From a virus: a stretch of 37,974 nt of DNA. Below, in pieces: positions 1 to 37,974 of this stretch (its first letter is position 1; every line of letters begins with the position of its first letter). The notes beneath the pieces were generated by a model, which was not told the DNA's origin, did no database searches, and saw only the letters and a list, made by a program, of their open reading frames with translations. The translations under genes were made by a program, and so were the position numbers. The stretch spans positions 1 to 37,974 of IMG/VR virus record IMGVR_UViG_3300030202_000102, one strand, 5' to 3'.

Positions 1-1
1 A

Positions 2-1195
2 AAACTATTGCCTAAAGGTTCTGGTCAAGTAGTCATTGATGGTAATGTAGGAATAGAGTCAGGATTAATTGATTTAAAAAATGCAGGAGCAGTATCAAAG
101 ATTAAATTTTACTGTGAGTCTAGTAATGCTCATGCACAAACACTTCAAGGAGCACCACACTCTGAGGCTGCTTCAAACACTTTAACGCTTCCAAGTACAG
201 GCGGTGATGTCAACTTAGTCTCAACAGCTTCAACTGCTACACTGACTAATAAAACACTTACTGCACCTAAAATAGCTGATGGTGGTTTTATAGCTGATGC
301 TAATGGTAATGAACAAATAGTATTTCAAACTACTAGTTCTGCAGTTAATGAATTAGAATTAACAAATGCTGCAACAGGTAATGCAGTTACAATAGGTGCA
401 TCAGGTGGTGATACTAATATTGGCATCACAATTAAACCAAAAGGTACTGGTACATTAAAACTAGGTACAGAAACTTCTGGTGTTCCTATTACAATAGGAC
501 ATAGTACCTCAGAAGTAACAGTTGCAGATAATCTTACAGTGTCTGGTAACTTAACAGTTAGTGGTACTCAAACTGTAGTAAATACAGTAACAATGAACGC
601 AGAAAATGCTATTGTATTTGAAGGTGCTACAGCAGATGCACATGAGACTACTCTTACTATTGTTGATCCTACAGCAGACCGTACTATTAATCTACCTAAT
701 CAAAGTGGTACAATACCTGTACTAGCTGCAGCAAGTAACACTGCAATTACTTCTACACCAGCAGAGTTAAATATTTTAGACGGTGTAACTTCTACGGCAA
801 CAGAACTTAACTTAATAGATGGTTCTTCTGCAGGAACAATAGTAAATAGTAAAGCAGTAATTTATGGATCATCAGGAGAAGTAAATGCAACAACATTACA
901 AATAGCTGGCACATCTATTACTTCTACTGCTGCAGAGTTGAATATACTTGATGGTGTAACATCAACAGCAGCAGAACTAAATATACTTGATGGTGTAACA
1001 AGTACTGCTGCTGAAATAAACCTAATAGATGGCGGCACGTCAAGAGGAACTACAGCACTTGCTGATGGAGATGGCATACTAATCAACGATGCTGGCACAA
1101 TGAGAATGACGTCAGTTGAAACAGTTAAAACATATATGTCAGGTAGTTCAGCTACTAAAGGTTTTGCTATTGCTATGGCAATAGTATTCGGATAA
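2..1195 (+). CDS. Tail fibre / tail appendage protein, 5'-truncated by window edge
   Basis: The frame is open from the first complete codon (base 2), so the gene begins outside the window; the TTG at 8 is probably not the start. At least 397 residues are visible. The protein is rich in Thr, Ala, Gly and Asn, has few charged residues, and contains a stretch reading TLTNKTLTAPKIADGG, a sequence style common in marine phage tail fibres. Its C-terminal half carries degenerate 13-residue repeats of the form TSTAAELNILDGV, and it ends in a short alanine-rich tail. The inferred role is a trimeric beta-rich fibre or appendage used in host adsorption. It leads a run of tail genes on the same strand, followed 11 bases after the stop by the 121-aa gene. 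The general class is fairly secure; the exact position in the tail is unknown. Confidence 0.7.
   Translation, partial: KLLPKGSGQVVIDGNVGIESGLIDLKNAGAVSKIKFYCESSNAHAQTLQGAPHSEAASNTLTLPSTGGDVNLVSTASTATLTNKTLTAPKIADGGFIADANGNEQIVFQTTSSAVNELELTNAATGNAVTIGASGGDTNIGITIKPKGTGTLKLGTETSGVPITIGHSTSEVTVADNLTVSGNLTVSGTQTVVNTVTMNAENAIVFEGATADAHETTLTIVDPTADRTINLPNQSGTIPVLAAASNTAITSTPAELNILDGVTSTATELNLIDGSSAGTIVNSKAVIYGSSGEVNATTLQIAGTSITSTAAELNILDGVTSTAAELNILDGVTSTAAEINLIDGGTSRGTTALADGDGILINDAGTMRMTSVETVKTYMSGSSATKGFAIAMAIVFG
749..1033 (+). repeat. Degenerate 39-bp (13-residue) repeats, TSTAAELNILDGV type
   Basis: Within the tail-fibre gene there are two tandem copies at about 749-820 and three at about 923-1033, encoding (I/V)TST(A/P)(A/T)E(L/I)N(I/L)(L/I)DG. 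The copies differ mostly at synonymous positions, so the repeat is kept at protein level rather than by recent DNA duplication. Confidence 0.8.
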
Positions 1196-1206
1196 AGGAA
1201 AAATAA

Positions 1207-1572
1207 ATGACTGTAATAAATTTAATTAATGTATCAACTATTACACCTACGACAGTGGCTGGTGCAGTAACAACAAGCAGGGCAGCTATTATTGATGTTG
1301 CTGCAGATAAAGTTGCTAAAGTAAACTCCCTACTGATTGCAAATATTGACGGTAGTAATGCTGCTGATGTTACTGTAGAGGTGAGTGTAGACAATGGTTC
1401 AAGCTATGTTGCTATAGCTAGTACAGTATCTGTACCTGCTGATGCAACACTGGTTGTTGTAGGTAAAGACAATGGGTTTTACTTAGATGAAACAGATCAG
1501 CTTGCAGTTACAGCTTCTGCAAATAGTGACTTAACATACTTGTGTAGCTTTGAACTTATGGATGATGCATAA
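1207..1572 (+). CDS. Small beta-rich virion protein (hypothetical)
   Basis: This 121-aa protein has no Cys-rich or catalytic motif. It alternates hydrophobic and polar residues (for example VTVEVSVDNGSSYVAIAS), which suggests a beta sandwich. The ATG follows an AAAGGAAAAATAA leader with a good Shine-Dalgarno, 11 bases after the tail-fibre stop. It lies between the truncated fibre and the fibronectin/kelch-like protein, so a structural role as a tail-tip, fibre-connector or decoration protein is inferred from position only. I do not recognise a named family. Confidence 0.6.
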   Translation: MTVINLINVSTITPTTVAGAVTTSRAAIIDVAADKVAKVNSLLIANIDGSNAADVTVEVSVDNGSSYVAIASTVSVPADATLVVVGKDNGFYLDETDQLAVTASANSDLTYLCSFELMDDA

Positions 1573-1574
1573 CA

Positions 1575-2759
1575 ATGGTAAGACGTAATGGTGGCTTTAT
1601 TGGTACTGATGGATTAGATGCACCTGATCCACCAACAGGCATATCTGCTTCAGCAGGTGATACGGCTATTAGTATATCTTTTACTGCACCCACTGATGTA
1701 GGTACATCTGCTATCACAGGTTTTGTAGCAACAACAGATGATGGTAATGGTGGTACAGGAACGTCATCACCTATTACTATAAGTAGCTTAACTAATGGCA
1801 CAGCATACACAGCTAGAGTTTACGCTATAAATGCTTATGGTACATCTGCTGCTAGTGATGCAACTGATAGTGTTACTCCTGCTGCAGCAATAGGTTTATT
1901 TGCTTTAGGCTATGCAGGTGCTACTGTAAATACTATTGACCAGATAGCCATTGCGACAACAGGTAACTCTACAGACTTTGGTGATTTAACTGTAGCAAGA
2001 AATGATGTAGGAGGTGCTTTTGGTTCAGCTACTAGAGGTGTGTTTGGTGGTGGTACTAATGATAGTGGAGAAAGTAACGTAATAGATTATGTTACCTTTG
2101 CTAGTGCTGGCAATGCTACAGACTTTGGTGATTTTGCTTCTGGCACGTTAAGAAGAGGTGCTGGTTTATCCTCAACAACTAGAGGTGTGTTTGGGGGTGG
2201 GTATAATGGTTCATCTGTAATAAATGTAATACAATATGTTACAATAGCTAATACAGGCAATACCACAGATTTTGGTGATTTAAGTGGAACAAGGTATAAA
2301 CAAGGAGCCAGTAGTTCACCAACTAGAGGTGTGTTTGGTGGCGGTGAGGTAACTCCAGGTGGAAGTTTATCTAACATTATGGAATACATTACTATAGCTA
2401 GTACAGGTAACGTTACAGACTTTGGAGATTTAAGTGCAGCAAAAGAAAATGTAGTATCCGGGTCTTCAACAACTAGAGCTTTGTTTGCTGCTGGAAACAC
2501 AGGAAGTCTTACTGATGTAATAGAATATATTACAATAGCTTCTACTGGTAATGTTACAGATTTTGGTAATTTAAGTTCAGCTAGAAAAGATTGTCACCCT
2601 GCATCTAGTTCTTTACGATGTGTTTTTGGTGGGGGAGCTACAAATATACTTGAGTATGTTACAATAGCTAGTACAGGTAACGTTACAGACTTTGGTGATT
2701 TAAGTGCTTCTTGTGAAGCCAATAGTGCTTGTTCTGGATCACATGGAGGTATAGCCTAA
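1575..2759 (+). CDS. Tail protein: fibronectin type III domain plus six kelch-like repeats
   Basis: 394 aa, starting two bases after the preceding stop. Residues of about 18-102 read as a fibronectin type III domain (PPTGISASAGDTAISISFTA, then SLTNGTAYTARVYAINAYG). From about residue 107 come six repeats of roughly 45-50 residues. Each has a RGVFGGG-like strand, an I(D/E)Y(V/I)TIASTGN strand and TDFGDLS, followed by a variable loop. Diglycine strands at this spacing recall kelch-type beta-propeller blades, but that fold is inferred. The C-terminus ends SHGGIA, matching the AHGGLA end of the next protein. Surface-exposed carbohydrate or receptor binding is plausible. The stop overlaps the next ATG (TAATG). 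Confidence 0.7.
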   Translation: MVRRNGGFIGTDGLDAPDPPTGISASAGDTAISISFTAPTDVGTSAITGFVATTDDGNGGTGTSSPITISSLTNGTAYTARVYAINAYGTSAASDATDSVTPAAAIGLFALGYAGATVNTIDQIAIATTGNSTDFGDLTVARNDVGGAFGSATRGVFGGGTNDSGESNVIDYVTFASAGNATDFGDFASGTLRRGAGLSSTTRGVFGGGYNGSSVINVIQYVTIANTGNTTDFGDLSGTRYKQGASSSPTRGVFGGGEVTPGGSLSNIMEYITIASTGNVTDFGDLSAAKENVVSGSSTTRALFAAGNTGSLTDVIEYITIASTGNVTDFGNLSSARKDCHPASSSLRCVFGGGATNILEYVTIASTGNVTDFGDLSASCEANSACSGSHGGIA

Positions 2760-3712
2760 TGCCCAACTATAATGGCGTATGGAACCTTTCAACACAGTAT
2801 CAGTATGCAGAAGACCCAAATAAATGGGGTGATTTCTTTTATAATCCTCAAGCTCTTATTTTTGCAGGTACTAGTGCTAATACAGTAGAAACATTAAATT
2901 TTGCTACTACAGGTAATGCTACAGATTTTGGAGATTTAACTGCTGATGTAGAAAGAGCTACAGCAGGTATGGCAAGCCGTACTAGGGCAGTTGTAGGAAC
3001 TACTGCAACATCTTCTAGTGATACAAGTTCTAACATAATACAATTTTTTACTTTTACTACAGCAGGTGATGGTGTTGATTTTGGAGATGCTACTGTAGCT
3101 AGACAAGGTGGTGCTGGTTTAGCTAGTAGAACTAGAGGCGTTATGGGTGGCGGTAGTTCTTCTGGGTTTAATACTGAAACAAATGTAATGGACTATATAA
3201 CTTTAGCCACTACAGGTAATGCCATAGATTTTGGAGATTTGTCTGCTGTTAGAAATCCTTGTGGTGGTGGTGCATCTCCTACAAGAGGTATATTTGCAGC
3301 AGGACAACAAGAAAATAATGGTAAAAGTAATGTTATAGAATTTATTACTATAGCTTCAACTGGTAATGTTACAGATTTTGGAGATAGCGCAGAAAATTTT
3401 AAAAAAGGTGGTGGAGGGTCTAATGAAACTCGTATGTTATATTCTGCTGGTGACAATAATATTATAGAGTTTATTACTATAGCTTCTACTGGTAATGGAA
3501 CAGACTTTGGAGATTTAACTGCTAGTAGAGAAGGTAGCGGTTGCGCTGCTTCTAAAACTAGATATATAAATGCTGGTGGTACTAGCGCAAAAAATATAGA
3601 CTATGTAGAAATAGCTACTACAGGTAATGCCTCTGATTTTGGTGATTTAGCTGTAGGTTCTGGTCAACTTGATTATTTAGGTGCTGCTTCTAATGCACAT
3701 GGAGGATTAGCC
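1893..3712 (+). repeat. Twelve kelch-like coding repeats across two adjacent genes
   Basis: Twelve copies of a module of about 140 bp (six per gene) encode GN.TDFGDL. Some blocks are identical at DNA level: the 32-nt stretch at 2394-2425 recurs exactly at 2664-2695. The repeats therefore offer substrate for recombination that would change blade number or swap loops. Confidence 0.75.
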
Positions 3713-3715
3713 TAA
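2759..3715 (+). CDS. Tail protein: second kelch-like six-repeat paralogue
   Basis: The start chosen is the ATG at 2759, which overlaps the upstream stop as TAATG; a TTG 30 bases upstream would extend it but lies inside the previous gene. The protein is 318 aa. After a unique 40-residue N-terminus (MPNYNGVWNLSTQYQYAEDP) it has six repeats with the same TTGNATDFGDLT signature as its neighbour, but no fibronectin domain. It ends AHGGLA. Tandem duplication followed by divergence is the simplest explanation of the pair. The next gene starts with another TAATG overlap at 3715. The role is inferred to be host-surface recognition. Confidence 0.7.
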   Translation: MPNYNGVWNLSTQYQYAEDPNKWGDFFYNPQALIFAGTSANTVETLNFATTGNATDFGDLTADVERATAGMASRTRAVVGTTATSSSDTSSNIIQFFTFTTAGDGVDFGDATVARQGGAGLASRTRGVMGGGSSSGFNTETNVMDYITLATTGNAIDFGDLSAVRNPCGGGASPTRGIFAAGQQENNGKSNVIEFITIASTGNVTDFGDSAENFKKGGGGSNETRMLYSAGDNNIIEFITIASTGNGTDFGDLTASREGSGCAASKTRYINAGGTSAKNIDYVEIATTGNASDFGDLAVGSGQLDYLGAASNAHGGLA

Positions 3716-5742
3716 TGTCACAAACACGATACCTTAAAAGCATGATTACACCTACAAAGGTAGAGCCTACTACTAGTGATGCACACATAGCAGGTACAGC
3801 ATCTGGTGTGTGGTCTGCCCAAGATCAATTAGAAGCTAGACGTGGTGGTGCATGGCCTGATGCTAGTGTAGCTGATCCAGATACACTTATTGAAAGTAAC
3901 TTTAATACGTTTTTATATATTGGAGATACTTCTGCTGCTGATGACAGTCAGACACTAACTACAGGAATAAACCTTGCTGATAAAGGAGGATTGCTATGGA
4001 TAGTATGTAGAAGTGCTGCTCGTGGTCATACATTGGTAGACACTGCACAAAATACAAGTTTATCTTCTGCTAGTACAGCAGTAGGGGCAACTTCTCACAG
4101 TATTACAACTACATCAACAGGTTTTACACTTGGTAATGGAGATGCTGCTTATAACAATGGCACTACTCCAGATACTTACTGCTCATGGTCATTTAAAAAA
4201 GCCCCTAAGTTTTTTGATATTCAAACTTGGGATGGCAATGGTGTAGCTGGGAGAGAAATTAGCCACAATTTAGGCTCAACTCCGGGCATGATACTCATAA
4301 AGTTGTTGAATGTAGCAACAAGAGATTGGGTTGTTTATCACCGTGGCGTAGATTCATCTTCGCCAGAAAACTATTTCCTTAATTTAAACGGAACTGGTGC
4401 AAGACAATCTGATAATGACACAGAGAAACAATTTAACAATGTTGCCCCAACGTCAACTAAATTTACACTTGGAGACAGTGATAAGGTGAACGGAAACTAC
4501 AACAATCTGGGTTGGACATATGTAGCCTACCTCTTTGCCCATGAAACAGGGTCTGACTCTATGATTCAGTGTGGTAGTTATACAGGTAATCAAAGTTCTT
4601 TACCAAATATTGATCTTGGATGGGAGCCTCAGTGGATTTTATTTAAAGATGTTACAAATTCAAAAAATTGGTCAATAGTAGATTCTATGAGGGGTATGTC
4701 TGTAGATAATGGGTCAAGCAATGGTGAGAAGTTCTTATATGCAAATGCAGATAATGCTGAACAAGCAGACACGCAAGTAGAACCTACTAGTACTGGGTTT
4801 ATAGTTCAAGCTAATGGTACAACAAATACAAATAGTGCAAACGTAATTTACGTAGCAATCAGAAGACCTAACATGGCTACCATAACGGATGCTACTAAGG
4901 TGTTCGCTGTTGATGACCGTAATGGTTCAATCCCAGAATTTACTTCAAGTTTTCCTGTAGATTTTGCTCTTATAAAAGATACTGATAATGCTAGTAGTGA
5001 TTGGGAAGTTAATACAAGACTTTTAGGGGCAACAAAATTAATTACAAATGACACAGATGCAGAAGCTAGTGACTCTGATGCTAAGTTTGATCTTATGAAC
5101 GGACATAAAGCAGCTGGAGATGCAGGTGAATACAGTTGGATGTGGAAACGTGCTAAAGGTTATTTTGATGCAGTTGCTTATACTGGCACAGGTAGTGCAA
5201 GAACAATAGCTCATGGATTAACTGTTCAACCAGAAATGATGTGGGTTAAACGCAGAAATGGAACAACAGCTTGGGCTGTGTATTATGGAGATAATACAGA
5301 TTACTTAGTATTAAATACTGATGCTGCAACTGTAGATGACGCTACTTATTGGAATGATACATCTCCTACTACAAGTGTATTTACATTAGGTACTAGTTCA
5401 GTAGTAAATGGAAATGGAGACACATGGGTAGCTTATCTTTTTGCAACCCTCGCAGGGGTAAGTAAAGTAGGAACAGCAACACATTCAGGAAGTTCTACAG
5501 ATGTAGACTGTGGGTTTTCTGCAGGTGCTAAATTTGTACTACTTAAACGTACTGATTCTACAGGTTCTTGGTATATTTGGGATAGTTCTAGGGGTATAAT
5601 TGCAGGTAATGATCCTTATATATTACTTGATGAAACACAGTCTCAAGTAACCAACACAGACTATATTGACCCACTAGCATCAGGTTTTACAATTACAGGT
5701 GACTTTACTGATGGTGATTATTTATTTTATGCTATAGCTTAG
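3715..5742 (+). CDS. Large tail fibre-like protein with repeated aromatic-rich domains
   Basis: 675 aa. Two similar modules are visible: one around residues 165-325 (KFFDIQTWDGNGVAGREISH, then MILIKLLNVATRDWVVYHRG) and one around residues 485-640 (GYFDAVAYTGTGSARTIAHG, then MMWVKRRNGTTAWAVYYGD). Each is followed by FTLG.S..VNGNGDTWVAYLF and a strand resembling FVLLKRTDSTGSWYIWDSSRG. This module is common in marine phage tail proteins, and I infer a receptor-binding or fibre role. The start overlaps the preceding stop as TAATG. The N-terminal 60 residues (MSQTRYLKSMITPTKVEPTT) may be the attachment region to the tail. No enzymatic motif is seen. Confidence 0.65.
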   Translation: MSQTRYLKSMITPTKVEPTTSDAHIAGTASGVWSAQDQLEARRGGAWPDASVADPDTLIESNFNTFLYIGDTSAADDSQTLTTGINLADKGGLLWIVCRSAARGHTLVDTAQNTSLSSASTAVGATSHSITTTSTGFTLGNGDAAYNNGTTPDTYCSWSFKKAPKFFDIQTWDGNGVAGREISHNLGSTPGMILIKLLNVATRDWVVYHRGVDSSSPENYFLNLNGTGARQSDNDTEKQFNNVAPTSTKFTLGDSDKVNGNYNNLGWTYVAYLFAHETGSDSMIQCGSYTGNQSSLPNIDLGWEPQWILFKDVTNSKNWSIVDSMRGMSVDNGSSNGEKFLYANADNAEQADTQVEPTSTGFIVQANGTTNTNSANVIYVAIRRPNMATITDATKVFAVDDRNGSIPEFTSSFPVDFALIKDTDNASSDWEVNTRLLGATKLITNDTDAEASDSDAKFDLMNGHKAAGDAGEYSWMWKRAKGYFDAVAYTGTGSARTIAHGLTVQPEMMWVKRRNGTTAWAVYYGDNTDYLVLNTDAATVDDATYWNDTSPTTSVFTLGTSSVVNGNGDTWVAYLFATLAGVSKVGTATHSGSSTDVDCGFSAGAKFVLLKRTDSTGSWYIWDSSRGIIAGNDPYILLDETQSQVTNTDYIDPLASGFTITGDFTDGDYLFYAIA

Positions 5743-5750
5743 AGGAACAA

Positions 5751-5984
5751 ATGGGATTATTTAGATACAGAGAAACAGGTGAACTAGTTACAGAAACAGA
5801 GTTTCGTTTTAGAAATAGAAAACGTAGGCCACACAATGTACCACCTATGGGTGAGCTAACAGAGGCATGGCTTAATGGTGAAGGTGTAGACGTTGTGTTT
5901 GATGGGCCAAAGTCAGGACCAGTATGTGACGGTGCATTTAAGAACTCTGACGGTAGATGGTACACCCAATGGTCTAACGGATAG
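5751..5984 (+). CDS. Small hypothetical protein, 77 aa
   Basis: The ORF begins MGLFRYRETGELVTETEFRF after an AGAGGAACAA ribosome-binding site, eight bases beyond the tail-protein stop. It has a basic N-terminal third and an aromatic end (GRWYTQWSNG). The composition resembles short assembly or tail-accessory proteins, but I recognise no family. It is the last gene before the promoter-like spacer at 5988-6016 and so closes the tail-fibre cluster. Confidence 0.55.
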   Translation: MGLFRYRETGELVTETEFRFRNRKRRPHNVPPMGELTEAWLNGEGVDVVFDGPKSGPVCDGAFKNSDGRWYTQWSNG

Positions 5985-5987
5985 TGC

Positions 5988-6016
5988 TTGCATTTTATTA
6001 CATTTTATGATATAAC
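5988..6016 (+). promoter_or_regulatory. Candidate sigma-70-type promoter before the 281-aa gene
   Basis: TTGCAT at 5988-5993 is separated by 17 bp from TATAAC at 6011-6016 in the only sizeable gap (56 bp) of the rightward cluster. The -10 matches consensus at 5 of 6 positions, the -35 at only 3 of 6. The spacer is very AT-rich. The same -10 and spacing occur in the stronger minus-strand promoter at 27225-27253. Confidence 0.4.
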
Positions 6017-6040
6017 TCTCCTCTAAGAACAATAAGAACA

Positions 6041-6886
6041 ATGGAGTTTAACTTGTCAACAGAATTAGCTATAACAACTACACTAAATGAAGCACTACCT
6101 ACTGCTGCCCCTGAGTATAAGTCTATGCTTACTAACATAGCTGAGAAGATGCCAGCAGTCACACAGGCTACCAGCAACTTCCACAAGTCACACAGTCAGT
6201 TTATGGGAGTTACACTAGACGTAACAGCTATCACACCCATACGTAGCATCAAGCACACACTAGCTGAGATAGATAAAACACGTAGTGCTCTACAGGAAGC
6301 TTACATAAACCTACGTAAGAAAGAAGTAAAGCTAAAGAAGAAACAAGCTAAACTACTAGACTGCAGTGACCCTCTTGCTCGTGAGCTACTAGAGATAGAG
6401 ATACTAGAGATACAAGGTCACTTAGAAGGTACACGTAATGCAGTACAAGGTGCTGTACGTAAGATGAACTTCTTTACTAATCAGTATGACAACCTGATGA
6501 AGAAAATAGGTAAAGAAGAACTAAGTGAAGAAGACTACGAACTAGAAGAAGCACGTTACCACATTATGACTTGCATGAAGCAAGCACTAAATAGTGCAAG
6601 ACCACGGCAAGGTGTGATTGACGAAGGTAACATGATCTATTTGTTTGACTTAGGTATCAATGCAGCACAAGCTCAAGCAGAAGTATTCTCTTACCTTAAC
6701 TGGGAGAATGAATTGGTTAAACAAGGCAAAGCCCCAGAGCACCATCACACAGTGCAGTGGCTTGAGGGTTGTGCAGATAAATGGGCAGGGTGTCCTGCAG
6801 CGTTTGCTAACAGTAGAGGGTTTGACGTATTTGACCCTACGTCATTAGCTAACACACCACAGATAGAGGATAAAAGTAATGGCTAA
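6041..6886 (+). CDS. Hypothetical coiled-coil virion protein, 281 aa
   Basis: The middle (about residues 70-160) is highly charged and heptad-like (LRKKEVKLKKKQAKLLD, then ARELLEIEILEIQGHLEG), predicting a long coiled coil. The C-terminal part is more globular, with four Cys over the protein and an HHH stretch near residue 242. No known catalytic motif is visible. It follows a candidate promoter and overlaps the next gene by eight bases. Its position between tail fibres and the large internal-type proteins suggests a structural or assembly role, by inference only. Codon use is like that of the neighbours. Confidence 0.55.
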   Translation: MEFNLSTELAITTTLNEALPTAAPEYKSMLTNIAEKMPAVTQATSNFHKSHSQFMGVTLDVTAITPIRSIKHTLAEIDKTRSALQEAYINLRKKEVKLKKKQAKLLDCSDPLARELLEIEILEIQGHLEGTRNAVQGAVRKMNFFTNQYDNLMKKIGKEELSEEDYELEEARYHIMTCMKQALNSARPRQGVIDEGNMIYLFDLGINAAQAQAEVFSYLNWENELVKQGKAPEHHHTVQWLEGCADKWAGCPAAFANSRGFDVFDPTSLANTPQIEDKSNG

Positions 6887-7139
6887 CGATAACTGGCACT
6901 TGAGCAAGTCTGTACCATTAACATTAATCTTTGGTTTGTTTGTGCAAGGTGCTGCTATTGTTTGGACTGTAAGTACAATGACCTCTGACATAGAAGTTAA
7001 TGCTTCTAAGATTGTAGAGGTACAACAAAGGTTAGGCCGTATGGAGGATGCAGTACATGGACAGGCTGTATCTATGGCTAGGATAGATGAAAACATAAAA
7101 GCTATTCGTTTATCTGTAGAAAAGATGGCAGACAAATAA
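6879..7139 (+). CDS. Small single-span membrane protein with coiled-coil tail
   Basis: 86 aa. A short polar N-terminus (MANDNWHLSKSVP) is followed by a transmembrane stretch at about residues 14-33 (LTLIFGLFVQGAAIVWTVS) and then an amphipathic, coiled-coil-like segment (SKIVEVQQRLGRMEDAV, then ARIDENIKAIRLSVEKM). It overlaps the upstream gene by eight bases. The layout would suit a holin or spanin-like lysis component, or a membrane-associated virion protein; nothing in the sequence decides between these. Confidence 0.55.
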   Translation: MANDNWHLSKSVPLTLIFGLFVQGAAIVWTVSTMTSDIEVNASKIVEVQQRLGRMEDAVHGQAVSMARIDENIKAIRLSVEKMADK

Positions 7140-7157
7140 TGAGAGGGATTTGTCACA

Positions 7158-7625
7158 ATGATAGAGGTTCTTGCACTTGCATCTGCTGTAAGTACAATAT
7201 CGGGTGGTATTAGTTCAGCTATAAAGGCAGGACGTGATGTTAGTGATTTATTACCTCACTTTGGAAAGTTAGCTAAGTTAGACACAGAGATACAACTTGC
7301 TGAAAGCGGTAAACACAAAGGACCACTAGGTAGACTTACGAGTAGTGAAGAAGAGGGTTTTGCTATAGCTTCAGCTAAAATGAAACACAAAGAAGCTATG
7401 GATATGTTAAGAGAAACGTGTCAGCTATTTGGCCCACCCGGTATGTGGGATTTAGTAGTTAAAGAACAAGCTGCAGCTAGGCAGAGACACAAGGAAGCAC
7501 TAGAACTACAAGCTAAACAAAGAGATCAAATGTTTTGGGGGATATCTGTAGTAATAGGTGTACTAGTATTTGTAGGTGGCTGTGTCGCTATGATATATGG
7601 ACTGAACGAAGCTGTAAATGGATAA
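7158..7625 (+). CDS. Hypothetical protein with C-terminal membrane anchor, 155 aa
   Basis: The N-terminus (MIEVLALASAVSTISGGISS) is mildly hydrophobic. The middle is rich in Lys, Glu, Ala and Gln with helical character (KEQAAARQRHKEALELQAKQ). The C-terminus has one strong transmembrane helix at about residues 128-148 (ISVVIGVLVFVGGCVAMIYG). The start has a GAGAGGG-type ribosome-binding site. Together with the preceding 86-aa protein it forms a small membrane-protein pair before the 1386-aa gene. A lysis or DNA-ejection accessory role is possible but unproven. Confidence 0.55.
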   Translation: MIEVLALASAVSTISGGISSAIKAGRDVSDLLPHFGKLAKLDTEIQLAESGKHKGPLGRLTSSEEEGFAIASAKMKHKEAMDMLRETCQLFGPPGMWDLVVKEQAAARQRHKEALELQAKQRDQMFWGISVVIGVLVFVGGCVAMIYGLNEAVNG

Positions 7626-7638
7626 TAGGTAAAATACT

Positions 7639-10600
7639 ATGGCAAACAAGTTTAAAGGTTTTAACAATCAACAAACGCACCAATTACTTACTGAGCTAGG
7701 CTATACAGGCCCAGCGCAAAAGGATGACATGGATAAGTTTGTTGCGGCTACTCCGACTGTTGCATCTATGCTTGGGCGTTATAACGAGATGGCTAGACAA
7801 CGTGTAGAGGGTGGGCCTGTGGCTCCTATAGGTATGCAAGCTGGTGGAGCGCTTCCTAAAACTCCTCTTGATCTTTATTGGGAAAACTTTGCAGCACAAA
7901 AGAAACAAGCTAAAACATCTGGTCAACCTACTTTAGTTGATACTTACCTTCGAGATGATACGGCGCAAGATGATATGGCACAAATTAATTTTCCTGATGG
8001 AACTGCAGTAAGCGTTCAAAAAGGTTTTGCCGAAGCTTATTTAAATCACGCTAAAAACACAAATATACAATTAAATACTGTAGCAGATTATAACGCACTG
8101 TCTCAAAAAATATCTGCAGGTACAGAAAATCCTAATAGTACAGAAGCTCAAATACACAATCAAGGTAACAATCGTACTTTACAATATAGAAACACTAAAC
8201 AAGGTAAATCACGAGATGACTTTATTCAGGAATCTTCACAATATAATGTTCAAGGTAAATCAACCTCTGTCCCCCAAGTTACAGGTGAGGTAGCTTTAGC
8301 TGGTGGAAATACAGGGGTAGCTTTACCAGAGGGTTTACCAAAGTTTATTCAAGAAAAAGCCACACCTGATACAACAGTTTCACAGGCTATTGCAGACAAA
8401 GATACAGCGCAAAAAGCTGTAGAACAATCAGAGAGAATACAATTAGAAAAAGAGGCTAGGGCAAAAGCGACAACTGATACTACTGTTGCTGATACTACTG
8501 TTGCAGAAAAAGACACAGCAGCAGCAGATATTCCTATAGAGCAATTACCACCAACTATAATAGGCCAGAGCGAACTAGATGCTGCACAAAAGGCTTACGC
8601 TGATGCACAGAAAACATTAACTGATGCACAGACAGCGTTAAACAATGCAACAGAACCGGAAGCTAATCCATTTACTGATCCTACTGCTTTAGAAAATATA
8701 ACAGCGACTTATTTAAGCTCTGACGCAAATGTTAAATATAACATAGATTTTGATACGTATCACAGAGATGGTGTAGGTAAATCAGGTGTAATGAGTGCTG
8801 ATGTTAAAGCGATACTTGAGAGTGGTAAGATGCCATCTGACCCAACTAAGTATGATGAAGCAGAACTTAATAAAGGGTCATCAGATAATTGGACATTTAA
8901 GTTTGATAATGGGCAAACTGTAGTTATACGCCGTGATAATAAAGAAGATGCGATAGCTTCTTTTAACAACCTAGCTAAGATGCTTACTGACTTTAAAGAG
9001 TCTGACTTATTTAAGAACAACAGATCTCCAGAACAGATAGCTTACGAACAGCTTATGCAGAATGTTACTGATGCTGAAGAGTTAATAACAACAACTGAAG
9101 CTGAAGTAGCGGCAGCACAAAAGCGTTTTGAGACTACAGAGATACCTAGCACAGCAGAGGCATTAGGTAAAGCTATAACTGACCCTACAGGATTAACAAC
9201 TAAGGCTGACGTATCAAAGATTACTGAAGAAACAGATCAACTTATAGGTACAGAAAAAGGTCAGATAGGTGAAGTAAGTGAAACTGCAGTTAAGCTAGCT
9301 ACAGCTAAGATAGCTAAAGATATAGAGGCTGACAGTGTTAATACATATAATGCTATCATGTCTCAAAGCGAAGTTACAGCAGCACTAGAGAAACTAGCTG
9401 CAGCCACAGGTACACCATCAGAGGGTGCTTTATCTAAAGCTGAAACTATGACACCGGAGGAGCTTGCACAGCTTAACCTTGACCCAGCTACACAGGAATT
9501 TCTTAGGGATATACCAATAATAAAAAGGAATTTAGACAACCGTGAATTACCCACTTCTGAATTATTTAACTCATATACAAGGTCAATTGCCCAACAATTT
9601 GAGGGAGAAGTTGATGAGATTGATGGTGCTAAGTTTGCTTCTGATACACCTCAAGCAAGAGCACAAGTAAACTACAACCTTACGCCTACTGAGATAGCTA
9701 CTGCTGAAGCAACTAAGATACAACAGGCCGCTACATTTGCGGAGTACGCTACAGCAGAAGAAAAGAAATCAGAGTTTATACCTGCAATAACAGCAGAGAC
9801 AGGCACAGTAACAGCAGATGAGCTAGTTGATCTTAACAAAATACTAAACAACGAAGCCGTAGTTGTTACAGGTAGAACCTTAGAAGCACTAAACGAAGCA
9901 TCCACAGCTAAAGCAGCCAGTGCAACATTCTCACAGCAACTTGAGGCTACAGCAGTTAAAGGTGAGGTTAGCGCTCAGTCTACAATATCTTTTCAGCTAG
10001 GCAAGCTTATGGAGTCCTTCAACGATGGTACACCTGCATGGGCTGCAGGGGCTTTACGTAATGTAAATGCAGCCATGAATGCTCGTGGTTTAGGCGCTAG
10101 TTCTATGGCTGCTGCAGCTATGGTACAGGCTTCTATGGAGGTGGCACTACCTATAGCACAAGCTGATGCGTCTATCTTTCAAGCTATGGATATGGAGAAC
10201 GTGCGTAATGCTCAAGCTGTAGCTTTAGCTAATGCTGCTGCAGCACAAAACTTTGAGTTAGCTAACTTGTCAAATAGACAAGCTGTAAACATACAGAACT
10301 CTATGAACAATGCCAACCTGTCTTTGAGAAACTTGTCTAATACACAAGAGGCTGTGCTTGCTTCTGCACAGTTTAAAGCTGCACTACAAGGTCAAGAGTT
10401 GAGTATTAGCTCTAATGTCTCACTAGCTAATGCTGCACGTTTTGCACAAGTAAACGACATAAACCTCAGTAACGCACAGCAGACATCTATACTTAGGTCT
10501 ACACAAGCCTTAGAAGTTGACTTAACTAACCTATCAAATGTACAGCAAACTGCCTTGTCAAACTTACAAGTCAAAGCTGCTATGATGGGACAAGAGCTTA

Positions 10601-11799
10601 CTAATGAGCAGCAAGTAGCTGTATTAGAAACGACACAGGCGTTTGATATTGAAATGCAGAACGCTACACGTAAGCAACAAGCGTTTATACAAGATGCTGC
10701 ATCTAGGGCTGCAATGGAAGGTAGAGTGCTTGACAATAGACAGCAGACATCTCTATTCAATGTAGGCAACGAAGTAGCAGAGCGTGGCATAGAGTTAAAC
10801 AATGAGCAACAGGCCACTATGTTTAACATGACTAACAAGATGACTATAGATGTTGAGAACTTGTCCAATCGTCAGCAGAGTGCTCTAGCTACCGCACAAA
10901 TAGAAGCAGCCATGAAAGGTCAAGAGCTTACTAACAGACAGCAAGTAAACATTGTACGAACAGAGAGAATAGCTGAAATAGCTAATATGCAGTTCACAGC
11001 AGATCAACAGACTGCAATAAGAAACTCTGAGTTAGCTCAAACTGTTGACTTAGCTAATTTAAACAACACTCAAGCTAAAATACTAGCTGATGCTGCGGCT
11101 ATGTCTCAGGTAGATGTAACTAACTTAAACAACAGACAACAAGCTGCACAACAAAAAGCAGCAGCATTCTTGTCATTTGATTTAGAAGGGCTGTCTAATG
11201 AGCAGCAGATAGAAATATTCAAAGGACAGAGTGAAATACAAAGTATACTTAGTGATCAAGCTGCAGAGAACGGACAGCTACAGTTCAATGCTCAGAGCAC
11301 TAATCAGGTTGAACAGTTCTTTGCTAACTTAGATGCGCAGGTTGATATGTTTAGCACCGCACAAGAGAACGCTATAGAGCAGTTTAACGTAGGTGAAGAG
11401 AATGTTTTATCTAAGTTTGACTCAGAACTCAGCAGTCAGCGTGACATGTTTAATGCATCTAATGAACTGGTTGTAGCGCAAGCTAATACTCAGTGGAGAC
11501 AGAATATAGCCACCATAAATAATGCTGCTAGCAATGAAGCAAACATGCGTGACGCTATGGCTGCTAACAACTTGACCACACAAGGTATAGCAGAGCTTTG
11601 GCAACAGGAGCGTGACTTAATGAACTACGCTTGGACAACTGCAGAAAAGCAAGCTGACAGAGATCACCAGTTAGTTACAAATAAAATACAAGCTGACTCT
11701 GCAGAGGATAGTGGCTTTTCAATGGCAGCAGGGAAGTTCTTGTCGGCTACCATAGGTGCTATAGCTGAAACTGGTGGCATAAGTAAGTTTTTTAGTTAA
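7639..11799 (+). CDS. Giant virion protein with sixteen 22-residue repeats (candidate ejection / internal protein)
   Basis: 1386 aa. Residues 1-850 are polar and Ala/Thr/Glu/Lys-rich with long helical stretches (for example LDAAQKAYADAQKTLTDAQT). Residues 854-1205 are sixteen gap-free 22-residue repeats with consensus (N/E)L(S/T)NRQQ followed by an Ala/Gln-rich segment. The period continues in degraded form for about four more units (FANLDAQV, NVGEENVL). The C-terminus ends in a hydrophobic segment (KFLSATIGAIAETGGI). In podoviruses such very large helical proteins near the end of the structural block are typically inner-core DNA-ejection proteins (T7 gp14-16 analogues); assigning that role here is inference. 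No enzymatic motif is seen. It is followed 11 bases later by the 785-aa gene. Confidence 0.65.
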   Translation: MANKFKGFNNQQTHQLLTELGYTGPAQKDDMDKFVAATPTVASMLGRYNEMARQRVEGGPVAPIGMQAGGALPKTPLDLYWENFAAQKKQAKTSGQPTLVDTYLRDDTAQDDMAQINFPDGTAVSVQKGFAEAYLNHAKNTNIQLNTVADYNALSQKISAGTENPNSTEAQIHNQGNNRTLQYRNTKQGKSRDDFIQESSQYNVQGKSTSVPQVTGEVALAGGNTGVALPEGLPKFIQEKATPDTTVSQAIADKDTAQKAVEQSERIQLEKEARAKATTDTTVADTTVAEKDTAAADIPIEQLPPTIIGQSELDAAQKAYADAQKTLTDAQTALNNATEPEANPFTDPTALENITATYLSSDANVKYNIDFDTYHRDGVGKSGVMSADVKAILESGKMPSDPTKYDEAELNKGSSDNWTFKFDNGQTVVIRRDNKEDAIASFNNLAKMLTDFKESDLFKNNRSPEQIAYEQLMQNVTDAEELITTTEAEVAAAQKRFETTEIPSTAEALGKAITDPTGLTTKADVSKITEETDQLIGTEKGQIGEVSETAVKLATAKIAKDIEADSVNTYNAIMSQSEVTAALEKLAAATGTPSEGALSKAETMTPEELAQLNLDPATQEFLRDIPIIKRNLDNRELPTSELFNSYTRSIAQQFEGEVDEIDGAKFASDTPQARAQVNYNLTPTEIATAEATKIQQAATFAEYATAEEKKSEFIPAITAETGTVTADELVDLNKILNNEAVVVTGRTLEALNEASTAKAASATFSQQLEATAVKGEVSAQSTISFQLGKLMESFNDGTPAWAAGALRNVNAAMNARGLGASSMAAAAMVQASMEVALPIAQADASIFQAMDMENVRNAQAVALANAAAAQNFELANLSNRQAVNIQNSMNNANLSLRNLSNTQEAVLASAQFKAALQGQELSISSNVSLANAARFAQVNDINLSNAQQTSILRSTQALEVDLTNLSNVQQTALSNLQVKAAMMGQELTNEQQVAVLETTQAFDIEMQNATRKQQAFIQDAASRAAMEGRVLDNRQQTSLFNVGNEVAERGIELNNEQQATMFNMTNKMTIDVENLSNRQQSALATAQIEAAMKGQELTNRQQVNIVRTERIAEIANMQFTADQQTAIRNSELAQTVDLANLNNTQAKILADAAAMSQVDVTNLNNRQQAAQQKAAAFLSFDLEGLSNEQQIEIFKGQSEIQSILSDQAAENGQLQFNAQSTNQVEQFFANLDAQVDMFSTAQENAIEQFNVGEENVLSKFDSELSSQRDMFNASNELVVAQANTQWRQNIATINNAASNEANMRDAMAANNLTTQGIAELWQQERDLMNYAWTTAEKQADRDHQLVTNKIQADSAEDSGFSMAAGKFLSATIGAIAETGGISKFFS
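10198..11253 (+). repeat. Sixteen tandem 66-bp / 22-residue coding repeats
   Basis: The units begin at residues 854, 876, 898 and so on in exact steps of 22 up to 1184, with no insertion or deletion. The anchor is N-L-S-N-R-Q-Q; variants include ELTNEQQ, VLDNRQQ, NLNNRQQ and QFTADQQ. DNA identity between units is low, so the period is held by selection on the protein. 22 residues equals two hendecads, which fits a continuous helical rod. Confidence 0.85.
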
Positions 11800-11810
11800 G
11801 GTAAAGTAAT

Positions 11811-14168
11811 ATGAGTTTAGAAAATCTATTTAACAGTTTGCAGAACTTACTCAGTGGTGGTAAAGATCAACCGCAAGAAGAAGAAAAGCAAACAGAGGGT
11901 TTAATGTCTACTAGCCTTAGACCTAGAGCTAGACCTGCTGGGCTAAAGCCTATTGAAACTGAACAGAATGAAAACAATGAATACTTAGCTAATACTATAA
12001 ATAATATTAACAGCCCAGAGTTTAACGAGGAGGACACTACAGTTAAGACTAGTCTTAGACCTAAAGCTAGACCTGCTGGTGTACCTTTAAATAGTGTGGA
12101 TGCACAAGATGTATTATCTGATCCTAGTACTTTGTACTCGGTGTACAACACTCGCATGGCAAAAGCAGATTCTAATTTTTCTGTTAAAATGCAAAAGTTT
12201 AAATCTGCAGAGTTAGATTCTTTATTAAAATATGCAGAAGAAAAAGAAGGAAAGGCTAGTGCGGCTATGGCATTTGCACGAGAAGCATTAAATGTGTCAC
12301 TACGTCCTAAAGCGAGGCCATATCAGGTAGGGGAAGCTAAAGAACCAGACTATACTTTTACAGAAAAAGATAGAATAAAAGAAATACAACAAGATTTAAA
12401 CGCTGCAGGTATTACTGTAAATGGTAAAAAACTCGTAGTGGATGGTATTAAAGGAGACAATACTAAAAAAGCAATAAGGGCTTTTCAAAAAAGGGAGGGC
12501 TTAAAGGTTGACGGTAAAGTTGGAGATAATACTAAAGCAGCTTTTCGTAGGGTTATCCCTCAATCTGCAGTAGAAGTTGGTGAAATACCTGACCAACAAG
12601 GTCTTATGAAAAGATTGCCTATGGCTGCAGAAGCTTATGAAGTAGGTGATATACCTATGATCATAGGAGAAACTGATCAAAGTACAAAAGAAGGTCGTAA
12701 AAGAATACAAGAAGCTTTAAATGAGTTAGGCTATGACGTTGGTAAAGTTGATGGTATTTTCGGCTCTAAAACTAAAAAACAAATACAAAAGTTTAAAAAG
12801 GATAATGACTTATTAGATTCCTTAACTATAGATAAAGATACAGTAAATGCATTAAATGACGCTCGTGGAGTTACGATGGGAGGAGATACTGAAACCCCTA
12901 GTGCTGTTAGTAGTGGTATATTTAATTTTAAAATGCCTCAAAGTAAACTTTTAAATTTAGCAACGGGTACTCCTGCAAAGCTACTAATAAAAAATATATT
13001 AGGTTTAGATAGAAATTACTTAATGAAAAATATTCCTATACCCATAACCGAAGCAGCATTTAAAGAAGACGAACTTCAACACTTTAGAAATATGTGGACT
13101 AAGTATGGTACAGGAAAAGTAACAAAAGCACAACAAATAGACAGTGCAAATGCTGTTATGAATGTCATAACAGGAAAAGATAGAGCACCCTTTGACTTAC
13201 CTGCTGATGTAAGAGCATATTATTCAGTTGGAGACTTTACACTAACACAAAACGAAGATGGTGAGGTAATATTAAAAGATCAATATGATTATAATATATA
13301 CACAGACTATACTGCAGAGCCTACTACAAATAAAGATGGTGAGCAAGAATACCCTAGATTAACTACAGAAGAATTTGAGGATAAATACTCTACGGCTAGG
13401 GGTATAAAAGATACATTAAAAGCATATACTGACGGTAAGATAGGCTTCATGTCTGCTGCACATAATTTAGGGTTCTTATTAGGTAGTAGAGATTACAAAG
13501 ATGCTAGTAAAGATGAAGGTACACCCATACGTATAAATCTTGGTAAGCCTGAAACTTGGGATACTGATAATGCTGATGCGGCAACAGCAGGATTAATGTC
13601 TCCTACTACGCAGCCTAAAGCTATACCAGAAGGGCAGGAACTTAAAGTAAACAATCTAACTATAGTAAACGCCACAAGAGGTGATGGTAAAGCTTACCGT
13701 GGAACTAAAAATATGTTTAATATATCACTTGATTATAACTCCCATACAAGTTATGCCAGTGGTACTGAAGTTATAATTCCCGATAACGCTGATGAGGCAA
13801 CACGAAAAGCAGCAGATAAATTTAATAAAGCTATGGTAGCCTTTGCAAAAAAACATGGTATCAAAGGCTATAAAAACAGAGGCATTTTTACCACAACGCA
13901 GAACGCAGCGCGTAAAGGTGGCGAAAGAGGTGGTGCGGATAATACTATTCATGCAGAGCCTTTCTTCATTCAAGATAAAAAAATGGTAGCTGCTGTAAAA
14001 AATAATTTTAAAGAGTTCTCTCAAATTTACGTAGATACATTTGGTAGTTTACCTGCTAGGATTGTTGCGCCTCATGGGGTAGAAGGAGATGTTGGTAAGG
14101 TTTCTGAGGAATTTGGTAGTGAATTAGAATTTGGTAAGAGTGTTATAGCAACACTAATGAGAAGTTAA
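11811..14168 (+). CDS. Virion-associated peptidoglycan-binding protein, probable murein-active
   Basis: 785 aa. Three copies of a short basic motif SLRP(R/K)ARP occur at residues 35-42, 81-88 and 163-170. Two PG_binding_1-type domains follow at about 187-245 (IKEIQQDLNAAGI, DGIKGDNTKKAIRAFQKREG) and about 295-348 (RIQEALNELGYDVGKVDGIF, GSKTKKQIQKFKKDN). The C-terminal 200 residues include a conserved-looking stretch, GADNTIHAEPFF, which could contribute metal or catalytic ligands; I could not assign it to a named hydrolase family. The expected role is cell-wall binding and perhaps local digestion during DNA entry. The 1386-aa protein is upstream, a three-span membrane protein follows three bases later, and a lysozyme-like protein lies further on. 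Confidence 0.65.
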   Translation: MSLENLFNSLQNLLSGGKDQPQEEEKQTEGLMSTSLRPRARPAGLKPIETEQNENNEYLANTINNINSPEFNEEDTTVKTSLRPKARPAGVPLNSVDAQDVLSDPSTLYSVYNTRMAKADSNFSVKMQKFKSAELDSLLKYAEEKEGKASAAMAFAREALNVSLRPKARPYQVGEAKEPDYTFTEKDRIKEIQQDLNAAGITVNGKKLVVDGIKGDNTKKAIRAFQKREGLKVDGKVGDNTKAAFRRVIPQSAVEVGEIPDQQGLMKRLPMAAEAYEVGDIPMIIGETDQSTKEGRKRIQEALNELGYDVGKVDGIFGSKTKKQIQKFKKDNDLLDSLTIDKDTVNALNDARGVTMGGDTETPSAVSSGIFNFKMPQSKLLNLATGTPAKLLIKNILGLDRNYLMKNIPIPITEAAFKEDELQHFRNMWTKYGTGKVTKAQQIDSANAVMNVITGKDRAPFDLPADVRAYYSVGDFTLTQNEDGEVILKDQYDYNIYTDYTAEPTTNKDGEQEYPRLTTEEFEDKYSTARGIKDTLKAYTDGKIGFMSAAHNLGFLLGSRDYKDASKDEGTPIRINLGKPETWDTDNADAATAGLMSPTTQPKAIPEGQELKVNNLTIVNATRGDGKAYRGTKNMFNISLDYNSHTSYASGTEVIIPDNADEATRKAADKFNKAMVAFAKKHGIKGYKNRGIFTTTQNAARKGGERGGADNTIHAEPFFIQDKKMVAAVKNNFKEFSQIYVDTFGSLPARIVAPHGVEGDVGKVSEEFGSELEFGKSVIATLMRS

Positions 14169-14171
14169 TTA

Positions 14172-14615
14172 ATGTTTGGCTTACCCTTAGAACTAATCAC
14201 CATGCTCTTCTCTACCATACTTGGTGGCGTTATGTCTATATGGGGGCAAAGCATAAAAGGTAGGCAAGCCCAAAATGAAATGCTTATGCAACGTGTTAAC
14301 TTTGAAGCCAAGCAAGTCAACAGGGCTAGAGATGCAGGTAAGAACGACAAACACTTTGCTTGGACACGTAGACTTATAGCTTTATCTGCAGTATTTAGCA
14401 TTATTGTCTTGCCAAAGCTAGTCGCAGTGTGGTATCCTGATATCAGTGTATATGTAGGATACACAGAGGTACAGGGCGGCTTTATGAACTGGTTGTTTGG
14501 CCCTGATGAAGCTATCCAATGGAAGATGGCAAAAGGATTTGTAATCACCCCTCTAGATACACATATTGTATCAGCCATAGTAGGTTTATACTTTGGCGCT
14601 GGGTTTACTAAGTAG
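14172..14615 (+). CDS. Three-span membrane protein, holin-like candidate
   Basis: 147 aa with hydrophobic segments at about residues 5-25 (LELITMLFSTILGGVMSIWG), 68-88 (LIALSAVFSIIVLPKLVAVW) and 128-145 (IVSAIVGLYFGAGF). These are separated by a charged helix (NEMLMQRVNFEAKQVNRARD). A first span, a basic cytoplasmic helix and then two spans is reminiscent of the three-TM holins of gene-transfer agents, which is the basis for the tentative call. It could instead be a virion membrane protein, given that both neighbours look structural. Confidence 0.5.
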   Translation: MFGLPLELITMLFSTILGGVMSIWGQSIKGRQAQNEMLMQRVNFEAKQVNRARDAGKNDKHFAWTRRLIALSAVFSIIVLPKLVAVWYPDISVYVGYTEVQGGFMNWLFGPDEAIQWKMAKGFVITPLDTHIVSAIVGLYFGAGFTK

Positions 14616-14625
14616 GAAAAATAAG

Positions 14626-15270
14626 ATGGCAGTAACACAGTTTGGAGCACCCATACCGGGCAACTCATTGCTCACACACTCACCCGGTGAAAGACCGTGG
14701 GAGCGTCCATCAGAGTTAAACACGGTAGAAGAAGCGACACGTTTCTATATAACTAGGTTAGCTAAAGAGGAGATTATAGATGATCTGATGGCTTCTTTAG
14801 TATCAGGCATAGCTATCAATCCTATAGCAGAGGCACTAACTCTGTCACAAGTTATGCGAGGCAGACATAGCCTTGATGTAGCAATACTAGTAAAGCCTGT
14901 AATCATGGAGTTCTTAGCTGCTGTAGCTGACAACAATGATATAGATTACAAGTTTACAAACAAAGACCCTCAAGCTCAGATAGATCAAAAAGAAAGAGAT
15001 CGTATGCAGCTAGTCTTGATAGGCGAGCTAAGTAAAGCTCAAGAAGAGGGTACTGAAGATGCTGGCACAGAGCTACTAGGTGAGATATCAGATTTTCTGT
15101 CACAGGATGTAGGCCGTGAAGGGGCTGCTGATGCTACACAAGAGATGCCACCACCTGAAGTTGTAGAGATAGACAAGGTAATGGACTCACCTGAAGAGGG
15201 TGCAGAACCAGAAGAATTACAAGAACAAGAACAGGCTCCACAAGAGATGGGCCTAATGGCTAGAGGGTAA
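14626..15270 (+). CDS. Hypothetical phage protein, 214 aa, acidic C-terminus
   Basis: The start is the ATG at 14626, preceded by AGGAAAAATAAG; a TTG 33 bases upstream lies within the preceding gene and lacks a ribosome-binding site. The N-terminus (FGAPIPGNSLLTHSPGERPW) is of a type I associate with structural blocks of marine phages. The centre is helical, and the last 60 residues are strongly acidic (EEGAEPEELQEQEQ). A virion-assembly or scaffolding-like role is possible from composition and position. No catalytic motif is visible. Confidence 0.6.
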   Translation: MAVTQFGAPIPGNSLLTHSPGERPWERPSELNTVEEATRFYITRLAKEEIIDDLMASLVSGIAINPIAEALTLSQVMRGRHSLDVAILVKPVIMEFLAAVADNNDIDYKFTNKDPQAQIDQKERDRMQLVLIGELSKAQEEGTEDAGTELLGEISDFLSQDVGREGAADATQEMPPPEVVEIDKVMDSPEEGAEPEELQEQEQAPQEMGLMARG

Positions 15271-15276
15271 AGTATT

Positions 15277-16905
15277 ATGGCGTTTAATTATAAAGCATTT
15301 GCTGCAGGATTTATGGAGGATCAAGCACGTCAGATTAATACAAGAGTTGCAGAAGCACGAGAGTATAAAAGAGAGTTAAAAGAAAATGCTGAAGCATCTA
15401 AGAGTAAGATAAGTAAACTTGCACAGCTAGGTAACTTAGCTAAGTCTGAAATAGCTAGGTTAAGAGCGTATGGTGTAGATGATAGGTACATTAATGCAGG
15501 TATAGCCTCTGGACCAAAAGGTTTGTTTGATTTATCCACTGCTGTTCAAGAAGAAGCAGCGAGGCGTAACTTTAAACCCGGACAAAAGTTTGATGAGTTT
15601 GAAGTAGAAGCCTTAATAGATATGGATAAAGACTTTAAGTATGGGGAAGTTGATGCTATGGAGTTCTACGAAATGAACACGGCGCTAACTAAGCCCTCTT
15701 TGGGTAGCACTAAAGATAAAAAACGTGGTGTGTTTGGTTCATTACTTGGCTTAGACTTAGACGATGCAGTAAGAGCTAGGCTTGATGAAGATGCATACTT
15801 TGATGGCTATTCTGTTATGGATATAAATGAGATATCTAAACAGGAAGCATACGAAAGTGTCGCGCCGGGTACATACTTCTCGTTTGCTCCTACCAAAGCT
15901 GTTGATGTAAGAACTGCATTAAATCAATTACAAATAGAGATAGGTAGGATAGACGATAATATTAGTGAGAGGGCAAAGGCCCTTGAGTTTATTAATGAAG
16001 CAGAAGAAATATTAGCAGATGAGAATAGGGCAAAAAACTATGTTGTAAAGGGCAAGTTAATGACCCCAGAGCAGATATCTCTAGCTCTACAACAGCAAGA
16101 GAGAAGAAGTAAGACTATTACGATTGTTGAAGCTTTAGCATCAGATAATCCTTTGTACGTAGAGAAGATGGAGCCTATATTGAAGAGTGTAGGGGGGCTA
16201 GGTGATAATCAGATAGAAGCATTAAAGTTTAATGCTATGGCTGATCAAGAACTGGAGAGAACTATTGCAAATAAACTATTAGAAAGTGCTCCTAAAGAGA
16301 GTAGAGATGTAGGACAACGCATAAAGTTTACTGCAAAGAATAATAAAGGTGGCATAGATGACTATGAAGCGGTAGTAAGTAAAGGAGATGTTATATCTAT
16401 TAAAATGAACGGTATTGTGACACCTGACAACTTAATATTAGGAAAGCTCCAGCAGATTGTTTCACAAGGAGGTTTGTCTAGCATTAAAGGCGCAGTGGTT
16501 GCATCTCCGTTTCCTTCTAATAGAACACCTGATGATGTACCGCCAGATGTTAGTAATGTAGCATTAGAGGAGGAAGAAGAAGATGAAGACGTTCTTGTAG
16601 ACACTAAAGAAGATGAAGATGAGGAATACACTTTAAAAAGAGAGGGTAGACCTATAGATAAAATAAAATCATTTTTTGAAGGTCGTGGAGATAGGCGTAA
16701 AGAAGTAATGCGTAAGGTCGAGGAAAGAAGAGAACAAGAAGAGAGAGAGGGTACACCTGAAGAAGAAAAGGTAGAGTATGACAAAGACAATCCATATATT
16801 TTTGAGGAGGGTTTATCCAACGAAGAAGCTCAAGCTATTTTCGATAGTCTTCCTGCTGGGACTGTTTTTAGGAATCCAGCAAACGGACAGATCCGGGTTA
16901 AATAA
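15277..16905 (+). CDS. Hypothetical virion protein, 542 aa
   Basis: Starts 6 bases after the previous stop with MAFNYKAFAAGFMEDQARQI. The N-terminal 60 residues are helical and charged. An extreme acidic run lies near residues 429-450 (EEEEEDEDVLVDTKEDEDEE), followed by a basic Arg/Glu-rich segment. The end (GLSNEEAQAIFDSLPAGTVF, then RNPANGQIRVK) resembles short C-terminal modules seen at the ends of other phage proteins. There is no enzymatic signature. Its place in the run of large structural genes suggests a virion or internal protein. Confidence 0.6.
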   Translation: MAFNYKAFAAGFMEDQARQINTRVAEAREYKRELKENAEASKSKISKLAQLGNLAKSEIARLRAYGVDDRYINAGIASGPKGLFDLSTAVQEEAARRNFKPGQKFDEFEVEALIDMDKDFKYGEVDAMEFYEMNTALTKPSLGSTKDKKRGVFGSLLGLDLDDAVRARLDEDAYFDGYSVMDINEISKQEAYESVAPGTYFSFAPTKAVDVRTALNQLQIEIGRIDDNISERAKALEFINEAEEILADENRAKNYVVKGKLMTPEQISLALQQQERRSKTITIVEALASDNPLYVEKMEPILKSVGGLGDNQIEALKFNAMADQELERTIANKLLESAPKESRDVGQRIKFTAKNNKGGIDDYEAVVSKGDVISIKMNGIVTPDNLILGKLQQIVSQGGLSSIKGAVVASPFPSNRTPDDVPPDVSNVALEEEEEDEDVLVDTKEDEDEEYTLKREGRPIDKIKSFFEGRGDRRKEVMRKVEERREQEEREGTPEEEKVEYDKDNPYIFEEGLSNEEAQAIFDSLPAGTVFRNPANGQIRVK

Positions 16906-16906
16906 C

Positions 16907-17725
16907 ATGGCAGATTTAAACTTTCCCGGCACTCCCATAAACGAACAGGTAGGCAAGTTAAATTTTCCCGGCACACCTTTAGGTGAGCTTGAGAAGCCTG
17001 TTCCCTCTATGGAAGAAAGTATTGTTAATACTATAGAAAAGACATTTGGTAAAGCAGATAATACCGTAGAGGCTCTTGGCTCTCCTGTTCAAGATGAGCC
17101 ACTAAGTATTGACTCAACCTCACCCTCAAAGCTGAAGACCTCTGCTGAGATAGAGCCACCAAGTGTCGAACAAACATCAGCATCAAAGCCTATTCCTGAA
17201 AAACTACCTTCCTTTGAGGATGTATCTAAGAAATTAGTTTCAGACTTAATGAGAGACTTTGATTTAAATAAAGTACAAGCTGTTGCTTTAGCAGGTAATT
17301 TAGCATATGAGTCTACTAACTTTCAAACTATGCAAGAGGTCTTGTCTGGTGAACGAAAGAAGAAGGGACACAAAGGTGGTTTAGGTTATGTGCAATGGAC
17401 TGACACATCAAGCAAGAATAATAGAAGAACTAAGTTTGAAGAGTTTGCGATTAACAATAATCTCTCTACCTCATCATATGATGCTAACTACGGATACTTA
17501 AAGAAAGAATTATCTGAAAGGATGCCGGGAACTTTAGAGAACATGGGTAAAAACATGATAAAAAAATTAAAAAGAACAAATGATTTAGAAGAAGCAGTTA
17601 AGATAGTCATGGCAGGATACCTAAGACCGAGGGCGTATGTAAAAAGAAAGACCAATCCCAGCGCATATAATAACTTGGTAAATAAAAGAGCCGACAGAGC
17701 AAAGCAGATACAAGGATTACTCTAA
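16907..17725 (+). CDS. Tail lysozyme-like protein (Phage_tail_lys type)
   Basis: The start is the ATG at 16907, one base after the upstream stop. An in-frame ATG at 16778 would add 43 residues but lies within the preceding gene. 272 aa. The N-terminus has two LNFPGTP copies, followed by a Pro/Ser/Glu-rich linker. Residues of about 105-200 match the phage tail lysozyme fold: VQAVALAGNLAYEST, with E135 as the likely catalytic glutamate, then GGLGYVQWT at 157-165, the usual substrate-site glycine and Q-W motif. Its role would be cleaving the glycan strand during DNA injection. It is followed immediately (no gap) by the 1215-aa gene. Confidence 0.7.
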   Translation: MADLNFPGTPINEQVGKLNFPGTPLGELEKPVPSMEESIVNTIEKTFGKADNTVEALGSPVQDEPLSIDSTSPSKLKTSAEIEPPSVEQTSASKPIPEKLPSFEDVSKKLVSDLMRDFDLNKVQAVALAGNLAYESTNFQTMQEVLSGERKKKGHKGGLGYVQWTDTSSKNNRRTKFEEFAINNNLSTSSYDANYGYLKKELSERMPGTLENMGKNMIKKLKRTNDLEEAVKIVMAGYLRPRAYVKRKTNPSAYNNLVNKRADRAKQIQGLL

Positions 17726-20700
17726 ATGACCTTAGAAGAATTTGATAAGTTATATGGGAAGAAGGGAAAAGTAGAACCTAGTACTTCTGTAGCTATGTCT
17801 ACGGCTGACACTGAGTTCAACGATATGTTTGAATCTGACACTCGTAAAGGAGAGAAGTTAAAGAAGGATGACCTGTACAGAAGAGACAGGTTAAACAAGA
17901 TACGTGAATACATGATTAGCAAGAAGGGCGCTGACTACATGGATGCCGACAAAGAAACTGTAGTCGAAGACTTTGTTGACAGTATGCGTAGGTTTAACAC
18001 TAACATAGTTGCTACTGCAGGAGAGGCTAGATTTATTAGTAAAGCAGACGATAAAACTAAGAATGTAGCTAAAGAAGCATATGAGTTGTACGATAGTTTA
18101 GGTAACGTGTTTGTCAATGATGGTTTGTTTGGTGCAGTGGACGGTGTAAAAGATTATATATTATCTATAGCAAGTGACCCTACAAACTATATAGGTCTAG
18201 CTACAGGCGGCTTGGGTAAAGCAAGTGCGCTGGGCGTAGGTGAGGCTAGTAAGAAAGCTATACAAGCCTCTGTAGCTGCTGCAGCTAGGAGAGCGTCTGC
18301 TAGTGGAGCTACTAAAGAGGCAGCTAAAAAGGCAGGAGAAGAGGCTGCAGATGCCATGACTGCTAAGTTAGCAGGTAGTAGCTACACTAAGGCATCTATG
18401 AAGAGAGCATCTAACGCTGCAGCAAAGAAAGCTAGAGCTAAAGTTAGGCTACAGGCCGCACAAAGAGCTATAAGAGAAGAGACAGGAGAGCTAAAAGGTA
18501 AGGCTGCTAAAAAGGCTGTCATACAAACTACAGCAATTGATGCTCTTTTGTCTGGTGTACAGGATGTAGCCACACAAGATATATACCATGACATAGGAGC
18601 ACAGGACAAGTTTAGTGCTGCACAAACTGCCATGTCGTTAGCGTTGGGTGGTATAGGGGGTGGGTTGCATTACACATTCGGTAAGTTTGATGGTATGTCT
18701 GGTTTGTCTGAGGCTATGGATAATGCAAAGGCTGCAAGCAGAGCAGAGGAGTTTCCACTAAAAAGATTTAAAGCAGAGAAAGAAGCATTACGTAAACTTA
18801 AAAAAGCTAAAGCACCAAAGGCACAAATAAAAAAGCAACAGACCCTAGTAAACAAATTAGCTAGAGAGGCAGTAGCTGCACCTATTTTAAAGCAAAAATC
18901 AATTAAACAAGCTGCAGATCAAATGAAGAAAGATATACGAGATTGGAACACAAAAGTACAAACTGGTAAAGCAACCTTTGAAGGTTCAGACGGTAATCAA
19001 ATAATGCCAGAAAGTTTGTTAAGTAAAATTATGTTAGGCTACACACCTGATGGCAAAGAGGCTTTAGGTATAAAAGGACCAGTAGAAGTAGGTGGGTTAG
19101 CCAAGATATTTAAAGACAACGGTATTAAATTTTCTAAGACTACAAAAGTATCAGATATCATGACAAACTTATTGCACTACATGGACCCTGATGATTTAAA
19201 AGATATATCACAGTTATTTAGAAAACACACTAACATAGAACTAGGCACGTTGCACAGCTTACCTGTGGAACTAGGAGATGTTATAGCTGCTACAGTTAGT
19301 GGTGCAGGTAGTACACTGAGTGTTATGGCTAGTGTTCGTAGGGCTGTAGATGGAGGTGTTGTATCTGGCAATGAGTTATTAGTTGAAACTATAAACTCTA
19401 AAGAGGTACAGGATAAGTTAGCAGAAGAGTTTGGTAAGAAAAGAAAAAAAGCACAGTACGGAGCGTATATGCAAAACATATGGAAGCGTCTTTTAGTTTC
19501 ATCTCCAGCTACAACTGCAGCTAACGTAGCTGGCTTTGCACAGTTTTATGGTGGGCAAGGTGTAGCTGATCTCTTTAGCACTGGTATGTTAGGTGTAGCT
19601 GGTGTAGCATCTGCAACTAAAGGTGACAAGAATCTTAGTAAAGAATTGTTTAGACAGGCTCGTGTGTATAAAGATTTACAAGCACAAAAGATGAAAAACT
19701 TTCTTGATCCTATGTCTACGTATGAAAGTTTTATGGACTTGATGACAACAATAGATAACAACAAGCAGGTAAAAGGTTTGTTATTTGAAACTATAGGTGG
19801 GGGCATAGAAAGAACAGCCAAAAGATATAACATGGATATAGATAGTCCATTACTAGAGAAGACTGAAATATTTGCTGATGCCGCCATGATGATAACAGGA
19901 GTACGTGTGCAGGATGTATTTACTAAGTCACAAATGTTTATGACTGAGCTAGATAAATATATTAGATTAAAGCACGGTAAGGACAACCCAAATATAACTT
20001 TAGCTAGTGTGTTAGAGTCAGGTGATATGGCTAAGATAGATGATGATGTAATAGGTGGTGCAGTAGATACTACGTTACGATCAGTGTTCTCTAAAGACTA
20101 CACCACGGATGATCAGATGCTAGGTTTTGCAGCTAAGTTTGTAGAGCAAGCATCTAACACACCTTTGCTTGGTACTGTTATACCCTTTGGTAGATTTATG
20201 AATAATGTTGTGGCTACTGCATATCAATGGGGGCCAGCTAGCTTGTTACCTGCAGCATCAAGGATATATAAGGCAAGTGGCAAAGACATAAAAGCTAATG
20301 AAGCTATGGCACGTTCTATGGTAGGAACTACTGCGCTAGTAATGGCAATGCAAATGGATGATGAGAGACAGAAAAAAGGTTTGGCTGTTAATGAAATAGA
20401 AATGAGTGGGACTATCGTAGATGTAAGAAATGTGTTTCCGTTTTCTTTGTTCTTAGCAATAGGTAGAGCCGCTAACTTACGTAGAAAAGGAGAGTCCGTA
20501 CCACCAGAGCTACGAGAAGAAGTATTAAATCAGTTAGCCATAGGGCAGGTAGCTAGAGATGCACAGTTTGGTAATGATCTATTTAATGTGTTTGATTATT
20601 TTACTGGTGACGGTAGCGACAGAGGTAAAACATTAGATGCTTTGTATAAGTCTTTAGGCAATATAGCTGCAGGTGCTACACGTCCACTTGATGCAGTAAA

Positions 20701-21373
20701 CAGGTCTGTAGGGTATCTTGCTGGTAACGATATAGCTAAAGATGTGAGACAGGCAGAGGGAGTAAATAAGTTTACGCAGTCTGCATCTAAATACTTTGAC
20801 AATATATTAGAAGTTTTGATAGGAGAGTCTGAGGCACTGACAGGCGAGAACTTGCGTGTAGCTACAAGGGAAGGTGATATTTATGACGCTAACCCACTAG
20901 CTCGTATACTAGGTTTGAATATTAAGAGAGGCAAGACTGCTACAGAAAAAGCCTATACTCTATCAGAACTACAAACATGGAAAGCAGATCAAAGATCACA
21001 AATACCTATGTACGATAGAATATTTAATGAGACATTAGCCCCTGTATTAGAAAGAAGAATGACACGATTGCTAAAGAGTAAAAACTTTAGAGAGGGCGAT
21101 TTAGCACACAAGAGAGGTAGGGTAAAAGAAGAATTAAAGAGAGCTAGAAAACACGTAAGAGATAATTTTAAAATAGCTACAAGTGAAGGTTTTTTAGAAC
21201 AAAAAAGATATGATGCATCTAATAAGGGAACAAAAGAACAACAAAAGAAAGCCTTACGTATGATGAAAGAAAGAGGCGTAGATGCAGAGCTAAAAGATTT
21301 TAACTATAGAGAGTTGCAGACATATGAATCTATTATAAATCATCTTAACCTCAAAATCAAAACTGGCTTGTGA
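17726..21373 (+). CDS. Large internal virion / DNA-ejection protein candidate, 1215 aa
   Basis: The ATG directly follows the preceding TAA. The N-terminus is charged. At about residues 135-165 there is DGLFGAVDGVKDYILSIASD followed by PTNYIGLATGGLGKA, a motif typical of phage internal virion proteins. Residues of about 170-270 are Ala/Lys-rich and strongly helical (AAARRASASGATKEAAKKAG). Hydrophobic helices occur later (FAQFYGGQGVADLFSTGMLG; STTALVMAMQ-like region near 870). Size, helicity and membrane-active stretches fit a protein that forms part of the trans-envelope conduit in podoviruses. This is family-level inference; no enzyme motif is seen. It is the last large gene of the rightward block. 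Confidence 0.65.
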   Translation: MTLEEFDKLYGKKGKVEPSTSVAMSTADTEFNDMFESDTRKGEKLKKDDLYRRDRLNKIREYMISKKGADYMDADKETVVEDFVDSMRRFNTNIVATAGEARFISKADDKTKNVAKEAYELYDSLGNVFVNDGLFGAVDGVKDYILSIASDPTNYIGLATGGLGKASALGVGEASKKAIQASVAAAARRASASGATKEAAKKAGEEAADAMTAKLAGSSYTKASMKRASNAAAKKARAKVRLQAAQRAIREETGELKGKAAKKAVIQTTAIDALLSGVQDVATQDIYHDIGAQDKFSAAQTAMSLALGGIGGGLHYTFGKFDGMSGLSEAMDNAKAASRAEEFPLKRFKAEKEALRKLKKAKAPKAQIKKQQTLVNKLAREAVAAPILKQKSIKQAADQMKKDIRDWNTKVQTGKATFEGSDGNQIMPESLLSKIMLGYTPDGKEALGIKGPVEVGGLAKIFKDNGIKFSKTTKVSDIMTNLLHYMDPDDLKDISQLFRKHTNIELGTLHSLPVELGDVIAATVSGAGSTLSVMASVRRAVDGGVVSGNELLVETINSKEVQDKLAEEFGKKRKKAQYGAYMQNIWKRLLVSSPATTAANVAGFAQFYGGQGVADLFSTGMLGVAGVASATKGDKNLSKELFRQARVYKDLQAQKMKNFLDPMSTYESFMDLMTTIDNNKQVKGLLFETIGGGIERTAKRYNMDIDSPLLEKTEIFADAAMMITGVRVQDVFTKSQMFMTELDKYIRLKHGKDNPNITLASVLESGDMAKIDDDVIGGAVDTTLRSVFSKDYTTDDQMLGFAAKFVEQASNTPLLGTVIPFGRFMNNVVATAYQWGPASLLPAASRIYKASGKDIKANEAMARSMVGTTALVMAMQMDDERQKKGLAVNEIEMSGTIVDVRNVFPFSLFLAIGRAANLRRKGESVPPELREEVLNQLAIGQVARDAQFGNDLFNVFDYFTGDGSDRGKTLDALYKSLGNIAAGATRPLDAVNRSVGYLAGNDIAKDVRQAEGVNKFTQSASKYFDNILEVLIGESEALTGENLRVATREGDIYDANPLARILGLNIKRGKTATEKAYTLSELQTWKADQRSQIPMYDRIFNETLAPVLERRMTRLLKSKNFREGDLAHKRGRVKEELKRARKHVRDNFKIATSEGFLEQKRYDASNKGTKEQQKKALRMMKERGVDAELKDFNYRELQTYESIINHLNLKIKTGL

Positions 21374-21543
21374 TATGTGCTCTAACTGGTATATTCTTTG
21401 GCATGGCTCCAATAGCTACGATGTACACAGTCTGTGAATACAGATGCCCAAAAAAGATTAGCACTAGGTATCACTACTGGCCTTACCACATAGTCTTGTG
21501 GGATGAAAGCCAACAGTGTCCACCTAGTGCTAAACTAGATTAG
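21370..21543 (+). CDS. Small Cys-rich protein, 57 aa, GTG start
   Basis: The frame opens at GTG 21370, overlapping the upstream stop as GTGA, an overlap type this phage uses elsewhere (24212 and 31217). It encodes a hydrophobic start (VICALTGIFFGMAPIATMY) followed by a polar part with four Cys in all (3, 22, 26, 50) and many aromatics (RYHYWPYHIVLWDE). It would be an inner-membrane-anchored or exported peptide. There is no Shine-Dalgarno, and an ATG at 21403 is an alternative start. The frame spans the hairpin terminator of the opposite strand, so DNA structure and coding would share the same bases. Confidence 0.45.
   Translation: MICALTGIFFGMAPIATMYTVCEYRCPKKISTRYHYWPYHIVLWDESQQCPPSAKLD
21450..21533 (-). 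terminator. Large hairpin and T-run ending the leftward operon
   Basis: TTAGCACTAGGT (21458-21469) pairs perfectly with ACCTAGTGCTAA (21522-21533). Inside it CACT/AGTG, TGGC/GCCA, TT/AA and CCACA/TGTGG also pair, giving about 27 bp in 76 nt around a 6-nt loop. In the minus direction the hairpin starts about 12 nt after the last leftward stop codon (21546) and is followed by TCTTTTTTGGG, a classic intrinsic terminator tail. In the plus direction the downstream sequence is less T-rich, so rightward termination should be weaker. Confidence 0.7.
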
Positions 21544-21545
21544 TC

Positions 21546-21749
21546 TTACTTTAATCCATGTAATTCTGCAGTATATTTAGCTATCATAACTACATCATCT
21601 ACTCTTTCTAAAGCCCGTTCTTTGTTCTTGCTGTTAGGCAAGTGTTCATTTATGTGCTGCTTAATAGGCTCTAGCTTTCTCAATAGCCCCTCATAAAAAA
21701 GCCTTTGCTTTCTTTCCATGTGCTCTTTTGCTTCACTTTCTATGGTCAT
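21546..21749 (-). CDS. Small helical protein, possible Acb2-like anti-CBASS sponge
   Basis: 67 aa, nearly all predicted helical. The second half reads HINEHLPNSKNKERALERVD, then DVVMIAKYTAELHG. The pattern LP-x(n)-ERAL-x(2)-(V/L)-(D/E)-x-V-M followed by A resembles the helical hairpin of phage Acb2/Tad1-type proteins, which bind cyclic oligonucleotide signals of CBASS immunity. It is shorter than characterised Acb2 (about 90 aa), so this is a hypothesis from motif memory. It is the last gene of the leftward operon, translationally coupled (TAATG) to the one before and followed by the terminator. Confidence 0.4.
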   Translation of the reverse strand: MTIESEAKEHMERKQRLFYEGLLRKLEPIKQHINEHLPNSKNKERALERVDDVVMIAKYTAELHGLK

Positions 21750-21937
21750 TATCGCCGGGGTAGTGCTGCACAGAATGCCATAACTTCTGCATCTTTGTGT
21801 GGCATATTTTTTACGTACACTTCTTTTACCTCATCTGCTGCAACCTGACATATATCGTAGTTCTCATATAAGTAAGGCTGTGTTTGTGCGTAGTGTAGTC
21901 CATCATTAAAAAAGATAAGGACTAGTATCCACTTCAT
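21749..21937 (-). CDS. Small exported protein, 62 aa
   Basis: Begins MKWILVLIFFNDGLHYAQTQ, a short positively charged start plus hydrophobic stretch that could be a signal peptide or anchor. The mature part has two Cys (30 and 56), compatible with a periplasmic disulfide. Its ATG overlaps the stop of the 46-aa gene upstream, and its own stop overlaps the next ATG. The function is unknown. Confidence 0.6.
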   Translation of the reverse strand: MKWILVLIFFNDGLHYAQTQPYLYENYDICQVAADEVKEVYVKNMPHKDAEVMAFCAALPRR

Positions 21938-22074
21938 TTAACGATACCTTTTACTGCATCTATGCCTTGATTAACATAGGGTGTAGCCATATCAATGCCA
22001 CTACTAATGGCAGGAAAGACTGCCTCTGTTACTACGCCAACGGCGATTATAGATACTACAAAAAACTCAACCAT
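21934..22074 (-). CDS. Small membrane peptide, 46 aa
   Basis: An AGGAGAAATAAG leader precedes the ATG at 22074. The product begins MVEFFVVSIIAVGVVTEAVF with one transmembrane helix at about residues 4-21, then a polar tail (SSGIDMATPYVNQGIDAVKG). Its TGA overlaps the next start (ATGA). The strong ribosome-binding site and coupling make this a real gene. The role is unknown; a membrane-located accessory of the small downstream proteins is possible. Confidence 0.65.
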   Translation of the reverse strand: MVEFFVVSIIAVGVVTEAVFPAISSGIDMATPYVNQGIDAVKGIVK

Positions 22075-22086
22075 CTTATTTCTCCT

Positions 22087-24036
22087 TTATGTTAAGTCTA
22101 CTATTTCACAGCTATCGCCACTACACGCTAGTGTTTGCATAGATGCTGTGTTATCGTCTTCTTCATAGTCAGATAGTCTAGACCAATCAATACTAGTTGG
22201 CATAATTGATGCTAACATATTGTAGTCTGACCTGCCTACTTCTTGATAGGGTGCTTGCTGGTACGTATGATCTGAGTGAGGTAAGAAAGATATACCGCTC
22301 ATCTCATCAAAGTGTTTGTACACAAATGCACCTACCTCAAGCCACTCATCGTCACGCACTGTAATCGTCACTGATGGCTTGTGCTCACACCAGTGTCGCT
22401 GATATATGAGCCAAGTTTCTAGCTGCTCTATGGCTGTTAGATCATCTCTCAGGACTGCTTTGTCTGGTGACTTGATGGGGAAGCTGAACACTACTGTGCT
22501 ATCAGGCTTCATTACACACGGCTCGTTAGGTATACCTTGATCAGCCATGAACTTAGTTAGAGGGTCGTTGGTATCAGCACGTACAGTACGGATATAAAAT
22601 GAACTGTGGCGAGGGTGAATACCAGACGCACTGTCAACCAACTGGGATATTGTTCCCGATGGCTTAACGCAGCTAATTGCAGTAGCCGTGGGTATATTGA
22701 GATTGCTAGCAAGTTCAGTATTAGTAGAAACAGCGACATATTTTAAGTACTCCAATGTTTTTTCTAGACCTTTGTTCTTTGTAGTCATTAATGGGTTATC
22801 CATTATCCCTGTGAGTGACACACCCAACAGACGCTCTTCTTCTGTATTTCGCTGCCACACCTTTCGCAGATATGGAAACTTTGTGTAGGTTGATTGAATT
22901 GTCCCAAGTATAGTTGCAACTCTGACTTTCCTTTCAAGATCGTCAATAGAGTCCGTAGCCCTAACCACAACCTCAGTAAGATTACAGAACTGATATGGCC
23001 TAAGTATGATTTCACTGCATGGGTTAGTACCAAACTCCCACTCACTGTCACGCCTACCGTTTTTTGCAGCTTGTTCCTTAGATGCTTCACGATTAAATAT
23101 CCCTCTTTCTCCTGACTTACTTTCTACCAGAGATGTCCACTCACGTAAGAATGATTCCATATCTGGCTTCTCCGTGTAGCACACAGAGTTATTAGCTAGA
23201 GCACGATGTCCTGCTGTCTCCCACCACTGGCCTGACTTAGCGTGACGCATACGATCATCACTGAGGTTAGACAAAGAGATCATAGCACTGCGTCTTACAC
23301 CACCAGACACAACTATCTGTCCTACAAAGCACATAATATCGTGGCACTCTAGAGCACTAAGCTTACGCCCTTCAGCATTTTTAAATGTCTGTGTAGTAAA
23401 TCTAAATAGATCAACCAAAGGCGCTGGGCCACTAGCCCTACCGCCAAATGTCTTTAGCCTAGCACCTGCTGGACGTACAAGAGACATGTCCCACTTAGGG
23501 ATTTCACCAGCCCACAGGAGTGCCAACACTTGTCTAAACGCCTTAGCCCACCCCTCCTTACTGTCCTTAACAATGATAGTGGTATCGGAATGATAGAGAA
23601 CAGGGATTTCAGGAAGCTTGTTGATGTATTGCCTCTCGACACTGAACCCGACACCAGTACCACAGAGAAGGATGAACATAGCCTCATCAAAGGACTTAGG
23701 GTCATCTACGGGTAAGTAACTACAGTTGTATATGCATGTATTATCTCTGTCTGCTGCTGGCCCTGCAGTCATCATGGCTCTCATGGATGGCATTACCTCT
23801 AGCTTTAGTATAGCATCCTCTATCATTAGCTGTTCTGCTGGGGATACTTTACCGTCAACCACATTGCTTATGTAGCGTTGTACTGTTTCACTCCAGTTCT
23901 CTCTTTTCTTTTCTTCTGGCATCCACTTGGAATACCTAGACTGATGTATAAAAGTCTGGTAGTCTGTAGGCAATTCTTCACCATTGTCCACGTTGTTATG
24001 ATATTCAAACGCTTCCATGCCGCTTGCGTTAATCAT
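22087..24036 (-). CDS. nrdJ: Adenosylcobalamin-dependent (class II, monomeric) ribonucleoside-triphosphate reductase
   Basis: 649 aa. It reduces ribonucleotides to deoxyribonucleotides for phage DNA synthesis using a cobalamin-derived thiyl radical. Visible catalytic residues: C105 in YNCSYLP (first half of the active-site disulfide), N338/C340/E342 in TNPCSEI (radical Cys and acid-base Glu) and C351 in QFCNL (second disulfide Cys). The C-terminal pair C638/C643 in ACSGDSCEIVDL re-reduces the active site. GGVRRSAMISL is another family signature. The size is near but below the roughly 740 aa of Lactobacillus leichmannii RTPR. The ATG has an AAGGAGAGAAC ribosome-binding site and overlaps the TGA of the upstream 59-aa gene. 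ThyX and DUF3310 in the same operon make a nucleotide-supply module. Confidence 0.93.
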   Translation of the reverse strand: MINASGMEAFEYHNNVDNGEELPTDYQTFIHQSRYSKWMPEEKKRENWSETVQRYISNVVDGKVSPAEQLMIEDAILKLEVMPSMRAMMTAGPAADRDNTCIYNCSYLPVDDPKSFDEAMFILLCGTGVGFSVERQYINKLPEIPVLYHSDTTIIVKDSKEGWAKAFRQVLALLWAGEIPKWDMSLVRPAGARLKTFGGRASGPAPLVDLFRFTTQTFKNAEGRKLSALECHDIMCFVGQIVVSGGVRRSAMISLSNLSDDRMRHAKSGQWWETAGHRALANNSVCYTEKPDMESFLREWTSLVESKSGERGIFNREASKEQAAKNGRRDSEWEFGTNPCSEIILRPYQFCNLTEVVVRATDSIDDLERKVRVATILGTIQSTYTKFPYLRKVWQRNTEEERLLGVSLTGIMDNPLMTTKNKGLEKTLEYLKYVAVSTNTELASNLNIPTATAISCVKPSGTISQLVDSASGIHPRHSSFYIRTVRADTNDPLTKFMADQGIPNEPCVMKPDSTVVFSFPIKSPDKAVLRDDLTAIEQLETWLIYQRHWCEHKPSVTITVRDDEWLEVGAFVYKHFDEMSGISFLPHSDHTYQQAPYQEVGRSDYNMLASIMPTSIDWSRLSDYEEDDNTASMQTLACSGDSCEIVDLT

Positions 24037-24212
24037 GTTCTCTCCTTAATATTTAAGTTATCTATCTTCACATCATCTATGTCGTGAAACGTGTTGTGTA
24101 TCAGATCACGAACATCTTCCTCATGTGCATCTTGTACAGTCGATAGTACGTTACACGCTTCATCTACCTCCAATAGAAATGTAACGCTAAACTTTTTATT
24201 TGTACCGTTCAC
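24033..24212 (-). CDS. Small acidic protein, 59 aa, GTG start
   Basis: Starts at GTG 24212 with AAGGAGATACACAA upstream, overlaps the DUF3310 stop (GTGA) and ends overlapping the RNR start (ATGA). The product begins VNGTNKKFSVTFLLEVDEAC; its second half is acidic (DAHEEDVRDLIHNTFHDIDD). No family is recognised. Perfect coupling on both sides argues that it is translated. Confidence 0.6.
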   Translation of the reverse strand: MNGTNKKFSVTFLLEVDEACNVLSTVQDAHEEDVRDLIHNTFHDIDDVKIDNLNIKERT

Positions 24213-24511
24213 TTGTGTATCTCCTTTAGTGTTTTATTTGCCCATGTCAAATACTGTTGCGCTTTCTTTAAATCCTCTACAGGTGTAGGGTTCTTGTATG
24301 CTGCCCTGTGATTATATTTTATTACGTTACCTCTACAGTAAGCTACGAAACCGTTTGGTCCTAATACTTGCTTAATATAGTCTATACATTCTATACCATC
24401 AGTCAGGTTGTAATGTGCTGGCTTCTTTACACTGTCGTAGTTAAACGTAGTATCACCATTTATTATGTCATCTACATTAATAGTTTGATCTGCCATAGTT
24501 ATTACACTCAT
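24209..24511 (-). CDS. DUF3310 family protein
   Basis: 100 aa. Contains the DUF3310 pattern: KKPAHYNLTDGIECIDYIKQ, then GFVAYCRGNVIKYNHRAAYK and a final EDLKKAQQYLTWA. The family is widespread in phages, is sometimes annotated as a nucleotide-kinase-like or SaV-like protein, and has no firmly established activity. Its place between endonuclease I, the 117-aa protein and RNR supports a nucleotide or DNA-metabolism role. The ATG overlaps the preceding stop (TAATG). Confidence 0.85.
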   Translation of the reverse strand: MSVITMADQTINVDDIINGDTTFNYDSVKKPAHYNLTDGIECIDYIKQVLGPNGFVAYCRGNVIKYNHRAAYKNPTPVEDLKKAQQYLTWANKTLKEIHK

Positions 24512-24864
24512 TATGCGTTTCCTTGCGTTTTAGTAAACCTCGTTAGCTTTAGAACCTTACCATCCGTACCCTCTACCTTTTCATATAGAGGTCTTTCTTT
24601 TTGTAGTTGATGTTCTAAGCCTATCAAATCATTTCTGTGTTCTTCTACTGCATTATACAACTCATCATCATGTTGTGCAAGCTCTAAAAAAGCACCCATC
24701 AATGTAGCTAAATGTACAACGTAAGATACATCTTCTGATGTAAGTAGTTTTATTTGTCCTACTACAAGTCCAGTGTTCATCTCCCCTGTCCACTTACCTC
24801 CTTTGTCAAAAGAGCAAGGCTTCAAAACTAAAGCTACTTCATCATCTCCTATTTCATATTTCAT
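24511..24864 (-). CDS. Hypothetical phage protein, 117 aa
   Basis: Begins MKYEIGDDEVALVLKPCSFD, with a beta-like first half ending LVVGQIK, then a helical second half (AQHDDELYNAVEEHRNDLIG) and a basic end. No catalytic motif is visible. The ATG overlaps the endonuclease I stop as ATGA, and the stop overlaps the DUF3310 start as TAATG. This style of protein is common in marine phage replication operons. The function is unknown. Confidence 0.6.
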   Translation of the reverse strand: MKYEIGDDEVALVLKPCSFDKGGKWTGEMNTGLVVGQIKLLTSEDVSYVVHLATLMGAFLELAQHDDELYNAVEEHRNDLIGLEHQLQKERPLYEKVEGTDGKVLKLTRFTKTQGNA

Positions 24865-25307
24865 GCTGTCACTTTCTTTTTCCCTTTGAACGGTATTGTT
24901 TTAACCGTTATAAGTTTGCCTTTTTCTTTTAGCCAAGTTTCAGGTATGACCCTGTGTTCCCACTTGAACTCATGCTTGTCACACCAATCACAGTACCTTG
25001 TCTTTGATCCCTTGTACAACTTTGCTTTGCAGTTACTAAAGACGAAACGAATGTCTAGCTCTGGATGTTGTCTCCGTACAGCTAAGTGTTTGCGTCTATC
25101 TTCTACGTCAAAGATGCCTTTGGTTTCTATTATGATACCATTGTCTAACATAAAGTCAGGTGTGTACGTTCTGTATCGTAGGTCTTCCCACTCTATTTTT
25201 AAACGCTCATACCTGACTTTCTTCTGATGTTTTTTAAGATACGCAGCAACATTATCTTCTAAGCCACTGCGATACCTCCTAGTGCTATGCCTTTTTCTTG
25301 GGGGCAT
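24861..25307 (-). CDS. Endonuclease I (T7 gp3-like Holliday-junction resolvase)
   Basis: 148 aa, matching the usual length of T7 endonuclease I. It cleaves branched DNA, and in T7 it degrades host DNA and resolves recombination and replication intermediates. The PD-(D/E)XK residues are all present: E17 in RSGLED, D51 in TYTPDF, and E61 and K63 in IIETKG. The tail KTRYCDWCDKHEFKWEHRVI, then PETWLKE, is also typical. The start overlaps the preceding 66-aa gene by 23 bases and the stop overlaps the next start. The start has no strong ribosome-binding site, so coupling is likely. Confidence 0.9.
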   Translation of the reverse strand: MPPRKRHSTRRYRSGLEDNVAAYLKKHQKKVRYERLKIEWEDLRYRTYTPDFMLDNGIIIETKGIFDVEDRRKHLAVRRQHPELDIRFVFSNCKAKLYKGSKTRYCDWCDKHEFKWEHRVIPETWLKEKGKLITVKTIPFKGKKKVTA

Positions 25308-25485
25308 CTAGTAACTTAACTAGTTCTTCTAGCTTTACCTTACCAATAGCACGAACACATTGTATCTGATGATCTAGCTGATTAGCTATTACTGTGTTTT
25401 GTTGTAGCACATTTAGCAAGTCTAGCTGTTCCTCTGTCATATCATCTGTGTCATATTGCCTGTCGTTTATCTTTACTTCCGACAT
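25285..25485 (-). CDS. Small phage protein, 66 aa (DUF6447-like)
   Basis: Starts MSEVKINDRQYDTDDMTEEQ, followed by LDLLNVLQQNTVIANQLDHQ and an Ala/Leu-rich end. The order K(I/V)(N/D)xxxYDTDD(L/M)(S/T)xE and then two helices resembles small phage proteins of the DUF6447 type. A strong AAAAGGAGAATACTA leader precedes the ATG. It lies between the Cas4-like nuclease and endonuclease I. The function is unknown. Confidence 0.55.
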   Translation of the reverse strand: MSEVKINDRQYDTDDMTEEQLDLLNVLQQNTVIANQLDHQIQCVRAIGKVKLEELVKLLDAPKKKA

Positions 25486-26348
25486 TAGTATTCTCCTTTT
25501 AGTCGAGTATAATGTATGATAGGTGCTTCTCTTTTACCTTTGTACACCTTAGATGGTAAGCTCTTCAGCGTAGGCCAGCACTTAGCTTTATGTGAACAGA
25601 AGTTACAATCCATAGGTAGCTTATAGTTACCACTATTCACACCTCTGTAAGACTCTGGCTCATCCGTAAAGCATCTCTCAAATGGTGCATCACTCTTGAG
25701 ATACTCATGGACATCCTTTATCTTTTGTATAACTTTATCCTTATCTACCTCTGCTGCTGAAACATACTTGAAGCTACCATTGTTCTTATTAACAACCCAC
25801 CAGCCACCTACCTTCTTGTTAGCTGCCTCAGAATAGCCAACAAGCTGTGGCACGTAGCCAAACCCATCACCTTTCTCAAGTGTATAAAAGTCTAAGAACT
25901 TATTATCGTATGACCAGTTGCTAGCTGACTTGACATCATCTATCTTATCATCCAGTAGCATGTCATACTCACCAGCAATTTCCTCAGTGTCAGACAAAGG
26001 AAGTGATACCTTCTTGTTATCACCAAACTCTACCCCAGAAGCTCGTAACAGACCTTTCAGTAATGCCTCTATCATATCTCCAAAGATCATATTAATCTTA
26101 AATGATGTAGGCAATACGTCTTGATGCACTGGGTCATTCTTTTCAAACCAAAGCTGGCACTTAGGACGCCCGACATTGGACATCCTTAACCTAAACTCTC
26201 GCTTACCTTCAGGCTCATTGAATTGTTTCTCAAGAGCTACACCAATATCATCTTTTACTTTTTCAATGATAGCCTTTGACATCTTAGACTTACCATCAAT
26301 AGAGTTTCTTAGGTACTGGTGCAGTGCTATTTCAGCAGGATGATTCAC
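25485..26348 (-). CDS. Cas4/RecB-like PD-(D/E)XK exonuclease with Fe-S cysteines
   Basis: 287 aa, GTG start overlapping the upstream stop (TAGTG). Nuclease residues: E94 in GDMIEALL, D129 in GEYDMLL, D138-V-K140 in DDVKS, and Q168 with Y172 in PQLVGY. Cysteines C64 (GRPKCQLWF), C248, C251 and C257 (CNFCSHKAKC) sit as in the 4Fe-4S cluster of Cas4 and AddB nucleases. The expected activity is end-processing or exonuclease action on DNA during recombination-dependent replication or host DNA turnover. No Cas1 or CRISPR array is nearby, so a CRISPR role is not supported. It follows the candidate SSB in the operon. Confidence 0.82.
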   Translation of the reverse strand: MNHPAEIALHQYLRNSIDGKSKMSKAIIEKVKDDIGVALEKQFNEPEGKREFRLRMSNVGRPKCQLWFEKNDPVHQDVLPTSFKINMIFGDMIEALLKGLLRASGVEFGDNKKVSLPLSDTEEIAGEYDMLLDDKIDDVKSASNWSYDNKFLDFYTLEKGDGFGYVPQLVGYSEAANKKVGGWWVVNKNNGSFKYVSAAEVDKDKVIQKIKDVHEYLKSDAPFERCFTDEPESYRGVNSGNYKLPMDCNFCSHKAKCWPTLKSLPSKVYKGKREAPIIHYTRLKGEY

Positions 26349-27187
26349 TATTCAAAGTCCTCTACGTCTACTATGTTAGATACAATGTTTTGCTCACTGG
26401 CAGATATAGTTTCTACATTATTCTCTGCCCACTTGGTAGTAACGTAGTCATTGCTAGCACCAACGTAGTCTAGAAAATCTTGCAGAGTATCGTTATCACC
26501 TTCTTGCAAACCAACAAAGTTACTAAGTGAAGCGTTGATTACCATGTAGGGATTACCGTTTGGTAGATTGCGTGTCTCTCCTAACAAAGCTATACTCTGC
26601 TCTGCAGGATTGATACGCTTCTTGATTAGCTTACCTACTGTAGTATCAATAGACTTTAAGCTGTCACGGTTCTTTACATCCATGACAAAGGCGAACTCTT
26701 GGTCATATCCATCGGCAGGATCACCGCCCTCATAGAAAGCATCTGTTAGTGTAGCCATACCCATGATAACCTTAACACGACTAACACTACGGATTAGGTC
26801 TTGTTGATCTTTGGGTAGTGCAGCAAAGTCTTTGATGTAACCTGATGGTCTACCAAGATTAAACGTACCAATCGTGTCTTTCATGTCGTGATTTAAATTA
26901 GTAGACAGGACAGACTTTTGCATGGTTTTGTTCTCACTATCCCAGCGCTGCCACTTCTGTCGTTCAGCAAATAGGCGTACCTCTACCTTCCTTGCGAACA
27001 CTGTGTCTTCCTCAGTCACAATCTTAAACACAGGGGAAGTTGCTACCTTACCATCGATTGCCTGTTGTATAACTACCCCTGTAATCCTAGCTAGGCTAGA
27101 CTGTGCCTGTCCTGCAGGGGCAGAGAAGCCCATTGCGTCAGTTAGGTTCATGTTATCTACCTTTAATGCTACTGCGTTCTCTTGCAT
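26348..27187 (-). CDS. Candidate single-stranded DNA-binding protein
   Basis: 279 aa. The N-terminal two thirds are beta-rich (ARKVEVRLFAERQKWQRWDS) with many basic and aromatic residues. The C-terminus is acidic and ends VDVEDFE, like the protein-docking acidic tails of phage SSBs such as T7 gp2.5. Position directly after polymerase and before a nuclease supports this. No diagnostic OB-fold signature can be read by eye, so the assignment is tentative. It is the first gene after a near-consensus promoter and has an AAAGGATAAAAT ribosome-binding site. High expression would suit a stoichiometric SSB. Confidence 0.5.
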   Translation of the reverse strand: MQENAVALKVDNMNLTDAMGFSAPAGQAQSSLARITGVVIQQAIDGKVATSPVFKIVTEEDTVFARKVEVRLFAERQKWQRWDSENKTMQKSVLSTNLNHDMKDTIGTFNLGRPSGYIKDFAALPKDQQDLIRSVSRVKVIMGMATLTDAFYEGGDPADGYDQEFAFVMDVKNRDSLKSIDTTVGKLIKKRINPAEQSIALLGETRNLPNGNPYMVINASLSNFVGLQEGDNDTLQDFLDYVGASNDYVTTKWAENNVETISASEQNIVSNIVDVEDFE

Positions 27188-27224
27188 ATTTTATCCTTTC
27201 TATGCATACTAAGTTAAGTCTCAA

Positions 27225-27253
27225 GTTATACCACTAAACGTCTTTTATGTCAA
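27225..27253 (-). promoter_or_regulatory. Near-consensus sigma-70 promoter driving SSB-nuclease-RNR genes
   Basis: On the minus strand, TTGACA (27253-27248, perfect -35) is followed after exactly 17 bp by TATAAC (27230-27225, 5 of 6 match). Predicted transcription would start near 27218, about 30 bases before the ATG at 27187. The -35 and part of the spacer lie in the last codons of the polymerase gene. Confidence 0.65.
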
Positions 27254-29276
27254 GCCAGTTGTCACCAATCTTGGACTCTAATAGTAGTGGTACATTCATT
27301 TCTATATCGTATTCTTTTTGAATTATATCATTAAGGTTGTCGTTAAGTAAATCTATAATTCTTAACACATCATTTATTTCTTCAGGGTGTGCGTCAATTA
27401 CCACACTATCATGCACACTGTTTACCAAGCACGACTGCATAGGTTGCAAAAGACGGTCAAGCTCTAGCAAAACTACAGGCACAACGTCACCCGTAGCAAA
27501 GCCCTGAACTGGATAGTTCTTGATCATAGTGAAGTGACTGACTGAGCCGTTCTCCCTGCGTACCACATCAGGGAAAGCGTACTGCCTACCACTGACGTTA
27601 GTTATCTTACCTTCGTTCACAGCCTCATCACCTAGCTTCTTGTGCCACTTAGCTATGCCCTTGTACTTCTCTACAAATTGCTTGTAGTATGCAGCTTCTG
27701 CCTTACTTCTGCCATACCCGGTAGCTCCAAAGAGAGGGGCGAAGGTATGCTCTTTTGCTTCTTGACGTGTTGTAGGCTGTCCTGCATCACTGATAACCTT
27801 TGCTGTGTAGGAGTGTACATCAAACCCTGTATCTATCTCCCTCATGGCTGTGCTGTCCTGTGCGAGGAAAGCAGCAGTCCTGAACTCAAGTTGTGCAAAG
27901 TCAGCTTCGATTATCTTACCACCATCCCAGCGCGAAATGAACACACGTTTTATGGGGAAGGTTCCTCCTCTTGGCATGTTTTGCATGTTAGGTTTTCGTC
28001 CAGAAAATCTACCCGTATTGGTGTTTGTTTGGGTAAGGGTAATATGTAAAACTCTGTCTCGTTTAGTGTTGGAGTAAATGCCATCCACAAAGCTACTGAG
28101 GTAGCTACTAATAGCACTAAGCCGCTTAACATCCTGTAAAAATCCAATCGCTTTCTCCATGTGGTTGTGCTTAGCTGTAGCTATAAGTGTATCCAAGTTT
28201 TTCTTACCTACACCAAACCCGTTTGCACTTATCCATTTCTTGCTTGGTGGGAAGAAGCCAAGTCCAGCCATCTCATTAGTATTTATAAGAAGGTAGCCTT
28301 TACCACCACACTTAGGACACTTGTTAGGCTTAGCGTAACGTGTACCATCCTTTCTTATCTTGTACACCTTGCCTGTACCATTACAGTCAGGGCAAGTCTT
28401 TACGTTTGTCTTTAGCATAAGTGTGCTATTCTTTTTTACTGCATCTTTAAAGTCAGACGGGTCTACAAAATCAAATAGCTCTGCCCACTCCTTCTTATCG
28501 TTTGGCTTACGGCTAAAGATAACCCAAGACAACTGCTCCGGTGAGTTTAAATTTATGGGTGTTCCTCCCATGAGTGCTCTAGTTCTACCCTGCAATCGCT
28601 CAAGGATTTCATTTCGCTCTCGTTCATAGTCATGTCTGACGTGTTTGAGGGCGGCTGTATCCACCCTGATCCCTGATCTAGACATTCTTGCGAGAGCTTT
28701 GCAGGTTCTAAAGGTGATTCCTTGAACGGATTTAAGGGATGCTGAAGCAGGGGTTTTGAAATCCCTATCTGTGGCGTAGTACAGTTCGCCAGTGGTAAGC
28801 AGGTCAAGCTCAAGATAATGGCTGAGTTCATCCAACGGTATCTCATTTGTGTTGTATCCTTTCTTGTAATAAGTTTTAAGTGTATCATCCTTTTGGTACT
28901 TCAAGCCTCTGCGTATAGCACACTGCTCTAAGCTCAGGGGCTGCTTCTGTCCACGCATAAGCAGATACTCTGCCAGCATGGTATCATATATCTCACCGTC
29001 ATACTCAAAGCCGTTAGCCCACAGCCACTGTAGATCATATTGTAAGTTGTGACCTATCAGCAGCGTGGTGCTATCAAGTAATCTTTGTAAGACACAAGAG
29101 TTCATCTTATCTTTTTCTGTAGCCTCGTTGTGGTCAAATGGTAGCAGTCTCTTCATGCCACTTTCTAAACACAAGACACCTACCTCAGTCAGAGTATTAG
29201 CCTCTTCGTAAGGATCATTGTATATCTTTCCATCACGTAGTGTTATGGAGTTCTCTACATCAAGCACCCTCCTCAT
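27234..29276 (-). CDS. polA: Family-A DNA polymerase with 3'-5' exonuclease and DnaJ-like zinc insert
   Basis: 680 aa. Replicative polymerase. Exonuclease: D6/E8 (VLDVEN), N77/D81 (GHNLQYD) and Y154/D158. Zinc insert: C295/C298 (CPDCNGTG) and C320/C323 (CPKCGGKG), i.e. two DnaJ-type CxxCxGxG motifs between exonuclease and polymerase. Polymerase: motif A D459 to E464 (DFAQLEF), motif B R504/K508/F512/F516 (RQEAKEHTFAPLFG) and motif C H622/D623 (VHDS). There is no 5'-3' exonuclease domain. Position 512 corresponds to E. coli Pol I F762 and is Phe. The DnaJ-like insert is the feature described for phage HMO-2011. The start overlaps the helicase stop (ATGA). The 3' end carries the promoter for the downstream genes. 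Confidence 0.95.
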   Translation of the reverse strand: MRRVLDVENSITLRDGKIYNDPYEEANTLTEVGVLCLESGMKRLLPFDHNEATEKDKMNSCVLQRLLDSTTLLIGHNLQYDLQWLWANGFEYDGEIYDTMLAEYLLMRGQKQPLSLEQCAIRRGLKYQKDDTLKTYYKKGYNTNEIPLDELSHYLELDLLTTGELYYATDRDFKTPASASLKSVQGITFRTCKALARMSRSGIRVDTAALKHVRHDYERERNEILERLQGRTRALMGGTPINLNSPEQLSWVIFSRKPNDKKEWAELFDFVDPSDFKDAVKKNSTLMLKTNVKTCPDCNGTGKVYKIRKDGTRYAKPNKCPKCGGKGYLLINTNEMAGLGFFPPSKKWISANGFGVGKKNLDTLIATAKHNHMEKAIGFLQDVKRLSAISSYLSSFVDGIYSNTKRDRVLHITLTQTNTNTGRFSGRKPNMQNMPRGGTFPIKRVFISRWDGGKIIEADFAQLEFRTAAFLAQDSTAMREIDTGFDVHSYTAKVISDAGQPTTRQEAKEHTFAPLFGATGYGRSKAEAAYYKQFVEKYKGIAKWHKKLGDEAVNEGKITNVSGRQYAFPDVVRRENGSVSHFTMIKNYPVQGFATGDVVPVVLLELDRLLQPMQSCLVNSVHDSVVIDAHPEEINDVLRIIDLLNDNLNDIIQKEYDIEMNVPLLLESKIGDNWLDIKDV

Positions 29277-30502
29277 GCTGAATACCTAGCCCTCTCTCCA
29301 TCTAGCTTGCAAGTTACCCTGCCATGCCATCCACCTTTTAGTTTGTTCTTAGCTATTACTAAGTGTCTTTCTGTATCTCCTTCATACTCTCCTTCTACAT
29401 TTGGGTTCTTAGATATCAACACCATCAAGTCACACTCTGATGCCTTGCCTGTCTTGCTTCCTTCTAGCATAGACTGATCAACATATACCTTACCCTCTGC
29501 CTCTGCTGATAGCTGAGACATCCAGATCACAGCACACTCGTACTGTTTAGCTATGTTCCGGGCGTGGATGGCTGCATCCTTGAGGTACACATGAGAGTCA
29601 GCACCTGTCTTGTTGGCGAACTTATCTCCCATGTCTAACACCACTATGTCAGGCTTGTAGTTCTTTACTACAGCCTCAACCCAGTTCATGTCTTTACCTG
29701 TGCTATCAACTATCTTGATGTTGTCGTACACTGGCTTGTACCTCGTAGATGCTAGGGCATAGTTGTCCTTGATCTCTTCCATAGGCATGTTTGATGCAGC
29801 ACTAAGATACCTAGCACCCACACGAGTGTAACTCTCCTCGTTACACAGTACAATGCACCTAGCACCCTGCCTAGCAAAGCCACCCTCAGAGGCTATCAGA
29901 GAGGCATGGAAGCTAGTCTTACCTGTGTTAGGTCTAGCACCTACTAGAACCAGATGCCCACCTGATACGCCCTCTACCTTTCTTTGTAGGGATGGTATGT
30001 TGAACTGCCACTTAGATTGTATCTCGTTAGCTACGAGTAGGTTGTCTATGGATATGTCACCCCAATCTACTTTTAAGTTAGGCAAGAAGTTATCTTGGTA
30101 GTCAGTCAGTATATTACGCAGTGGCTCAAGCGTATTCTTCTCACCGTTCACGTAGTCGAAACCTAAGTTCGCTACCTCTTCACCTACTACATTCCTGAAC
30201 AAGCTAGACATAACTTCTTGTGCTACCTCTGAGCGCATGGGTGCTTCATCACGCAGCTTGTCGAACACTCTTTTGTACGACTCCTTGTTAGCTGTAGTCA
30301 TCGTCTCTCTAGTAAAGAACAGGCCCTCTAGCTCTGCAAAGGATAAGTCCTTGTCGAACTGACCCATAGCGTAGTCTACAGTTTGTTTTATTCTGCGTAC
30401 ATCTTTCGTAAATAGTTTATCTGGTGTATGTATTCCTTTGTTGTTATCATAAAAGTCTTTGTTCATTAGTGTCCGTATAAGGGACAACTCTCCATGTTCC
30501 AT
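29273..30502 (-). CDS. DnaB/T7 gp4-type replicative helicase (RecA fold)
   Basis: 409 aa. Walker A GARPNTGKTS is at 188-197, a catalytic Glu follows beta-2 in LCNEES (E222/E223), Walker B IVVLDMGD has D290, motif H3 MSQLSAEAEG has Q330, and DQSMLEGSK leads to the C-terminal arginine-finger region. It unwinds DNA 5'-3' at the fork. The N-terminal 140 residues are helical and replace a primase domain, which here is a separate gene at 32654. It starts one base after the ThyX stop and overlaps the polymerase start, so primase, helicase and polymerase are co-transcribed. Confidence 0.9.
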   Translation of the reverse strand: MEHGELSLIRTLMNKDFYDNNKGIHTPDKLFTKDVRRIKQTVDYAMGQFDKDLSFAELEGLFFTRETMTTANKESYKRVFDKLRDEAPMRSEVAQEVMSSLFRNVVGEEVANLGFDYVNGEKNTLEPLRNILTDYQDNFLPNLKVDWGDISIDNLLVANEIQSKWQFNIPSLQRKVEGVSGGHLVLVGARPNTGKTSFHASLIASEGGFARQGARCIVLCNEESYTRVGARYLSAASNMPMEEIKDNYALASTRYKPVYDNIKIVDSTGKDMNWVEAVVKNYKPDIVVLDMGDKFANKTGADSHVYLKDAAIHARNIAKQYECAVIWMSQLSAEAEGKVYVDQSMLEGSKTGKASECDLMVLISKNPNVEGEYEGDTERHLVIAKNKLKGGWHGRVTCKLDGERARYSA

Positions 30503-30503
30503 C

Positions 30504-31217
30504 TTATATCTCTTCCATTGTGTCCATTAATGCTTTCCAACTTACCGGAAAAAGCTTACCCATACGATAGCTTATTTTCTGGGCTACATCCCTAGTCTCC
30601 CCCTGTGTGTCACTAGCAGTTCGTAGCTTGCACATATCTGAGAACGCATCAAGGCTACCAGACCAGTACCACTCAGTCATAGTTGACTGTGGTAGTACCA
30701 TACGTGCTTGCTCTGGGCATACTCCTATATTAATAAGTTCGTTATACCTTGAGTGACAAGGGCCATATACTTCATCATTTACAATGTCAGATACTTCAAC
30801 CTCCCAAAAGTCAGCTAAATAAGTCTTATCAGGTGGGTACATATCTTTATCACTACACATAATTTTATTTACAAAACCGTCCCCACTACCTTGTTTTTTA
30901 TTATTTGCTTTTTCTCTCCAGTTGTCAGGTGTATAGAACTCTGGCTCATCATCTACATACCTACGGCTGATCTCATTCCATCGTAGAAATTTGTGCTTGA
31001 CTAACTGTCTAGCTACAAAGATAGGAGCCTTGATATGGAACGACACAAAGCAGTGACCAAAGGGTGACATGTGCCTGTGCTTGGCTAAGTATTTAATAAG
31101 CTTATCATCCTCTGGCAGCGTATAGGTTAGGGTAGTCTTCTTACCAAAGCTAACTCTGGCTGCATTAACTACTGACACATCACTTCCCATGTGTTCTATG
31201 TATGTTACTTCAATCAC
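30504..31217 (-). CDS. thyX: Flavin-dependent thymidylate synthase ThyX, variant signature
   Basis: 237 aa, GTG start with TTAGGAGATAGTAA upstream. It makes dTMP from dUMP using FAD, NADPH and methylene-tetrahydrofolate. Family features: HRHMSPFGH at 47-55, the signature region KHKFLRWNEISRRY at 74-87, RMVLPQST, and YWSGSLDAFSDMCKLR. The usual ThyX motif is RHRxxSxNExSxRY; here both Arg are Lys and the Ser is Arg, while N81, E82, S84, R86 and Y87 are kept. The overall fold signature is strong, so I expect activity. Partner genes for nucleotide supply are RNR and DUF3310. Confidence 0.9.
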   Translation of the reverse strand: MIEVTYIEHMGSDVSVVNAARVSFGKKTTLTYTLPEDDKLIKYLAKHRHMSPFGHCFVSFHIKAPIFVARQLVKHKFLRWNEISRRYVDDEPEFYTPDNWREKANNKKQGSGDGFVNKIMCSDKDMYPPDKTYLADFWEVEVSDIVNDEVYGPCHSRYNELINIGVCPEQARMVLPQSTMTEWYWSGSLDAFSDMCKLRTASDTQGETRDVAQKISYRMGKLFPVSWKALMDTMEEI

Positions 31218-31315
31218 TTACTATCTCCTAATAAAAGATTCTCTAACACCTTAATTCTTTTCTCAAGGCTGGCTACTTTTTTATTTAGCTCATCAATATA
31301 ATAATTTTTATTCAT
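31214..31315 (-). CDS. 33-aa coiled-coil peptide
   Basis: Starts at ATG 31315 inside the end of the 110-aa gene and stops by overlapping the ThyX start (GTGA). The product starts MNKNYYIDELNKKVASLEKR and continues IKVLENLLLGDSK, with a clear Leu/Ile heptad. It fills the only gap upstream of thyX. The fit of its overlaps on both sides argues that it is translated, but it could be a leader that couples thyX translation. Confidence 0.5.
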   Translation of the reverse strand: MNKNYYIDELNKKVASLEKRIKVLENLLLGDSK

Positions 31316-31640
31316 TTACAAACTCTCCTTCTCTTCCAAAGCTAACTAGGCAGTACTGATTATAGGCTGGATGGTACTCAACTACAGTGTATGTACCTTC
31401 ATCAAGATTCATAAAGATTGCCATAGGCAATAGCACAGGCGTATCACTGAATCCATCAGATTCTTTGACTGTGGTTAGTTGTGTAGCCTGATAGATTTTT
31501 TGTTGTTTAAAAGTACGTAAGGTAGAAAAAGTTTCATCTTGATCTCCACATATCACTGGTTTTGTTTGTATCTTTCCTGCATAGGCAAGAGCGCCGCCGC
31601 CAATAGACAGACATGCTGTTAGTAATAATCTAGTAATCAT
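31308..31640 (-). CDS. Exported protein with signal peptide, 110 aa
   Basis: The N-terminus MITRLLLTACLSIGGGALAY followed by AG is a typical Sec signal, with likely cleavage after A21 (AYA/G). The mature part of about 89 residues has two Cys (31 and about 97), suggesting a disulfide, and a beta-rich middle (TYTVVEYHPAYNQYCLVSFG). The destination is the periplasm. The start overlaps the stop of the upstream gene by four bases. An envelope-modifying or superinfection role is conceivable; nothing specific is visible. Confidence 0.6.
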   Translation of the reverse strand: MITRLLLTACLSIGGGALAYAGKIQTKPVICGDQDETFSTLRTFKQQKIYQATQLTTVKESDGFSDTPVLLPMAIFMNLDEGTYTVVEYHPAYNQYCLVSFGREGEFVNE

Positions 31641-31852
31641 TTCTTTTCTCCTATATTCATAGGTGCATAGACCTCACCGTTGTAGTTTGGGTATTTCTTA
31701 TCATCAACCCCAAAGTTACAGGACACAAGAAGGAGTAGTGTACCTATGATTATATACGTGGCTTTCTTACACCACTGTAAGAATTTTATGTACGTAACCT
31801 CTGCTTCTATCTGCGCTGCTTCTCTAGGGGTCATTGGTAATAGTCCATACAC
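31637..31852 (-). CDS. Small membrane or lipoprotein-like protein, 71 aa
   Basis: GTG start at 31852; an in-frame ATG 18 bases later is an alternative. A charged helix (TPREAAQIEAEVTYIKFLQW) precedes a hydrophobic span ending LLLLVSCN, in which LVSC would fit a lipobox, although the segment before it is long for a signal peptide. The tail is polar (DDKKYPNYNGEVYAPMNIGE). It lies in a run of small envelope proteins between the EndoVII-like gene and ThyX. The role is unknown; a spanin-like part is one possibility. Confidence 0.5.
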   Translation of the reverse strand: MYGLLPMTPREAAQIEAEVTYIKFLQWCKKATYIIIGTLLLLVSCNFGVDDKKYPNYNGEVYAPMNIGEKK

Positions 31853-31967
31853 CTATCTCAGGCCAATAGATAAGATTAATAATTACTGGCACTCCTAGTA
31901 TCATAAACGTACAGATTAGAAAAGCAGAGAACCATCCCTTAATGTGATATTGATTGTCGCTACTCAT
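31824..31967 (-). CDS. Small membrane peptide, 47 aa
   Basis: The ATG at 31967 overlaps the stop of the 83-aa gene (ATGAGTAG), and the frame ends 28 bases inside the next gene. The product starts MSSDNQYHIKGWFSAFLICT and continues FMILGVPVIINLIYW, one clear transmembrane helix at about residues 12-34. It occupies an otherwise empty 107-base gap. Function unknown. Confidence 0.55.
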   Translation of the reverse strand: MSSDNQYHIKGWFSAFLICTFMILGVPVIINLIYWPEIGVWTITNDP

Positions 31968-32211
31968 ACAACTCCCCTCCATCACCGGACCACTTACTGT
32001 TCTTCTTGCGCCTCTCCTTAGCTGCTTTACGTTCCATGTTATTCATGGGTCTGATAAAGGTCTTCACACCCATGTGATCTTGTAGTTCCTTTTGCTTGTA
32101 AGCAACCTCCTCTTCTAGCTGCTTACGCTTACCCTTATCACTGAACACCTTCTTCAGTGAGCCTATCATGCGATATATTTCTTTAGTGAGTTGCTTCTCA
32201 CGAATGTCCAT
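31960..32211 (-). CDS. Small charged helical protein, 83 aa
   Basis: Begins MDIREKQLTKEIYRMIGSLK. It is strongly Lys/Glu/Arg-rich with a coiled-coil-like stretch (KRKQLEEEVAYKQKELQDHM) and a basic segment RKAAKERRKKNSKW, suggesting nucleic-acid binding or a protein-docking peptide. It overlaps the EndoVII-like gene by 14 bases. No family is recognised. Confidence 0.55.
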   Translation of the reverse strand: MDIREKQLTKEIYRMIGSLKKVFSDKGKRKQLEEEVAYKQKELQDHMGVKTFIRPMNNMERKAAKERRKKNSKWSGDGGELYE

Positions 32212-32602
32212 CTGTACCCTCCAAATATTTAATAGCCATCTTTACTCCTTCCTTGTTGTCACCTAGTAAGCCTATGCCTCTGTTGCAAAAATCACACAGC
32301 CAACCTCTAAACTTTTTAGTTTTGTGGCAATGATCTAGTTTAGTCTGGGTGTATTCTCCACAACAGGCACATGAATCAGCAGGTGGTCCATGTTTTTTTC
32401 TAAGTTCATCTCTTTCTTTTGCAAGTTTATAACTACACCTCTGACAAGTATACTTATATGTTGGTCTATCTCCTTTTTTATATGACGATATTTGAAACTT
32501 AGTAATGTGTTTTGTAGCATTACAAACCCTGCATTTTCTACTATTATCTTCATCTCTTTTATCACACTGTTCTGGTAGTTCCTGAAAAAGATTTAACTGC
32601 AT
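32198..32602 (-). CDS. Endonuclease VII-like HNH nuclease (recombination endonuclease VII family)
   Basis: 134 aa. The N-terminal zinc ribbon has C24/C27 and C53/C56 (KCRVCNATKHITKF; TCQRC). The catalytic part has C78/C81 (CACCGEY), D90-H91-C92-H93 (LDHCHKTKKFRGW), then C103/C106/N107 (CDFCNRGIGLLGDN). The family includes T4 gp49, which resolves branched DNA, but short free-standing members like this often behave as mobile HNH nucleases. The window already has a T7-type resolvase (endonuclease I), so the two may be redundant or this one may be a mobile element. The start overlaps the 36-aa ORF. Confidence 0.85.
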   Translation of the reverse strand: MQLNLFQELPEQCDKRDEDNSRKCRVCNATKHITKFQISSYKKGDRPTYKYTCQRCSYKLAKERDELRKKHGPPADSCACCGEYTQTKLDHCHKTKKFRGWLCDFCNRGIGLLGDNKEGVKMAIKYLEGTDGHS

Positions 32603-32703
32603 ATCTCAGTCTTTTTATGTTTGTGCTTACGCACTGGTTTAGGTTTCTTCTTATCAGGTATCACCTGTGGTTTGTACTTGGGTTGTCGTAAATCCTTCGC
32701 CAT
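32593..32703 (-). CDS. Highly basic 36-aa peptide
   Basis: ATG at 32703, within the 3' end of the primase gene in another frame; stops inside the start of the EndoVII-like gene. The product starts MAKDLRQPKYKPQVIPDKKK and continues PKPVRKHKHKKTEICS, about 40 percent Lys/Arg. It fills the 51-base gap between two genes. The ribosome-binding site is weak, so expression is uncertain. A nucleic-acid-binding peptide is possible. Confidence 0.4.
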   Translation of the reverse strand: MAKDLRQPKYKPQVIPDKKKPKPVRKHKHKKTEICS

Positions 32704-33544
32704 TGGGTTGCTCTTGTTTGTTGTGCCTCTTTGCCTCATCAATCCACCTCCCCAAGAAGTTTATATCTTCATCATCTTGATACTTAATATCATCACGTAA
32801 CCTGATAGCTCTGGTAGGTATGTCACACCAAGCCTCTATCTCTTTGCGCATAACTAAAGTCTTACGCATAGCATCAGGATCAAGTCCAACGATAACATAC
32901 TTAGCATCGTCACTCAAGCACTCTTTGTGTGCATCAGTTAAGTTAGTGCCTAGTAGTGCGAAACCTGTTACACCGGGCCATACTTTAGCCACAGTGATAG
33001 CACTAATAACATCCTCCACTAATATGAATACACCATTAGCTGTACCGTAGGAATACCTAGCGTACTCAGCAGCCTTACCATAGCGCAGCCATTTAGGTTT
33101 AGCGCCATCTAGCTCACGGCCTATTGCATCTACGAGCACACCGTTGTGATAGATAGGAAACACTGCACGTTTATCTTTAATGTCGTACAGTAACTCTACA
33201 CCTCGTAATGTTTCTGCATATATACCCTGCCATCTCATACGAAATCTGTTTATGTATCTGTTGTTTACAGGGTTAGCTATATGTTCTGGATAAACGAAAG
33301 GTTCTGCCCTCTTGTTAACATTTCCAGTTTCTATAAGAGGCTTAACAAAGTAGCTACTCATCTCTTCTGCTGTCATGCCATAGCTAACTTTACCTTTGGC
33401 ATCACAAGATAGTTTGTAGCAGTTGTAGATTATCTTACCGTCACGCTTGGTAGCAGTAAAAGTATTCTTACCGCCACATCTAGGGCAGTCGCTCCTGATG
33501 TTAGCACCTTCAGCTATGTCTAGTTTGTCCATATCAATAAGCAT
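32654..33544 (-). CDS. DNA primase (T7 gp4 primase-like, zinc finger plus TOPRIM)
   Basis: 296 aa. It synthesises RNA primers for lagging-strand replication. The zinc-binding part has C20/C23 (CPRCGGKNTF) and C42/C47 (NCYKLSC). The TOPRIM core has E177 (FILVEDVISAITVAK) and D222/D224 (VGLDPDAM). There is no helicase domain, so priming and unwinding are on separate proteins, unlike T7 gp4; the helicase lies at 29273. The start overlaps the HNH gene stop by 11 bases. It is flanked by two HNH-type nuclease genes, a common target neighbourhood of mobile endonucleases. Confidence 0.88.
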   Translation of the reverse strand: MLIDMDKLDIAEGANIRSDCPRCGGKNTFTATKRDGKIIYNCYKLSCDAKGKVSYGMTAEEMSSYFVKPLIETGNVNKRAEPFVYPEHIANPVNNRYINRFRMRWQGIYAETLRGVELLYDIKDKRAVFPIYHNGVLVDAIGRELDGAKPKWLRYGKAAEYARYSYGTANGVFILVEDVISAITVAKVWPGVTGFALLGTNLTDAHKECLSDDAKYVIVGLDPDAMRKTLVMRKEIEAWCDIPTRAIRLRDDIKYQDDEDINFLGRWIDEAKRHNKQEQPNGEGFTTTQVQTTGDT

Positions 33545-34169
33545 CTTTTATATCCTTTAGCATCTCTCGTACTGTTGCTTTAATATTTTTATTTAACTTT
33601 GCACTTTTTCTTTGGTTTTCTGTAGCAGTAATTATTTGTAAGTTCCCACTCCAATGTGGGCCTTTCTTGCTAAGAGGCCACATATGATCGACGTGATGCT
33701 GCACACCTGTTGCTTTAGTAAACATGTCACTCAGTTTATATATTTGGTTTACACGATTCTTTTCTATAGGACAATCACGCACTTTTATAGGTATCTGTTT
33801 TCGTTTTGCTGCTCTGCGTTTAGCATTACGTGCGAAAAACTTCTCTTTGTTATCTTGATAGTAAGCAACTACCCTCTCTTTGTTAGCCTTTACCCAAGCA
33901 TTCTTGTTAGCTAGTATCCTCTCTTTGTTAGCCTCTCTGTAGGCTAGTAACTTCTCTTTGTTAGCCTCTCTGTAGGCTTTCTGTCTAACAGCTATCTTCT
34001 CTTTGTTAGCCTGATAGTAAGCAGCACTCTTAACCTTCTTTTTAACAGCTATCTTATCTTTGTTAGCTTGATAGTAAGCTTTCTGTGTAACAGCTATCTT
34101 ATCTTTGTTAGCTTGATAGTAAGCCTTTTTGTAAGCTCTATCATGCTCCTTATAATTGCGTGTCATCAC
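33534..34169 (-). CDS. HNH endonuclease with N-terminal YYQANKEK repeats
   Basis: 211 aa. The N-terminal half (about 17-113) holds seven units of A-Y-(Y/R)-(Q/E)-A-N-K-(D/E)-(K/R)-(I/L) spaced 11, 15 or 19 residues, forming a long basic helix likely to bind DNA. The C-terminal HNH reads HHVDHMWPLSKKGPHWSGNL, then QIITATENQRKSAK, with the His-Asp-His cluster and the later Asn residues. Such free-standing HNH proteins are usually mobile (homing-like) nucleases. It sits between integrase and primase in the same operon and overlaps both by a few bases. Target site unknown. Confidence 0.85.
   Translation of the reverse strand: MMTRNYKEHDRAYKKAYYQANKDKIAVTQKAYYQANKDKIAVKKKVKSAAYYQANKEKIAVRQKAYREANKEKLLAYREANKERILANKNAWVKANKERVVAYYQDNKEKFFARNAKRRAAKRKQIPIKVRDCPIEKNRVNQIYKLSDMFTKATGVQHHVDHMWPLSKKGPHWSGNLQIITATENQRKSAKLNKNIKATVREMLKDIKDAY
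33831..34124 (-). repeat. Tandem coding repeats of the HNH protein's helical arm
   Basis: Seven repeat units of 33, 45 or 57 bp. The two most upstream share 37 identical bases (34043-34079 and 34088-34124, offset 45 bp), so at least one duplication is recent; the others are diverged. Confidence 0.8.
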
Positions 34170-35086
34170 TCCTTCTCCTGTTTAAATGCACTGCGCTGGG
34201 CTAGTGCTTCCGATGCACCAGTGTAGGTATGCTTGATGTAAGGCGTCAGGCTGTTGATGTTAGTGTGACCAGACACTTGTTTGATCTGCGTTATATCTAC
34301 ACCTGCCTCAACCATCTCAGTGATAGCAGTACGGCGCATATCCATAGCTGTCAGGTAGCTTGGTAGTCCTGCTTCCTCTAGTACAGCATTGACGTATACG
34401 TGTAGCATCTCTTTACTGTAGGGCTTGTAAGCACCATCACTAGGCTGCATCTGTGGAGCCACCAATACTTGAAAGCCGAAAGTGTCGTGCTGTTGCTTGA
34501 GCACATGCATAAAGCCATCATTGATAGGTAGGTGTACGGACTCGCCTCTTTTGCTTTGCTCTAGGTTGCATCTCTTTTTGTCAAAGTCTATAGCTGCCCA
34601 AGTAAGCATACGCATATCACCTACACGTTGGCCCCACTCGTAAGCCATCTGTACAATCAAGCCAATGCTACGCCACTTCCACTCGCTGTACGCTGTAGAT
34701 AAAAACTGGCTTACTTGCTCTGGCTCCCATGTAACCTTACGCTTTGGGTTAGGTGTCTTATCTATATATCGCATAGGGTTAAACACTGATATCTCATTCT
34801 TGATACCCCAATTTAAAAGTATAGACATAATCGCAGCTATCTTATTAGCTCTGAATATGCCACGTTTAATCCAACAATCGTAGTGCATCTGCATAGTAGG
34901 TACACTCAAACTTTTAAGACTAAGATGCCCAGAGCCATCCTCAATTATACTCAGGCAATCACAGTAGTCACTCTGCGAGGCACTACCTAGCTTACGGAAA
35001 GCATCTGACTTTAGATATCGATACACTAATTGCTGTACGTTCTTAGGCTTCACCAGTTTCTTCTTCTTTTCCATGCAATCCAACAT
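34166..35086 (-). CDS. int: Tyrosine recombinase / phage integrase
   Basis: 306 aa. The N-terminal SAM-like core-binding domain covers about 15-110; the catalytic domain follows. Visible active-site residues: R154 (WGQRVGDMRML), K179 (SKRGES), R251 (MDMRRTAITEM), H274 (VSGHTNI) and Y283 (TPYIKHT) as nucleophile. The first His of the HxxR box is Met (M248), a substitution in a usually conserved position. Function would be site-specific integration or excision, or resolution of multimers. A second ATG at 35074 is a possible start. It overlaps the upstream small gene by 37 bases and the HNH gene by four. No repressor or attP was identified, so lysogeny is not established. Confidence 0.88.
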   Translation of the reverse strand: MLDCMEKKKKLVKPKNVQQLVYRYLKSDAFRKLGSASQSDYCDCLSIIEDGSGHLSLKSLSVPTMQMHYDCWIKRGIFRANKIAAIMSILLNWGIKNEISVFNPMRYIDKTPNPKRKVTWEPEQVSQFLSTAYSEWKWRSIGLIVQMAYEWGQRVGDMRMLTWAAIDFDKKRCNLEQSKRGESVHLPINDGFMHVLKQQHDTFGFQVLVAPQMQPSDGAYKPYSKEMLHVYVNAVLEEAGLPSYLTAMDMRRTAITEMVEAGVDITQIKQVSGHTNINSLTPYIKHTYTGASEALAQRSAFKQEKE

Positions 35087-35262
35087 ACTCTACAATGATC
35101 CTCACCTATTAGTGCATCTATCAAACGCACTATGTTAAGTTTACCTTTACGTTTCCACTCGTAGTTTCTGGCTGACAGCGTTTGGTTATTGCTGCCACCC
35201 AGTGCTACGTTAATCAGTACGCTAATTGCTATCAGTATCTTTAGTGCGTACCTTTGCATCAC
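35050..35262 (-). CDS. Small exported or anchored protein, 70 aa
   Basis: The frame can start at GTG 35262 or ATG 35259. The N-terminus (MQRYALKILIAISVLINVAL) is a signal-anchor or signal peptide, followed by a basic region (YEWKRKGKLNIVRLIDALIG) and EDHCRVCW with a CxxC pair, and ends in RRRNW. The final 37 bases overlap the integrase start. Short proteins with an IDxxxGxxHC tail recur in marine phages. Function unknown. Confidence 0.55.
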   Translation of the reverse strand: MMQRYALKILIAISVLINVALGGSNNQTLSARNYEWKRKGKLNIVRLIDALIGEDHCRVCWIAWKRRRNW

Positions 35263-35344
35263 GAAAGCCTTTTACTATGTAGTATATGAAGCCTAACACG
35301 TAGGCCACTAAGAACGGTATAATTACTTGGGTTCCCGGTTGCAC
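35222..35344 (-). CDS. Small membrane peptide, 40 aa, GTG start
   Basis: The leader AGAGGAGATAAAGTAAA precedes the GTG. The product starts VQPGTQVIIPFLVAYVLGFI and continues YYIVKGFRDAKVRTKDTDSN, with one transmembrane helix. Its leader and first codons are the left copy of a 36-bp direct repeat, also used by the 48-aa gene at 35575. It overlaps the following gene by 41 bases. Confidence 0.55.
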   Translation of the reverse strand: MQPGTQVIIPFLVAYVLGFIYYIVKGFRDAKVRTKDTDSN

Positions 35345-35605
35345 TTTACTTTATCTCCTCTAGCATTGTCTTTCCTTTCTGGTTAACGTGCCTTGATTGT
35401 AGACTGTCCACAACCAAAGAACAAGTATTTATTTAAGCTTGTCGAACTCTTCGATCAATTGGTCGTACATCTTCGCAGCTTCGTCGCGTCTATCGGACAA
35501 AAGCATTGTCATCATAAACTCTAATTTAAACTTTAACTTGTTGCCTAGTGTTTGTTCTCTGGTTCCTGCTTGCACTTTACTTTATCTCCTCTAGCATTGT
35601 CTTTC
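35339..35605 (-). repeat. 36-bp exact direct repeat (35339-35374 and 35570-35605) carrying a translation start
   Basis: The two copies are 231 bp apart (start to start), a multiple of three. On the minus strand each copy contains codons for TMLEEIK, a TAA, an overlapping AGAGGAGAT ribosome-binding site and the GTG start of a small gene. Similarity continues a few bases on both sides. Between them lies the 48-aa gene and an 84-base stretch (35345-35428) with only a short open frame ending KGKTMLEEIK. Confidence 0.85.
35429..35575 (-). CDS. Small helical protein, 48 aa, GTG start
   Basis: AGAGGAGATAAAGTAAA leader, then GTG. The product starts VQAGTREQTLGNKLKFKLEF and continues MMTMLLSDRRDEAAKMYDQL, then IEEFDKLK, amphipathic helices with no membrane span. 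The leader is the right copy of the 36-bp repeat. It follows the 49-aa coiled-coil gene with a one-base gap after its stop. Function unknown. Confidence 0.6.
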   Translation of the reverse strand: MQAGTREQTLGNKLKFKLEFMMTMLLSDRRDEAAKMYDQLIEEFDKLK

Positions 35606-35726
35606 TTTCATAGGCCAATCTAATTATCTTAGCTTGCTCATCAATCTCTTTTTGCAAAGCACGTATCTTCTCTTGCGCTTGGTGTATCTCGTGCTCTGCA
35701 ATCTCAATCTCACCGCATATGCTCAT
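35577..35726 (-). CDS. Small coiled-coil protein, 49 aa
   Basis: The ATG at 35726 overlaps the preceding stop (TAATG). The product starts MSICGEIEIAEHEIHQAQEK and continues IRALQKEIDEQAKIIRLAYE, then RKTMLEEIK, an almost uninterrupted heptad helix. Its last codons lie in the 36-bp repeat and contain the ribosome-binding site of the next gene. Function unknown. Confidence 0.6.
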   Translation of the reverse strand: MSICGEIEIAEHEIHQAQEKIRALQKEIDEQAKIIRLAYERKTMLEEIK

Positions 35727-35860
35727 TAGTCCATCCTTGTTATGTAGTGCTTACCGTCAGGCATAGGCAAGGCAAGTATAGCTGCCTCGTAAAAGTAAGC
35801 CGTACCATTAGGCGTAGCTTCACGTACTATGTCTAGCTTTTGTTGTTCATCCAGTACCAT
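35726..35860 (-). CDS. Small hypothetical protein, 44 aa
   Basis: ATAAGGAGACATACAGCA precedes the ATG at 35860. The product starts MVLDEQQKLDIVREATPNGT and continues AYFYEAAILALPMPDGKHYI, then TRMD. It is a compact soluble peptide coupled by TAATG to the next gene. The same ATAAGGAGACATA leader precedes the 79-aa gene at 36926. Function unknown. Confidence 0.6.
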   Translation of the reverse strand: MVLDEQQKLDIVREATPNGTAYFYEAAILALPMPDGKHYITRMD

Positions 35861-35874
35861 TGCTGTATGTCTCC

Positions 35875-36594
35875 TTATGTTGCGTTAAATTCATATATAG
35901 CTGTAGCGAAGCCACGAGGCGTAGCACTGCGAATGTTTTTAGTCTTCATAGACTTGCCACCAAGCTTGAGGTGTTGCCTACTGTGGCCTTGCTCTGGCTT
36001 TACTGGATCAGTCCACGGCATAGTGAAGCCGTTACCTGTCCACAGGCAAGTCTTCTTAGGGTATGCATCTTTAGGTGCAATGTAGTCAGGCCAAACAGGG
36101 TGGTCAGCTTCATCATCGTGTATGTAATTGCCGTACTGGTACGGATGGAAAGAGTGGTTAGGCTTGCGCCACAGTGTAGCTAAAACTGACACAGGGTTTT
36201 CTATCATGTATGGGCAACCCAAATCATCAAACAAGTCAGAGCAATCCATAGCGTGTTTTGCAGCCTTTTCTTGAAACAATGGGTCAGCCTTACGCTTGGC
36301 TGCAAAGTGAGGCGCACCACTGACAGCCATATCAGTACACACAGGCCAAGCCATGCCAAACACTACATTCTTACCATTGTACTTCATAAAGATTTGCCTG
36401 TGTGTTTGGAAATCGTGCAAGTCAGCATGTACGTACTTGATGCTACCACCACTAGGATAAACGTCAGTGGTGCTGTCATCGTGCTGTATATCAAACGCTA
36501 CGCAGCTATAGCCTTGCTCTGCCCACGGCTTGAGTGCTTCACCTGTGTAGTCGTATAGGCTTAAAACGTATTTGTCTACATTAGGGTTAGTCAT
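35875..36594 (-). CDS. C5-cytosine-methyltransferase-like protein, divergent
   Basis: The start chosen is the ATG at 36594, with GGAG nine bases upstream; an ATG 15 bases further up lacks a ribosome-binding site. About 239 aa. A motif-I-like LSLYDYTGEALKPW binds SAM in relatives. Motif IV reads MAWPVCTDMA instead of the usual PPCQG, keeping Pro and Cys but with an inserted Val. Motif VI is MIENPVSVLATLW (EN retained). A later conserved YPKKTCLWTGNGF follows. It may be a cytosine-modifying enzyme or a catalytically altered relative. It differs strongly from the canonical enzyme at 37017, so they are not recent duplicates. The reaction and target are unknown. Confidence 0.7.
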   Translation of the reverse strand: MTNPNVDKYVLSLYDYTGEALKPWAEQGYSCVAFDIQHDDSTTDVYPSGGSIKYVHADLHDFQTHRQIFMKYNGKNVVFGMAWPVCTDMAVSGAPHFAAKRKADPLFQEKAAKHAMDCSDLFDDLGCPYMIENPVSVLATLWRKPNHSFHPYQYGNYIHDDEADHPVWPDYIAPKDAYPKKTCLWTGNGFTMPWTDPVKPEQGHSRQHLKLGGKSMKTKNIRSATPRGFATAIYEFNAT

Positions 36595-36637
36595 AGTATC
36601 AGTCTCCATTTGTGTTGCGTTTATTACTTACCATCAT

Positions 36638-36666
36638 CCTAGCATTGCACCTCAAACCATGCTAGG
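36638..36666 (-). repeat. 8-bp inverted repeat (hairpin) between two genes
   Basis: CCTAGCAT (36638-36645) and ATGCTAGG (36659-36666) pair around 13 bases, with a weaker outer CTTAC/GTAAG match (36627-36631 and 36673-36677). It lies in the 92-base gap between the 79-aa gene and the methyltransferase-like gene. There is no T-run on the minus side, so it is more likely an mRNA-stability, processing or regulatory element than a terminator. Confidence 0.5.
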
Positions 36667-36686
36667 GTAAAAGTAAGTCTTAACGC

Positions 36687-36926
36687 TTACCCTGCAAAGT
36701 GGCAAAGCTTGCGGTTGGTCTGACGGTTAGGCTTATGCTCTACATAAATACTACGTCTGCCTAAGTGAAGTTGTGTCATACAATCACCAGTAACTATCTT
36801 ATAGCCACGGCTGCTATCTTTGCGGTTAGGCTTGCGCTTGCGTGTTAGACCTTTGATCCCTGCAAAGTTAAAACGAAAGCCGTTAGTGCCATCATTTAAA
36901 GGCTTGGTTGCGAATAATATAAACAT
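36687..36926 (-). CDS. Basic hypothetical protein, 79 aa
   Basis: ATAAGGAGACATAACC precedes the ATG. The product starts MFILFATKPLNDGTNGFRFN and is rich in Arg/Lys (GLTRKRKPNRKDSSRGYKIV), with a motif-like end (VEHKPNRQTNRKLCHFAG). The charge suggests nucleic-acid binding. It sits between two methyltransferase-type genes, downstream of a palindrome with promoter-like hexamers. No family is recognised. Confidence 0.55.
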   Translation of the reverse strand: MFILFATKPLNDGTNGFRFNFAGIKGLTRKRKPNRKDSSRGYKIVTGDCMTQLHLGRRSIYVEHKPNRQTNRKLCHFAG

Positions 36927-36969
36927 GGTTATGTCTCCTTATATACATGTTTGGTTTCTATCTATAGCC

Positions 36970-37015
36970 CAAGTATAGCAAATCAAAACTATACTTGAAC
37001 CACTGTTTGCGACAA
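36970..37015 (-). promoter_or_regulatory. Palindrome with promoter-like hexamers upstream of the 79-aa gene
   Basis: CAAGTATAG (36970-36978) and CTATACTTG (36989-36997) form a perfect 9-bp inverted repeat around 10 bases. On the minus strand TTGTCG (37015-37010) is 16 bp from TATAGT (36993-36988), which lies in one arm; the other arm holds TATACT. An operator overlapping a promoter is the simplest reading. A terminator after the methyltransferase gene is the alternative, but no T-run follows. Confidence 0.45.
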
Positions 37016-37016
37016 G

Positions 37017-37919
37017 TTAAGTATTAACTGCGACATTCTTAAAGATATGTTTAACTACTTCAACTGTCCATCCATTGCCTAACATTTTGTAGCGTTGTGT
37101 ATTGCTGACGTGATTAGTGTAACCATCAGGCACAGTTTGTAGTCTCTCGCACTCAGTACACGATAGCTTTCGGTAGGTTAGTCCTTCATCATAGGTTAGG
37201 TGGTTGTTGTGCTGCCATGAGCTAGTGCTAAGTGTAGGTGTCTTACCATTCTTAGCCTTTAGTCCACCCTTGTTGTAGCCTCTGGCTGTTTGTAGTATCT
37301 GTGGAAACACTAATTGCCTACGGTGCTTCTCAAAGTATGACTTGAGATTGCCGCCCTTAAAATAGTTTGCATCTATACCATCCTCTAAAATATCTTTGAG
37401 CAATACGCCTCTATCATCAGGCAAATCATCCATTGGAATGTTTGTCCAGTATAGTCTATGCCTGTTCTGTGCACTGACTAGGTTACTGTTGATAGCAATA
37501 GGTTCAACACCTAACATCTCACTAATAACGTCCATACTTTCTTTCTTCATCCTGACATTCTCTAGTAAGAAGTACTTGGGCTTTAATGCTTTGAGTAGTC
37601 GCACGTATTCAAAGAATAACTTACTGCGTGGATCGTCAAAGTTTAAATTTTTACCGGCAAAACTAAAACCCTGACAAGGCGAACCACCTATAAGCAAATC
37701 GATTTTATGCCCGCAATCAAAATCATCAAGTAAACAATCGCCACTTGTCTTAATACTCTGTACATCTCCCAAGTGTATCATGTCTGGATAGTTTGCTTGT
37801 GCTACCTTGATCGCATACTTGTCTATTTCACTAGCAAAGTAATTCTTTACTGGTACACCTAGTTGATCAAGTGCAATTTGTCCGCAACTCATTCCATCAA
37901 ATAAACTTAAAACATTCAT
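37017..37919 (-). CDS. dcm: DNA (cytosine-5) methyltransferase
   Basis: 300 aa, full length for a small C5 enzyme. It transfers a methyl group from SAM to cytosine in DNA. Motif I LSLFDGMSCG (5-14), motif IV GGSPCQGFSFAG with catalytic C82, motif VI LLENV (E120), motif VIII QNRHRLYW (151-158) and motif X RYKMLGNGWTVEV are all present. The target-recognition region, about 190-250, is short. There is no restriction endonuclease next to it, so protection of phage DNA against host restriction is the likely use (inference). The start has a GATAGGACTAATAGAC leader. The 55 bases beyond, to the window edge, hold no gene I can support. Confidence 0.93.
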   Translation of the reverse strand: MNVLSLFDGMSCGQIALDQLGVPVKNYFASEIDKYAIKVAQANYPDMIHLGDVQSIKTSGDCLLDDFDCGHKIDLLIGGSPCQGFSFAGKNLNFDDPRSKLFFEYVRLLKALKPKYFLLENVRMKKESMDVISEMLGVEPIAINSNLVSAQNRHRLYWTNIPMDDLPDDRGVLLKDILEDGIDANYFKGGNLKSYFEKHRRQLVFPQILQTARGYNKGGLKAKNGKTPTLSTSSWQHNNHLTYDEGLTYRKLSCTECERLQTVPDGYTNHVSNTQRYKMLGNGWTVEVVKHIFKNVAVNT

Positions 37920-37974
37920 GTCTATTAGTCCTATCTCTTTAGTTACATGGTGTTAATGGTAGCACAGAAACGGA

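Follow-up and report, generated by a model that had tools for sequence, protein, structure and literature searches.

A register-locked series of proline-free hendecad repeats in a protein of HMO-2011-type podophages, possibly part of a helical DNA conduit

The window analysed here is the whole 37,974-nt stretch of viral DNA in IMG/VR record IMGVR_UViG_3300030202_000102. ORF calling and translation gave a large repeat protein, whose parts and neighbouring genes are listed in Table 1. The genes upstream of it are tail fibre or structural genes. Homologues were found by tblastn in HMO-2011, CRP, HTVC, CHOED, phiM6 and other phages, with E values down to 1e-72, and this homology, together with the same place before a cassette of large-protein genes, put the protein in the HMO-2011-type family (phage1322_25 of HMO-2011). 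The conserved downstream set encodes proteins of about 180, 330-680 and 1100-1880 aa, and this size order is that of T7 gp14-15-16 (PMC8954989). In a scan of bacterial genomes, a single contig showed a match, and it is probably phage.

Table 1 The repeat-protein gene of the window, its segments and the genes that follow it
Feature	Coordinates	Strand	Description and basis
Repeat protein gene (putative rod)	7639..11799	+	1386 aa; central and C-terminal part predicted all-alpha; homologues in 244 loci
N-terminal region, aa 1-793	7639..10017	+	Contains proline; length varies among relatives; anchor position modulo 11 scattered
Conserved anchor, aa 794-855	10018..10203	+	GTPAWAAGAxR...ARGLGxSSMA...PIAQxDA; best-conserved non-repeat segment in homologue alignment
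Sixteen 22-aa double-hendecad units	10198..11253	+	Consensus NLSNRQQVALFNAQxRLEMDMQ; equal to six-unit form plus two 110-aa steps
Units 11-16	10858..11253	+	Match complete six-unit array of HMO-2011-type relatives; by-eye comparison of 11-mers and unit lists
Seven single hendecads, aa 1215-1291	11281..11511	+	QFNAxSxNQxx, Phe marker in most; register; continuous helix in HMO-2011 model, residues 455-608
Gly/Ala-rich hydrophobic C-terminal segment	11710..11796	+	Possible membrane contact (weak); hydropathy against shuffled sequences
785-aa protein	11811..14168	+	Peptidoglycan-binding domains, PHROG endolysin; domain/PHROG match; other genes occupy this position in relatives
225-aa PIPGxSLT protein	14593..15270	+	First of three conserved downstream genes; alignment; size and place recall T7 gp14
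542-aa protein	15277..16905	+	Second conserved downstream gene; synteny; place recalls T7 gp15
1215-aa protein	17726..21373	+	Third conserved downstream gene; synteny; place and size recall T7 gp16

Searches of Pfam, PHROGs and PDB with the sequence and profiles of the repeat protein returned no family. As for the downstream cassette, the 225-aa protein had no PDB and no consistent PHROG match, the 542-aa protein had no match in PDB, and for the 1215-aa protein neither PDB nor Pfam gave a match, and PHROGs none that was consistent. Profiles were built for the repeat protein and for each of the three downstream families; none of them found a T7 chain, so homology of the cassette to gp14-16 is not shown. 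The C-terminal segment of the repeat protein was only weakly more hydrophobic than shuffled sequences (110 of 194 homologues exceeded a 17-aa hydropathy of 1.0, compared with 65 of 194 after shuffling), and a membrane-spanning segment was rejected, with 19-aa hydropathy above 1.6 in only 9 of 244 homologues.

Residues 854-1205 formed 16 consecutive 22-mers without an indel. This had been the core of the original observation, and it was borne out by the mean BLOSUM62 score of the array against itself, which was 0.84 at lag 22, 1.06 at lag 66 and about 0.75 at lags 44 and 88, compared with a largest value of 0.03 over lags 2-59 in 1000 shuffles. The unit profile gave zero matches in shuffled homologues. 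Since the units of the window share on average only 41% DNA and 26% protein identity among themselves, the array is an old repeat; Tandem Repeats Finder did not list it at this place. Equivalent units of different phages were 75% identical, and different units 27%. Downstream of the array, where four faint further units had been expected, we found instead seven single 11-mers running from QFNAQSTNQVE to QANTQWRQNIA, in which the register of the array was kept. The reading of 22 residues as two hendecads was upheld by this merging of the array into single hendecads, and by length changes among relatives that came only in multiples of 11.

The distance between the anchors was 9 modulo 11 in all 233 HMO-2011-type homologues (37 of 37 after redundancy removal) and 20 modulo 22 in 228 of the 233, and for these proteins the lengths of the N- and C-terminal parts scattered over all residues modulo 11. 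Such a register, without exception, agrees with the strong structural constraint that had been proposed. The main length classes had 6, 11, 16, 21, 26 and 31 units, a step of five units or 110 aa, and off-series classes of 10, 14 and 15 units were also present. Among cultured roseophages and pelagiphages, HMO-2011 has 6 units, HTVC103P 10 and CRP-738 about 3. All close relatives carried 16 units, so repeat counts among close relatives are not random, as anticipated. On a tree built from the flanks of the same gene, at least 22 class changes were needed. The genomes are otherwise similar across the length classes, about 55 kb, and a scaling of array length with genome size was rejected (Spearman -0.17, n=36, classes of 185 and above).

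The step size itself probably has no structural meaning, although this concerns the step alone and is compatible with any explanation of the protein. According to this account, five unit types have diverged, and homologous recombination pairs only blocks 330 bp apart. DNA identity at lag 330 averaged up to 0.65, with 0.86 for the best segment of L159, compared with about 0.4 at other unit lags, and the off-series classes of 10, 14 and 15 units are also in its favour. However, it leaves unexplained both the strict 11/22 register and the persistence of 16 units in diverged relatives.

Proline was absent from the repeats across the whole family, with 0 of 40,062 array residues and 0 of 15,554 single-hendecad residues (0 of 55,616 together), compared with 4,848 of 81,968 residues (5.9%) in the N-terminal part. 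Proline-free long runs were found in a few other ORFs too, so the argument rests on its absence at the predicted turns; none of the 22 unit positions held proline in 1,821 units. Asn made up 14% and Gln 16% of the array. On a 98.2-degree wheel, the second harmonic of array hydropathy was larger than the first, indicating two faces, and periods of 2.2 and 2.75 were strong.

The fold was examined by AlphaFold2 monomer modelling. For the window fragment (30 sequences), each unit was modelled as a single helix of some 16 residues, interrupted at NLSN; array pLDDT was mostly 70-82 and pTM 0.37. In the HMO-2011 model, the single hendecads formed one helix of 154 residues, and longer helices crossed the unit borders at low confidence. 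The helical character that had been proposed was thus also predicted for the window monomer, but as one short helix per unit instead of a continuous rod. Foldseek searches of the PDB with both models found no match with E<0.001, and against viral models such values were reached by the protein's own relatives only, with weak matches to tape measures.

The breaks in the window model suggest an alpha-solenoid, in which each 22-aa unit is a short helix plus a turn (G-Q-E-L-T-N / D-M-x-N-L-S-N) and the units stack as a superhelix. One turn of it may be completed by five units, in which case the 110-aa step would be accounted for. In its favour are a textbook helix-capping pattern (Ser/Thr/Asp at unit position 3, Gln at position 6), Gly at position 21 in 17% of units, dimensions that would fit a capsid or the periplasm, and PDB fold matches of which the best, though insignificant, are to designed helical repeats. 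On the other hand, proline is missing even at the predicted turns, the register is common to plain hendecads, the HMO-2011 model runs helices over the unit borders, and adding five single-helix units, an odd number, would flip the polarity. The series from 6 to 31 units alternates between even and odd unit numbers, a change that an antiparallel helix zigzag would not be expected to accept. We regard a solenoid as unlikely, though it deserves to be kept in view. The zero proline, the 11-residue register and the odd step together favour a continuous 11/3 helix, and the uninterrupted 11-residue register is that of a hendecad (11/3) coiled coil.

Our leading, still tentative, explanation is that the protein is a structural protein of HMO-2011-type podophages, whose C-terminal half would be a very long hendecad alpha-helix, with several copies forming a DNA conduit. 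The register common to array and single hendecads and the place of the gene before the conserved cassette argue for it, as do the fixed inter-anchor register of the 233 homologues, the zero proline, the 154-residue helix of the HMO-2011 model, the changing parity of the unit number, the two hydropathy faces and the phage precedents of phiX174 H and the tape-measure repeats. In the window protein, 16 double hendecads and about 8 single ones would make up one long helix, and counting the single hendecads in would raise the originally suggested rod length from about 50 nm to about 66 nm. Several such helices may pack laterally, each by two hydrophobic seams, giving an Asn/Gln-rich tube or bundle. 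From synteny, we infer that the protein is probably carried in the virion and released with the three large downstream-encoded proteins, as part of a conduit moving DNA across the cell envelope, much like phiX174 protein H. Its length would change by recombination between 330-bp blocks, and changes breaking the 11-residue register would be removed by selection. The length series is what would be expected of a length-graded rod or tube with a putative part in DNA delivery.

Several results are in conflict with this conduit explanation. The window monomer model breaks the helix every 22 aa at NLSN, so the straight rod once envisaged is backed by the missing proline and the odd-number steps but not by this model. 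The capping pattern and the Gly at position 21 also speak against it, and a plain helix would be expected to contain less Asn. In the papers searched, no proteomics placed the protein in the virion, and homology of the three downstream proteins to the ejection proteins of T7 was not detected. A straight helix would span 66-115 nm in these short-tailed phages, and its 99-115 nm in the long classes far exceeds the periplasm, which is about 20-30 nm wide. It also exceeds the 70.6-nm capsid of the relative MQM1 (PMC10410586). This excess, and the independence of array length from genome length, make the suggested molecular ruler of a core doubtful.

A relation to tape measures, in which the protein descended from or converged on a siphophage 11-aa-repeat tape measure and was kept for envelope passage or head-tail assembly, is improbable. 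Three observations point that way: an 11-aa period marked by Phe, with five F/W residues in register in 143 of 244 family members, compared with 1 of the 852 control ORFs; growth through duplicated blocks, like that described in PMC3271669; and the weak fold matches. However, no sequence or fold match was significant, there is no long tail to measure, the gene order is unlike a tail-tube operon, and the seven-in-register F/W pattern of PMC3271669 occurred in 0 of 244. We give an equally small chance to an external fibre, needle or head-associated coiled-coil rod that is not ejected. Its upstream neighbours suit a fibre, fibres often contain long coiled coils, and the conflict with envelope and capsid length would vanish, but the gene directly precedes the large-protein cassette, hydropathy shows two faces where a dimeric or trimeric coiled coil has a single stripe, and the window protein has no fibre-type C-terminal domain. 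A beta-solenoid, considered from the Asn/Leu spacing, the 2.2 and 2.75 periods and the 22-residue repeat, was rejected because both models are helical throughout and the second harmonic of 3.67 accounts for the 2.2 period, and a leucine-rich-repeat (LRR) reading was rejected because strands were absent.

HMO-2011-type phages are one of the virus groups reported to be most abundant in the ocean (PMC9038755), yet this protein of theirs has no match in Pfam, PHROGs or PDB. The family amounts to a natural deletion and insertion series with six main lengths and one step size in otherwise similar genomes, and makes it directly testable whether the length of an ejection conduit is set by repeat number. 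In its boldest form, which we consider rather unlikely, short-tailed marine phages would carry a phiX174-H-like hendecad conduit graded in 110-residue (about 16.5-nm) modules, perhaps tuned to host envelope thickness, as an additional podophage ejection component without counterpart among known T7/P22 ejection proteins.

Among known systems, the phiX174 H tube and the tape-measure proteins with 11-aa repeats come closest in design. Alpha-solenoids (HEAT, TPR and designed helical repeats) share helical repeats and the one helix per unit of the window model, but they do not typically have a single helix per 22 aa, change length in odd-number steps or lack proline. T7 is likewise a podovirus needing an envelope conduit, and the neighbour genes share the size order and orientation of gp14, gp15 and gp16; the repeat protein is an extra gene without evident T7 counterpart, and similarity to solved T7 proteins was undetected for it and the downstream three. 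Siphophage tape-measure proteins carry 11-aa repeats (PMC3271669), and in TP901-1, deleting a non-integral repeat number abolished visible plaques (PMC5099701). They share the 11-aa period, the aromatic markers in C-terminal hendecads and the gain or loss of whole units, and homology was not found; here the phages are short-tailed, Asn and Gln instead of Trp mark the main array, and higher periods of 22 and 110 aa are present. Protein H of phiX174 (Microviridae), a minor phage protein, forms a decameric DNA-passage tube of hendecads with an N/Q/R-lined lumen (PMC7354561), which the array composition would fit. Both have Gln/Asn/Arg-rich 11-residue helical repeats, and neither sequence nor profile gave a significant PDB match, nor was there a Pfam match, linking them. 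H has 3 hendecads followed by heptads, is 17 nm long and belongs to an ssDNA phage, whereas the repeat protein has about 40 hendecads with no recognised heptads and belongs to a dsDNA podovirus. The family links the pilot tube of phiX174 with the repeats of tape-measure proteins through a shared 11-residue design.

The 22-residue repeat of the rod protein, the 1386-residue product that carries the array, proved real and stronger than first reported. The mean BLOSUM62 score at lag 22 was 0.84, against a top lag of only 0.03 in 1000 shuffles of the array, a periodicity far above chance. Laid out in elevens, each unit is a pair of hendecads, xxNLSNRQQxx followed by LxNAQxxxxxD. The end of the array was misplaced in the original prediction, as the register runs on without change of phase through seven single hendecads (QFNAxSxNQxx), and Asn at hendecad position 3 was a shared feature of the three types, at 68%, 67% and 79%. 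Units shared only 41% of DNA and 26% of protein identity with each other, yet the corresponding unit was 75% identical across different phages; the units are old. A Gly/Ala-rich anchor (PAWAAGA...ARGLGxSS...PIAQ), the most conserved non-repeat part of the protein, stands ahead of the array.

Features of the window and of relatives (L-numbers are loci in the homologue collection)
Source	Nucleotides	Residues	Feature
Window	7639-11799 (+)	1386 aa	Repeat protein, ORF call
Window	10018-10203		Gly/Ala-rich anchor
Window	10198-11253	854-1205	Sixteen 22-residue units, no insertion or deletion
Window		1215-1291	Seven single hendecads
Window	11811-14168	785 aa	Protein with peptidoglycan-binding domains
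Window	3715-5742	675 aa	ORF with DUF7483
Window	33534-34169 (-)	211 aa	ORF with tandem repeats
Window	33870-34132		33- and 45-bp tandem repeats
L029 (MW202701)	4101-6692		Homologue labelled "huntingtin"
L246 (PANU01000010.1)			70% identical relative
L027/L050 (HMO-2011 homologue)		~640-705	Extra C-terminal domain
L062	1090-3456	647	Proline-free stretch
L022	4134-8378	593	Proline-free stretch

A tblastn search with the repeat protein matched 27 phage records, including HMO-2011, CRP roseophages, HTVC pelagiphages, Vibrio CHOED, Aeromonas MQM1 and 1233, Pseudoalteromonas Slicky01, Rhizobium and Sinorhizobium phages and one uncultured podovirus. IMG/VR scans added at least about 220 loci, bringing the collection to at least 244 homologues. 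The GenBank label "huntingtin" of one homologue is a misannotation, probably due to the Gln-rich repeats, and the contig found in a Flavobacteriaceae metagenome-assembled genome most likely comes from a phage and was binned with its host. Many six-unit relatives carry an extra domain with the motif FCWVAREVYG (AlphaFold2 pLDDT 85-93 in HMO-2011), which the window protein lacks. Very long proline-free stretches were also found in other ORFs near two relatives.

Register was examined as the distance between flanks located by profile HMMs (RGLGxSS ahead of the array, hendecads behind). The results showed a distance of 9 modulo 11 in 233/233 proteins with both flanks detected, 228 of which also gave 20 modulo 22, and in all 37 of a non-redundant set (flanks <70% identical); a simpler regular-expression variant gave 156/156. 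N-terminal and C-terminal tail lengths of the same proteins were spread over all residues modulo 11. Such a strict register needs selection, and both the hendecad reading and the strong structural constraint originally predicted are supported.

Loci with 6, 11, 16, 21, 26 and 31 units numbered 98, 40, 35, 4, 3 and 3, which are counts in the collection and not population frequencies, and the step of this series is exactly 110 residues. Off the series were 10 units in 34 loci (pelagiphage group), 14 and 15 units, and short arrays of 2.5-5.5 units, found chiefly in distant relatives and in some cases including half units. The nearest relatives, down to ~54% full-length identity, all had 16 units. 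In the long arrays, protein identity peaked at each fifth unit (0.60, 0.49 and 0.34 for 31, 26 and 21 units), and at a lag of 330 bp the DNA identity was as high as 0.86 in one window: arrays grow by duplication of five-unit blocks. A tree built on the flanks only required at least 22 class changes, and its strongly supported branches forced at least 5 for the 16-unit class and at least 3 for each of the 11- and 26-unit classes; thus, the same step was taken in several independent events. That step would follow from recombination between like blocks alone, given the divergence of the five unit types.

Two kinds of evidence on the fold disagree. A continuous helix is supported by the absence of proline from 40,062 array and 15,554 hendecad residues (proline makes up 5.9% of the N-terminal region of these proteins), by the register shared with plain hendecads, by an odd unit step, which is not expected to be compatible with single helices in an antiparallel zigzag, and by an HMO-2011 model with a 154-residue helix across the hendecads, although its array part was of low confidence. 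Separate helices were predicted by AlphaFold2 for the window fragment (30 sequences), one per unit and ~16 residues long, at a pLDDT of mostly 70-82 in the array, and Ser/Thr/Asp/Asn at unit position 3 with Gln at position 6 resembles a helix cap. Both models are monomer predictions, and a tube stave predicted alone could misfold. The hydropathy wheel showed two faces, in keeping with a helix packed between two others, in a barrel or solenoid, but not with a simple dimeric coiled coil.

As a continuous helix at 0.15 nm per residue, array plus hendecads would measure 33, 50, 66, 82, 99 and 115 nm in the six classes. The sole capsid size found for a relative was that of MQM1 (70.6 nm, tail 9.2 nm; PMC10410586). 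The longest forms cannot fit straight in such a head, nor span an ordinary periplasm once, so either the protein would be folded in the virion and then straighten, or else the array forms a solenoid or the protein is not internal. A head-size ruler is unlikely, since array length was unrelated to genome length (Spearman -0.17, n=36).

The repeat protein gene has fibre-like genes upstream, and the C-terminal part of the DUF7483 protein resembles tail fibre and virion structural PHROGs. The adjoining gene for the peptidoglycan-binding protein looks like it lies at an exchange site, as genes of varied size occupy that place in relatives. Elsewhere, the 33- and 45-bp repeats (92-94% matching) encode 11- and 15-residue protein repeats of recent origin. 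Downstream of the repeat protein gene lies a conserved set of proteins of ~180, 330-680 and 1100-1880 aa, sizes that run in the same order as those of T7 gp14-15-16 (PMC8954989). The repeat protein and these three matched no T7 chain or known family, and no proteomics placing the repeat protein in the virion was found in the literature searched. From synteny and two phage proteins of the same repeat design, we infer a possible role in DNA delivery; the ejection apparatus is our best guess, with a somewhat less than even chance. The phiX174 H tube contains hendecads, and Asn, Gln and Arg line its lumen (PMC7354561). Tape-measure proteins likewise contain 11-residue repeats, whose units are gained and lost (PMC3271669), and a deletion in one that did not span an integral number of repeats abolished visible plaques (PMC5099701).
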